Of a stretch of DNA of 64,000 nucleotides, positions 1-64,000 are shown in pieces. The stretch comes from Escallonia rubra (lineage: Eukaryota > Streptophyta > Magnoliopsida > Escalloniales > Escalloniaceae): the NCBI GenBank assembly GCA_033065855.1, contig JAVXUO010002000.1, positions 248,001 to 312,000 of the forward strand, given 5' to 3'. Every line of letters starts with the position of its first letter. Positions within the stretch are counted from its first letter, which is position 1. The notes beneath the pieces are model-generated. The model had not been told where the DNA came from. It did not search any database and was given only the letters and a program-made list of their open reading frames with translations. Made by a program: the position numbers and the translations under genes.

Positions 1-115
1 GATAGTCATACATATACATATATGTGTTCTACAGCCAGTTCTATAACTGCTGATAACCATTTCAATTATTGGTTCCTTTTCTCTTTTCCCAATTGAACTA
101 CTATATTTTAACCAG

Positions 116-3100
116 GTATAATGTTGCACTGAGTAATTGCACGATTGGTGATTCATGCATTATTCACAATGGAGTCTGCATCGGTCAAGATGGTATGTTT
201 AGATTGTGCTAAACTTCATTGTTTTTGTTATCAGAAAAGTATTATGATGCTTTCTCCATTATAGTTTTGTGGCAACAGCATATACTGCTTCTTGGATGTG
301 CAGTGTTATCTCATGTTGATGAGCACAAACTATGTTGCCACTGCCAATGTAGCTAAGCTGTTTCTTTACAGGATTTGGATTTTTTGTGGATGAACATGGG
401 GACATGGTCAAAAAGCCTCAAGTAAATCTTCTCTTGAACTTTGTTTTTGATGACTTTTGTTTCATTGTGCTCATTATGCTTCTTTCATACATGTTTAATA
501 GTGACTTTTTTTTGTTTCAATTGTATCTTAAGTATCAAAAGATGTTCTATTTCGAAGGGCTCGTGGCATTGTATTTAAGATGCTCAGAAGTCATAGTATG
601 TAACTAACTTTTTGCAGAAAGATCCTTCTGATGTCTGTATGTAAGGTTTCCAGCATGCAGTTGCTACTGCTTGCCAAATTACTAATCTCTATCAATGCAC
701 ACGTTGCTGACTTTTGGATCTCTAGTGCTGTTGATAATATCAATTTAATACACCCAAAAATTGCCACTAATAAATGCCAGTAGATTTTTGGCTTAGATAT
801 CTTATGTTTATGCAATGGGATAATTAGATCCCATAGCTTCTGTTTGAAATGGTAATTAATTTATACTTGTGCCTTTGTTTCCTACTTGCAGCTCCTTAAA
901 GCAATGATTGGAAACCACGTGGAGGTAGGCGCAAACTCATGCATTGACAGGGGCAGGTGAGCTTCCTTTGACTTTGAATATACTTGTACGTGTTATTGCA
1001 TGTGGTTTATGGATTGATCATTCGAGTTGCTGAGCATAAAAGTTTACTACAATATTTCTTTTGCAGTTGGAGGGATACTAAAATAGGGGATCATTCAAAA
1101 ATAGATAACTTAGTTCAGGTTTTTTTTTCTCTATATCTGCCTTCCGTTATCATGATTTCCTTTGTTTCTGGATATTAAGACTTATTTAGTGTACTCTTTG
1201 CAGATAGGGCACAATGTAGTCATTGGAAAGAGTTGTCTGATCTGTGGGCAAGTTGGGATTGCGGGTTCTGTGACGTATGTTACTTTTATTCTTAGAAACT
1301 ACCACTTATCTGATTTACTTTAGCTTTATTGGAGTTATGTCAATTTTTGAGTTGGTTCATGGTTTATTACTATTTAGGATTGGTGACAATGTAACTCTAG
1401 GCGGAAGGGTAGCAGTACGTGATCATGTGTCCATCACATCAAAGGTACTTCACTGAACTGTGTCTATCTTTTCCCGAATAGCTTTCCTTTTGTTCTTCTC
1501 ATAATGATATCAGTAACCAGATCTGCTGGATTCCCGGACTTACATGTTTTGAGTAAAATTATTAAACTAGTACACAGAGCAAATGAGAGTACAATTACCA
1601 AAGCTAAGAAAATTTTTCCATAACACAAATGGGTTGAAAAGATGATATAATTGGAATAAGTTGAAGTAAACGGGTGGATTTTCGCATGAACAACTGGAAC
1701 TTAATTTCATGAAAACAAAGTTTATTTTATGAATACAAAGATCCTAACTTAACCTTCGTCGCACAATCTTTCTGCTTGGGCGGTAACTGTGGTTCGGAGT
1801 ACCATATTGAGTTTCATCTCTTCTCTAAAACCTTGATATTTTTAACATTTCTATGAGGTTATCTTCTACTTTGCATAGCATAAGTTACATTATAACTAGA
1901 AGCATAAATCATAATTAAGAAAATTTCCTTCATGATGAATCGTAATTACTACCCATACTGCTAGAATAAAATTTTGTTGTTAATGCATGGTGTGGATAAG
2001 CATGTGCTTTAGTGGATTTAGCCGCTTCTAATATGCAGATACCTAAAATGTGTGTGCAAAGGGGTTGATTTAGATAGTGCTGGAATTTTATCTAGCTGAT
2101 CTGGGACCGTCCACATGACAACGTGGGACGGTCTAGATTGCCTTTTTTTCCCTTTGAAATTCGCCAACCCTCAGGCGGTATGTACAAATTTATCCCAATA
2201 TCTCTTGTAACAGGGAAATAATTAAGTAACAAAAAACCGCCTAAAAGAGGGCCGGTTTGTGGAGAGAAGAAAAAAAAGCAGTGTGTGTGTGTGTACGAGT
2301 AGATGTGGGTGGGTGAACCCCAGGGGTTTGGGGGAGGGGGGGGGGGGTGCTCGCTGCTGTGTTTATGTGTCTGTGCCAGGTGTGGGGATGGTGGGGGTGG
2401 GTGTGTTTGTCTGTGTGGAGGTGGGTAATGGGGGAGGGGGCAACGATGTGTGTGCAGGGGTGGTTGATCCCGTGCGCGGGGGGGGTGGATGGGATTGGGG
2501 GGTGACTGGTGTTTGTGTGTGTGTGGTGGGTTCATGCGTGGAGATTGGCGGCGGTGGGAGGTGGGGGAGGGAAGGTTGGCGGCTGCTCTGGTGCCGAGCT
2601 GCAGAAGAAAGGGGGAGATTTTTCTTTCTTACACAACTGAACAGGACGGCTTGTGCTGATTTTGTTTTTCTGTTTTGCGGAGTGATTGTATTTGTGTATA
2701 TCCACTCAGACCACCCAAAGTGGGGCAGTTTGGCGAATTTGAAAAAATAAAAAATCAATCTCGGCCGTCAACGTGTTGACGTGGACGGCCCCAAGTCGGC
2801 TAGGTAAAATGCAATTTATCTGGTGCTATATCTGGATCAGCCGCCTATATTTGTATAGGGCGCTATTTGCACCCCAAAATGTTCCTCTTGCGCTCCACTT
2901 GTGTCCTCAGTTTAGTGAATTGCTAGAAGTGACCTGACCTTCTTTCTTCCATCTTTCTTTAGTATGTTTTTTTCTTTCTGTGTTTGTGAAAGCTCTCTCT
3001 CTCGATCCACCGCTCCCTCCCCTAGCCACCTCCTTCAATCTCGGCAGCTTCAGAACCCTTTATCTTCAGTCTCATCGGCCTTCTTTTATACTTCTACCCA

Positions 3101-3963
3101 CTTGTTCTCTTCAAATTTCTATGCATGGTGGCACCCACTGGAGCACTATTTCCGCCAATAGAATGAGCACCAAGGTCAGTGGTGTGGCTGCTGGGTTTAT
3201 TCTTGCTTGTAGATCTTTGAATTCTCATGCTAATTTGCGTATCTCAATTTGACTTAGAGCTCATGAGATCTTCTTAGACTTGAACAACAAAAATTCCAAA
3301 AGAGCGGCTAGTGAAATTTAAGATAAATGTAGTGGCGACTGGAGAATCAGAGATCCCATCTGAGTGCGTGCGTGAGAGAAAGAAAGCAAGTCGAAGCAAA
3401 GGGTCTATCTCAGATTGATTCAAGGCACTTATGCCAATTCTTATGGGGTGGGTGCGACAGTTCTCATACCTGCAGATAAAATTGGTTCGAAGCTGAGGCA
3501 AGAAAAATATTTTCAATTCTAAAAAGCCAAGAGAGCCAGGCATAATTGGATTCATATTTCTCTGTAACTGTTGGAACATATCTTTCTTCAGATTGCACAC
3601 AAATTTTTTTCTTTTTGTAGCTCAGTCGTAGACCAGTAGACCCTGAGTTGACGTGTATAACGAATCTGTTGCGTATATTGGTAACCAGCATAGTTAATGA
3701 TGGCTACAGGTCAGACTAGCAGGCAATAGCTGTGTCACCAAGGACATTAAAGAGCCTGGCGATTATGGTGGCTTCCCTGCAGTAAGGATTTCTTTCTTAT
3801 GTTATTCATTGTTCATGCAAGTGTGATGCTAGATTACTGGAGCATGTTCCATAACTGCTTTTGACCTCTAGGCTACGTATGAACTTTTTAATTGGCTACA
3901 ATGCAGGTTTCAGTTCGTGAATGGCGAAGACAAGTTGCTAGACAACAAAGGGCTTTGAAGTAG
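116..3963 (+). CDS. LPXD2: UDP-3-O-acylglucosamine N-acyltransferase (LpxD-like), 3' part of gene
   Basis: The product adds the N-linked acyl chain to UDP-3-O-acylglucosamine, a lipid A-type step that plants are thought to run in mitochondria. Eight exons are visible: 116-192, 372-421, 892-956, 1067-1118, 1204-1274, 1378-1444, 3710-3781 and 3907-3963 (stop TAG). All introns are GT..AG, and the joined frame gives 169 residues plus stop. The translation is almost entirely left-handed beta-helix hexapeptide repeats, such as IGDSCI, IGDHSKI, IGKSCL and IGDNVTL. It includes the LpxD signature QIGHNVVIG, whose histidine matches the catalytic His of bacterial LpxD. The C-terminus (GDYGGFPA, then an EWRRQVARQ-type helix) fits plant LpxD. 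The 5' exons lie outside the window. Intron 1445-3709 is unusually long and carries a transposon-like insert. The paralogue choice (LPXD2 rather than LPXD1) is inferred partly from gene neighbours. Confidence 0.9.
2051..2877. mobile_element. Non-autonomous DNA transposon with long imperfect TIRs and a GT-rich core
   Basis: The stretch 2085-2167 is an imperfect inverted copy of 2730-2810. Both arms, read inward, carry ATTTTAYCTAGC, a GGGNCCGTCCAC block, AGATTG, a T-run and AAATTCGCC. Weaker pairing extends outward (GGYTGATYYAGATA at 2063 against 2829-2842, and GTGCAAA at about 2055 against 2868). The core (2270-2600) is extremely G/T-rich, with (GT)n and a run of 12 G. TIRs near 100 bp recall Mutator-like MITEs, but I could not define a target-site duplication, so the superfamily is open. 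It lies inside an LpxD intron and encodes nothing convincing. Confidence 0.6.
2878..3709. other. Rest of the long LpxD intron
   Basis: No exon of the LpxD gene is needed here, because the frame joins 1444 directly to 3710. The part 2944-3175 is CT-rich followed by an open stretch ending at an AAG|GTCAGT donor-like site, which looks like the first exon of some other gene. I could not identify it. Confidence 0.4.
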
Positions 3964-4049
3964 GGGATACTTCACAGGAAAATTTTCTTAGCATTGGAAA
4001 AGTGAGTACATATATGGTATGGCGATGTGATGTCCCCACCTACAGAGAG

Positions 4050-4688
4050 TCATGCCAACTTCATTCTCGACTTCCCAGAAACACGGTGTAGTTTGATCTT
4101 CTTCTTGCCAGAAATCTTGCCGTCTGATCCTATCTTTACAAAACCTTGCATGTTCATCTGATGATGCTTACTCTTTACACCCCATGTTTGATACTGTATT
4201 CTGGTTGCCAAACTCGCCTTCAGTTCAGCTGTTTTATTTGACATATTGATCAACAGCGTATTGCGTACCCTTGCACTTGCGTCCATTTGGTCTACTATAT
4301 GGGTGGTCTTATCTTTTCCTTGATGAAAACGAGGGATCATTTTCTGCCCAACGCTGTCCTCGTTATAAAAAAGGGTCAACAAGATATCTTCATAGTAGAT
4401 ACTGGAGTCTTTATTTGGGTTCTGGATCTCGAGGTTAAAAGAGATAGTGCCATTCTGACCTTGGTTGACCCCAGTTGTGGCGTTGCTGTTAGGGACCTGT
4501 ACAGAGAAGTCGACAATGGCGTATCTCGGGTTTTTCGGACGCAAGCCTAGCCACAGGAAGAAGGCAAGGAGTCCTAAGAGGACAAAAAACTGGAGAAGCC
4601 ACAGTTTGAAGCTTCTGGGCTCACACATTCTCCTTCTTACGGGCGAAAGGGTGCTTGTGAGGGCAGATATAGGCATCTTGCAATACAA
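4050..4688 (-). CDS. NDR1/HIN1-like (NHL) LEA_2 family protein, copy 1
   Basis: Intronless gene of 212 codons. Family members are plasma-membrane or cell-wall-associated proteins, several of them linked to pathogen response and integrin-like adhesion. The sequence shows a short basic cytosolic N-terminus (SPVRRRMCEPRSF), one membrane helix at about residues 28-48 (rich in L, F and W), then an extracellular beta-rich LEA_2 domain. That domain carries the family motif NPNKDSSIYYEDI at about 90-102 and several N-glycosylation sequons (NAT, NGT, NMS, NKT). A second in-frame Met at residue 5 is an equally possible start. It is the most downstream of three same-strand NHL genes. Length and layout are normal for the family; the individual ligand or role is unknown. 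Confidence 0.85.
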   Translation of the reverse strand: MYCKMPISALTSTLSPVRRRMCEPRSFKLWLLQFFVLLGLLAFFLWLGLRPKNPRYAIVDFSVQVPNSNATTGVNQGQNGTISFNLEIQNPNKDSSIYYEDILLTLFYNEDSVGQKMIPRFHQGKDKTTHIVDQMDASARVRNTLLINMSNKTAELKASLATRIQYQTWGVKSKHHQMNMQGFVKIGSDGKISGKKKIKLHRVSGKSRMKLA

Positions 4689-4735
4689 TATGGTATAGAA
4701 CCGATGGAAACTGAGGGGAACATGATAGTTGTTGC

Positions 4736-4741
4736 TTTATA
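4736..4741 (-). promoter_or_regulatory. Possible TATA box of NHL copy 1
   Basis: TATAAA on the minus strand, 48 bases before the first ATG. The short spacing would leave a very short leader to the first Met, which slightly favours use of the second Met (residue 5). Confidence 0.3.
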
Positions 4742-5387
4742 CTAAAGTTTAAAGGCAAAAGTTATGCTAAGTTGTGCTTTTCTTCTTTGGCGTGGTTTAA
4801 CTTTTCGTAACGTCTTATGGCCAAATGGATTTGAGGCCTCAACGAATATGCCACATGAAGAGTAATATAGGAAGAAGCCACTTCGCATTCCTATCTACCT
4901 GAAAAGTGTGATGATGTGAAATAGACTAGATTTATGCCAAATTTCTCTTTCAGATCTGCACTCACGGTAATGCTATACCTTTTGTCGAGCTATTTATTTA
5001 ATTCATAAAGGTCCTAGTGTTGCGCCCCATCAAGCGAGTTAAATACATTGTGCGAGCTATGTTGTCCCCGTTAGCGTTTGTGCCTGCTGTGGTGTTAAAA
5101 GGGCCGGGTGTGAAATATGAGAGACAGAGAGAACGTGAGACCAGACAACGGGTTTCCAATCTCGGCCGCTAATTGGGTACATTAGAAATTGTTCGGGGGG
5201 GCTTTTTTGGCCTATTACCAGTGAAGGAGCCTATAATAATGTTACCCTGTTTGCCACAGCTTAGTGTTTGAAGAACGGTCTCAAGTATTATGTTTGACTA
5301 TTAAGTTTCGTTGATATACAAAGGGTTGGTTACATCAAATAATATAAGGTTCTGACCGAGGTTACAGTAAGTACCCAAGCAGCTAGA

Positions 5388-5807
5388 TTTTTTTTTCTTT
5401 TTTAGTAATAAAAGAATTGCATTGAAAATAAAATAGAGTTTACGGGCCTTAGGGCCATACAACGAAGTCACAAATAAATACAGAATAGGAACTAGCATCC
5501 CACCACCTAGCGGCACACTACATATACACAACTACACACTACCAACACAACAAAAGAGACTGAAATTCGCAAGTTGTTATCGACCCAATCTTGATATAGA
5601 CAGTTGTCCGAGCACGACAAACCAAGGCAGCTAAGGGTTTTGCTTCCTTCAAAATATGCGAATCAGTCATGTCGATACCGAAGTGATGGTATTCTTTAAC
5701 AAGATAGCAAAAGTCAAAGATGATAGGTGCCGCATTATCTAGGATATCCTGCCAGTTGAGTAATGAGGAAATGAGAGTCACAAATAAATTTTCTGCATAT
5801 TCTGGTA
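5388..5807 (-). mobile_element. 5'-truncated LINE, 3' end with poly(A)
   Basis: On the minus strand an open frame runs from the left-truncated end into a C-terminal RNase H-like tail (PEYAENLF, then DILDNAAPIIFDFC and ILKEAKPLAAL), with its stop near 5539. A 3' UTR follows, ending in an A-rich tail (plus-strand T tract from 5388). The octamer CAGCTAGA lies directly outside both ends (5380-5387 and 5808-5815), as expected for a target-site duplication. The same protein tail and 3' UTR (GCCNTAAGG, then AATTCTNTTATTACNA, then poly(A)) recur at 51.5-51.9 kb, which supports a shared LINE family. It sits between NHL copies 1 and 2. Confidence 0.7.
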
Positions 5808-6046
5808 CAGCTAGAACTTGAAAGCTCGTTTTGCTGCCAATTCTTCCCTACTGATCATATCATGTAAGAAGTTATACAGGAAGAAGAAGTTACCTAATAG
5901 CCTTTTTCCCAAGTCATCGGGAAGAGACACTACTTTTCTAGCTTATAAAGGACTGCTTAAGCAGTTAACTCCATATCTATGCATAACCGAACAAACAACA
6001 GAAAACATACATGTGAACCCAAATAAATTAACAGAAGATTGCTACT

Positions 6047-6640
6047 TCAGTGTCTCTTGTGCAGCTTTATATTTTTCTCTGTCAGATTTCCATGGGGATC
6101 AATTCTCAGATTCCCTTCAAAAGCCATCTGGTAATGCTCTGTCTTCCACCTGAATCTTCGATATCTAACTGCACTATCCAAAGCCACCCTGATATCAGTG
6201 TTCTCAACAGTAGTTTCTCTCCAAAACTGTTGGTGATCGGCGTTAACCAGTACTTTGCGCGAAGTAATCCTTTCCCGGCCTTGAGAGAAACCTGGAATAG
6301 ACCCGTTTCCTTCAACGAGATCATCGTAGTACAAGGTCACGTAGATGTCATCGTAGTAAATGCCCATACGCTTGTTTGGATTTGAGATTTCCAAGTTGAT
6401 GATAACAGAGGTGTTTCGGATCACTTCGTCGTGTTCAAGTGTAGAACTATGGCTACCTAAAGCTGGAACGTAGAGATCGGTGACGGTGAAAGTGGGGCAC
6501 TTTGGGATTAGGCTTAGCCATATAACGACCGAAACCACACTTAGAACAGTTATAACTTGAAAGAACCACCAATAGATAGCGAAACGGCTCTCTGAGATCC
6601 TTCGTCGAATCATTTTCGGAAGAAACAGAGATGTGAGCAA
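6047..6640 (-). CDS. NDR1/HIN1-like (NHL) LEA_2 family protein, copy 2
   Basis: Intronless, 197 codons. There is a short N-terminus with a basic patch (MIRRRISESRF from residue 10, an alternative start), one membrane helix at about residues 22-43 (WWFFQVITVLSVVSVVIWLSL), then a LEA_2 domain. The domain carries the NHL signature NPNKRMGIYYDDI at about 88-100, closer to the family consensus than in copies 1 and 3. The sequons NTS, NGS and NLT are present. The domain is predicted to lie outside the plasma membrane. It stands in the same orientation between copies 1 and 3, consistent with tandem duplication. The copies share little beyond the helix and the NPN motif, so the duplication is old. 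Confidence 0.87.
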   Translation of the reverse strand: MLTSLFLPKMIRRRISESRFAIYWWFFQVITVLSVVSVVIWLSLIPKCPTFTVTDLYVPALGSHSSTLEHDEVIRNTSVIINLEISNPNKRMGIYYDDIYVTLYYDDLVEGNGSIPGFSQGRERITSRKVLVNADHQQFWRETTVENTDIRVALDSAVRYRRFRWKTEHYQMAFEGNLRIDPHGNLTEKNIKLHKRH

Positions 6641-6764
6641 GTTGGTTGAACCTCATACAACAGTGTAACATGCGGGTTGAAGAGTTGGAGAGGCATGTAG
6701 GATTTGATTAAGGCAGATAGAGAAGGTGAAGGTGCGCCGTTTCCTGTGCCAGTCTTGGCCACTG

Positions 6765-6771
6765 TTTTATA
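6765..6771 (-). promoter_or_regulatory. TATA box of NHL copy 2
   Basis: TATAAAA on the minus strand, about 125 bases before the ATG at 6640. The spacing fits a leader of roughly 90-100 bases. Confidence 0.5.
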
Positions 6772-7528
6772 GAGTTGCTGGTAAGTGTTGTTTGGTCACA
6801 AATTAGGATCTGGGCCGTCCTGCGTTAGCTAAAAAGTTTGGCTTTTAAGTACATGTAATTCGAAAAAGCAGGCTTTACACTTCACTTTCTGAAACACTTT
6901 GTGTGGTGGATCTATGGGGGAAGCTTGGAAATTAAGAAAACGCAAGTGTTAAGTTACCTGTTCTGCTAATGTCTGAATTTAAGATACTTAAGGACATATA
7001 TGTCTATAACCCGAATTTACCCGTCGCTAATTTCTGAATTCGAGCTCATCTAATCATGATTGCATAACTCTGGTGTTAGTTAATTAGTACCATCAGATTT
7101 GTCTTCTTTTTTAAGCTAATGTTGATAAGTTTAAATGTTAGTCTAGAATTATTGCACATTTTCAAACAGACTATGAAGGAAATTATAACAATTCCACTCT
7201 CTTATATCCCTTTTCACCTCTTTTTTGTTGCTAAATATACATTTTAATGGCCATTGTTAATCTTTTAGCGACAAATGAGGGAAAGGAATAGCATAATAGG
7301 AGGCGAAAATAGTCTCTCTAGATGGAAAAAGCCTTGTTTTCCTCCGGATCCATGCTGGCTTTTTTGCGTTCTTTTTTCTCTTTTTCATTGGCTTGTGGAT
7401 TTCAACTTCCAAACATACCTAAATGTGATTTTACATTGACCCAATGAATTTTTTTTTTACAAATCAAATGTATACGGTAGAAGATGAACAAAAGGCTAAA
7501 CTGCATGCATATCAAATGTAAATCCATA
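6772..7528. other. Spacer between NHL copies 2 and 3
   Basis: AT-rich sequence with no supported exon, RNA gene or repeat. It holds the NHL copy 2 upstream region and the 3' flank of copy 3. Confidence 0.5.
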
Positions 7529-8200
7529 CTAGGTGAAATAAACTGGGCATCTCTTGTCTTCGTAGGTTGCCAAGATCAAGCCATCCTTTCCAACGCCAAC
7601 TTGACAGTTTGCGTGCATCCTATGGCGCTTGCTGTCCCACCTCGAAATCTTGAATCGGATCGTTGAAGTTAAATCAAGGTGAAAAATGACCGTTCCTTTA
7701 TCGCGAGCGGCTATGAATTGCATCCAAAGCTGGTTATTAACCGTTAACGTTGCCCCGCTCAGCGTACCAAAAAGCACAGTTGTATTTTTTGGCTCTTGAT
7801 AAAATGGGAACAATAACGAGGTAGCACCAACACTTTGTTCATTATAAAACAGTGTCACCTGCATGGTTTCATAATAAATCCCAATGTACTGGTTAGGGTT
7901 ACGGGCCGTCACGTTGAACGTGATTTGAGCATTATCAAACCCGTTTGCTTGGGACAAACCCGGAATTGAGAAACCCTCGATGTGAAATCTGGGCCGGTGC
8001 GGGCGTAAACTGAGCCACAGAATGAATGTGATTATGCCTATGACAAAGAGGAGACCAAGAAAAATGGCACATATTAGCTTGGAAATCCTAGTGGTCAAAC
8101 TTTCACGAACCCGGTGCACGTAGTATTGAGCGCTGTGGTGTCGCCTTAAGGGGTGGTTTTCGGGGGTGGATTGGATCGGTATGTGGCTTCCGCCGTACAT
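7529..8200 (-). CDS. NDR1/HIN1-like (NHL) LEA_2 family protein, copy 3
   Basis: Intronless, 223 codons, the longest of the three. A 37-residue basic, His/Pro-containing N-terminus (HHSAQYYVHRVRESL) precedes one membrane helix at about 42-64 (AIFLGLLFVIGIITFILWLSL). The LPRF-type junction (RPHRPRFHIEGF) and a LEA_2 domain follow, with ARNPNQYIGIYYETM at about 98-112. The sequons NVT and NTT suggest extracellular exposure. The Tyr-rich cytosolic tail and NPNQYIGIYYE resemble NHL13-type members, but I do not assign a specific orthologue. It heads the three-gene cluster. Confidence 0.87.
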   Translation of the reverse strand: MYGGSHIPIQSTPENHPLRRHHSAQYYVHRVRESLTTRISKLICAIFLGLLFVIGIITFILWLSLRPHRPRFHIEGFSIPGLSQANGFDNAQITFNVTARNPNQYIGIYYETMQVTLFYNEQSVGATSLLFPFYQEPKNTTVLFGTLSGATLTVNNQLWMQFIAARDKGTVIFHLDLTSTIRFKISRWDSKRHRMHANCQVGVGKDGLILATYEDKRCPVYFT

Positions 8201-8528
8201 TCTCCTAGCTCCGGCGACAGAGATCGGAGTTTTTGGGGTGATTAATATGTTGCAGCAAAGACATTTGGGTGTTTCATATATGTTACCTTAGTGAGGTGGC
8301 TGAGGCCCAAAGGGATGCCAGAAGAACTTTAAGCTTTTTGCTTGCGGAAAGAAAAGAATAAGCTCCAAGTGATTGAGCTGGTTAAAGGTGTCCGAGGAGA
8401 AAATGGGGAAGGAAGCATACGATGCTGCGCTTTACTTGTACTAAGAGAGGTATACATTGAGGTGCCCTACAATTCAAGGGAAAGTATATAGATTGTATGT
8501 GTGTGCGAGCGCGCGTGCGCAAATGTAA

Positions 8529-8548
8529 AGAGAGAGAGAGAGAGAGAG
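8529..8548. repeat. (GA)n microsatellite
   Basis: Uninterrupted AG dinucleotide tract about 330 bases upstream of NHL copy 3, next to a short GCGCGTGCGC palindrome-like stretch. Confidence 0.9.
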
Positions 8549-8918
8549 TGGGAAAATACTGGTACGTGATTTGGTGTTAGGTATAGCATCATTATTTCTG
8601 TTGTTTAACTCATATTCAAGGAAAGAATAACATCATAATTTAGTGTTATTTCGTGCTTGAATATTCAAAATCCGTGCTCTAGCGATGAATTGCTATATCG
8701 AAAGCTTTACCAACCTGCATTAATAAGACTATTGTTATTCATAACAATCGTGATCAACTACTACTACGTTCAACCGGTGTGGATTCAACGCCAGTCAAAG
8801 AATCTGATCCTTTGAGAATGACAAAATGAATTATTACATGCCGAATACTACTTGCACAAAAGTAGCCAAAATTATTTTTTAACGAAGAAATTTTTAAATT
8901 TTATCCTCTTTTTGTCCC

Positions 8919-8932
8919 TAGAAATAAACTTT
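8919..8932. repeat. Left target-site duplication of LINE
   Basis: TAGAAATAAACTTT, identical to 9716-9729. The last Ts merge into the poly(T) tract, so the true length is 12-14. Confidence 0.85.
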
Positions 8933-9715
8933 TTTTTTTTTTGGTCAAAATTTCTTTTTATTCCATGAAAGCTCAAACTATTTACATTGTTACATACAAG
9001 ACATACAACAATTGTTGTATATACCTATTTAACATGTATATACTTTCTACTCTATTGTATACAAAATTCTATGTACATCAAGCTCCCAAGCTTGACAAAT
9101 TTCCTTGTTTTGTACTGTGTTTGGAGCCTTTTTTCAGCTGTGGACCCTAAATTTGATCCACTGTTGTATAGCATACATACAACCTTGAGGAGTGGCAGCT
9201 TTCTGTTCAAATATCCTGGCATTTCTTTCTTTCCAGAGACCATAGACAGTGACTGCTACTGAGAGTTTACACATCTTAGCCTTGAAGCTTTCCCCCCTAA
9301 ACTTCTTACCTGCTTCTTGTAGAAACTGAGGCCATGATGCAAGGGTTACGTTAATATATAACTTCCTTAGTACCAACCTCCATAGTTCCTGAGCATATTG
9401 ACACTGCATGAACAGATGCTCTGTAGTCTCCTGCTGACTCCAACATAACACACACCTATCATCTTGTGTAATGTTCCAAGCTTTCAGCTTATCTCTTGTT
9501 CTTAATCCCCCTTTGCAAATCATCCATAGCTGCACTGCACATTTGGGTATACAACCTGAAAACCAAACTAATTTCCACCAAAGGCTTTGAGGTGCTCTGG
9601 TTCTAATAGCTTCCCATGCTGTTTTAATAGTGAAATGGCCACTGGGATGTTGGGTCCATATTATCTGATCTGATCTTGTGGTATCAGGTTTCTCCTTTGT
9701 TTGTAATAGTTGCTG
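8933..9715 (-). mobile_element. 5'-truncated LINE with intact zf-RVT coding end
   Basis: Minus-strand insert of 783 bases. A single uninterrupted frame of 193 residues runs from the truncated 5' end (9715) to a TGA at 9134-9136. It contains the plant LINE zinc-binding reverse-transcriptase domain (zf-RVT): WWKLVWFSGCIPKC, LRTRDKL, CVLC, ETTEHLFMQC and the trailing GLWKERNARIF. After a 190-base 3' UTR comes a poly(A) tail (plus-strand T tract to 8942). Perfect 14-base direct repeats flank it. The upstream ORF2 (endonuclease and RT core) is missing, so it cannot move by itself. The absence of any stop or frameshift argues for a fairly recent insertion. Confidence 0.9.
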
Positions 9716-9729
9716 TAGAAATAAACTTT
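9716..9729. repeat. Right target-site duplication of LINE
   Basis: TAGAAATAAACTTT, perfect copy of 8919-8932. It marks the 5' truncation point of the LINE. Confidence 0.85.
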
Positions 9730-11259
9730 AGTGATAAGTGTTTACCATTTAGGGGTAAACAAGTGCTGGATTAGTAGATCAGGAGGTGAAGATAGCCTCT
9801 GCCTTCATCAAATCATTGACAGGCAAAAATAGAAGTATTCATCGACAGAAAGAGGAGAAAAAGACAGCCATGTCTCTAGAAATACTATAATAATAAAACT
9901 TTATTATATACCACATTAAAAATTATACAAAGTCATATAAAAATCAAAATCGTTACAATGAATTTGAATGATGTACTTACAAAGAGTTGACAAATAGTGT
10001 TTGCATTTGATATTTTTGAAAACTAGAAAAACTCAAAGACAGAATTTGAAAATTAGATAACCAAAAAGGGTTGAGGTTCGTGTCTTTCCTTTTTCTTAGT
10101 TGCTTCTACAGTTGAGTTATCGGTGAGTTAAATATTTTGGCGAAGGGCTCAAAGTTGGTTGACTTGTCAAAGAGTTTGATTGGGCTATTTTTTTTTTTCC
10201 TTTTATATTTTAATTTGAGAGGAAAAATTAGATGCTTTTTGCGGATTTTAATTTGTGGGGTCATGTTGGTACTAAGGTAAATCGGATAGTCTTTTCATTG
10301 CTATTATTTTTTAGTTTAATTATCACGAAACCTTGTATTCGACTAAAAGAATTTGTTTTCATGTGGTCAACAAGACGTTATCAATGCATCTTTTAATTTA
10401 ATGTTAAAAATTGTTTAAAGAAGCATAAGAAGTACACAACTCAACTCATTTTGACATGAAATTAAATTAAAGATGTGTGTCTTTTGAAACACGAATCTAA
10501 ATTCTTGATTGTTTTCTTAGTTTATAAAAAAAACCATTTTTCGCATAGATTTGGTATCCTACTGTTTTCTTCTTTTTCAAACGGCATTTCATCTTTCGAA
10601 CATCAGAAAACTCACAAATGAAAAAGGCTATCAAGAATGGAAAGATTTTGACCTGCAACTTCGATAGTAGGAATAACCTACAAATTTTCATACATTTACC
10701 ATTAATTGTAAAAAAAATATATTATTATATCTTGCAAGCATCTTTGATAAAAATTCATGGCAACATATCCTTTAGTCTCACTAATTAAAAGTAACTAAGC
10801 CAAAAAACGATCATCATTTGTCACTATATAAGAGTTATAAGTTCTTCCTGCAACACGATTTGCGGCAAAAAAAATTTCCATCAAGATTCACTATATGAGT
10901 GTGTTTTTAGGAAGTCCATGTAAGACCTCTCTAGGGTTTTGTGCTGTTTGATACGTACATCAATACGCTAGAAGACCATTGTAGTTTTCGTGGCTCTAGA
11001 AGCGAAGCAATTCATTGCAGATCCAAGCAACCATGTGCACCCGAATACAAAATTCCATATTGCATACATTCAAGAAACATAGAAGCTGTATCCAAGAAAT
11101 CCCATAATTATTAACAATCAAGAATCTAATGTATACATCTTAATGATGAACAGTTCCAGTAAGCCAGCCTTCCCTAGTTCAGAAGGGTACAGGCTAAAAA
11201 TATCAGCCGTCCCTTAAATGCAGTGGAATTCTTTCAGACTGAGAAGAGAAACTTGCAAG
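9730..11259. other. AT-rich spacer upstream of peroxidase 1
   Basis: No coding exon or RNA gene recognised. The last few hundred bases presumably contain the peroxidase promoter, but I see no convincing TATA box at a fixed distance from the ATG. Confidence 0.5.
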
Positions 11260-13497
11260 ATGGCAGCACTGGTTTCATCAGTTCTTCTAGTCCTTGTAGT
11301 AGCAGTACTGGTAAACACAGCGCAATCTCTAGAGCTGCACTTCTACAGAAACTCATGCCCGCAGGCAGAATTAGTGGTCAAGAGGGTAATGCAGAAACAT
11401 TTTTCCATCGATCCATCTCTACCGGCCGGATTGCTTCGGCTACATTTCCATGACTGCTTCGTCAGAGTAAGTATTGAAATCATTACCCTCTTTGCCTCTT
11501 TTATATTTCCTTCTCTCTATCATGCACTTCACACCTCCATTTAGTAAACGAGTTGGGTGCATGTTCATCCAAGTTTTTACTTCACTCACTGCTTTTGGGT
11601 CTCATTTATAGTTCTAGAAACTAGCTTCATCAATTGGTAACTGTACTTCAACTTTGGTATTGAGTCAAAATAGAAAGGCCAAAGTACCTTAGTAACGACT
11701 TTAAAAATGGGACTATGGAATCTATTGCAGGGTTGTGATGCATCTGTTCTTGTAGACAGCACAAGGAAAAATATAGCAGAGAAGGAGGCTCCCCCTAATT
11801 TGACCTTGAGAGGATTTGAGGTCATCGACGAGATAAAGTTGGAACTAGAGAAGCAATGCCAAGGCATTGTTTCTTGTGCAGATATACTAGCACTGGCCAC
11901 TCGCGATGGCGTGGCATTAGCCGGAGGATCAGCTTATGCTTTACCAACAGGGCGACGAGACGGGACGGTTTCCAGTTTCTTCGATGTTCATATCCCTGGT
12001 CCTTCTTTCTCGGTAGCTGATGCATTGCAAGCTTTTCAGAACATAAATCTTGACATACAGGACCTCACTACTCTACTAGGTAAAACTCACAAAACTAATC
12101 TGTTACGGTTCTTATGTATGTCAATGTGCATTATTTTCTCTGATTTTCCGATTTGTATTACAAATTATTGGAAAACATTTGGCTACTACTCCGGTTGGAA
12201 GAATCTTCCTCCTACCCATATATAGCGACAATCAATCGTCTCTAAATGTTTTCAGTGACTTTTATTTAGTGATGCTAATAATTGTCGCTGAAAGTGTTAG
12301 AAGAAAAGTCACTAAAAATATTTAGCGACTATTAATTGTCACTATACACGGGGTTGGAGGAAGATTCCTTACTACAACCCGGGTAGGAGCCAAAATTTGT
12401 TCCAAATTATTTAGGAAATTTCCCAGAATTTTAGCTAACACCTAGAGGTTGTAACTGGAGCCCAGATTTTTAGCTGACGCCTAGAGGTTGTAACTGGAGA
12501 AACTAAAATCCTAAAGTGCATATTAAAACCCTAACTGGTTTGTGGCAGATTAAACCTCAAGAAACATATTTTTCTCAAGTCCGTTGGTTGACGCAAAAGT
12601 CTTCTAGTACAATTTCTAAATGTATAAGTCATGTGCAGTATAGTGTGACTAGTGTCATTGAGAGTTACCTTTCACAAATATTTTCTTCGAGTAAAAAGAA
12701 CTGACAATTCACTCAACAAGCCGACAATTACACTTTCCCTCACGTGCAAGCCCCCGACAACTACATTTTCCCTCACTATGCAAGTCCCCGATTGCATGTA
12801 GAGAGACAATTCGATGAAAAACAAATCAAGGTGCAACCACCGACTACCAAACTAATTTAGTGCAAATTGCATTATTATAAGAAAATTTAAAATATGCACG
12901 CAGGAAGAATCGAACTCAAAAGCTAGCCAAACCGGAGTTTTGATACCACCATCGTGTACAGTAACCATTTACTAAAAGATTAAGCTTTTAAAGGATGAGT
13001 CTAACAATGTTATCATGCTTAAGTTTTGTTTTTTTCCTCTTTCAGGTGCTCATGCAATTGGATTCTGCCATTGCGGATTCTTCACTGATCGTCTCTATAA
13101 CTTCAAGGGTTCGGGCCAAGCTGATCCGAATATGGACCCAGGGCTACTTGATTCGCTAACAAAGAGCTGTCCAAGATCAGTGCTGCAAAACTTCAACATA
13201 AGCACAGACCCTAAAGTTTTCATGACTCCAACAGCCTCGACGCCACAATTTAAGCTAGACACTTCATTTTACCAAGGAGTGCTTGAAGAGGCAGCAGTTC
13301 TTAAGTTGGACCAAGAGCTTGCATTCACGGATATTACTCGAAAGCTTGCTTTGGATTATGTAAACAGGCCAAAGGTGTTCAGGAGGAAGTTTGCTAGAGC
13401 TATGATCAAGTTGGGGAATGTGGGTGTTTTAAGTGGGCAAGAGGGAGAAATCAGGACCAGCTGCCGAAGTATTAACAAACCAAGCATTTCTCGATAG
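11260..13497 (+). CDS. Class III (secretory) peroxidase 1
   Basis: Haem peroxidase of the secretory pathway, acting in the wall or vacuole on phenolics with H2O2. Three exons, 11260-11466, 11731-12079 and 13046-13497, give 335 residues. The ATG at 11260 is chosen because it opens a clean signal peptide (about 1-23, ending TAQS). An in-frame ATG at 11218 would add a charged extension. Visible sites: distal Arg60 and His64 in RLHFHDCF, GCDAS for distal Ca2+, SCADIL, PTGRRDG, and proximal His188 in GAHAIG. Eight structural Cys are present. The sequence resembles the PER44/PER57 group (GFEVIDE, ALAGGSAY). The usual second intron, near GRRDG, is absent, while peroxidase 2 keeps it. Intron 12080-13045 holds a MITE-like insert. 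Confidence 0.92.
12187..12388. mobile_element. MITE-like element with TTAGCGAC-type internal repeats
   Basis: The ends are inverted copies: GAATCTTCCTCC and a TATAGCGACAAT-type block on the left, and their complement on the right. Inside, GTGACTTTT and AAAAGTCAC also pair, so the element could fold on itself. It lies in the second intron of peroxidase 1. Related TTAGCGAC fragments recur at about 14.8, 21.7, 24.4, 28.9, 30.8-31.1 and 43.9 kb. Confidence 0.6.
12690..13020. repeat. Dispersed repeat copy A (intron of peroxidase 1)
   Basis: Shares an ordered set of blocks with 13985-14200: ACTCAACAA, CATTTTCCCTCA or CATTCTCCCTCA, GATTGCATGT, GAGACAA, a GGTGCA..CACC block, a GGTATCA/GATACCA block, then CAATGTTATCATGCTT. 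No coding capacity. Confidence 0.5.
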
Positions 13498-16400
13498 ACT
13501 GGACGTGCTGTAACGGATTTGTGGAATCTAATGAGATAGAGAATTCTCATGCAATGGAAGGTCAGTCTTTTATTATTCTCTCACGTTGAAGTGCTTTTCG
13601 TAGTACAGGCATGCATACACCGAAGACAAGTATTGATAACGAGATTTTGGAATTTTTTTTCTTGTTCTTCTAAACATTTTTTCTTTTCAAATTCCTGGCC
13701 AATGTATCTACCTAGCTAGCTATTGTGGGTGTTGCTAGACTTCTGAGAGGGAAACGAATCGAAGAGAGCTTTACAATTTCTTCCTTTCCAAATTTTCTCA
13801 CCAATGTATCTAACTAGCTATTGTGGCTGTTGCTAGACTTCTTAAAGCGAGATAAAGAGGGAAAAAATTAGAGCTTTACCAAAGGTGTTGATGTCGCTGT
13901 GTATTGAGTTTATTTTTAGCTTTAATCGTCAAGAGGTGTTACTTGACGATTAAGCTGTTAAGCTGTTAGAGAATGTACTCAATCACATATATATCATGCT
14001 TTAACATTCTCCCTCATGTGCTCGCCTCTGATTGCATGTTGATAGACAAATCTAGGTGCACCATCACCAAGTGCACAATAAGCAGATTCCAAACTAGAAC
14101 TCTGGTATCATGTTAAGTTATCACTTGTTAAAAACTTGAATTGTTAGAAAATTGACTCAACAATGTATATCATGCATACTTTAACAAGAAGTTATCAATA
14201 TCGACATTGTAAAATAAAACAACTAAAAAAGTAGGCGTGCAAAGTGGGCAAAGTGTCCAAGGGCAAGGTATGCATCTGTCGCCAAATTTAGACGTTTGTC
14301 GCCAAAAGATGACGGTCCCCATGCATCGCTCGAAATAAAGTCGTTACTACCGTAACGGCGCTCGTTATCACGTATCGTTCCATCCATCAGATGAAACTAT
14401 TGCAGACTGGTAACAACGCAAGACAAGTACTATTGACAACGTTGAGTACGTACCTGTGAAAGAGATAATCAAGGTTGATGCTTATACACACAAATGATCT
14501 CAAGAAATTAGAGTCACGACTCATTGAAAAACTAAAACAACTCAAAAATGTTGAAAGTAGCAGTCGCCCCTAACCCACATGATGAGACTGATTTCTTAAT
14601 GCACCATCGCGAGCTACCATTGTCAAACAATCTCGTTTGACTTCTCATCAAATTAGTAAATGCTGAACGTAAAGCACGCCATGTTTTGCGACGGCTCCAA
14701 CACACAAAGATTATCCTTCATATTAGTAAACTAGTTATAGCTAATTGTCTGCAATTCCAGTAGTAGAAGTTGTCTACAACACCACTATATATTGATCATA
14801 AATTGTCACTGAATATTGTAAGTGGTACTTTTGTAATTTTTTGAGGCCACCGTGTATATTTAACGACTAATACACTTGTCGCTGTATGTGAAAGTTGTAG
14901 GCCTTTTTGTCCAACCCGGGCTGCAGCCAAAAGTTTTATCGATACCCTATGTTTGGTTAAACTAATCGGCCAGGATCTGCTTCAAGCCTTGCACCGGATT
15001 ATCGGGCTTGTGGCAAGCACATGAGAAGGAGCTGGCTTGGCTTTTTCCAACTCTTTTGAATGCTTTTATTTAATGACTAACAATCCTGTACGTGGGGAAG
15101 TTATGAAATTAGTACTTTAAGTGAAAATACGAAGTATGAAGTTTCTTATTAACCTATTTTTTGGATCAAATTAAAGTCAGGTCACAAGCAACCGATGATG
15201 CTTTTCAGCTAAAATATATATGTTCCTTTATACATAACGTGCACTTTTATGTACGAGTATCGGCTAGTTGGCTTACAGAAAGGCGTGATTGTAAAGCTCT
15301 AGTCCAAGTCAATTTCGATGGACAAAAATAGTGAATTTCCATGTCAACTTTATCATCCATTCAAAATAACAAGAATTCTCCAGCTGACCACTTTATGTGC
15401 GCATTAAATAACATGCAAAAATATACCACTTTGGTATCAATGCCTATTTGAAAGAAGTAAGAGTAAATGATGTCCAAATAAGCTACGATATGTTTTCATT
15501 TTCTCCTAAATGAAGCATATGTTTTATAATTCCAAATATATGAAAATAAAAAATAAAAAAATAATGAAACGAGGGTTAAAGGGATTGTTGATTTAGTCAA
15601 AAATTAAAGAGCCCTTGATCTAAACCCTAAACCCTAGACTAAAAAATCATCAAATAAGGATGGGGAGGGCTATGCACTTCTAATTTGAGTGGGAGCTGAG
15701 AAGATACATGCTGTCGTCCACTTTTTAAATCTAGATCGATCAGTTATCAAAGGATGTTGTCACGCATACGAGAAGATGAGACGTCAGTGTACTAGATGTG
15801 GGTGCAGAGGCCACGTTGTATCGCGGCGATAAATCGGCTTAAAGATTCTAAGCACGTTTGGACGAAATAATAGGAGCAAATGAATGTCATCTTTTTAGTA
15901 AACAGAAAGCATCTAATTTCGAAACCCTAAATTTCCATGTTAACTTTCAAGAAATTTTACTTCCAAGCATGTGAAGCACTTTGGGACCTTCAAATATGGG
16001 ATTTTGCACGTGATAGCTCTACATTGTTAGGCTTTTTTTGCAACAAAACACAATTAATTTACCGCGAGAGTCATTTACCACAAATAGGGGCAAAAATTGG
16101 AAAGTCTCGGAATATTTGTCCCGACCAGCTAAAAACGTTTGAAAGGAGGACCAACGGGACGAAAGCATATAACATTCTGAACACAAATAGAGTCATTTGC
16201 TTAAAACAGCATTATTCAAGACTCTCTTTGTTCCACACAATTTTACCTTTTAACTTTTAACGAATTCTTAATATTGCATGATCGACCATCTAGGATAGTT
16301 GGATTACGAGGGGTCAATGCAACGGCAACAGAGGTAAAGATAAAATATTTTATAGCATATCCAACTGTTCTAGATAGTCGAGACTCGGGATCATATATAT

Positions 16401-17229
16401 AGATATTGAATCGAACTCGTATACTACAATCATATGTTGAACATGCACATATCATTTGGTAAGTCAAGTTAGGGCATCAACATTTATAAAAATGGCCGTT
16501 TAGATGTACTAATTTATTTTAGAAGTTTGCAATGAAGCAAGAGTATAAAATTTGTCACGCAAAGAAAAAGCCGTCACACAGACTACCAGAACAAATCTCA
16601 CTTCCAAATTTCCATTAAACTGAGAATTTATTGGCCCCATATGCCCTAGGATATTCAAAAGATTCTGAAGTTTAACTACCCACAGAACTGCTCCGTCTGA
16701 GACAAATTAAACCTTGTTTAAGCTGGTCAATACACAAACCATATAATAACCTATATGTCCTACGATTTTGCATGGCTGATTAGCAACATTTATTTATGAA
16801 GCAGCTAGCTACTCTTTATTTTTTTTTCTTTTCTTTTTCCTTCTTAAATGTGCGATATAGTTGAGAAGAGCAAAGCGCGAGACCTGCAAGGTCGCATTTA
16901 AAAAGAAGGTTTAACAGATAATTGTCTCTTGGCGTCAGAAGTAAAAGAATGTTATTGCAGTCTTGCACTTGGAAGCAATGATAAAAAGTAGCAATGACAA
17001 GAATCCATTGATAAGAAATATGAAAGCTCCAATCATTTATTAAATATATAAATAGCATAAAAGATCTCAAATAACCTTATTATCTGTATAAATACGTAAA
17101 ACTTTGCAAGTTTTACCACTTATACCGACCCTCAAAGAAAATTCTAAGGAATCCAAAAATAAATAAAAATTATACGTAATCCAAATTGAACTATGAAGAA
17201 CACAAAAAACTAGCTTGTCCAAACCAAAT
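13498..17229. other. Spacer between convergent peroxidase genes
   Basis: Contains the 3' flanks of both peroxidases, a second copy of the dispersed repeat (about 13985-14200) and a TTAGCGAC-type fragment near 14780-14940. The rest is AT-rich and I see no supported gene. Open frames at 15937-16260 and 16816-17070 show no family resemblance. Confidence 0.5.
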
Positions 17230-18608
17230 TTAGTTAACCCTAGCACACACTTTCCTTATTTCACCTGCAGAACCTGTAAGAACTCCAATCCGACCCATCT
17301 TCACCATTGAAACACCAAAATCCTTGAAGAAAGTAGATCCATGGGTAGTAGCTTGAAGTTTGACATAAGCCTTTGTTTGGCTGTCAGCCAGGAGGGCTGC
17401 GTCTGACTCGAAGAGAGCCCTTCTCTTAGTCACAAGTGTGTAGTATTTTTCATCAAATGTCTTGAAGCTCCCGGGGTCCATTTCTACAAGCGTGTTCTGG
17501 TCGTTTGGCTTGCATTTGATCTTCAGCTTTGCTATGTAGTTGGGATCCAAACTGGGGTCGGTATCACCCTTCCCGGTGAAGTTGTAGAGACGGTTGGTGA
17601 AGGACGAGCAGTGAGAAGTTCCGATTGTGTGTCCACCTAAATGATTAACAAGCTCACGTCAGTCCACAATTTCGTAGAGAATTCATATACCGATCTTTTC
17701 ATGGCACCGTACGTTACCAATGCATGTACTAGAATAGTTCGCAACCTTGCCAATAGCAGCAAGCGAGCAACATTCTTTTGAACCTTGGCAATGATATTTT
17801 CATCAACAAGAAGTCTATTTTAAGGGGTTGTATAGGGTTTAGGTACCTGATAACACAACTAGGTCTTTGGCACTTAGACCTTTTTGTTGAAATCCTTGTT
17901 TCAATGTGGTTATGTTTGCAAATGGAGGTAACAAATTTGACAAGGCCTCGTTGAGACTCGACACTCTTCCGTCTCTTCGCCCAGTTTCAACTTTCCAGAA
18001 TGGCCCTTTCAGCTGATGAAAAAAAAAATAAGGGTTTCGTCTAAGTTAGGATTCTCTGCACAAAATGGTCTGGAACTATCATAGAAAGAACAAATTGAAG
18101 GGAAAAATTATTCTACCGCAAATGTTGCATCCCTAGCTACTAGGGCTAGTACGTCAGCACATGAAACCACACCAGGGCATGATTTCTCCACTGCAGACTT
18201 TGCATTATCAACAATTTGGTACCCTCTTAGGCTTAAATTTGGAGGGGCATCTTTCTCGGCTTGGTTAGTTGAAGAGTTCAACAGCACTGAACCGTCACAG
18301 CCCTGCAGATAAATTATAAATCCAACTTACTATTCCAATAAAAGGTTATTAACGCGTGAAAAAAAAAAGACAAAAAAAAAAACGAAAATTTTATGTACCC
18401 TAACAAAACAATCATGAAAATGCATTCGCAACAGAGGTGCAGCAAGAGTTGGTGCTTTCGACATGGCTTGATCCACTGTCTTCTTCACTATGGCCTCGAC
18501 ACTGGGGCACGATTTCTTGTAAAACCCTACTTTTAAACCCTGTCCATTTGCGAAGGCCAGGAAGATCACCTGAAGCAAGATAAGTATTAAAAGCTTTGAA
18601 GTTGCCAT
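17230..18608 (-). CDS. Class III (secretory) peroxidase 2, PER27-like
   Basis: Four exons on the minus strand, 18608-18399, 18302-18117, 18012-17847 and 17636-17230, give 322 residues. This is the classical three-intron class III layout. The signal peptide spans about 1-22 (cleavage near ANG|QG). Visible sites: distal Arg61 and His65 in [51 protein letters not shown], and proximal His190 in SGGHTIG. A long conserved C-terminal block follows ([45 protein letters not shown]). These blocks match Arabidopsis PER27 and its relatives closely. Predicted role: apoplastic oxidation of phenolics. It converges with peroxidase 1 but is a different subgroup, so the pair is not a recent tandem duplication. 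Confidence 0.93.
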
Positions 18609-18668
18609 CCTAAATGCCTGCGCTTTGAAATACTTTTGGTACTGAACTGGTGTGGAACATATGTCCCA

Positions 18669-18675
18669 TTTTATA
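18669..18675 (-). promoter_or_regulatory. TATA box of peroxidase 2
   Basis: CTATAAAAT context on the minus strand, about 60 bases before the ATG. It implies a leader of roughly 30 bases. Confidence 0.6.
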
Positions 18676-18896
18676 GTTGGTGGGCACCCTTTGAACCTGT
18701 CATGGTATGGCTGTCCTTACATGGCTTGTTAATTGTTTTGGATTTAAGTATGGAGATCCAACTTGATACAGCAAGCATTTAATCTGGTCTAGTTGACAGG
18801 GTTAGTATAGAAATGTATTAAGGCAAGGTTAGTAACCCTATTTTGTAATGCAACGCCACGCGGCTTGAGAAATATGTTAGAATAAACCGGACACAT

Positions 18897-20093
18897 AAAG
18901 ATCAGTTGACCTCCTGCTAGTAACATGCTTCAATCATACTTACATAACAAAATCAGAGTGCTGCAACACTCCTCTGCCGTGAATAAACATTCCAACCTCG
19001 ATAGACACTGTTGTTTGTAAGCAAGCTAATTAAACAGTTCTGAGAAAAAAAGGATACAATTGCTGTTCCTAGGCCAATGAAATCACAAAATTGTGATCCT
19101 GATTTGGTGCTGGCTTTGTGCATAGAACGCGGATGGAAACTTGGATAGCGATGTTTCTTCAGCTTCGTCCACGTTTGCATCCATTGACTTTAATGTAGCT
19201 GTTAAGATTTAAAGCCAAAAACACCTTGTTTATCTATCCAGGTTAACTTTTTCGGAGATGAATGTACCGGTGAATTACAAGTTTGATACAGCAAGCACTA
19301 AGAGCATATAATAAGTTCGAGAAGTTGGACGAAAATATAGAACTTGATCAAAAATTATATATTACAACCTGATGACCATACGATCGGTGTCAGCCTTTCG
19401 ATTTTTTGGTACTGAAATGCTATAGAACAAATTAAATGCCCCATCAAATACTTAGGCTAAACCTTCTGAACAAATCAAAAGGATTGACCTATTGCCTATA
19501 GATCAATGTACGTGTAACATCGGATCAATGACCTCATCTCGTGATGAAACAGCTAAGAAACTCGATCACAACTTAAAAAACTGCATGCATGAACGCTCTT
19601 GGCAACATGCAGTCTGAATCACAGCATCTAATTCTGATCATAAGGCTAATTTAGTACTACTTCAAGCAGTTGACCCTGTTGGTAACATGCTCGATCCGGT
19701 TTCACGAGCTGTTAGAATGAAACTCTGTAAGTAACTCATCAACACAACAACTTCAGAGTTCTCATGGAACAAACAATGATAAGTTGACATTTTGCAAGTA
19801 ACATGCCTCACTCAATCATACTTACACAGATACACTTAGAATATAGTCACACTTCCTGCCAGTGCCAGGTCAGTCTTGCAATAGATGAACATCCGAACCA
19901 TGACAGAAACTGTTGTTTTTGAGCAATTTGAATTAGTTGCAGGGAAAGAAAATGGCCATGGTCGTTGAGCCAGTGAGATGGCCAAATCGAGGATTAGGTG
20001 ATGGCTTTCAATATGTAATGCTGATAATTGAAATTAGCTTCGTATGATCCTGCAGCCATTGACTTTACTGTAGTAGTTGGGATTGAGGCGACT
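18897..20093. repeat. Divergent tandem duplication upstream of peroxidase 2
   Basis: The segment about 18897-19212 is repeated at about 19778-20093. Shared blocks in the same order are AGTTGACCTCC/AGTTGACATTT, AGTAACATGC, CAATCATACTTAC, GAACAT or AAACATTCCRA, ACTGTTGTTT, TGAGMCARTG, and CCATTGACTTTA.TGTAG near the end. A partial third copy of the first blocks lies near 19667. Copy 1 has a 75-codon minus-strand open frame that is broken in copy 2, so coding function is doubtful. Confidence 0.6.
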
Positions 20094-23000
20094 TCGTGTC
20101 CACTAGTCCAATATGATTACTCTGTTTCAAGATGAATTGAATATTGCATGTTTATGTTTCTACCCACATGTGCAACATTACAGATTCAAAATCTCATTGA
20201 AAGCGGAAAAATTACGCTACTATTAAGGGAGAGCAAACTTACAATGAAGCGTTTTTGAGACTTGCAACTATATTATACACTATCTTCAACTTTAAAAAAA
20301 GTTAATTAAGCTCATTGTTGGCAATTTCTCAACAATTGATCAATAATAATTGCTCCATCCCACTACTTTTTAAACTTCTTCATCAACCCCATTATTTCAA
20401 TTCAACCATTTCACTCAAAATTCAGCTCTCAGCATGATTTCCACGTTCACGGTAACTCATTGTACCTCTTAGAATTTGAATCGCTTAAGTTTATATGTGT
20501 TTTTGTTAATTACACACGCATCGCCTGCGTGCAACGCTAGTTTAGAGTAAGCGAGAGGGAGCGTTGCATCTTACGCGAATCTTCGACTCCTCCTCCTTAA
20601 AAAAAAAAAAAAAACCTACCGTTCCTCTCGTCCTTTTTCATCCTTCATCCCAGACCTGTTTTTCTCGCGGTTGTTGCAACCCATGAAACACCAGTTCAAA
20701 AGGATTGATTTTGTAAAATATATACAGATCCAAGTTAGGTGCAAGACCATATCATATCAATGATCTCATCCGGTGACCATTCAAGTACGTTATCACTTAA
20801 TATATAGTCACAAACTCGCAACTTATAGTAACACTGCATGATCTGGCTCTTTGCTACACCGTCTAACACCAGAATTTTTAGAGTTTTCACATGGCAAAGA
20901 CTATCCGATGCAGGCTTCTATTCATATTTTGCTCAATTAAAGGGTTCACAAAGTGGTTGGTCCGCCTTTTTCATAAATTATGTAATAGCAAGGTTATATT
21001 TATAACAAAGTTGGGCAGAATTTTGTACTCCAATACTAGCATTCTCGTACTTAAGATGGACAACGCTATAAATTCTCGTACTTCAGTACTACTAATATTC
21101 TCGTACTCAAGACGGGCAAAGATTCAAAATTTTGTATTATGTTTTAATTTTGTTCGTCTTTCCTTAAGTTCTGTGATAGCGAGGCCGGTATATTTACAAA
21201 AAGAGATATGGGCAAAACCGTACTCCACTACTAACGACCGGCGTTCTCTTCTCCCCGCGCAGGTAACATCCTACTCATATTACCGTAGTTCTCGTACTTA
21301 AGATGGACAACGCTTAAAAATTCTACCAAGTTCCAACATATCCCCGAAAAAAATTACTCAAATTAGTACGAAAAAAGAGAGAAAATCAGAAATACAAACT
21401 GTGCAAGTGTCCACCATACCCAACATGTGGCCTCGCTACTGGCCACTGGGCCAGATTCACATAAAAATCGTGCTGGTGGACGTGGGCCGTGGGTGTGGGA
21501 TTGAATTTTCTCTGGAGCCCAAGTTGGCAGAGGGCCACGCTATATCAAAAGAGAAAAAGCCCAATCAAGTAGGGGCTATGAGGAGTAGACCAACATAAAG
21601 GACTTTGGAGTTTGGATTTGGACTAAAGGAAAATCTCACTTTGAGAATATATATTATGACGAATGGAGGCACCTCTTCTTCTGGGCAAGGTCGAAACTCG
21701 TCCCTATTTTAACGTTACTTTTATCGTTGTAATTTTAGCGACGATGAAGCACCTTTAGTGACATTTCAAAAACCTATCAAAACATAATACTAGCTCATTG
21801 GCCAAGTACGGAAATAGGGGATGCACGAATTAAGTATACGCGAAAGGTATTTACCGGGCACATTAGGCTTTTGGATATAAGAAAAGTCATAATATATGTC
21901 TAAAAGCAGGGGTTGAGAGAAGTTAATTGTAACCAGCTTGCCTTCTAATTAGGTTGCTATTAACTTGCTTGTGCCTTTAAATAGTAGGAAAAGATTTTAC
22001 TGCAACCGAGTTATCTCATGAACTAAAAGTTTTCTCTTAGGAGGGTACCGTGCTTGACGGTGAAGACAATACAATCGCACGCGTAATCGTTTGACGATAA
22101 GACAAGAGAATTGATCGCACACAAGCCTACAAGGGATATGGGTATAATTTCGGCATAAGGATAAGAGGAGGGCTATAACCTTTTTAGCAAGGCGAGCTTT
22201 TTCTAACCCTAAAAGGACAATGGGTCAAGTTGTCACAGATCCATGACATTTTCATGTAGATACAGTCACTTGTACCTAGATAAGCCCCCAAAACTGTTTT
22301 TCAATATATTTCTCCGGTGTCCGGATGATCTTCATATCAATACAAAGTCCAGTAAAATAGACTGTCGCATTACACGTCAAGCCCGTTGTGTAATTCAACG
22401 CCTATATTTTTCATGTCTTAAGCGCTTACACAGTGAGTCTATGAGAAAGTGCTCCTTTTAGACAAGCGGTAGCCTCGCCCCTCTCCGGGGCTAAAATTAA
22501 ACAAGGTTTTGTGGGCGGAGAGATTATAAGAGAGCAAGATAAAAGAAAAAGACCTCATCTCAAGATTAGCAAGAGGGGGATAGAGAGTTTTACTTAAAAT
22601 TTCAGTTGCAAAATTGGTCATTTTAGGGTCTCTATGTTTTCTGGATCTCATAAAGAGCTGAATATTTCTGTTGTATAAGTCCTAGTGGCCCACCTTTTTA
22701 ACTTGTAAAGACAGTGTTTCAAGTAATTATTGCAGATTAACAAACAAATTTTCCAAAACTAGAACTTGTATCCTTTTTCTTCAAACTCCCGTTGGTTTTA
22801 CTTCATCGATCCATAAGGCCATGTTCATTTGACGAGAAAATAAACGAAAGTTCGATTTTCTGCACCTTTTAGACGTTCATTAAGTAAGAAAGTTGTTGAC
22901 CTACATTTTACAACTTTTTCAAAAGAATTAACTCTTCGAAAATCACATTCAACAAAGTTGGTAGTCCTTTGCGAGTATGGCCATGTTACACATGCCGAGT

Positions 23001-24960
23001 CACATTCTCGCTTTAATTGGGCATTACCTTACGCTTAGACACATGCGTAAAAGATTATGATTAACTGGTACTTGATAGCATAGTTCAGAATGCGCTTGTA
23101 AGGCAAACTCTTAATTCTAAAGAACATGTTAGTCATACTTTTATTTCCAGAAAAATTTATTATCAAATGAAAACGTTAAATAATGTTCCTTTCTTTTTTC
23201 TTTACCTCATCGGACCTCAATTTTCCTGGAAATTTTTTCTTTACTTCACTTCATATGAATTTTCCTGGTATTAACATTTTTTCTTGAAATTCTTGACAAA
23301 TGAACGGAGCCTTAAGTGATTCCACTTATTGTGCAACAAAAGATTAGATCACCCAGAAAAGATTGCCTCTGTAATAAAGAACGGAAAATTAAGATGTCAA
23401 TATCCCTTCTCTTTTTTTTTTTTTTTTTGGTAAATTAGCATGTAGTAATAGATAAAAACCACTTTTTGACCTTCTTCTTTCAAAATATTCCATTTTATCT
23501 TCCCAATTGTGATCTCTTTTGGCATTGTGCACTTAGGGTGGGGGTAGCTATCCATAGAGAAAACAAAAGCCCACCCTCCATGTTTTTTTCTTTTTTTATT
23601 CTGATTAATACTGGAGGAAAAGAAAAACTAGCAGATAGTTCAGATTAAGAAAGGAAGGAAGCAAGAAAATGGAAAAGGAGATTAATTTGAAACGCCCTAG
23701 TTTTCAATGCTAACACTTAACCTTTGTTATACGTACTACTTTCGCCAACGATGACCAACAAAGTGTCCGTGAATCGAGAACTTCAAAGAGTGTCGCTAGA
23801 AAAACTTTTAGAACTGGCAAAACGTGAAATGCAATTATCAATTTCGGCGAGAAATTCCTACACGGGTGCTATCGCTTTTTAAGATTAGACTTTTGATAAG
23901 TTCATCAAGTACGAGCAGAGAATTAGGTGGTTAGTTAATGTACTAATAATGACTGTATCTCCCCCACAAAGGTACTTCAAATTCCTACGTTAATCGTGTG
24001 GACGATCGAGTTGGATATACCAACTCCGTGAGTTGCATGGTGATGTTAGAATCATTTACAAGAAAGATACGAGATGACACCTTGAGTCTAACGTTGTGTA
24101 CAAACATAGTATTAGGCTCTAATTACCCTGACTAACACGGTAAGATGTTGACCTTTCCACATCTTCATAATCATAATTAGTGTTTTGATTACATAACTTC
24201 CGTGTCACCCACTTCCAACCAACGGAAGCTTCTGGGGAGAACAAATCATAGTTCTACCAAATGACGACAATGGATGGTGAGATCCGTTGCTTTGGAAAGA
24301 TTTTTGCTGCAAAAATGATAATAAAAAAAATTAAGTATTATTGGTGACATTTTTATATATATCTTCAGCGACTATTTTTAACGGCACTTTTTAGCGTCGA
24401 TAAGTGAAATATTCACTCGATATATTCAGCGGCCATCGTTTCTCGTTATATGCAGGAATCGTAAGTTTTTCTACGGCATGGGTTGTAACAAAATGATGTC
24501 ATGTGTAGTTATTACTGTAAGGTCCTATTTTCTTAACCTTAAACCATAAATTAGCACTATCTTAATTAGAACTAATTCGTCAATTTGAAAAGAAAAAATT
24601 GCTTTTCATGCCAAAGATTTTGCTTTCATTTTCCTTTTCTTAGGTTGTACCCACTATGTTGTCGTATGGACTACGTGAACGTGGCTTGCAAAAAGCTACA
24701 AGACTTCATTCCCAAGTTTTTACTTGGAAAATTGCATTATATTTATGATAAAAAAATGTACAAAATTGGGCAAAGAGTACAACATCTTCACAAAATCTCA
24801 ATGTATCGAGGAGGAGATCTCCATCTATAGCAACGTCATAACGTAACAATTTTTTAGGAAAAACATGTATGGGGACTCTTACGAGTGAAACAAATATCAA
24901 AAAACAGATTAACAAGATATAAATGAGAACGGGTGGGCTAAAGCCTCGTCAATATACAAC
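20094..24960. other. Gene-poor spacer
   Basis: AT-rich sequence with no recognised exon. The part 20990-21310 contains several degenerate copies of a CTCGTACTTAAGATGGACAA-like unit. TTAGCGAC-type fragments occur near 21.7 and 24.35-24.48 kb. Homopolymer tracts are frequent. Confidence 0.45.
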
Positions 24961-24984
24961 ATGAGGAGGATGGTGTGTGTGTGA

Positions 24985-25000
24985 GGGGGGGGGGGGGGGG
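24985..25000. repeat. Poly(G) tract
   Basis: Run of 16 G. Similar G or C runs lie at 26956-26968, 34162-34178 and 34371-34384. Confidence 0.9.
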
Positions 25001-25333
25001 TGTTTGGATAGGGAGGACATGGACCATACCCGTGTTCGAAGAAACAAAAATACCTCAAGAAGCATGGTCTATAGCTATACAAACCTAGTTTGTCCTACCT
25101 CAGAGCATGCTTACAAGAGTTTGACAAAGAAGAGAGTGGCAAATCAAATAAGGCAAGCTTTGTCAACCATCAGATCTTCGATTTTCAAAGTTCATACGTT
25201 CGCATAGAAAGAATATTATGCCATTGAAATCAGAAAGCAACGTATCTTCAAGCGCTATGAAATAACTTTGTCGTCACATATCTAGGCTCGTCCTTGTTGT
25301 GTCTTTTCATAAAAGATAAAAATTATCATAAGG

Positions 25334-25334
<1 letters not shown>

Positions 25335-25381
<47 letters not shown>
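25335..25381. repeat. (CA)n microsatellite
   Basis: Uninterrupted CA tract of about 47 bases. Confidence 0.95.
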
Positions 25382-25383
<2 letters not shown>

Positions 25384-27670
25384 CAACTAATTTGGGCATT
25401 CAATCAAAAAACGATAAGATGTAAGATAGTCAAAGTACTGCAAACTAACTTGGATTTTTAATTCCCTTTAATTAGTCGCTGAACATGTGACACACCTGAG
25501 TTTAACACAAAAAAAAAAATTTCAAATGGAAGTAATTAATAATATCAAAGTGAATCTAAGTAAAAACAACTTAAGTTTAGCATCTAAATAATAAAAACTA
25601 ATTTCATTACCTCCCCATATTGTCCATGACATGCGCCGTACCTGCATTCCCTCATCACGTGCTTCTAGTTCAACGCTTACATAGTCAACTGTCACATTTT
25701 TCTACGTTTTTTTTTTCTTTTATTTTTTTCAAGAAAAAATTGCATTTTCTAACTAATTTCTTTTTTTTTTTTTTTGTCATTCTTAATTTTTCACCCTTTT
25801 TTTTCGTTTGTGCACCGCACCACCTAGGTGAACCCTTTTTAGAGGCAAACATTTCTTTTAATTGCTAGCAAACCATCTTCGCTAAGATGTGTAATTTTGA
25901 TAGCAATTTTAGAGAAAGATTCAGTTATACTTGATGTTAGTACCTGGCTAAAATTGTCGTTGAATGTTGTTAATGAAAATATATTGTCGTTTTTAAGGAA
26001 CGATGTTAAAAGGTGTTTGAGATTGATTTTAGAATGATCACACACAATTAAATCAGGTTTGAAGTGTTTGGAAAAAAAATAATTAATAAAATATGCTTCA
26101 ATGTGTTCAAAACTGATTAAATACAGAATTCTTATTTTCTTGGATTTTGATTTATCAAGTTTGATATAGAGAATTACTAAAATATCTTCACATATAAACC
26201 GACATTAAATGCCCATTTTCAATTTAAATACACTTTATGGTAATCTTGTCATACTAAACCTATCTAAACATCTTCAACAACTTTTAAGCTATTATGCTTA
26301 AACAATTAATTAAAGCTGATTTAAGAAAGTGATTCAAGTTTAATAAAATCTACTTTTGGGCCTCTAAGTGTATAAATAATTGTCATTAGCCGCTTTGATT
26401 ACACTCAAAGACTCAGTTTTAAATCGTGACAAGTGACGACTAACTTTACTCAAAAGCTTAACATTATACTTAAAGGAGTTATTCATGTACACATATGTTT
26501 CTTTTTTCTTTTTCTTTTTTTCAACAGAATATAAGAAAAATTAATACTTATTGACTAGTGTACCACCTTACCCCGTAGAAGACCGCCAACCAACCAGGCC
26601 CAGCCGCCGGCCACCGCCCCAGGAAATGGCAGGTGTCCAGGGTGACACCGTTAGCATTTAAAGGAAAGCTATTTCCAAGTGGTACACTTCTGGGACAAAA
26701 TGGGAGAGGCTTGCACATTGATGGATACTCTCTTGGGGATATAGGTTGACTTTGGCAATGTGTACTTACAATGAAAAGGCAAGTGGGATCCCTTACGACT
26801 TACGTTATCAACGACTTTAAAAGTTTGAGTTGTTATTGAACGTACGTGCGTGCTAACGCTCATAACGTCCGAGCATGCAAAAAACAATTGGAGAAGATAT
26901 TTACAAGCAAAAATATTATTGCGATACTCGTTTTTAGCAATGAACATTTTATGCAGGGGGGGGGGGGGAGTGTAAAAGTCTCACCAAAAAGTAAATTCAA
27001 ACAATGTTCAAAGTAACCAAATTTACCAAAAGGAAAAAAAAAGGCAAAAGTTTTGAATGTAACGAAAAAGGATATGAAGGATTGCAGTGACAAAAATCTA
27101 AGTCACCGTAAATACTTACAAAATTAAACAAATGAGATGCGATTTTTAACGCAGATCGGGTATGCCTATTACCTTGGATATTAAGAATAATGAGGTCGAC
27201 TGATGTCAAGGACAAATTGTGCACACCAGTTGCAATCTTTCTTAGTCATCTGCGAGGACGATAAGTTATTCGATGCCTTAGATAAACAGAGACCAAGAAC
27301 CTAGTCGGATGATTTCGCATCAAAAATATTGGTCCAGCCCCCTTACTGACTAAGATTTAGAGTTGCTATCAGCTAGGAAAAATCAAAAGGAACGCTACTT
27401 TGTTTGGCGTAAAGGACCCGAGCCTAATCTGAATGCACCTTGTAAGGGTTTGGCTGCTTATATGCACGCCTGGTGGTCCATATTCCTCAAGTCATTCACG
27501 TTGCCGTGCGCATCCGCCCTCTTCTGCTTCTTGCCTCTCTTTTAAGAGTTCTAGAACTCCCATAGTATCATAGATCGTGTTAATGCGAAAGTGCCAGAAA
27601 TTTTGGATCTATCAATGGAGGAAAACGGTGTCGAAAACAAGACAAGAATTCTCTACTGTAGACCCGTTAA
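25382..27670. other. Gene-poor spacer before the trnP copy
   Basis: Mostly AT-rich. A short GC-rich island lies near 26570-26640. The part 27350-27670 is less AT-rich than its surroundings and could be organelle DNA transferred together with the adjacent trnP, but I recognise no organelle gene in it. Confidence 0.4.
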
Positions 27671-27744
27671 AGGGATGTAGCGCAGCTTGGTAGCGCGTTC
27701 GTTTTGGGTACAAAATGTCACGGGTTCAAATCATGTCATCCCTG
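27671..27744 (+). tRNA. trnP-UGG: Plastid-type tRNA-Pro (UGG), probably a nuclear pseudogene copy
   Basis: 74 bases that fold as a tRNA. The acceptor stem AGGGATG pairs fully with CATCCCT. The D arm is GCGCAGCTTGGTAGCGC, the anticodon loop TTTGGGT carries UGG, and the T loop is TTCAAAT. Sequence and fold match chloroplast trnP-UGG, as I recall it, almost base for base. Two changes each break a stem pair: C in the anticodon stem (TTCGT against ACAAA) and A in the T stem (ACGGG against CATGT). Nuclear tRNA-Pro genes look different. It is therefore best read as plastid DNA moved to the nucleus, directly or by way of a mitochondrial copy. Plastid neighbours (trnW, petG, psaJ) are not recognisable here, so the fragment is short. 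Confidence 0.85.
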
Positions 27745-29100
27745 CATTCACGTAAATTTTGTGTAATTTGAGATATTGAAATAGAAGCATAGTCTTTGCC
27801 ACTGCTTTCTAGGTACTAAGAGGGTAGGCAAAAGCTAGCGAACAAAAAATGACGAACAATTGCACGATTTTTTTTTCTTATACTACGGTTTAAGGAATTA
27901 AATAAAAGCAAATCTTCGCACGAGAGACACGAACACGGTTTCAATCCCTTCAACGACGAAACGAATTGCTTTCATTTTTTAAGGGAGACACAAAGTTCAA
28001 GCAAAAAATGGGTGACAACCATAATTCTAATCCAAAATAAAAAAATAGCAAGGGAGGGGTGAGAAGAAGAGAAAAGGGAGAGAGGGGTGGGAGGGCTGGA
28101 GGAAAGGTCTCTCCACCCCATGAAACCCCCCACAAGGGCGGCGATTAGGTTCTTTTTTAATTGAGAGATAGAGGTTGTTAGTACTAGTTTGACCTAAAAT
28201 CAAGTACGTTGGGGCAAAAAGTTTTTTTTTTTCTTTTCCCCCTTCTCTAAGATGAGATTTCAGCAAAAAACTGATATTGATACAAGAAACTAACAATAAT
28301 ATGATTGAATACAGTTATGGATACCCTTTTCAGAACATATTCATTTTTTTTTATAGGGGTGTGAACGGATTGGATTCGAATCGTGAACGGGTATTTGCAT
28401 TTGATAAGTATCAGCCGAGCTCGAATGCTGAACAGTTATAAAAGTTTGAATTTCTATTTGCAAGAAATAAACGAACTGTCATCTGGCTAATTTTGTACCT
28501 TTTTTGCGAGAATAACATTGCAGTGGTTTATCAAAAAATTTCTCACATGAATAGAAAAAAAAATTAATCGCGTATTAAATGAATTGAATACATTTATATT
28601 CACTTTTGACAATTACAATACAAACAATAGCCTCTTCAAACAGACACGAAGAATGTCTGCTTCAATAAACACTAAATCAAACTTCCAAATCTCCATCTGC
28701 AGCCCTAGTTCTTTATGTTAGTCTTTAGTGACAATTAGAACGCCGTTTTTTTGAAATTCAAAAAGCCAAATTGCAAATTACCAAACTAATCAATAAAAGA
28801 AAATTTTTTACTACTACCGAATTATAGGATGATAACCAACTCTCCATACAGCAACAATTGATTGTTGGTAATGCTCTCGGTGACTTTTTTTAGTTACGCT
28901 GAAAAGTACTGCAAAGAATTATTACCGAAAGCGTTAACAGAAAAGTCACTAAAAATATCTAGCAACTGTTAAATATCGTTATACGCAGACTTATAACTAT
29001 CTTGCCGACTTATAACTATCTCCTTACGATATCAACAGCTCAGTCACAAAAGCACAAATGAAGCATCCCAACAGACAAAAAACCCCTTACACGAGTCACT
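27745..29100. other. Spacer upstream of the membrane-protein gene
   Basis: No supported gene. It holds a TTAGCGAC-type repeat at about 28830-29000 with GTGACTTTTTTT and AAAAGTCAC arms. Open frames at 27950-28296 are low-complexity shadows. Confidence 0.45.
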
Positions 29101-29719
29101 TTCTCTACACTACATCACACATGATTTCATCACAAGTTTACAACACACACACACACACACAGACTCTCTCCCTCTCCCTCTCTCTGAAATCCTCCTAGAA
29201 AATCCCCCACATTATTCTTCTCTTCCCATCAACTCATCACATCCAAGCCAGAGTGGTGGATATATACAGGTCAGTTCATCAATCACACATACCCAACCCA
29301 CACAACAAAGTCCATTCCCATGCCAACAAGAAGATAAGAGGAAGGTGGCATGTTGCTTTATGTTTTGAGGTTTCAAGTAGTTTCTCTTTTCAACCCATTG
29401 TAGCAGTTGAAAGGGGAAGCAAGAAAAAAGGGGAAAGAAAAAACAAAGTCTACATGAACTTTTCTTTCTTATCGTTCACGAGATTTTTGGTCTGTTCATG
29501 CGATTGTTTATTGCAGACTTGACTAAAAATTCCGTCTTGTTTCTTCTGATATGTTGATTTGATCAGGTGGTGGATAGCGAAAGCCCCTTTCGGCACGCAA
29601 GCCTGTATGTAGATACATACCTCCCTCCACTTCGATCTCTTCCTCCCTACGTGCTCTCTTTTCCTTTTCCTTCCATTTCCTCTCATCACTTTCTCTCCTG
29701 CGTGGAAGCTTTGTTTGAC

Positions 29720-32655
29720 ATGACGGAAAACCCAAAGTTGGTAGGCATCGTTTTTCTGGGTCTTGTCTATCTTGTCTAGATTATCATCTTTTCTTTCTGC
29801 AACCATCTTGTCTATAGATATGTATAAGTTCTGCTTGAAAATCTTCAGGAGGGTATGGATTCTGATGCTAGGAGCTCATCCATGGAAGCTTGTGACAGAG
29901 AAGAAAAGGGTACCCGGAAAATCACCATCTCTGATCAGATAAACAGTCTGCAGTACGCAAATGTGAAGTCCGATAGCTTCATAGTTGACATGGAACGCTT
30001 CTCTCATGTCACCAGCAAAGATGTCACCCCAAATTCGAGAATTACCGTAAGCTTTTCTTCCTTTCCTGATTATGCTTTGTTTCTTGATCTTGAACCTGCC
30101 AAAAGGAGGAAAAAAAAAAGGTGTTTTGTCATTGATTACGTTTTCAAAACAAGACTAATGACATTAACTAGATAACACGTAACTGCCACTTCTAGATCAA
30201 CTTTGCGGCCATTGCAATCGGCTGATTCCTTTATCCATTACTTACCTTTTGGAGACTTAGTACTAATCATCATCGTCATCTCCACCATAATTATCTATTG
30301 CCAAGTTGTTATCTCTAACTACTTTAATTATAGCCTAAGTATTCAAAAGGCAGCTGCTTTTTGTTAAACTCGTTTGAAAAGAAATTTAGCTTCAGTTCTG
30401 ATATCTTCTTTATACCTGGGATGAAAAAGTTGCAGAGGAGCTTTTCGAGGAAAGGGAGCCAAAGAGCGGCAGAGAAGAAGATGAGTGCAAGTGGCGACAG
30501 TGAGAGAGAAACCAGTAGTGTTGTTGCGACGTCTTCCCCAAGAGGTGAGTGACCATTTATATCTTATACTTAAAAGTTAAAACTTGCTACAAACAAAAGT
30601 AGTCACATCTTTACATTGTTTTTGTCATCATTTTGGAGAAAGAAGCCAAGGGCTTAACAAAGCCAGAGTCTGTCATTTTGTTTTCCAAGCTATAGCCTCC
30701 AAAAATAGAAGAAAATTCACCTCTTTCGGCATTAAATCCAGTCTACATCGGTGGTATAACATTTATGCCATAACAACTGTAGTGATAAAATCTTATTGCT
30801 AAAATCTATAATCAGAGTCTTTTGTCGCTAAATGCATTTAGCGACATCTTTTATCACAGTAGAAGATCCTAGCTAGTCCCTTTTTCCGGTTTTTGTCATG
30901 TATGTAGACTGAGTATGATATATGTACAAGAAGAATTATAGATTAGTGTACTCACTAAAATAAGTGGCTGAATTATGATCTTTAGCGACAACTAGATATG
31001 GAGATGTGTCGCTGAAGAATTGTAAAATCAGAGAGGATCACATTTGGTGGCGACTCTAACATATAGCGACGGTTACGACCACACTCGACGACTTGTTGTG
31101 GAAGGGTTAGGCCAATGAATTAGAATCAACCAACTGATGTACAATCCTATGTTTTCAGCTTAATCTGGGTCAACCTTAATTAATTAGAGGCTTAATTTGT
31201 TCTAAAACTATCAATTAGGGGAATATGAGATCGGTGCAGATACAATTAGCATACTGACAAGTATGTAGGATAAGTTGGATTGATCATGCCATACTGGGTT
31301 CCACCTAACTGCCAAATTACACAATTTTTAACCTCTACTTGGGTAGTTCAATCAAGGTGGTAACCCAATTTAATATTTAGTGGTAGCTAGCTTGCTATGT
31401 GATTTTCTATCAAGGTGAAGATAACTTAAGTATTGATTAGTCTATGATTAACTTGCAATTATAGCGTTTGATTGCACACCAATCGCATCGGTCGATTAAA
31501 TTAACCAACACCAGAAAGCATAGACATCGGTTGGGTGTTTAGGTGAGGCGTTCAGATCTGTGATCTCAAAAGCTTTGATTGATACTAAAGAAATAAACTT
31601 CTTGTTGTGTGTGCTCAACAGTTTTAGGTATGAAGACCCTTCATGATTTGATTGGTAGGTTAGCAAATTTGGCATGAGATGTCAGACAAGATTCAATTCC
31701 CTCTAAAATTGAACCGGTCACCGATCAACTATTGATCTTGAGAGTTCAAAGTTGGAGCGGAATGATCAATTCCTGATAGTTAACAATGGTCTTTTTATCG
31801 AAAGGAGTCATTAAAGGTGGCGATGACTCGATTTCGATAACAAAAGCTTTGCAAGGTTTGATGTTACTAGAAGAAGACCGTTTCCAAATTGGTAATTGCT
31901 TTAGGACAAGTTGCAATCGCAAAGTCTTCGTTTGGGCAAGAAAACAGACCCACTGCTGGCAAACAAATCATTCAAATTTATATATATAAACTGGCTACTG
32001 GCTACCACAGACACATATACATGCATGTATACATATTCAGGTCTGTGCCTCTACCCCTACGTATTTGGTAAAGTGGCACTCTGGTGCACGAATCTTCCTA
32101 GTTTGGTATATAGAAGTGCAGACAACAGACTGTCATTCCTTTTTGTTTCCGTCCATACTGGAAAGCACATGCTTTTGATTTGCTAGAAACTTGGTTGTGT
32201 AGCCATATTTTCATGTGTGTCAGCTATTGTGTACGGTATTTTTAAACTGCAGCTGCTTTTGTAGGGGTTGGCACGCCCGAAAAGCCCATGCTGGTGACGG
32301 TGGGGCCGACCGACCACCCCGCCAACCCACAAGTTCAGCATCAGATCACTATTGTGACCGGAAACGTCGGCACCACCACCCCGACGGGCGAAAGCAGATA
32401 CGGTAACAGGAGATTCAGTTTCAGGCGCTCGTCTTCGTCTTGGACCATCGACCCCAGGAGGATCCTTCTCATCTTTGCCACCTTGTAAGATCAGAGTCCA
32501 TACACTTCTCTAAAGCTGAAGCAACTGAACCATGAGATGCAGTGGTTTCATTGTTTCTCCTCTTCTGTGGCAGGTCAAGTATGGGAACTATATTACTGAT
32601 TTACTTCACGCTTTCCATGGGCAAGCTCGGTGAGGATGACAATGCACTCAATTAG
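29720..32655 (+). CDS. Plant-specific small protein with a C-terminal membrane anchor, function unknown
   Basis: Five coding exons: 29720-29740, 29849-30046, 30436-30544, 32265-32484 and 32574-32655, giving 209 residues. All junctions are GT..AG and phases agree. The first exon encodes only MTENPKL, and ATG 29855 (residue 10) is an alternative start. The N-terminal half is polar and Ser/Lys-rich (KITISDQINSLQ, then RSFSRKGSQRAAEKK). A Thr/Pro/Val segment follows (KPMLVTVGPTDHPANPQ), then FSFRRSSSSW, and a single hydrophobic segment at about 177-199 (ILLIFATLSSMGTILLIYF) near the C-terminus. This suggests a tail-anchored or single-pass protein with a cytosolic, phosphorylatable N-terminus. Exon 3 could instead start at 30430, adding Leu-Gln. 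The CT-rich leader lies at about 29100-29700. No enzymatic motif is visible. Confidence 0.75.
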
Positions 32656-35348
32656 TAGAGCTTACCGACACCGTCAGCTCCTCCAGATAATTAAGAAACC
32701 AAACATGATACTATATAGAGCAAAAACACAGGAGTCTACCCTTTTGAACTAACATGCTTATTTGGTTTAGAGTTGTGCGGAAAAAGGGATCCCAAGCAGA
32801 GAAGAAAGATGGTGGAATACTGAGACAGCAAAGCTAATACAGTTACCATTAGTGGGGGCTTCAAACTCTGCCATGTTCTCACTTTTTGCGAACTGGCTTT
32901 CTAATAAATGAAGACAAAGATAAAGAGCACTATAACAGAGATAGGAATCTTCAAATATAAACAACTGCAGAAGAAGATAGTGTGCTTACCTTTAACGTTA
33001 GTTTTGTGTATATCTGCATAAGACTAATGGAAGACAAGAATGTTGCTTTTGCCCTCTTTTCATCTTCCTTTTTCCTTACCCATCCCTTCAGTTCTGATTG
33101 TGCCTTTTGCAATCCAACCCAGCAACTCCTTTTTGTTGTATGTGGCTTTCATGTTAGTAGATAGTAAAGGAGAAACAACGAAATCTACCAGCAATGATAT
33201 ATATATGCATGCTTGTTTCACTTGAAGCTTTTCATATTTCCTGGAATATTCCTTTTTAGTAGAACTCTCTGGCATGCCACAAAATGTTTATGAAAGTAGG
33301 TCCAGGACAATGTGGCAACTCGAAGACATTGCTAAATAACCACTACAATATCTAGATGCATGTTAACAATATAGAGCTTATAATCCAGAATGAGAGCCTC
33401 CCAGAATTTTATTGAAGACTAAACTTCCATGGTAATACATTGTTCACATCCCTTAATAAAAGAGAAGGGTACCAAATAGTAAGGTCTCAGGCCTAATTAA
33501 GTACAGAACGTTAGGCTGATCGTCAGCAACTGCTGGCTATGGCACATATCCAAACTATATTATCAGCTAAGTAGCATATAGACAGCTGCTACGAGGAAAC
33601 ATAAATCAAGAATGAACCAATGAACTCAGCAAGAAGAAAAAAGGATGTCAACGAGCAAAAGATTTCTCCTATCCTTCTGAATTTGTTTGAGAAATCATGT
33701 GCCCAGTGGCATGGCAGACATTTATGATCAACATGTTTCTCTAATTCCAACGAATCATAAGGGAATAAGAAAGGTATGTGAAAACACACAAACTCGAGAT
33801 GTGGGGGTCCAGCACATATCTCCAGCCACTAGTATGTTTGAAAGAGGAATTGGTTAGTACTGGTGCAAATGTTGCTGTTGCCTACCTCCTCCTTAATCAT
33901 CTCTCCAATGAGTATAATAATAGAACAGTCACATACAATCTATCTGACAGGGTACAGGGTACCACAACTCATAACTAAGCAAGCATCAATTACAACCTAA
34001 AAACATGACTCGTGTGGTTCTCTTTGTGTGGTTTTCTCACTAACTAAACTACCCAGAGGCAGAAACAACAACAACAAAGAGGTCATGATGTTGTTCTTAT
34101 GTAGTATGCTTAAGGCATGCCTTAACAAAGGAGAGCACCAGCGTTAAGACCCTGAGTACCGCCCCCCCCCCCCCCCCCAAACACCCACCCACCCACACAA
34201 CAACACCCACCCACCCACCAAAAGTAAGATATTAATGTCAAACATATCCCTCCTTATAGATGACTAGAACGCAATACATCTATTAGCAGCGAAATATATA
34301 TTTTTGTAATTAACACTCCATTTCTCACTATCATTCTTCTGCTTCTTCTTTTAGGGCATTTTCGTTTACTCCCCCCCCCCCCCCAAGGGAAACATGAACC
34401 TAGCAAATTTAACAAGTGACGGAGATACTGAAAGACGTGATAGCTTGTGGTTCCAGAGGAAAGAAGACTGTGCCAAGATAAAATGGAAAAACATGATTTG
34501 AATGATTGACATGAAGTAGTTTGGATAACGCTGCTTTCAGCTGAGTTATCAGAATCAATCTCAACCAACTTTACATGGCTACTTGTTAATCCTTTTTTAT
34601 TCTTTTTCTGAAGGCATCAACCCAATCTCTTGTACCTTCCTTCGTTTGACAACAACTTCAAAACGGATCATATCCTCGCTGCCGGTATCATTAACTAATC
34701 TTTTGCAACAGCTGTTTCACGCATATTCCTTCAAAAACTCATTTTGCATAAGCTAAATCTACGATTCTACACCCATGCCACTTTATCTGTCATTGGAAGA
34801 TTGCCGTGTCTACACCATACCAATACCTAAAGTCCAAAACCATCTGAGCACTTTGTAGCATCTATATGTATGTCCATAGATATTCTGAGACAGGATTGTT
34901 GGCAGTTTTCCCGTGCTCATAGAGCCAGTATCGGACGTCTCATAATAAACATAAATAACATTCTGCCACATCCAACAACGAAGATTTATAGGGTAAAGAA
35001 CAAAGTAATCTGCTAACGCTTCAATTTACAGTTCAATTTAAGTGTTACTGTCATTCAAATAAATGCACTCGTGAGGAAGAGGAAAAACTAAGGCACTCGT
35101 GAAAAAGAGAAAGTACAAAAAATTAACTTCAAATATTATAGAAAAGGCTTAATTCACCTTTGATGGCTATATTCATTGATAGGTAGCTGCTGCAAATCAG
35201 TATGTAGATGATATCATTTTAACATTTTAAAGCTGTACATCCAGGCTGTACTTCACTGCAGGCCTGAGAACCTAGGGCAGGTTGAACCCTTACCAAAAAC
35301 AGCCGCACCATACATATAATCAAGTTTGGCAAGGAGGAGTTGGCATCC
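32656..35348. other. Spacer between the membrane-protein gene and the PPDK regulator gene
   Basis: The 3' ends of both genes face each other here. I see no additional gene. Long C runs (34162-34178 and 34371-34384) and a CACCCACC-rich stretch (34179-34222) are the only notable features. Confidence 0.5.
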
Positions 35349-38300
35349 CTAGTAGCGCTTTGAGATTCTTGGCATTGAGCACTTGTTCTTCCGGTCTTGG
35401 TGAAGTCTCAGTACCACTGCAGCTGTTTCCTCTATAGCCTTCCCAGTCACTTCTGCAACCACAGCAAGTAACTAATATCAATAGGGGGAAATATGAGTAT
35501 ATTACTACTGAAAGCTTCAATGATCACCTTCACCATCTTTACTACTCCCTCAGTCCCACATAAATCAATCGCTTTTTTGCACACAGATTAAGGAATTAGG
35601 TCATGTATCGTGTGTTTCCCATCCTACCCTTTAGAGAGAGAAGGGGGAGAAAGTGGGCCAGGAGAGAGAAAATGAGTTAGTAGAGTGTTAAATGTGGAGA
35701 GAGAAATAGAATAAAATGAGTAAGAAAATGGGCCAGGAGAGAGAAAATGAGTTGGTGGAGATTTAAATGTTGAGAGAGAAATAGAATAAAAAAAGTGTAA
35801 GGAGGGTAAATATGTAAAAATACCTAGAGAATCTTTCTTAATTTGAAAAGTGAGCAATCTTTGTGGGACGGCCCAAAAAGGAAATATGATCAATTTACGT
35901 GGCATGGAGGGAGTACATTATTAAACATCCAAAAAGGAACTTACATCTCTTGCATAGAGCACAAGGCCAAAATAAGATAGTTAAGGCATACATGGCATGT
36001 GAAACTACTAAGGACTCACCAATTACAGGCCATGCCGGATTTTGTGCAAAAATCCTGCTTGCAAATTCCAACTCCTTTCTCACATGATCCATCCCAGAAT
36101 AGTTGCTACTTAAATCATCACCAAAGCCCAAGGTCTTTGCTCTTGATCTTCTTATTGTTTGAAGAACCACTGGATTGATAGTCAAACCAAAAACCTTTTC
36201 AGGATCTACCTCAAAGAGCATCTTTGGCAGTGCTACACCCATTACTAGCGGCACATTTGCCACTTTGTAACCTTTTTGTGCAAGATAAATTGATAGTGGT
36301 GTTTTCCCGGTGCGAGAGACACCAGCAAGAATAATATCAGCCTTTTGCAAGTTCTGAGGTAAGGCCCCATCATCTTGCTTTATGGTAAATTCAATAGCTT
36401 CAATCCGTTGAAAGTATTCCTCAGAAAGGGGGAAATTCCTGCCTGGAGCCCCACGGGGGAGACCAGAAGGCGAGACGCCTAGATGTGATGATATTGCCTC
36501 TGTAATTGGGCTCAGTATATCTGTGGATGGTACACCCCAAAGTCTGCAGGCCTGCCTAGCAGATTCAGCCATGGAGTTGTCAGCAAGAGTGTAGACCAGC
36601 ATAGCACCTTCTTTGGCTGCTTGCTTTATAATCTCCAACAACCGCTCCACATCATCAATCTGATTACGAAATTATATTAGAAAAAAGAAAGTCCAAGGTT
36701 TAAACAAGATCATAGTGTTATTTCCAGGATCAAACTACAGTTGCTTAGTTTCTGTTTCAATTTTAAGCAGACACTTACAAATGCAGAACCCAAGCCATTT
36801 CATAGAAATCCTACATTCGGGTGGAAACTGAGTCGTGCTAGTTGCGTCAAATTCCTGACAAGTGACAAGGTATAAATACTCTAGTAACTGGAATTATCAC
36901 AATACGACTCGGATCATTAGTTGTGTCAATCAAACTGTAATCCACGCTATGGCCCATCTAGACGAGGGTGATGTGACACAACACTAGTCACAGTGATTTA
37001 TGGATAGGTCCTTCTACGGTTGACACGCAATATTTCTATTGTATATGCAGTATAAAATTACGACATCACCATGGACAAATTAAAACTACTATCGTTCTGT
37101 CATGCAACACGTATGTGTAAGCCAGATGTCTGGCCAAATTTTCATCTATTAGGACAAGACGAGATAACTAAAAATGCTACAACAGACTATCCAAATTAGG
37201 CGCTGGGAACCTGCCATGCTTCAGAAAACAGATGCTTATCCCTTCAACATGGAATCACCAGGAAAGGTGAAAACTTCAAGTCAAACATTCATTTCCAGCA
37301 AGTCATGTTTCCAGCATATTAATCGCCACAAGGTTACTAAGGCAAAGTAATCAGTCCCTCACATTGTCTGTTTGGCAAAAGAACTACTCAACCCCATTAG
37401 GACGCGAAAATTTGAAACTACTTTGCAAATCTGCTCTTCCTTGCATACCATGAAGAAAGCTATCTAATTATGGAAAAGGAGCCAAACCTTTCACACGACT
37501 CAACCAAACAATTTAGAACCTCGTAGCTAACCCAATAAAGATGGATAACTAGAATTTCACAAGCAGGCCTTCTTCATTAAACAGAGAAAATATGGCCCCA
37601 CCAGTATGTCCTTTACGACAAAAGTCAAACTTTTTGCTTTTAGACAGACGACAAACGTATTCTGCTAGCATCTAGGTAGCACGGACACGAACACGGTGTC
37701 GGACCGACAGGGACACCGGACACCGCAATTTTGAAAAAATCGATTTTGGACACCGCAGGACAAATCTAAAATAGCATACAATAATGAAAAGTCTGTTAAA
37801 TTGGTGGGCTGTTTTGAAATTATTGTACATTTGTACTTGTATAGCTGATTTTGATTATGTTTGTATGAGTTGGGGTATTTTTATAAACTTATGGCACTAG
37901 TTTAGACAATAAGTTAACACGTGGGACCAAAGAAAGGCATAGAAACTTGGAAACTCTGACTCAGCAAAAAGACTTGTCTCTTGCAAATGAAAGGAATAGA
38001 AACTTGTCTCTTGCAAATGACTTTGACTCGAGTCTTGACAGAGGGAGAAAAAAAAATCAAGAGAACGACTTCAAACAGAGAGGGAAGGGACCTGTGGGTC
38101 AGCGACGGGATTGAGAATCTCCGGCGACGATGAAGTGAGCTCCGGCGATGGCGACGGTGACGGCAGCAGCTGCTTCCGGCGATGGTGACAGCGACGGCGA
38201 CTGGATCTGTCGGCGTAAGGCTTCAGAATGTTGGCGACTAGCTCCGGCGACAGCTCCAAGTCGGTAATGGCTCAGAAGGGCTTCCGTGAGGTGAGAGATA

Positions 38301-40381
38301 GCCCAGATAGGTGACGGCCATAAGGTGAGTGAAGCATATGGCAATGGTTCAGATTAGGGCACAATTTGTTTTTGTAAAAAAAACCCACATATTATATTTA
38401 TTACAGATTGACCCCCCGAAATTAGTTCCAAAAATTCCAAAGTAACCCCAAACGGTCCGACACTGCATATTGCTGTGTCCGACATTCCTCGACGAAGTGT
38501 CCGACACGGTGTCGGAAAATATAAAAAATTCCGACACCGATTGGCGGTGTCCGAAGGGTGTCGGGGTGTCCGTTCGTTTAGGACACCAAACCTCCACCTA
38601 GGAGAGGTGTCCGTGCTTCAGAGGCTAGCATGCATAGTGCAAAAAAGAGAGTTTTCTGATCATCACTAATTGTCTGGAAGGCAATCATGATGTGATTGAC
38701 ACCGGAAAATAGACTTGATCAAACTGTCATGAGCCACGGTTGCTACTTATACAATTGTTGCCTATTGCCACCGAGTTGAACTTCTTAGAGCTATAGACCG
38801 ATCTAAAAATCATCCGCAAAGTAGAAAAAAGGGCAGTGTCGCATAATTACCCCTAAGTTCAAGCAAAAGGGTTAAATTTGCACATCAACAATCTACATAT
38901 GCTCTTTAGTCTTTATCGCACTTGGCCTCATCAAAGACTACTAAAAGGCTTGTCCTACGGTTTAAGGCACAGCTGGTTTGCATGTGTCAAAGCAAGCACT
39001 CAACTTGAGTTCCAACGGGGAGAGGAGCCTTCCCGGAAAAGCGAGGTAAGCTACCTACATGTGAAATTATTAGTCCCCAAATGCAAATAGCCTTGTGAAG
39101 TGGACCACCTTCCTTAAAATGCACATTTTCCGCAATGTATTGCTGCAAAAGGGAGTCTATCCAATAAAGAACTGTCAGACAACCAGTACCCTCTTAAATT
39201 CCAGTTCTGAAACATTAATAGACCAGAATTACTAGATAAAATTCAGTTTTTCAGAATGCTGTTAAAAGACCAGAACTATGACTGCCACCTTATGACTAAC
39301 CATCAGCTAGCATCCTAAGATCTAGAATCTGATATGGACATGAGTCAAAGTTCATTTCGGTTCATTGATCCAACTTAACTTGGCCCCAAGCCACTGCAAC
39401 TAAGCTCATTCTCCCGACGCCAATGCAAACGATCATCTTAATATGACCCCAATTAGACCCTCAGGATAAAAGGGTAGACCTATTGGCGCTCCCCATATGT
39501 TTCACAAAATGTACAAACTTAACAAGCAGTGCAGGGAGTACGTATAACTATAAGGGCACTTAAAATAAAATCGTAAAATTATGAAGCTCTTTAAGCTGAA
39601 TAAAACTGTGATTTCACAATATGTAAATTCAAGTGTAAAGCATGTAATCAGTCAGAAATTAGGATGTCTAGGTACGATTATACCGATGTAACGGAAATTT
39701 ACTTGCATTCTCATTTTTAACACGAGGGCGCTAGTGTATTTTCATTGTACTCTTGAAGAGCACATGCGTACACATGTGGTGTGCAGGTATCACTTAAAGT
39801 ACATTTCTAATGACAAAAAGGGACAGAAAAGTTTCCAAGGAATGGAAATAGCATTTCTCAGACAAAATATCAACAGAATGAAGCCACGGGCAAAAAGCCA
39901 AACTCACCCCGGAGAACAAGTGGGTATTCACGGGACACCCCCGATCGACCAAGCAGTAGTCGAACTGGCCCAACGCCGCGTTAACGGAGTGCTCCGCCGT
40001 CCACCCCGTTCCGTCAGACACCATGTATATCGTCTTCCCCGGCGCCAACTCTCTGTCATCTTCTCTCTCCCGAGGAGGGGACTGTAAAACCTCCGTCTCC
40101 GGAGAGCGAGCCGGAGGGTCCATTTCCCATGCCTTGGTCCGGCTCACGGGGCGGTCCAACTTACGCCCGGACCGTATCGCGCGTGCCCTGGACCAGCGGT
40201 TTAGCTGTGGGCTGGGCTTGAGCTTGCGGGGCTCTGGGCCGGATGGGGTGGCGTCGGAATCCGGGGTGGGCTTGGTGGGTTGGGTGCGGGGAGTGAAGGT
40301 GGGCTTGAGCTCCGCGATGGTGGTGGAAGGTGGTGGACGGTGGAAGTTGGACAGGTTCAATCTTGAAGCTGATGCCATCAT
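35349..40381 (-). CDS. PDRP1: Pyruvate, phosphate dikinase regulatory protein (PDRP/RP1-like)
   Basis: Bifunctional enzyme that inactivates PPDK by ADP-dependent Thr phosphorylation and reactivates it by phosphate-dependent dephosphorylation. Three exons on the minus strand, 40381-39908, 36659-36020 and 35452-35349, give 405 residues with agreeing phases. Residues 1-110 are Ser/Pro/Arg-rich and transit-peptide-like, suggesting a plastid location. The family domain starts near [16 protein letters not shown]. It contains [27 protein letters not shown], the P-loop GVSRTGKT at 271-278, [13 protein letters not shown] and GLTINP, and ends with the conserved [11 protein letters not shown] at the start leaves two equivalent initiators. 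Intron 1 (36660-39907) and intron 2 (35453-36019) carry transposon insertions. Plastid rather than cytosolic assignment rests on the N-terminus and on gene neighbours. Confidence 0.93.
35545..35913. mobile_element. Stowaway-like MITE
   Basis: Starts CTCCCTCAGTCCCACATAAA and ends CATGGAGGGAG. The ends are inverted and match the Stowaway CTCCCTCCGTCC consensus, and a TA dinucleotide flanks each side (35543-35544 and 35914-35915). Length 369 bases. It lies in intron 2 of the PPDK regulator gene. Internally, a block of about 73 bases (GGGCCAGGAGAGAGAAAATG to AGAAATAGAATAAAA) is duplicated in tandem at about 35655-35790. Confidence 0.85.
37672..38623. mobile_element. hAT-like non-autonomous element with captured GC-rich sequence
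   Basis: The octamer GCTAGCAT flanks it on both sides (37664-37671 and 38624-38631). The first 17 bases, CTAGGTAGCACGGACAC, match the inverted end CTCTGAAGCACGGACAC at 14 of 17 positions. Subterminal GTGTCGG/GTGTCCG repeats crowd both ends. An 8-base duplication, short TIRs and subterminal repeats are hAT traits. The middle (about 38090-38340) is GC-rich with CTCCGGCGA repeats that look like a captured gene leader. No transposase is encoded. It lies in intron 1 of the PPDK regulator gene. Confidence 0.65.
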
Positions 40382-40623
40382 TTTTCCCCCAGTAGTATTT
40401 CATCTTTTGCTACTTTTTAGTTTATTAAGAGAAAAAAGATGAAATAAAAAGATTTATCAGGTCTTTTTTTTTTTTTTTTTGGTTTTTTTCATTTAGATTT
40501 GGGTTGTTTGAATAAAAAACAAATTGGGTGGTTTTAGGAAACTTAAGCTTGAAGTGGTGTTATATGGCTCAAGCCTCAAGTGATGATTTTTTTGTCCTTG
40601 AATTTTTTTTGTTATTGTTTCTA

Positions 40624-41882
40624 AAATTTGTAGCGGTAATTATATGTTAGTTACAATTATTTTACAATACTGTAAAGAATTCTGGCCCATATACAGACAA
40701 GTATGGCAGAGAACTTCAGTCCATATACACGCAATTTCTCGTACAACAACTTGCTTGAATGGTGAGGATTGTATAAAGCCGAACATTTGGCATTCATGTG
40801 AATATAAATAATTTAATTCTATTTTGATTATCATGGTTTCTATTCCGACATTTGGCCATGATTCGGAGGACTTAGACTTAAAAAACTTTTGATCAAAGCT
40901 AAAGAAAGATTCTTTTTTTTAAGGTCCCACAGATAAAGATGAAAATTTTATAATTGTTGAAAAACAATATTCTATTCGTGTATGTGAGAACAATATTCTT
41001 TTCTTTTCCTACCAGTTTCGATCAAAAGTGAGAACGAATCGATTGATTGATTGATGAGCCCATAATTTTTTCGAAAAATGGTTAACGAACATTTTTATAT
41101 CATCATTATACTTTGACTCTAATTACATGCTCCGAGAGTCCTTAAATTCCTTTCTTATCCAGCTTTTGATCTATCAAAAGTTCATAGATCTATTAGAAGT
41201 TCAAAAAAGCAAGTACAAAACTGATTCACTTCATGGTTTTGCTTCCAATTACTATCTTATGTATAGATCTGCTGGCAAATCTCGCAGACAACATTCCAAC
41301 TGACTACAACCCTTCTATCCCAAACAATCACATTACAATCTCCAATAAATAGACTATGAAGGACAACAAAAAAAAAGGAGAGATCTCTGCACTTTACTAA
41401 ACAGACTATATGCTTTTATACCCTTTTTTCCCCTCTTACAAAAACCTAATTTACATTTGGGCAAAACTCTGGTCCAAGTGCTTCTTAAGATAAACCAAGG
41501 AAGTCCTATTTTGTGCCCCAACTTCTTGACATCCTCTTGGACCTGTTGTGTGAATTCTCTGAAGCTGAACTTTTTATAAACTGAAGGCTCAACGCAGCTC
41601 TATATCACAGACTCATACGATAGACAGAAAAAATACGCGGTAGAGAACCTCTCTACCGCCTTGTTGGTAACAACCTGGTGCTCAACACTCTTGTAAACAT
41701 CGTTGCTCCATGCCTGCATACGCAACATAGAAACCTGGGTTAAAAAAATCGATAAAGAACTTGAAATTTGATGCATGAACCTTGTGTAACACGGTTTTCT
41801 TACCTACTTGAATAGATACAAATTTGCTATTTGAGGTTAGGATTCTCTATTTTGTATAAAATTTGGTAGAAGTAGCGCTACT
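40624..41882. repeat. Tandem duplication, downstream copy (decayed)
   Basis: About 1.26 kb, highly similar along its length to 41883-43154 (for example GCCCATATACAGACAAGTATGGCAG at 40684 against 41946). Each unit contains the 3' flank, the last exon and part of the last intron of the GA2-oxidase gene. This copy is no longer joined to the gene. Confidence 0.9.
41483..41713 (-). pseudogene. Duplicated, broken last exon of the GA2-oxidase
   Basis: Aligns codon for codon with the real last exon (42746-42976) without indels. It carries a nonsense codon TAG at 41600-41602 (after ESVI), and its normal TGA has become AGA. Other changes are RFIL to WFIL and FREFR to FREFT. Because transcription from the GA2-oxidase promoter would meet the intact exon first, this copy is probably only 3' flanking sequence or a rare alternative terminal exon. 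Confidence 0.85.
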
Positions 41883-43154
41883 TAATTTTGTAGATGTAAT
41901 TGTATGTTAGTTACAGCTATTTTACAGTACTGTAGAGAATTCTAACCCATATACAGACAAGTATGGCAGAGAACTTCAGTCCATATACAGCAATTTCTCG
42001 TACAACAACTTGCTTGAGTGGTAAGGACTGTATAAAGCCGAACATTTGGCATTCATGTGAATATAAATAATAAAATTCTATTTTGATTATCATGGTTTCT
42101 ATTCTGACTATGGCCATGATCCGGAGGACTTAGACTTAAAAAACTTTTGATCAAAGTTAAAGAAAGATTTATTTTCTTCTAGGTCCCGCGGATAAAGATG
42201 AAAATTTTTATAATTGTTAAAAAATAATATTCTATTCATGTTTGCGTGAACAACATTCTTTTCTTTTCCCACCAATTTCGGTCAAAAGTGAAAACGAATC
42301 GATTGATTGCTGGGTCCATAATTTTTTCAAAAAATGGTTAACGAACATTTTTATATCATCATTATACTTTGACTCTGATTATACATGCTCCGAGAGTCCT
42401 TAAATTCCTTTCCGATCCAGTTTTAAATCTATTAAAAGTTCATAGATCTATTAGAAGTTTCAAAAAGCAAGTACAAAACTGATTCACTTCATGGTTTTGC
42501 TTCCAATTACTACTATTTTATGTATAGATCTGCTGAGAAATCTCGCAGACAACATTCCAACTGACTGACTACAACCTACTATCTCAAAAAATCACATTAC
42601 AATCTCCAATAAATAGATTATGAAGGACAAAAAAAAAAAAGAAGACCTCTGCACTTTACTAAACAGAATATATGCTTTTATACCCTTTTTTCCCCTCTTG
42701 CAAAAACCTAATTTACATTTTTGGCAAAACTCTGATCCAAGTGCTTCATAAGATAAACCGAGGAAGTCCTATTTTGTGTCCCAACTTCTTGACATCGTCC
42801 TGGACCTGTTGTCTGAATTCTCTGAAGCTGAACTTTCTGTAAACTGAAGGCTCAGCGCAGCTCTGTATCACAGACTCATACGATGGACAGAAGAAGTACG
42901 CGGTTGAGAACCTCTCTATCGCCTTGTTGGTAACAACCCGATGCTCAACGCTCTTGTAAACATCGTTGCTCCATGCCTGCATACGCAACATAGAAACCCG
43001 GGTTAATAGAATCATCGATTAATAACTTAAAATTCGATGCATGAACCTAGTTTAACACGGTTTTCTTACGTACTTGAATAGATACAAATTTGCTATTTGA
43101 GGTTAGGATTCTATATTTTGGATAAAATTTGGTACGAATAGCGCTACTTAATTA
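41883..43154. repeat. Tandem duplication, upstream copy (functional exon)
   Basis: Second unit of the 1.26-kb tandem pair, containing the intact final exon of the GA2-oxidase gene. Similarity ends just after GCGCTACTTAATT in each copy, inside the last intron. Confidence 0.88.
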
Positions 43155-45753
43155 TGGTTCACTTGCTCAATATCAAGGTTATCCGGTGCACGAGACCCCC
43201 GTATATAAAGCTTAGAAGTGTGTAAACCGGAAAGAGCCATGTAAACAGTACGTACACACTAAATGTACCTGAAATAAGTCTCCAATGTTGATAATTAGAG
43301 CTTCTTGATTAGGTTTAACAGCAATCCATTTCCCATCTTTGATTAGTTGCAATCCTCCGATCTGATCTTGATGCAATATCGTGAGGAAATCACTGTCGGT
43401 GTGTGGCATCAGGCCGAACACCTCAGAAGAAATTGGACACGATGGGTATCGATTCATCCGAAGGTAGCAAGTGCTCGGTAAGCAATGTTCTTTAAAGAAA
43501 GTCGACTTGTGACCCAAGTTCTCGGCCAAGATTTCTGCTAACTTCTGTGCTAGGTCAGAAACTGTAGCGGCAAATTGTTCCATTGTTGAGCTGATCCGTC
43601 ACAATGGAGAAATTGGTTAGCCGAAGAACTTACAGGCATTACTAATTGCAATGTGTAACCATACATAACAAGCTTAACTTTTTGAAGTAATAAATTACTT
43701 GATTTGCACATCCAATAATAATCTTTGTTATTTTCAGCAGATTAATGGTTTTACATTGTACCCGAGTACCTCTCATTTTCCACTCTATCGACGACTTTAG
43801 ACAGCATTGCCTTTCCTTCAACTTAAGGATCTAGATCATCTGCTGTTGTTCGTAGAACACCAACTTTTCAGCGCTAGTCGCTACTTTTAACGACCAATAC
43901 AATATGTTTTGTTTGGTCGTTACGACGTCTTGAGCGACCAAATGTGTACTATCTGGGACTGTATTGCCGGATTTCCAGCTCATCCCACATGTAAAAATCA
44001 GGAGAGGTACTGATAAACTTAAATAATTAAGCACAGAGGGTACTGAGGCCATGCATGCAAATACAATGCACGTACATGGAATCTGAGCTCTAAGAGGAAG
44101 GTGATATTGTTACAGTTGTCCCGGTACCTGCCGGGAGATAAGCTGTGATTCTTGGCAGTGTCTCAGTATATGATGGGAAGTTCTGAAAACACTTCTAATA
44201 GAACCCGAACACATACAACTGTGTACCCAAAAAAAAACATACAACTGTGAAATGTGTTGCAGTAGTCCACTTGGTACCATGTCACAAGATGCCTATACTT
44301 CCCTTCTCCGATTATAGTGTCCTAACATTAACATGTGAAGCAAACTGACTCATCCATGGCGACTTTTCCCAGGTTCATGGAGCCTCCACGAATCTACGTC
44401 CAAGTTACGCCACGTGTTAGCCAACAAGACTTTCATAAATATCTTCTTTTAGTGAAAGCCCATAGTTTAGGTTAGCTGAATCTTTTAATGGTGGCCCATT
44501 GTGTCTCCCATCTTTTGAGATGGTCAATTTTCGTGTGGAATGCCTGTTCTAGAGCTTGTATTGTTTATACGTGGCCCGCTTTTTTGCAGGAGAATCATCC
44601 ATAAGTCAACCCATTAGCAGTTGAGAGAAATGGATTTGGACTCCAATTGGCAGATCAAATGTATCGATTTCGACTTTTAACTTACCCGATGTCTTTTTGT
44701 TCCATTTTAATCCACAGGCCATTGCCATATCTTGGTCATTTAACCAAAATGCTGAAACAATCAAATCACCTGATGGGTCTTGAAGTTGGTTGCATCCTCC
44801 CTCATCCTTCCAATTTTGACAGCCAATTAAGCAAATCACATGCCCTCTCACCCGCAACCCGCTCACTCCACACATGGGTGGTGTACACGCATCTAAGAAT
44901 GTGTGGCTTTTCTTAATTGGCTGCTATCACCGCCACAACTCGTTTGATACCCTTCCAACTTAACTATCTTAGATCAAAGTGCTTTGGTTAGACAAAGCAT
45001 TTCATGTCATGGAAAGGGTCACGTTAACATAAGATGATAAGTCCTTTGAGGTGCTTGGCCTGGTTCCTAATGTGCAAATGCAACAAGCTCCTATCACCCT
45101 AATATTAAGAAAGTACCAAGTGGATGGACATATGGAGTTGAACAACGATGTCACCTCTTAAGTTTTTTTTGTACTTTTAGCATGCTTAGTCCTTGTTCTT
45201 AGATAAGCTAGTCCTCGTTTTCTTGTTCTTGTCATGATCTCAGCAGGTTATAACAACATAGTGATAGAGAGGTTGGATAAAGAAACAATAAAAAGCATCG
45301 GAAATACCTGAGATTGGTGAGACCACCCAAGCCAGAAATATCCGTTGATGGTACGTGAAAAGCTTCTGACCAAGCCAGCTGCCTGAGACAAGTAGCTGAA
45401 GGAGTTCCCCAGCGGTAACTGCCCGCCGGAAAATTCAAAAACTTGTCACTGGCCTTCTCGTGAAATGGCCTCTTCAACACTTTCACTTGCTCGCTCCTCA
45501 TTTTCTCCAGAATCTCGCGCGAAACGCCGTGGTTCACGACTTGAAAGAAGCCCCATTCTTGCGAAGCCTCAGCAATCTCTCTCTTGCAGGCCTCTCTCTC
45601 CTTCGGTCCGAGGCTTAGCCGGCCGAGATCGATCAACGGGAGCTCCATTTCCTCCACAATGAGAGGTCTGGCGCCATTCTTGGGCAACTCCTCGTTGAAG
45701 TTGCTGAAGAGGGTTTTGTACGTGTCTTGAAATGGGGGGTCAGGTGAGTCCAT
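42746..45753 (-). CDS. GA2OX8: Gibberellin 2-beta-dioxygenase, C20-GA class (GA2ox8-like)
   Basis: Soluble 2-oxoglutarate/Fe(II) dioxygenase that deactivates gibberellin precursors by 2-beta-hydroxylation. Three exons on the minus strand, 45753-45308, 43590-43269 and 42976-42746, give 332 residues, normal for the family. The N-terminal DIOX_N part includes ELPLIDLGRL and EWGFFQVVNHGVS. SAGSYRWGTPSAT-type residues (here PAGSYRWGTPSAT) and SWSEAFHVP (here AWSEAFHVP) mark the C20-GA2ox clade. Fe ligands are His212 and Asp214 (HTDSDF) and His268 (SVEHR); the 2-oxoglutarate pair is Arg278 and Ser280 (RFSTAYF). The last intron and exon 3 sit in a tandem duplication whose other copy is broken. (GT)n and (GA)n tracts lie about 320-400 bases upstream of the ATG. 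Confidence 0.94.
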
Positions 45754-46070
45754 GATTAAAAGGGGCTGAAAAAAGGAGGAGAGTAGACACGGGTTAATGC
45801 TTAATTAACCAATTCAAGCTGCAGTTGTTGCTCTTCTTGTTCTTGTTCTTTTTGGTGTTTCCAAAAAGATGCCAAGAACCCTAGCTAGGACGGAGGAGAT
45901 TTGGCACAAACGACGAGGTTGCTCAATCACTGGACTATGCTAGCTATGGTGAATGACAAAGGGATGAGAACTAAAATGACCCTTGTCTCGTAATGTTTCT
46001 TGTTCTTTCGTCTTCGATGAAAACGTTATGACAATTTCCTCTTACAAAGGTGATTCGTGTCGTTTATATG

Positions 46071-46071
<1 letters not shown>

Positions 46072-46109
<38 letters not shown>
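46072..46109. repeat. (GT)n microsatellite
   Basis: GT tract of about 38 bases upstream of the GA2-oxidase gene, followed at 46122-46145 by a (GA)n tract. Confidence 0.95.
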
Positions 46110-46111
<2 letters not shown>

Positions 46112-46145
46112 TTTGTGTTGCGAGAGAGAGAGAGAGAGAGAGAGA

Positions 46146-49100
46146 TGAGGAAGGCGGGGAGGGGGGGAGGGGGGATTGCCGGAATAAATATGCTCATTCA
46201 CTTCAGACAAATATGCAAAGACAAAAACGTAGACTATGCACGTTTGAACGATTTCTCTCAATAAAACAAAAGGGAACTCGTGTTACACTCCCTAAAATAT
46301 GGATTCCACAACTTCTTTGTCCAATTAAACGGCCGTCCTAAAGTTTCAACTATGCCACTCGGTAACTCTGAAGTCTTCAACCATGTCATTTTGATCTATA
46401 TGTCCCTTCCATTTCCTTTTTATCTCACTTTTTTACAAGATTTTAAGTTACACTTTCGATCACGATAAACGTTAGTTTAAACTTCTCGGCATCGTGAGTT
46501 CTTGGAAAAGAGATCAGCCTATGAGTCGGGTCACTTAATTAGCCATGCTTAAACCAAGCATCGTGAAAATAAATGCTACTCAGCCAAGAAAGATGATGAG
46601 AGTTGGCCAGAGAGGCCAAAGGAAGAAAAAGAAAATTCAATGAAATGAAATAATTAACTATATTTGCCCAAGCAAATGAACATGAACTTTTCATACAGAT
46701 CAAAGAGGCTTGTCAGTTTTCATCTTCAAAGAGGCTTGTCAGTTTTCATCTTCATTACATAATTCAAAGGAATTCATCTTCATTAGTGACTGTTCCATCA
46801 AAATTTTGTGGGTGCCAAACTATTAAGGATGAGAAATTTAACGTATGGCCAATATTTTTCATATGGGGGTTTTGGGATTTCGAAGAAGCCAAGGCCAGGT
46901 GTGTCTGATCATGCAGCTGAGCTGTGATTCAGTACAAGTGGTCAGTACAGGTACTAGCTAGCATTGTACAAATGGTGACATTTTTGTGTTTCCTTGTCTG
47001 CTTCCTTAATTGGGCAAATGAAAGTTGGATCTTCTTGTTAAGGCTTGAGTTTAACTCCTGCAAACACTTGACTAGGTCTCATGAAAATTCGGCCTATTTG
47101 TACTATAATATGGCCGGAAACAATATGCCAATAAATGGTACAGTGGAGTCGTTCTCCAAAAACTGGAACAAAAAAATAAATTTAAGCGGAAGATATCCTC
47201 CAAATACGGTTCAAACACATCCTCTTATGAAAAGAATCGAACCCAAGAGACCTTGTCAAATCCATAACTCCTCTATCATGTTAAGTTACGACTTGCTGCT
47301 CCAAAAACGATAGTAGATAATGGACTAACGCGTTCTATTTAAGTAGAAGAAAAGCTAGCGAAAGAAGAAAAACAGATTCTATGCTGCTTTCTGGATAACA
47401 GGAAGGGACTTTAATATCTTCTGCCTTGCAGACAAGTATCCAGCAACAAAGTAGTATAAAGCATGGGTAGAAGAAGCGTCCATACCTAGTTTAGATTTAC
47501 CGGAAACTTGAAGGCGTCCACTTAGCACAAGGTAGGAGCTTTAAGGGTACAAAGTTGTGTACTCTGCATCTTGGATTCAGCTGAGATTAGCAGCTGAGCT
47601 GTATTAGGAAAAGATAAAGCTCAGCTCAAAGATATATAAGCAAGCAAATGAAGAGAATTGCTTGCATGTCAATGCACGGAGACGTCAACATTTGATAGCT
47701 AAGAATCATATTGGCAATATATTATTATACCTGTTAGCTGCTTCCTTGTAGCAACATTGTTATCCTCCTTGAAAGCCGTGGTATTTGTTGAGGAATAAGA
47801 TGGGTGAATATAGCATGCTGATATACATAATTTGATACTTATTGTAAAGTCATCGAATCACAAAACAAAATAATGCGACAGAAGACAACGATTGATGGAA
47901 GAGTGGGCGCTCACACACACACACACTCTCATACAAGAGCTGAAAAACGCGACTTCAATCAACACGATCACGAAAAACAGATAAATCTTTGGACACAGTT
48001 TTTTTGTAAAATTTGTACTTAAAAAAAATGTTTATCATAGAGCTTTATTATAGAATCAAACTACTAATTAATAAACAGGCTTTCCTCGAAGAGAATTCTA
48101 TCTGACACAAAGTCTATCGCCATCTTTACAAAATCGTACTGGGCATGCACTCTGTACCTATTAAATGAAGGCTATTTCAAGAAGCAGAAAGAAAAGAGAG
48201 AGGGAAACAAAGCATGTACAAACGTAGCTAAATGCAAAAGAAGAATAGAGGAATATTACAAAAGATGAAGAATCAACATGAAAGACCAGCAATGATGAGG
48301 CATTGACACTTACTTGGAAGAAGAATCAAACTTGACTTGAGAGAGAGGGAGAGAGATTGCAGCCCACAAAAGTTGGAGGGAGATTTTATAGGGGAAGAAG
48401 GAGGAGGGCCATGTATCAATGATTGCCATCATAATAGGAGCAATGAAAAGATAGCAAAGGGTCGAGAGTCTATGTTTTAGAGAAGAACACGCGTCTCATA
48501 TTGCTATCAGAGAAATCTACTCCTTTTACTCTTTTAGCAAAAAAATGGCCATGCAGTGGGTTCGTTTCCTCTTTCTGCTAAGGTTTTGTATGTAGCCATG
48601 TGAGAGGGCCAGAGAGAGAGAGGGAGAGGGACCAGAATTTAACTTGAGCTACCATTCAAGTGGTGTGTATATACATACAAGACTCAAACTTGAAAGCTTT
48701 CCTATAAGATCGAGTATTAAGATTGGATTGCATTCATCTGATTCTTCTCAAATTTTACCGATCAAACTCGAAAGTTTTCTTATAACTTATAAGTATTAAG
48801 ATATTGCATACATGGTTTCATTGACTAACTCAAAAGAATGTTCAAGAGGAAGAGATCGAAACCCATCAAGTATAGGAACCGACGTCAATCGTTATGTATA
48901 ACCGATGTGAAACTTTAACGACAAAAAAGTTCAAGAACATAACGAAATTGCTTCACACCTATTTCATTTGGTTACCATTCTTCCAAGTCTCCCCTCTCAG
49001 TCTCATTTCTCTCACCCCCTCTAGGTGTTTCTGACAGAGAAGCAAAGCACATGATAAACACTGGATCTAAGTGTTAGAACGATGAGCATATCCTGAGTCC

Positions 49101-50480
49101 ATGTCGGCATGTATAATACGTGGAAGAATCTGAAAGGATCCAGGTCACATGCCTAGTCTGACGTCCACGTCAGCGCTCAGAATTGGCCTAGGACGAGAAT
49201 TTAAGGGCATGCATGTGCACTGCTTACATGGAAAAGGACATCAGTATCCCCTATTTCCAATTTATGGCACCATACCCCAGGGCTCATTACAACAAAAAAA
49301 CATTGGGATCGGGCCGATTGGCTAAGGACAAATCCTACTTAAAACCGATTCGTTCTATGACAAGTTGGGCAAGTTGTTAACTTAAACTGACAGATCAAGC
49401 TCAATAATGATTGAACGATAAGTGGCGAGTTCTGAGCAAGGAAAAGACACATGGCATACTAACATATGCCCTAAAGTTTTAAAACCTCAGTAAAATGTGC
49501 TATGTGTCATCAAGAGAGGGTAAATGTGGCACGCGGCAAGAGCTGAATGAAAACTCAACCGTGAAGGTAAAATGGGATTATATCGAGTTCCAACACGTGA
49601 CAAAGGCATCTCCAGATTAGATCGACCTAAGACTAAATGATTACAACTCAACTATAAAAGCTCTAATCGTTAGCTCAACTAATATTCTTCTACACCAGAC
49701 ATAAACTAGCTCATAGTTTATGTTATCACCTTCATTTATCTTAGGTAAACGGGTTTATACTAGGTTACAACCATTAAACCAGTTGTTTGAATCCCTCAAA
49801 CAGTCCCCAAACTGTAACCAATCTTGGAATGAGTGCTTTGTACACTCAGAATAATTAAAGTTGTTCACTATAAACACTATGTAAACTGTCGTTATTCATT
49901 GTATTATCATATTTGGTTTGATTAGGAGGAGTAGTAATTAGGTTAGAGTATTGGTAACATAAATAACACTGAAAAAGTCCTAAGGTATTAGGCCAAAAGT
50001 CTTCACACATTGTTTAAAAGAGGTCAAATTACGCACACTCCCTCAACACATGAAACTGCCTCAATATTTAAATATTGTGTTTAACACGTGATGCCGTCAA
50101 GACCTGGCATGCCACGTGGGCACCATAAAATATCAATTTTTAGCGAAGGGCACATATTAGAAGCGTTTATAGAGCGAAAGACACTTAAAAGAAAAACTAG
50201 GTCTTAGGCCCCCTTAGATAGATTTAATTTGGTGCCTCGTCGAACAACCTATGCATACAATAAAGTACTCACGCAAATAAACTTTTACACGCTTAGAAAA
50301 CAGTGGCGAGAAAAGTATGACAACATTCATCAGGCATTGCTCGATCATATCTTCTTCTGTTAGATTCTAGTTATCGATGTAAATTAAGACTGTCAAAGCC
50401 TGGTGTTTAACTCAAAAACGTTGTCACAAAAAGAATAATCTCACCAAATATAAGAAGCATACACAACTTATTTATTTGAT
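46146..50480. other. Gene-poor spacer
   Basis: No supported gene on either strand. Purine-rich stretches (48190-48360 and 48600-48650) and short GA runs are present. The open frame 46924-47313 has no recognisable domain or splice context. Known plant microRNA sequences were looked for by eye and not found. Confidence 0.45.
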
Positions 50481-50481
50481 G

Positions 50482-50900
50482 TGGGATATTATTCAACACC
50501 CACCCTCGCGTGAAACGTAGGATTAGGCCATAACCAAGAACATCGAAAACCTCAATCCTATTTACGGCATGATCAAGAGGTAAATAAAGCGCCTCGATGA
50601 GGATATATATATATGAGAATAAAGACTAAAGAAGCAAATCTGAATATAAGAACCAGATCCACAACTAATTATTTCTAGCCGATACGGGATATAACTTATT
50701 ACTTGCCCCTATGTGAAATATGGAATTAGGTGATGACTAAGGATGTCAGAAACCTTGATCCTAGTTACGGCCTAAGGAGGAGAATAAAGAGCCTCGATAA
50801 GGATGAGATTAAAGAACCTTTAGCTGAAGTAGGACATAACGTATCACCTGTCCTAAACGTGGGATTAGGCAATGACAAAGAACATCGAAAACCTTGATAC
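50482..50900. repeat. Degenerate tandem repeats, probably an old LTR remnant
   Basis: Three diverged units (starting near 50482, 50682 and 50824) share GTGGGATAT or its variants, GTGAAA.GTAGGATTAGG, ACAAAGAACATCGAAAACC-like text, TTGATCC.A.TTACGGC, and AATAAAGAGCCTCGATAAGG. A further copy of the last blocks lies at about 51929-52010, beyond the LINE. The LINE therefore inserted into, or next to, this array. Confidence 0.6.
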
Positions 50901-50986
50901 CAATCTTTGTCTCCTATGCAACAATTGACCTAAGACTACACAACATGTTTTCCCACCTGCCCCTCGGTCCAACCTATCTGGTTCGG

Positions 50987-50997
50987 AATACTGCTTG
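50987..50997. repeat. Left target-site duplication of the 51-kb LINE
   Basis: AATACTGCTTG, identical to 51917-51927. The As at the right copy merge with the poly(A) tail. Confidence 0.75.
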
Positions 50998-51916
50998 GTG
51001 TCCGGGTGGAGGATGTTGATAGTACATTTAAGGAATGACTCATTGCTTGATTTGCCCCACCGTCTACCCATGCTCTGAACTGGCGCACAATCTTATACTT
51101 CTTTGTTACCATCTGGTCTATTTGGCTACACAGAAAATAACTTAGTCTTTAGGCAAATTCCTTTCTCCCCCATGTCAGCACCATTTCCACATATTCTCAA
51201 AAATTACCAAATTTGCCCAACCGAATTGCATACCGTATGGGTTGATCAGAACTTATTCGGTTTCGCCGAGACAAATTTCTATTCATACATGTACAATACC
51301 TTGTCCATGCATGGCCTCTGTTCATATCAATTTGGTCTCTCATACTCATTTTGACTCACAACGGTTGCGAGCCGGGATTGGCTTAACATACTACTGTAAT
51401 AACACACGATGTGGATCTGCTGCTTTATCCACCGCATCGTCTGATAGTTATACTGCTTTATCACATGCATGGACTGCTACTTGCATCTACTTGGGCTTTA
51501 AAACAGAAATTCTTTCATATATGTGTACTCACTGCATCTAATTTTCTCTTGAACCCGATGTCGGGATCTGAGGACATCTTAGATACGGTGACCCCTATTA
51601 TCTATGACTTTTGTCATCTAGTGACTGAATTATATCATTATAGTATTGATAGGGCAGACCCACAACTCTTGAAGGAAGCATGATCCTTAGCACTTTTTGT
51701 TTGTCAACCACGCATGAACATTATCAGGATTAGGTAATTGACAATTTATGTAGCTAAATTTTGTTTCATAGATGATGAAATTCTATAGTGGGTAGTGGTA
51801 ATACCGTCCTTTTGATATTCATGGCGGTATTTATTATCTGTAAGACCATAAGGTCAAAACTCTCTTGCATCCATTTTTATTTCTAATGTAATTCTCTTAT
51901 TACCACAAAAAAAAAA
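50998..51916 (+). mobile_element. 5'-truncated LINE, frame-broken
   Basis: Plus-strand insert of about 919 bases ending in poly(A) at 51905-51918 and flanked by 11-base direct repeats. Fragments of the post-zf-RVT region (FVTIWSIWLHRK, then ENNLVFRQIPFSP after a frameshift) and of the RNase H-like C-terminus (DILDTVTPIIYDFCHLV, LLKEA) are readable across several frames. The protein tail and 3' UTR match the LINE at 5388-5807, so both belong to one family. Stops and frameshifts make it older than the intact-frame LINE at 8.9 kb. Confidence 0.8.
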
Positions 51917-52009
51917 AATACTGCTTGACGAAGAGCATAAAGTGTCTCGATAAAGATGAGAATAAAGAACCTCGATCCGAATTACAGCATGAAAAATAGA
52001 ATAGAAATA

Positions 52010-54815
52010 GGTAGTGGGTCTTGGCTTTGATCGATACCAGGTTAAACTCTTACATCCAATCCAAAATTATGCTCGTTAGAAAGATAAGCTCACCAAATGT
52101 AAGAAACAAATTCACAACTTCATTCTAGCAAATGTGAAATATGACTTAACAGCAACACGTTGCTTTGACTTTATTTATAGGTGAAAGTTACATTGGCCAG
52201 AGGAAAACTTCGAGTCGGCAATTCCTACCTGCTGATAGAGGTAGTTGAAAACTTTCGGCAGAAAAATGGATAGGGACCAAGAAATGGACTGCGAGAACAC
52301 CAGAAACTTGACCCACATTTATTGGATTGAATGTTTATGGATGAACCAGTTCCACAAATTAATGGAGGACTTTAAACCTTGTGGTGGAACAGGGGTTTGA
52401 CTATAAGCATTAGCTGCCTGCGATTGTTCATTTAGGAAAGTGACTTCATCAATTCGTAATGAAAATGACTAATGATTCTTTCACAAAACATGAAGGGATA
52501 TGGATAATTACTGTTGGGTAGCCTGTCAACCTTGCTTAATATCACACATAGGCACATGGGCAATTCATTGATAAACTTGTATCGGTCTAGATAAGTTGAA
52601 TGTTACTGTGATTGATAATATCGTCGGCCGTTGGACATTTGAATGTTACTGTGATTGATAATTTTTGAAAGAGATACGGAGACAACATAATGAATTCTTT
52701 AGTATGATTGTAGCGGTTCCAAATAGACCATTTGACATGCGGGCATAAACACTCTATGCTAGGCTACATTTCGTTTGTGATACTCTGTGAATTTACAAGT
52801 GTGCACAATGAACAAAAATACATTAAACCCGTGGCCTAAGATATGGGTACTTTTTGGTCTTGAGGCTAATGAACCCCAACAATATCAACCTGCCAAATTT
52901 TCTATGCTGTGGCAAGGAAAATCAGTCCTACTGCTGGGGGACGGAGTAATAATAAGTATCTTATCGCAAATATGGGTCCCCAAAATAAATATCAAAAGCA
53001 TTCATGTGGGGAATCCCCAGAACAGCAACAAGCTTTATGGGCCAATTTCTAGTTGGCCGACCTTCATTTTCATAAATCAGTCACATGACATCTTCGTGGC
53101 AGTGATTTGACCACAATATTCTTATGATCAGGTCATTCATTGAAAGTTTCTGTTACTCCCCTTTCGGGGATGCATTGTTATATATAACAAATAAAAACAA
53201 AAACTGTGTCCGGCCATCGCCGTAAAAACCAGAAATCCTTTCTATTCGAAGTTTATGATATTTTTTCACCACATGAGAAACACTATCTAGATCGGAAATA
53301 GCGATCAAATTCAAGATGTTAAAATTTCACGCTATGCATGAGGGCGAGCATTAAAGTTTCACGCCGACTATGCATGAAGGTAGTAATCGATTTTATATCC
53401 GATGGACTTCTCGTCTTCTTGAGAATGCTCTTGGATGGTCAGAAGCACCGACATAGAGACTTCTAGCCAAGTTGCTGACCATATGCACACATTCCAGAAA
53501 AAGAGGACTAGGTATCCATTATGGCTCCTCTAATTTTTTTATTCAAATCTGCAAATGGTCCTTCTTGCTCTAAATACATATTAACATTTTTTAAACGTGA
53601 ATACTTGAATTCTTCACAAGAATTCAAGTGGATGAAGATTCATGTTCGCATTTCATTGTGTGTCTGTCAGGCATATGGTCGCTTTTCAGTGAACAAATTG
53701 GTTTGATGTATACGCATAAAAACAAAATTCTGACCCCCTAAAGTTGTTCAGCAACATGGCAAGCATTTACCTATTCCAAACATGTAAACTAATATGGTTA
53801 AGTGACTTGAAACAAAAGGGTAGATCTATCCCTCTCGTTGTTCAGCATGGAGAAAATCGTTTGGTTCGCAAGTTGGTAGCAGTCACACACCTCATCAAAA
53901 TCAACAAGTCGATCACGCGTCTACCGATTTCAAGGTGAAGGCATCGGTCGCAAGTCATGACAAACTCTAGCTAGACCCTAAAAAGTCGAAGACCAATAAT
54001 CGAAGCAAAAGGCGAATATCTTCCAACGGTTGGTAGTTATTATCAGGTACGGTTGATGAAGGCACGGATCTAGACAACATATTGAAAAGGTGAAGCGCAT
54101 GAGGTAGCCATATGTGGCAATGAAGAGCCGCTCCAGGGGACCTGCATCAGACCCCTCTCTCTCTCTGTGTGTGTGTGTGTGTGTATAAATATCAAGCGTT
54201 GGGAGTCGAAGGTGAGTGGTGGGATGGGCTTTGCAGGTCATGTTGGTACGTTCAATCATTAGGAGACCGAAGATTCGCCATCTTTCGGCCTAAGTTTTGA
54301 AACGTTAACCATGACGATACGTGGCCTTCTAGCCATCGAGAACTTAAGCCCATGTGCACTGTCCGGCCCCCTCTCACTTGCTCAGCATCATGTGTACTGT
54401 TTGAGCTTTGTTCCTCATTTCCTGTAGATCTTTCTGCTGATCAGCTCTGTTGCTCTTTTTGACACTTTGAAAGATACCTTCGCAACTTGTGCTACTTGCA
54501 CTCGTTTTCGGCTGCCTAGAGGCTTCCTCTTACTCTTGCACGACCTTTGCTTTTGCTTATCTCATCTATCTTTTTGGTGTCCCTTCTAACAGTTAGAATG
54601 GTGGAATGATAATATCTGAATCAATCAACTACCCTTTCTGACCTAATAATTAATATCCACGTCATAAACTTCTGAGAATGTCTGTTTCTACACACACACA
54701 CTGTGCTATAATTATCCACACCGTCATTTTGTCCCTATAAGGAATATCGGGGACAATGTATTTACTTTTTAAGAGCAAATTGGGTGTGAACGGGTAGACA
54801 TATAAGGACGTGAGA
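52010..54815. other. Gene-poor spacer
   Basis: No gene supported. Open frames at 52787-53110 and 53521-53938 lack any family resemblance. A short CT/TG microsatellite occurs at 54153-54184. Confidence 0.45.
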
Positions 54816-54818
54816 TTA

Positions 54819-54821
<3 letters not shown>

Positions 54822-54855
<34 letters not shown>
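54822..54855. repeat. (AT)n microsatellite
   Basis: Uninterrupted TA tract of about 34 bases, 200 bases before the Helitron-like end. Confidence 0.95.
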
Positions 54856-54858
<3 letters not shown>

Positions 54859-55135
54859 CCTTGTTTTGTGATAAATAGGAAAGCTGACTCCGTTAACACT
54901 TTTATTCTATTGAATGACATTGCTTGTGTGGTAATATGATAAACAATGTACTGCACAAGGAGCGTTTAGAGGATGTGAGTGCCGATGAGCCAACCATAAA
55001 GTGGATATGTAAAATATTTTGGGGATGGGTAACATCGTTTTACTTTTCAAAACCTACACTCGAGTTATCTATACTTACTTATAAAAAAAAAGTATGAATC
55101 TTGTAAATCATTTCGTTCCGTTTTTTTCCTTCATT

Positions 55136-57262
55136 AATTACTTCAATAACAATCTTACCCTTTGCAATTAATATAATTACTAATTTTCTAAACTCTTTTC
55201 TTCCGGATTTGCCCTCTGCTAATTACTCCAATGACAATCCTACCCTTCCGTAATTAATTTCTTTGTAATGAGTTTATTCAACGGTATGTGATAAATTTAA
55301 TCTAAATCTACATTTGTACATTGGGAAACAAAATGTGTGGTTGTAAAAAAAAAACATGTAACGAAACCCTTTAAGTCCAAGAGAAAGACAAAGCTAAGAA
55401 ATTAAATTTGCCGGACAAAAAAACAACGAGAACAAAAACAAAAGAGTTCAAGCTTCAAAAACAGCTAATGAAAAAACAAAAGGTTTTTGCCCTTCGTTAA
55501 TTATTTCAATAACAATCTTACCCCTTTGCAATTAATAATTACTAATGTTCTAAACTCTTTTCTTCCGGTTTTGCCCTCCACTAATTACTCCAGTGGAAAT
55601 CGTACCCTTTCGTAATTAATTTCTGTGTAATGTGTTTATTGAACATTATGTGATAAATTTAATCTAAATCTATATTTATATTTATACATTGGGAAACGAA
55701 ATATGTGGTTGCAAAAAAAAGATGTAACGAAACCCTTTGAGTCCAAGAGAAAAACAAAGCTAAGAAATTAAAATTGCCGGACAAAAAACAACGAGAGAAA
55801 AACAAAAGAATTCAAGCTTCAAAAACAGCTAATGAAAAAAAAGGTACTGAAAAAACAATAAAACCAAACAGACAAAAAATAGTCAAAGAAAAAAAAAGTT
55901 AAAGTTAGTTGAAATATATGGCATCAAAATCGCATACCCTATTACATTTTACTTCTTGATACTTTAAGGCCGGATGTATTTTCACTATCAAAAAGCAACC
56001 AAGCAATTGTATTCAAGATGCATGCACCAAAAAATTTCCTGAATTTACATACGGAAACGAGAGTGGAACCAGTCATGTTCAATGATGCCATCTCAAAGTT
56101 TGAGCCAGTGCTTCAAAAATGAATAACTTACTTAATATCATAACGAATAGTTAGCCCAACGAACCAAAATTTCACAAATGTCAACAGGCACATTGAATTA
56201 CTTCAATAACAATCTTACCATTTTACAATTAATATAATTACTAATGTTCTCAGCTCTTTTCTTCCGGATTTGTCCTCCGCTAATTACTCAAATGACAATC
56301 CTACCCTTCCGTAATTAATTTCTTTGTAATGAGTTTATTCAACATTATGTGATAAATTTAATATAAATCTACATTGTACATTGGGAAACGGAATGTGTGG
56401 TTGTAAAAAAAAAGGAACATGTAATGAAACCCTTTAAGTCCAAGAGAAAGACAAAGCTAAGAAATTAAATTTTCCGGACAAAAAAACAACGAGAACAAAA
56501 ACAAAAGAGTTCAAGCTTCAAAAACAGCTAATGAAAAAAAAAAGGTTTTTTTCCTTCGTTAATTATTACAATAACAATCTTACTCCTTTGCAATTAATAA
56601 TTACTAATGTTCTAAACTCTTTTCTTCCGGTTTTGCCCTCCGCTAATTACTCCAATGGAAATCTTATCCTTCGGTAATTAATTTCTTTGTAATGTGTTTA
56701 TTGAACATTATGTGATAAATTTAATCTAAATCTATATTTATATTTATACATTGGGAAACGAAATATGTGGTTGTAAAAAAAATATAACGAAACCCTTTAA
56801 GTGCAAGAGAAAAACAAAGCTAAGAAATTAAAATTGCCGGACAAAAAACAATGAGAGCAAAAACAAAAGAGTTCAAGCTTCAAAAACGGCTAGTGAAAAA
56901 AAAAAGGTACTGAAAAAACAATAAAACCAAACAAACAAAAAATAGTCAAAGAAAAAAGAATTAAAGTTAGTTGAAATATATAGCATCAAAATCGCATACC
57001 CTATTACATTTTACTTCTTGATACTTTAAGGCCGGATGTATTTTCACTATCAAAAAGCAACCAAGCAATTGTATTCAAGATGCATGCACCAAAAAAAATC
57101 CTGAATTTACATACAGGGAACGAGAGTGGAATCAGTCATGTTCAATGATGCCATCTCAAAGTTTGAGCCAGTGCTTCAAAAAGGAACAACTTACTTAATA
57201 TCACACGGAACAGTTAGCCCAACGAACCAAAATTTCACAAATGTCAACAAGCACATTGAATT
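55136..57262 (+). repeat. Higher-order tandem repeat, two 1.06-kb units
   Basis: Unit 1 is about 55136-56198 and unit 2 about 56199-57262; matching landmarks are 1060-1063 bases apart. Each unit holds two sub-repeats of about 363 bases (TTAATTACTTCAATAACAATC, then AATTACTCCA, then GGGAAACRAAATRTGTGGTTG, then TTCAAGCTTCAAAAAC). A tail of about 350 bases follows, ending in the RPA DBD-A exon. Unit 1 stops inside that exon at CATTGAATT, whose likeness to CATTAATT at the unit start suggests a microhomology junction. Confidence 0.88.
56075..56198 (+). pseudogene. RPA70 DBD-A exon, truncated copy
   Basis: Reads MFNDAISKFEPVLQK and then hits TGA at 56120-56122 where the second copy has GGA. It is cut off 76 bases later by the repeat junction. 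It clearly descends from the same exon as 57126-57497. Confidence 0.8.
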
Positions 57263-57497
57263 GTCACTTCCAGTGATAGCCAACATCATTCAAGCCCCTG
57301 AAGATATTTGTATGGATAATATCTTGAAGAATTTTCTGTCGATCCGACAGACAATACAGAAAGGGCCTACAGCATCCTCAAGTAAGATGATAGGGGGAAA
57401 AAATCAAATAGCACGCATATTATTGCATTTAGAATTTCATATTGTACCTGTTGTGCTCAATTTAATGTCAGCTTTGTTAAGTCTGTCATTAGATTAG
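57126..57497 (+). pseudogene. Replication protein A large-subunit-like DBD-A fragment
   Basis: Open stretch of 123 codons whose first half matches the RPA70 DNA-binding domain A pattern: MFNDAISKFEPVLQKGTTY, then LISHGTVSPTNQNFTNVNKH, then IELSL, then PEDI. RPA70 binds single-stranded DNA in replication and repair. Nothing upstream supplies the N-terminal protein-interaction domain, and the following text from about residue 75 is not clearly RPA, so this is an exon of a broken gene. The frame after the exon probably reads into an intron. Confidence 0.65.
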
Positions 57498-58404
57498 AGC
57501 TTAAATTTTATAACCAGTCTAAGTAAGAGTGATACCCCCTGTGAACAAAATCCTAAACTGATAAATTGATTATAACTTGGTTCAACTAATTATTAAAAAT
57601 CCATAGAGAAGCCATTTAAGCTAAAGTGCAAGTAATAAGAACGAGAAAAGAGAATACAACCTTCCTAAGATAGACAGAGCTCGAGAAAATAGGAGAAGAG
57701 GGCTTGAAGATATGTTGTAAAATCACTAAAGTTCAATTTTAAGTTGCCCATTGAAAAAAAAAGGTGAAAAACTTGATACTTACAGCTTGAATAATTTAAT
57801 TTTTAAGGAAGTAATGAATTTTCGTACCAAATATATGTTTGATTGGAGCTCATTAACGAATCAAATTGATGTGTAGATGTAAATGATTTTATGAAGCTTT
57901 TTACCATCACTCTATTACAACTACATCCAAATGATCAATTATCCGTTATAGTTGATATAAACATTCTCATAATCGGATGTAACATTGTTTGAGGGTAATA
58001 TTGGATCAGTGCTAGGGAGAGAAAAATACGAGGAAAGGACCATTAGAAGATAGGAATTCTTTTGGCAAGGATGTTCTTGTCAATGTATGAGCATAATCTT
58101 CAAAGTATCAAAATGAAACCTAGTAGATTTTCCCGTTTGAAATAAAAGATACTACTTGTTCCCAACCTATCCTGGTCGCACCCAAAGGTCCACTGGGATC
58201 CCATTTTTCATGACTCATCCGCACAAGCAACATTCATTTTCAACGCTCACAACCGGTCAAAGCATGCACGCTCAAGTCACGTGCACTTCTCACTTTCGTT
58301 ACGTTACTTCGTCACTAAGAAGCTCATTTTCGCGCAAAGCCTCATGACACTTCGACCGTCGCACTTCGCATGTCGCCCATCGGCGCACCATGGCACTTGC
58401 CCAA

Positions 58405-58540
58405 GGAAGTTGGCCTTGGCCTTCCCCTTGGGGTCGGCCTCGGCCTCCCCTTGGGGGTCGGCCTCGGCCTTCCCTTGGGGTTGGCCTTGGCCTCCCCCTA
58501 AGGGTTGGCCTTGGACTTCCCCTATGGGTTGGCCTTTGGT
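58405..58540. repeat. Short tandem repeat of about 30 bases inside the LTR
   Basis: Four to five diverged units of the GGCCTYGGCCTYCCCTTGGG type. Confidence 0.8.
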
Positions 58541-58959
58541 CTCCATACTTAACACCTTAACTTTTCTTCAAGGGACCATGCACAACTCCGCGACCACGTC
58601 GCCAGGACACAACTCCGCGACCCCGTCGCCCGGACAAAACTCCCCCACCCCGTCGCCGGCGTCCGGGCGTCGCACTTCAACACTCCGCTGCGCCCGTGCG
58701 CCGCGCCGCTGATACAGTCGTGCCCCCAGGCTCTCTGTCACACTACCTAGCTCCCGGCACCATACGCACTCTGTCGCGCCCAGGCGCATCGCCACTAACA
58801 TAGACGTGCCCCCGGCACCTTACTCACTCCGTCGCACCCATGCGCCACAATCATGTTACATGCCCCCCAGGCACCACACTCATTCACCACACCATGCGCA
58901 CCTTGCCTTGGTCGTGGAACATACTTCGACCCCCTCTCCGGAGTGTGCAACATCCTGCG

Positions 58960-59690
58960 GGGATAGGTGACTCCTCCTGGACACTATCTCCGCCAGGGAG
59001 CTCTTCAACTCCCCTTCCGCCAGGTAGACGGCTCCTCCGGGATGCTACCTCGGCCAGTCGGGTAGACGGATCCTCCGGGATGCTACCTCGGCCAGTCGGG
59101 TAGACGGCTCCTCCGGGATGCTACCTTGACGTGCTCCGAGTGCTCTGGCACAAGGACTCACCCGCAGGGATAGACGACTTCTTCGGGACACTATCTTCGT
59201 CAGGGAGCTCTTCAACTCCCTTTCCGCTAGGTAGACGGTTCCTCCGGGATGCTACCTCGGCCAGTCGGGTAGACGGCTCCTCTGGGATGCTACCTTGACG
59301 CGCTCCGAGTGCTCCGGCACAAGGACTCACCCGCGGGGATAGGCGACTCCTCCGAGACACTATCTCTGCCAGGGAGCTCTTCAACTCCCTTTCTGCCAGG
59401 TAGACGGCTCCTCCAGGATGCTACCTCGGCCAGTCGGGTAGACGGCTTATCCGGGATGCTACCTTGATGCGCTTCGAGTGCTCCGGCACAAGGACTCACA
59501 TGCGGGGATATGCGACTCCTCTGGGACACTATCTCTGCCAGGGAGCTCCAAGTGCTCCGGCACGAAGACTCCCCTTCTACCAGGTAGACGGCTCCTTCGG
59601 GATGCTACCTCGGCCTGCGGAATAGGTGATTCCTCCGAGACACTATCCCCGCCAGGGTGTCTGCGTGACTGGCCTACGTGCTCCAGCACT
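58960..59690. repeat. Complex minisatellite inside the LTR
   Basis: Units GTAGACGGCTCCTCCGGGAT + GCTACCTCGGCCAGTCGG (about 38-45 bases) alternate with a longer segment (GTGCTCCGGCACAAGGACTC, then GGGATAGGCGACTCCTCCG, then GCCAGGGAGCTC). Together they form an array with a period near 170-180 bases and three to four higher-order copies. Confidence 0.85.
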
Positions 59691-60052
59691 TGAGGCTTAC
59701 GTCGGCACCCCTAGGGACTATGACCCCCGGGTGACTCCGAGACGGGAGCAGGTCTTCGGATGGCATCGTGCCTAGTTCACCTAGCAGCTGGGCATCGGGT
59801 CTTCCCCACCGCTGCCAGGCCAGCGGGACTCCGTAAGTGCTTGGATTGGAGGCTAGATCAAGGGGGTCCTCTGGCCACACCGATACTGTGGGAGCCAGTC
59901 TTTCCAGACAGACAGTGCGACGCTGTGCGGGGCAGGCCAGGTGAATATGCGATCTTACAGTCTGTGGAGCTAAGGCACCCGTGGACCCCCCGGTGACGTG
60001 TCACTCTCGGGGGGCACCACTTGTTGGTTAATGACATCGTCATCTCAATCTC

Positions 60053-60060
60053 TATAAATA
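60053..60060 (+). promoter_or_regulatory. TATA box of the LTR
   Basis: TCTCTATAAATAGAGG context, a palindromic strong plant TATA box. It would drive transcription toward the right end of the LTR. Confidence 0.75.
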
Positions 60061-60321
60061 GAGGTCTTGAGATTTCATTCGGGACGAAACATGGAGGGGG
60101 GACATTTTCACGGGACTCTCACATTTTCATTTTCTCACTCTAGAATCCTAGAGAGAGAAACATACAGGACCTTGACTCTGGACCTAAGCATCGGACTGTA
60201 ACTGTCGTCGTGTATTCATCCTGCGTTATCACCCTCGCAGCACTGCCACCCTCAAGCTCTGTCGGGAAGCCCTTGGTCTCTGCCCTTGTTCCACCCTTGT
60301 TGTGTCCTACATCAACATACT

Positions 60322-61652
60322 TGGCATCTGACTCGGACTGCATTCCTTGTGGCACCTCCACGTCGACTGCGAACCCACTTTCCTTGACATCACTACTCAA
60401 GATAGGCATTAAGATAAAAAATGAAAATGAAGCAACTCCTCAGAGAAAAAAATTATTTCGGAGGGACTATGCCATATGGCCGAACTATTTACAAGTTAAC
60501 AACTTGTCTTCTAAGAAGTGGCATTGCCTTTTCTATTTGTACTTGTATAGTTCATATGCTTTTCCGTAATACATTATTTTTTTTTTATTAAATTATTGTT
60601 GTAAATGCCTTGACACTATGAACTTTTGCTCTTATGAGAAGTCTTTTCACATATATGCTGTCATGTGTGGGCAACGCTAGACAATGAGGTGAAGTACTGA
60701 TCAGAAACGCAAACTTTTTTGAAGAAAGCGGGAATGTTAGACAATAAGAGAGCAATTATAAGTAGGAATCGAGTTTCATGATAAAGGCTTGCATGCCTGA
60801 ATATAAGTTATCCATGACGTAGTTATACGTGTAATTGCATTGCATTAAAATAACATATCAGACCAAACTAGGAGTCGTGTATAGAAGATCCAGCCACAAC
60901 TAAAGGAAGATCCAGTCATCCGCTTGAGTCAAATAGTCGTAAATGATCATGTGCATGTCTTTGAACGAGTATTTCATGTTGAACTGCAGTTCAGTGGAAT
61001 TATAAATAAGTCATTTCATTTGCCTCCTTGTCAAGCTTTATCTCATTAGCTTGATAATTCTAGAAGCGCTTGTCTTTCACACACACACTGCACTTTGTTA
61101 AATGAGCCATAATGAAAAATAACAGTATCACCATTTTCTTCACTTTCTACATTTGCTTGTCCTTTGAAATTTCTACCCTCACCTCACTTTTAGTTGTCTT
61201 GCCATTAATTTCGATCGTGTATACTTTTGAAGTAAAGACATGTGAACATTAAGCTTTGCCACAAAGGCCTGCTACTGCCTCCTGTTACCAAACATCTTTC
61301 TGCCTCTCAGTTGAATGAGCTTAAAGCCTTTGTCACTCAAAAGAAATTCAGTAACCTGGTTACTGATGATGATGTTGATCATGAGACACGTGATTGATCT
61401 TGTTTGTATTGAAGTTATTAGTGCTGTAACCAAGAGCACCCCTAAGCGGGATAGGGAAAAAATGGTATGCTAAAAAGATCAATCCTTCTTAAGCTCATCT
61501 CACTAAAGCTCAAAAAAGGCTCTATCAAAAACTCGTTCTCTGTCAGGTGTTAATGTTTAGTTATCTTATCTAGAACTCTAGAAGTATTGTGCACTTTGAC
61601 AAAATAACTTATGTCAAGAACTTAAAATAGAGAGTATAGGCCATCCCTTGTT
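60322..61652. other. Between the LTR and RPA DBD-B
   Basis: AT-rich. The stretch 61245-61395 reads as one short open frame (LLLPPVTKHLSASQLNELK, then VTDDDVDHETRD) of unknown origin, ended by TGA. The rest shows nothing recognisable. Confidence 0.4.
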
Positions 61653-62045
61653 GTGATTTTTGAAACTAAACAATTGGGAATTAAGATTCCTAGACTAGCT
61701 AAGAGGCATAATATGGAACACTTTATGCACGACAATATTCAGAATCCTGACACTTGGCTATTTTGGCACAATGACCTAACTGTTAATTTATCCTCTCACT
61801 GTGAAAAAGCTATATCAGTTTCTCTTTCTTTTGCTCGTGTTCCTTTGTGTATATGCCAAATGCACCAAAGTGGAAATGAAGTAGTTAAGAGACAATATTC
61901 TTCTTCTTGCTCTTACGATTCTACAGGCATTCTAGGAGTAGTGGTTAACGCAAAACCACTCTCAAGCATCAGGAGAAACAGAGATGGGACTGTGCATAAA
62001 AGGCGAGAAATCATCGTGATGGAGAATATGAAACGCAAGAAGTGA
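61653..62045 (+). pseudogene. Replication protein A large-subunit-like DBD-B fragment
   Basis: The last 43 codons (from about 61912) read YDSTGILGVVVNAKPLSS, then IRRNRDGTVHKRREIIVMEN. This is the typical RPA70 DBD-B strand-loop pattern (DxxGVV..., S.IRRK.., KRDI.). It ends at TGA 62043-62045. A CTACAG acceptor at 61919-61925 may start the exon. The preceding 85 codons have no RPA likeness and are probably intron. Zinc-ribbon DBD-C is not found downstream. Confidence 0.6.
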
Positions 62046-62271
62046 GAAGTGAAGTACATTTATCACTTTCTTACTTGGTTTCTGGGTTGCCCTCCATTGG
62101 ATAGCCCAAGCTCAAAGTTGCATTGATGGACCACAAGAAGTTGAAATGAAGGATGACTAAACCTCCAAACCAAATAAAAGTTTTGGGGTGGATTGAACTT
62201 TGGATTGATCCTGAGACCAGACTCATGTGATAGTGGTTTGAGTTCATCTTTCAGGAAGGGGATGTGACACT

Positions 62272-62522
62272 GCTTACTTGTAGAGAAATCCAAACCATAT
62301 CAATGTAAAGCCCAAACCATTTCTCTTTCTGGGCTTTTTTGAACTCAATTCATTTGAGAAATCCTTGCTAACATATGTTTGTGGGCTTACTTGTAGAGAA
62401 ACCATGTAAATGTAAAGCCCAAACCATTTGTCTTTCTGGGCTTTCTTGAACTAATTCATTTGAGAAATCCTTGCTAACATATGTTTGTGGGCTTACTTGT
62501 TGAGAATCTCATATTCTCAACA
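62272..62522. repeat. Tandem repeat of about 110 bases plus terminal hairpin
   Basis: Two units (from 62272 and 62385) and the start of a third (62491) share GCTTACTTGTAGAGAAA, TGTAAAGCCCAAACCATTT, TTTCTGGGCTTT and CATTTGAGAAATCCTTGCTA. The partial third unit ends in an inverted repeat, GTTGAGAAT/ATTCTCAAC. It lies about 470 bases before the DnaJ ATG. Confidence 0.85.
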
Positions 62523-62995
62523 GTTTTCACAAGCCTGAAGTTTTTGGTTTTTTGATTACTTTACATATACTTAAAAATATCGACAAAATTACATTTTTCT
62601 TATCATAAGAATTACTTATTGTCGTAAGAAGGATATTCGCGTAATCACGCTCACATATAACTACGTCTTATGCAAGTTTTCGTATGAATATGTCCTGAAC
62701 ATCCATTAAATTCGACGAAACGAAACTTAAAATAATGACTAGCATTTAACGAAATAAATTTAACCAATTTGTCGTTCACCGATCGAAATGGTAGTATCAA
62801 TCTTTTCAAATGTCTCAAAATCTAAATCCAATTCTTAAAATTTGTCCGAAAGGTCAAATACACCCCTGGCAATGAATCCCTAAGGTCAACGAGACTGAAG
62901 GTCATATAGGTAACTTCATGCCGCCTCCCTCCTCACAGTCTCACACCCGAAGAGCGAAATCTAGTTCGGGGAGAGAATCAGTTTACCGATCGACG

Positions 62996-63940
62996 ATGTC
63001 GCCAGCACCAGCTGCAAGCCTCTGGTGCGCGGTCACGGCGGCCGTCGTGTTTTCTCTCCTAATCCAGCCGTCGGTTTCCATCTACTGCGACGAGGACGAT
63101 TGCTACGATCTGCTAGGGTAACGCCCATCTACACTTCCCCTGCGCCTCATTTTCACCCATGAAGTTCATTTGTCACATTAGATTTTTGTTGCAGGGTAAC
63201 TCAAAGTGCCAATTCTTCTGAGATCAAAAAGGCTTACTACAAGCTCTCATTGAAACAGTGAGTTTTTTTTTTTAATTTACTAGTCTCTGTTTGTGTAAAT
63301 CTAAGCTGTCCTGCTTATTTTTCTTTTCTTTTGATTATGATATGCATTGCGTTTCTTAACTCATGATTTTCTTGTGTGTGTATAGTCATCCAGATAAAAA
63401 CCCTGATCCGGAATCGAGAAAGGTGTTTGTTAAGATTGCAAATGCTTATGAGGTAACTAGTAAAACTCATCTCTTTACTCGCCTCATTTGACTCTTTGCG
63501 TAATTCGAGGGTAGAATTAAAATGCATACGGGTTGAATTGAAGTCTAAGAGTTACTACATATCAAATTCGATTACAAGTCAAACTAGGGCAAAAACAATG
63601 AGTAATGTCAAAGCTAGCGTGTTCCGATTCTATTCTAAGAATTTCCAAAAAAATTCAAAAGGGGCAAAAAGTATGAAACAGAGGATTATATGACTGTGCT
63701 GTCAGGTGGGGATGTTGTTACGCTGGCATTCGATGATTATGTTCTCACACCTCATTGGTCCTTTTTATATCTGATCATAATATTTTGGTTATCTATGTTT
63801 TGGGACGATATTTTATTGTGGGATACCCTATGATTTTGGTTGGCTTATCGTGATGTTAGTGCTATTGAACATCTTTGTAGATTCTGAAAGATGAAGCCAC
63901 AAGAGAACAGTATGATTATGCAATTGCACATCCGGAGGAG
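62996..63940 (+). CDS. ER-lumenal J-domain protein (DnaJ50-like), 5' part of gene
   Basis: Hsp40 co-chaperone expected to stimulate BiP in the ER. Four exons are visible: 62996-63117, 63195-63257, 63386-63452 and 63881-63940 (phases agree). The gene continues beyond the window. A signal peptide or signal anchor spans about 1-29 (LWCAVTAAVVFSLLIQPSVS), followed by IYCDEDDCYDLLGV. The J domain holds KKAYYKLSLKHHPDKNPDPE, with the HPD triad at 63-65. ANAYEILKDEATREQYDYA and AIAHPEE follow. The CDEDDCYDLLG start and AIEHPEE-type end are characteristic of Arabidopsis DnaJ50 and related vertebrate DNAJC25 proteins, which add membrane helices after the J domain. The ATG at 62996 is chosen because it opens the signal peptide; an in-frame ATG at 62918 would mask it. 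Confidence 0.92.
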
Positions 63941-64000
63941 GTAAGTCAGGGTTATTGTTGGTGGTGTTTAATGGAGAGATAGATAGGATATGTCACTTAT

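Follow-up and report, generated by a model that had tools for sequence, protein, structure and literature searches.

Organization of the locus

The window, by which we mean the whole 64,000-nucleotide stretch that was analyzed (Escallonia rubra contig JAVXUO010002000.1, positions 248,001 to 312,000), carries a Helitron-like 5′ end, nested tandem repeats, RPA exons and a solo LTR, as listed below.

55068 to 55119, plus strand: Helitron 5′ terminus (TCTATACTTACTTATAAAA...), with A before it; left boundary common to genomic copies
55120 to 55840, plus strand: r1 and r2, two AT-rich 363-base units in the first 1.06-kb unit (repeat comparison)
55135 to 56199, plus strand: first 1.06-kb tandem unit, 95.4% identical to the second; AATT junction
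56053 to 56199, plus strand: decayed second copy of the 5′ portion of RPA exon A; stops, splice acceptor lost
56196 to 56908, plus strand: r3 and r4, two 363-base units in the second 1.06-kb unit (repeat comparison)
56196 to 57262, plus strand: second 1.06-kb tandem unit; a single unit in four colinear relatives
57035 to 57116, plus strand: 3′ part of RPA intron 1; homology to the RepHel-linked copy C1536 starts at 57035
57117 to 57381, plus strand: open RPA exon A, encoding the second half of DBD-A; acceptor CAG/G, donor A/GTAAG
57382 to 61926, plus strand: RPA intron holding the solo LTR; splice in phase, gapless rpa1 match
58152 to 58156, no strand: left target site duplication, CTACT (sequence; empty site of relatives)
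58157 to 60392, no strand: solo LTR, 2236 bp, TG...CA, 58.9% GC; empty site in four of four colinear relatives
60393 to 60397, no strand: right target site duplication, CTACT (sequence; empty site of relatives)
61927 to 62026, plus strand: beginning of RPA exon B (first part of DBD-B), truncated at about 62026 to 62032; homology to L009, L010 and L015 ends here

A sequence-only reading had delimited the locus as 55068 to 62045. Its features were recovered, but its extent was not: the window copy diverges from the relatives L009, L010 and L015 at about 62026 to 62032, which is the 3′ breakpoint of the element, and the TGA at 62040 lies outside.

Termini of the element and its genomic copies

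The TC at 55068 on the plus strand, preceded by A, is a Helitron-like 5′ terminus, as had been proposed. Far from being unique, this 5′ end is repetitive in its own genome, with at least 66 matches (40 of 783 first-look candidates were scored). Fourteen of the 20 genomic copies examined share a left boundary at 55065 to 55067, two of these (L012 and L013) being nearly identical to each other, and the remaining six start at 55088 to 55098. The DNA preceding the boundary was judged by eye to be unrelated among copies. Four of the 20 copies are colinear with the window locus; L009, L010 and L015 follow the window up to 62026 and one another beyond. Viral contigs yielded neither a match to a 5′ pattern nor a relative at the protein level. 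A maize Helitron paper surfaced in our literature search for 5′ sequences, and its accessible part carries the sequence TCTATACTAC.

The copies also supplied the 3′ ends. The three relatives run on past the breakpoint of the window copy. A canonical hairpin and CTAG followed by T close two of them, L009 and L015, whereas the 3′ end of L010 is degenerate. The A before TC in the window and the T after CTAG in these two copies are compatible with a putative insertion between A and T without target duplication. Further 3′ ends of this kind lie at C2409:137493 and C173:254845, which were assigned to the L011 and C173 elements by strand and position. Genome-wide, the family 3′ pattern occurs at 176 places (at most two mismatches), compared with none for the reversed control, and the family thus has the Helitron 3′ feature of a hairpin, CTRR and then T. 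In the window copy, no hairpin with CTRRT was found downstream on the plus strand. Therefore, we file this copy only as a truncated fragment of a Helitron family; it is dead, 3′-truncated and immobile. The best CTRR hairpin, a candidate 3′ end at 62535 (hairpin and CTGA), was rejected, since A follows it and its stem is AT-rich; a 10-bp stem so placed occurs at two of the 840 plus-strand CTRR sites in the window.

Nested tandem repeats

The two-level repeat is real: four 363-base units (r1 from 55120, r2 from 55483, r3 from 56196 and r4 from 56545) are nested in two 1.06-kb units, and the GC content across 55120 to 56924 is 29.6%. The identities of r1 with r3 (95.1%) and of r2 with r4 (95.3%) exceed those of the other four pairs (89.7 to 91.7%), which indicates that the 363-base doubling preceded the 1.06-kb duplication. 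The sequence AATT sits at the junction of the two 1.06-kb units. The larger duplication was absent from all four colinear relatives examined and arose after the window copy had diverged from them. A sub-repeat of about 78 bases was also observed within the repeat region.

These repeats had been proposed to be end-recognition or promoter arrays. We consider it improbable that they form a selected functional array in the subfamily, whether for end recognition, as a promoter or as a replication element. Low-GC repeats near the 5′ end are reported for non-autonomous rice Mothra elements, and the authors propose, in the part of the paper available to us, a role in transposition efficiency (PMC4683698). 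Additionally, each of the 20 copies examined contains one 363-base unit in whole or in part, although the copies were selected by that same sequence. However, unit number varies: within the first 3 kb, the unit occurs once in 16 of the 20 copies and twice, the second partial, in L009, L010, L011 and L026, as against four times in the window. Moreover, the 1.06-kb duplication, missing from the four relatives, takes in a dead exon. The repeats thus lack the look of a conserved array, although a role of a single unit is not thereby disproved.

RPA exons and the inserted LTR

The 2.2-kb LTR nested in the locus was confirmed. It is a later insertion with the terminal dinucleotides and 5-bp duplication of an LTR retrotransposon, and its exact empty site is preserved in the colinear relatives. 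No second LTR was found in the window.

DBD-A exons had been described upstream of the LTR. The one at 57117 to 57381 is open, whereas the duplicate at 56053 to 56199 contains stops and has lost its acceptor. The DBD-B exon placed after the LTR was borne out, with a start at 61927 and an in-phase splice. The spliced 127-aa product of exons A and B matches the TIGR00617 rpa1 profile at 1.7e-15 with no net gaps, and RPA70 in the PDB at 1.7e-5. The exon A donor at 57381/57382, as predicted, is uncertain: it gives the gapless rpa1 match, and six of eight RepHel-linked copies have a stop three to four codons before the end of the 81 codons compared. Exon A may end earlier, or those six copies may be dead. 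Upstream, position 1420 of L033 aligns to window position 57035, which from this alignment is taken as the putative fusion point left when RepHel and the first exon of RPA were lost.

The reported lack of a Rep/helicase in the window held in all searches. No Pfam match was obtained in the three plus-strand frames of 46001 to 64000, in scans so weak that they also missed the RPA exons; the C1536 helicase end gave no tblastn match in the whole window on both strands; and none of the 150 PF14214 matches listed lies in the window. The window therefore does not show a RepHel in the same copy, which a non-autonomous copy does not require. Among 16 same-family exon A places inspected with a 1.5-kb flank (the broken duplicate in the window, C963:304057, and the C884 pieces excluded), nine carry the first RPA exon and a helicase end, one carries the first exon only, and six, including the window, carry neither.

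The RPA-only subfamily could be semi-autonomous, with a shortened RPA protein still being made and aiding transposition. An open exon A is retained in the window, L010 and L015 and an open exon B in all four copies read, and pN/pS between the RPA-only and RepHel-linked groups is 0.45. However, a comparison among four of the RPA-only copies gives pN/pS values of 0.81 in exon A and, with few changes, 1.46 in exon B; for exon A, eight of nine RepHel-linked copies (L037 left out) and four of six RPA-only copies were used. Additionally, stops interrupt exon A in L009 and L011, and the first RPA exon was not found in the 1.5-kb flank at any of the six places. We thus regard continued function of this protein as quite improbable.

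Lineage of the RPA exons

Related elements with RepHel occur in the same genome. At 26 of 59 RPA places a same-strand RepHel domain lies no more than 10 kb upstream, compared with a chance expectation of about 0.0013 per RPA place; one other arrangement was seen, and at 33 places no RepHel is listed upstream on the same strand. Exon A of the window is 74 to 81% identical to seven same-family RepHel-linked copies (84% to its best Helitron relative) and 46% identical to the distant RepHel-linked L047. Its identity to the host-type RPA1 genes C2514 and C1565, which have long open frames of 772 and 556 aa and share the RPA70 OB-fold family, is only 22 to 25%; a conventional RPA1 gene is hence not the closest match. 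In the tree, the window groups with the seven RepHel-linked copies at a family node of 94/90, just below the tool's mark for firm support, while C2514 and C1565 pair apart at 99/99, within a host-type, animal and fungal group at 67/81. This tree took 12 of the 16 same-family places (L035, L036, L042 and L044 left out) and was midpoint-rooted, with 11 of 17 inner branches open and a very long DUF223 row. By the RepHel linkage and these sequence comparisons, the RPA lineage is a Helitron lineage, as had been suggested.

It is hardly credible that a Helitron captured a host RPA1 fragment, or that such a fragment arose by local duplication and a Helitron landed next to it: the rpa1 and RPA70 matches and the lack of DUF223 in the window had led to a host-type reading, which was overturned by the own-genome identities, the grouping and the position of this RPA lineage downstream of RepHel. 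DUF223-type plant RPA-like proteins are likewise RPA70-like. A control of this type matches PF02721 at 3.5e-14 over the matched stretch, in contrast to the window, which has no PF02721 match. The control also matches TIGR00617, and the general rpa1 profile is therefore no test either way. No paper on DUF223 together with Helitrons or replication protein A came up in our literature search. A profile match alone (general rpa1, no DUF223) cannot separate Helitron RPA from host RPA1, but RepHel linkage can.

The RepHel-bearing C1536 has an RPA exon A 80% identical to that of the window and the same 3′ hairpin with CTAG and T. Unlike the window, it has a Helitron_like_N domain in a 1121-aa open frame, as well as a helicase end and an RPA exon lying farther upstream. 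The family 5′ end (TCTATACTACC...) was not found upstream of its RepHel within 26501 to 30500, and none of the 5′-end matches listed lies near a RepHel-linked RPA place. The end shown to be common with the RepHel-bearing form is thus the 3′ end alone.

Discussion

Overall, we read the locus, with a probability of about 0.93, as a 3′-truncated, immobile copy of an RPA-only, RepHel-less plant Helitron subfamily with a stepwise history. In our model, RepHel and the first exon of RPA disappeared from a Helitron that had both genes, and a 5′ module containing the AT-rich 363-base units came to adjoin RPA intron 1. The canonical 3′ end persisted in the resulting RPA-only form, which reached no fewer than six places; sister elements with the same 3′ end presumably supplied the RepHel that moved it in trans. 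Mobility that depends on partners, as the sequence-only reading had it, appears right, since RepHel would have to come from other elements. Later, in the window copy, the 1.06-kb tandem duplication probably arose through 4-bp microhomology, a retrotransposon inserted in the RPA intron and was reduced to a solo LTR, and the whole part past about 62026 was lost together with its 3′ hairpin and CTAG, probably by deletion. The shortened RPA presumably does nothing. One genome holds Helitrons with both RepHel and RPA, an RPA-only derivative whose fusion point maps to RPA intron 1, and further decayed copies.

We speculate, as a very improbable extension, that a Helitron lineage without RepHel kept a shortened RPA, from the second half of DBD-A through DBD-B to the later exons, as a working helper, with the AT-rich 363-base units as its loading sites. 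If true, the transposon would consist of two parts, with different elements contributing ssDNA binding and cutting.

Under the truncated-copy reading, the locus is a decayed new member of an already known kind of element. The family threshold for the terminal 30 bp of Helitrons is 80%. Identity over these 30 bp is the family criterion used for Mothra in rice (Yang et al., as used in PMC4683698). In the part of that work available to us (Roffler, Menardo and Wicker 2015, PMC4683698), the Mothra mother element likewise has Helitron termini and an RPA gene without RepHel, and a sister group with RepHel and RPA has related RPA and ends, as here. To call this the most unusual structure in the window was therefore too strong, RPA-bearing, RepHel-less plant Helitrons and repeat-rich derivatives being described in the same portion of the paper (PMC4683698). 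The locus is another case of the stepwise loss described there (PMC4683698). Our subfamily shows the Mothra-type trait of RPA without RepHel in several copies (6 of 16 exon A places), but not a complete RPA gene: the mother element has a putative complete gene of eight exons (PMC4683698, as far as available), whereas here the first exon was not found at any of the six places. We therefore note the resemblance to the Mothra mother element and do not file the subfamily as the same type. A further difference from that element (PMC4683698, same part) is that the window copy has no 3′ end. Tandem repeats of low GC content lie near the 5′ end of non-autonomous Mothra elements, and the available text describes these repeat blocs in elements without RPA (PMC4683698), whereas here the repeats accompany RPA.

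A truncated Helitron copy with two RPA exons

The window corresponds to C963:248001-312000 of the genome searched (assembly of 566 Mb); its genes, among them LEA_2, peroxidases and 2-oxoglutarate dioxygenase, point to a plant. Slashes mark splice or element boundaries. The main features of the locus are:

55068, Helitron TC terminus, preceded by A and followed by AT-rich repeats
57117-57381, RPA exon A, CAG/G ... A/GTAAG
58157-60392, LTR of 2236 bp with TG...CA ends
from 61927, RPA exon B, starting TTCTACAG/GC

Exons A and B splice in phase into a 127-aa product, which matched TIGR00617 rpa1 (1.7e-15, model positions 227-347, without net gaps) and PDB RPA70 entries (best 1.7e-5); exon A was detected at 2.3e-8 in the unspliced frame. 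NCBIfam scans of the plus strand (47401-57102 and 57101-63999) found no further RPA parts, although exons of ~40 aa can escape them, as exon B alone did in 57101-63999. The duplicate of exon A in the first 1.06-kb repeat unit contains stops and a damaged acceptor.

Origin of the RPA exons

The spliced peptide had 97 matches in the genome. Sixteen exon A places, including the window, belong to the same family (73-99% identical); at nine, a PIF1-type helicase end and another, upstream RPA exon both lie within 1.5 kb, L038 has the upstream exon without the helicase end, and six (the window, C1684, C1900, C2708, C2409 and C173) have neither within this distance. With PF14214 as the marker of the Helitron Rep/helicase (RepHel), a RepHel domain lay up to 10 kb upstream and in the same orientation at 26 of 59 exon A places among the matches listed and in another arrangement at one, against a chance expectation of ~0.0013 per place; the remaining 32 had no RepHel within 10 kb among the matches listed. 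The fetched pieces of C1536 (copy L033) contain a helicase end, a first RPA exon, exon A, exon B and further RPA-like exons, the helicase and later RPA exons being named by eye from separate pieces, as well as a 3′ hairpin with CTAG/T. The intron after its first RPA exon has a GTAAA donor and a TACATACAG acceptor, and homology to the window starts within this intron, at window position 57035.

The sequence-only reading also considered that the exons might best match a conventional nuclear RPA1 gene. The genome does not bear this out: the host-type pair C2514/C1565 is 22-25% identical to the window, compared with 74-81% for seven RepHel-linked copies and 46% for L047, a distant RepHel-linked copy. 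A 20-row tree placed the window with the same-family RepHel-linked copies (94/90, just below the tool's mark), and the host-type pair stood apart from this group (99/99); with 11 of 17 inner branches left open, the tree does not order the copies inside the family. Profiles alone had initially led us to favor a host RPA1 fragment, since PF02721 matched a DUF223-type control (3.5e-14) and not the window, a reading that the genome comparison overturned. DUF223 is presumably linked to plant Helitron RPA; our literature search found no paper on this link.

Pooled pN/pS among four copies of the RepHel-less (RPA-only) subfamily was 0.81 (81 codons) or 0.80 (88 codons) for exon A and 1.46 for exon B; for exon A it was 0.66 among eight RepHel-linked copies and 0.45 between the two groups, all from small numbers and nonindependent pairs. 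On these ratios, the RPA sequence was under constraint earlier and is now near neutrality in RPA-only copies. Most RepHel-linked copies compared also look decayed, with a stop within the compared exon A stretch in seven of eight (exception, L033).

Copies of the Helitron ends

A search for other copies of the 5′ end had been proposed, and this end is repetitive: 55068-55500 gave at least 66 matches in the genome (40 of 783 first-look candidates scored). Among 20 places fetched for comparison, similarity starts at a shared left boundary of 55065-55067 in 14 and at 55088-55098 in the other six. By eye, the DNA ahead of this boundary is unrelated among copies except for the duplicates L012 and L013. 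These lie on different contigs, in 10-kb stretches that are 97.8% identical, flank included, with a second 5′ end of the family in head-to-head orientation at ~53-323. In L010, L012, L013, L018, L024 and L026, extra TCTATA-like units (~485-510, oriented) precede the usual TCTATACTACC, as if the very 5′ end were iterated.

Four of the 20 (L009, L010, L011 and L015) keep colinearity with the window beyond exon A, and three do so as far as 62026. The window departs from its relatives at ~62026-62032, beyond which L009, L010 and L015 remain similar to each other. The 3′ ends sought in other copies are present in L009 and L015 as a GTGCAAC(A/G)CAC hairpin with CTAG/T, and that of L010 is degenerate. 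A 29-base 3′-end pattern occurs at 176 places genome-wide (≤2 mismatches; none for the reversed pattern), including C1684:138768, which is L015; by strand and position, C2409:137493 and C173:254845 fit L011 and the C173 element. The missing 3′ part was not found elsewhere in the window, and hairpin scans of the window gave no acceptable Helitron 3′ end.

At ~5060-5080 of L015, a CTAG end is directly followed by another member's 5′ region minus its first bases (TACTACCTATAAAAG...), which fits one Helitron inserted into the 5′ end of another. The exon A and B matches of L011's element (C2409:121686-134858) lie 13 kb apart, probably split by a large insertion; an open frame there was judged, solely by eye, to resemble a CACTA transposon protein. 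Approximately 22 contigs (e.g., C137, C437, C1864, C2364 and C2566) have an exon B match and no exon A match among the matches listed, several with the family's 3′ end ~1-1.7 kb further on, and are possibly further, shorter derivatives.

Nested repeats and solo LTR

The repeat region (55120-56924, 29.6% GC) comprises two 1.06-kb units made of four 363-base units (r1-r4), the latter with a ~78-base sub-repeat; AATT is common to the junction of the 1.06-kb units. Because r1/r3 (95.1%) and r2/r4 (95.3%) are closer than the remaining four pairs (89.7-91.7%), the 363-base doubling is the older and the 1.06-kb doubling the younger. The two 1.06-kb units are 95.5% identical, compared with 92.3-92.6% between the window and L009, L010 and L015 over 61015-62026, which dates the 1.06-kb duplication after the split from these copies. 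Only one 1.06-kb unit is present in each of the four colinear relatives. By BLAST of the first 3 kb, the window has four 363-base units, L009, L010, L011 and L026 have two each (the second partial), and 16 of the 20 fetched copies have one, whole or partial. We found no support for the sequence-only reading's idea of the repeats as a functional array, although the rice Mothra paper (PMC4683698) offers a suggestion of this kind.

CTACT stands on either side of the LTR, and its site is uninterrupted and single in all four colinear relatives. No second LTR occurs within the window, and we therefore call it a solo LTR. It is GC-rich (58.9%), and tandem repeats with periods of 24, 27, 38 and 169 occur inside it.

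Putative history of the locus

We propose that loss of RepHel and the first RPA exon from a RepHel+RPA Helitron fused a 5′ module to RPA intron 1. The RPA-only form would have retained Helitron ends and been copied, presumably by the RepHel of sister elements with a common 3′ end. The window copy would afterwards have undergone, in no implied order, tandem duplication, loss of its 3′ part and insertion of a retrotransposon since reduced to a solo LTR. As an element, this copy is nonfunctional. As described in PMC4683698, rice Mothra comprises a mother element with RPA and without RepHel, derivatives rich in tandem repeats and, as a sister family, RepHel+RPA elements. On that description the window locus is of the same kind, but its RPA gene is shortened.

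Other features of the window

Three consecutive LEA_2-domain open frames on the minus strand (4053-8287) are likely a tandem gene cluster. A direct 1.28-kb duplication at 40621-43156 (40621-41890 and 41881-43156, 90.6% identical) adjoins open frames with 2-oxoglutarate dioxygenase domains. At 62292-62514, a 106-base unit is duplicated in tandem, and a gene that weakly matches DnaJ domains follows immediately downstream.
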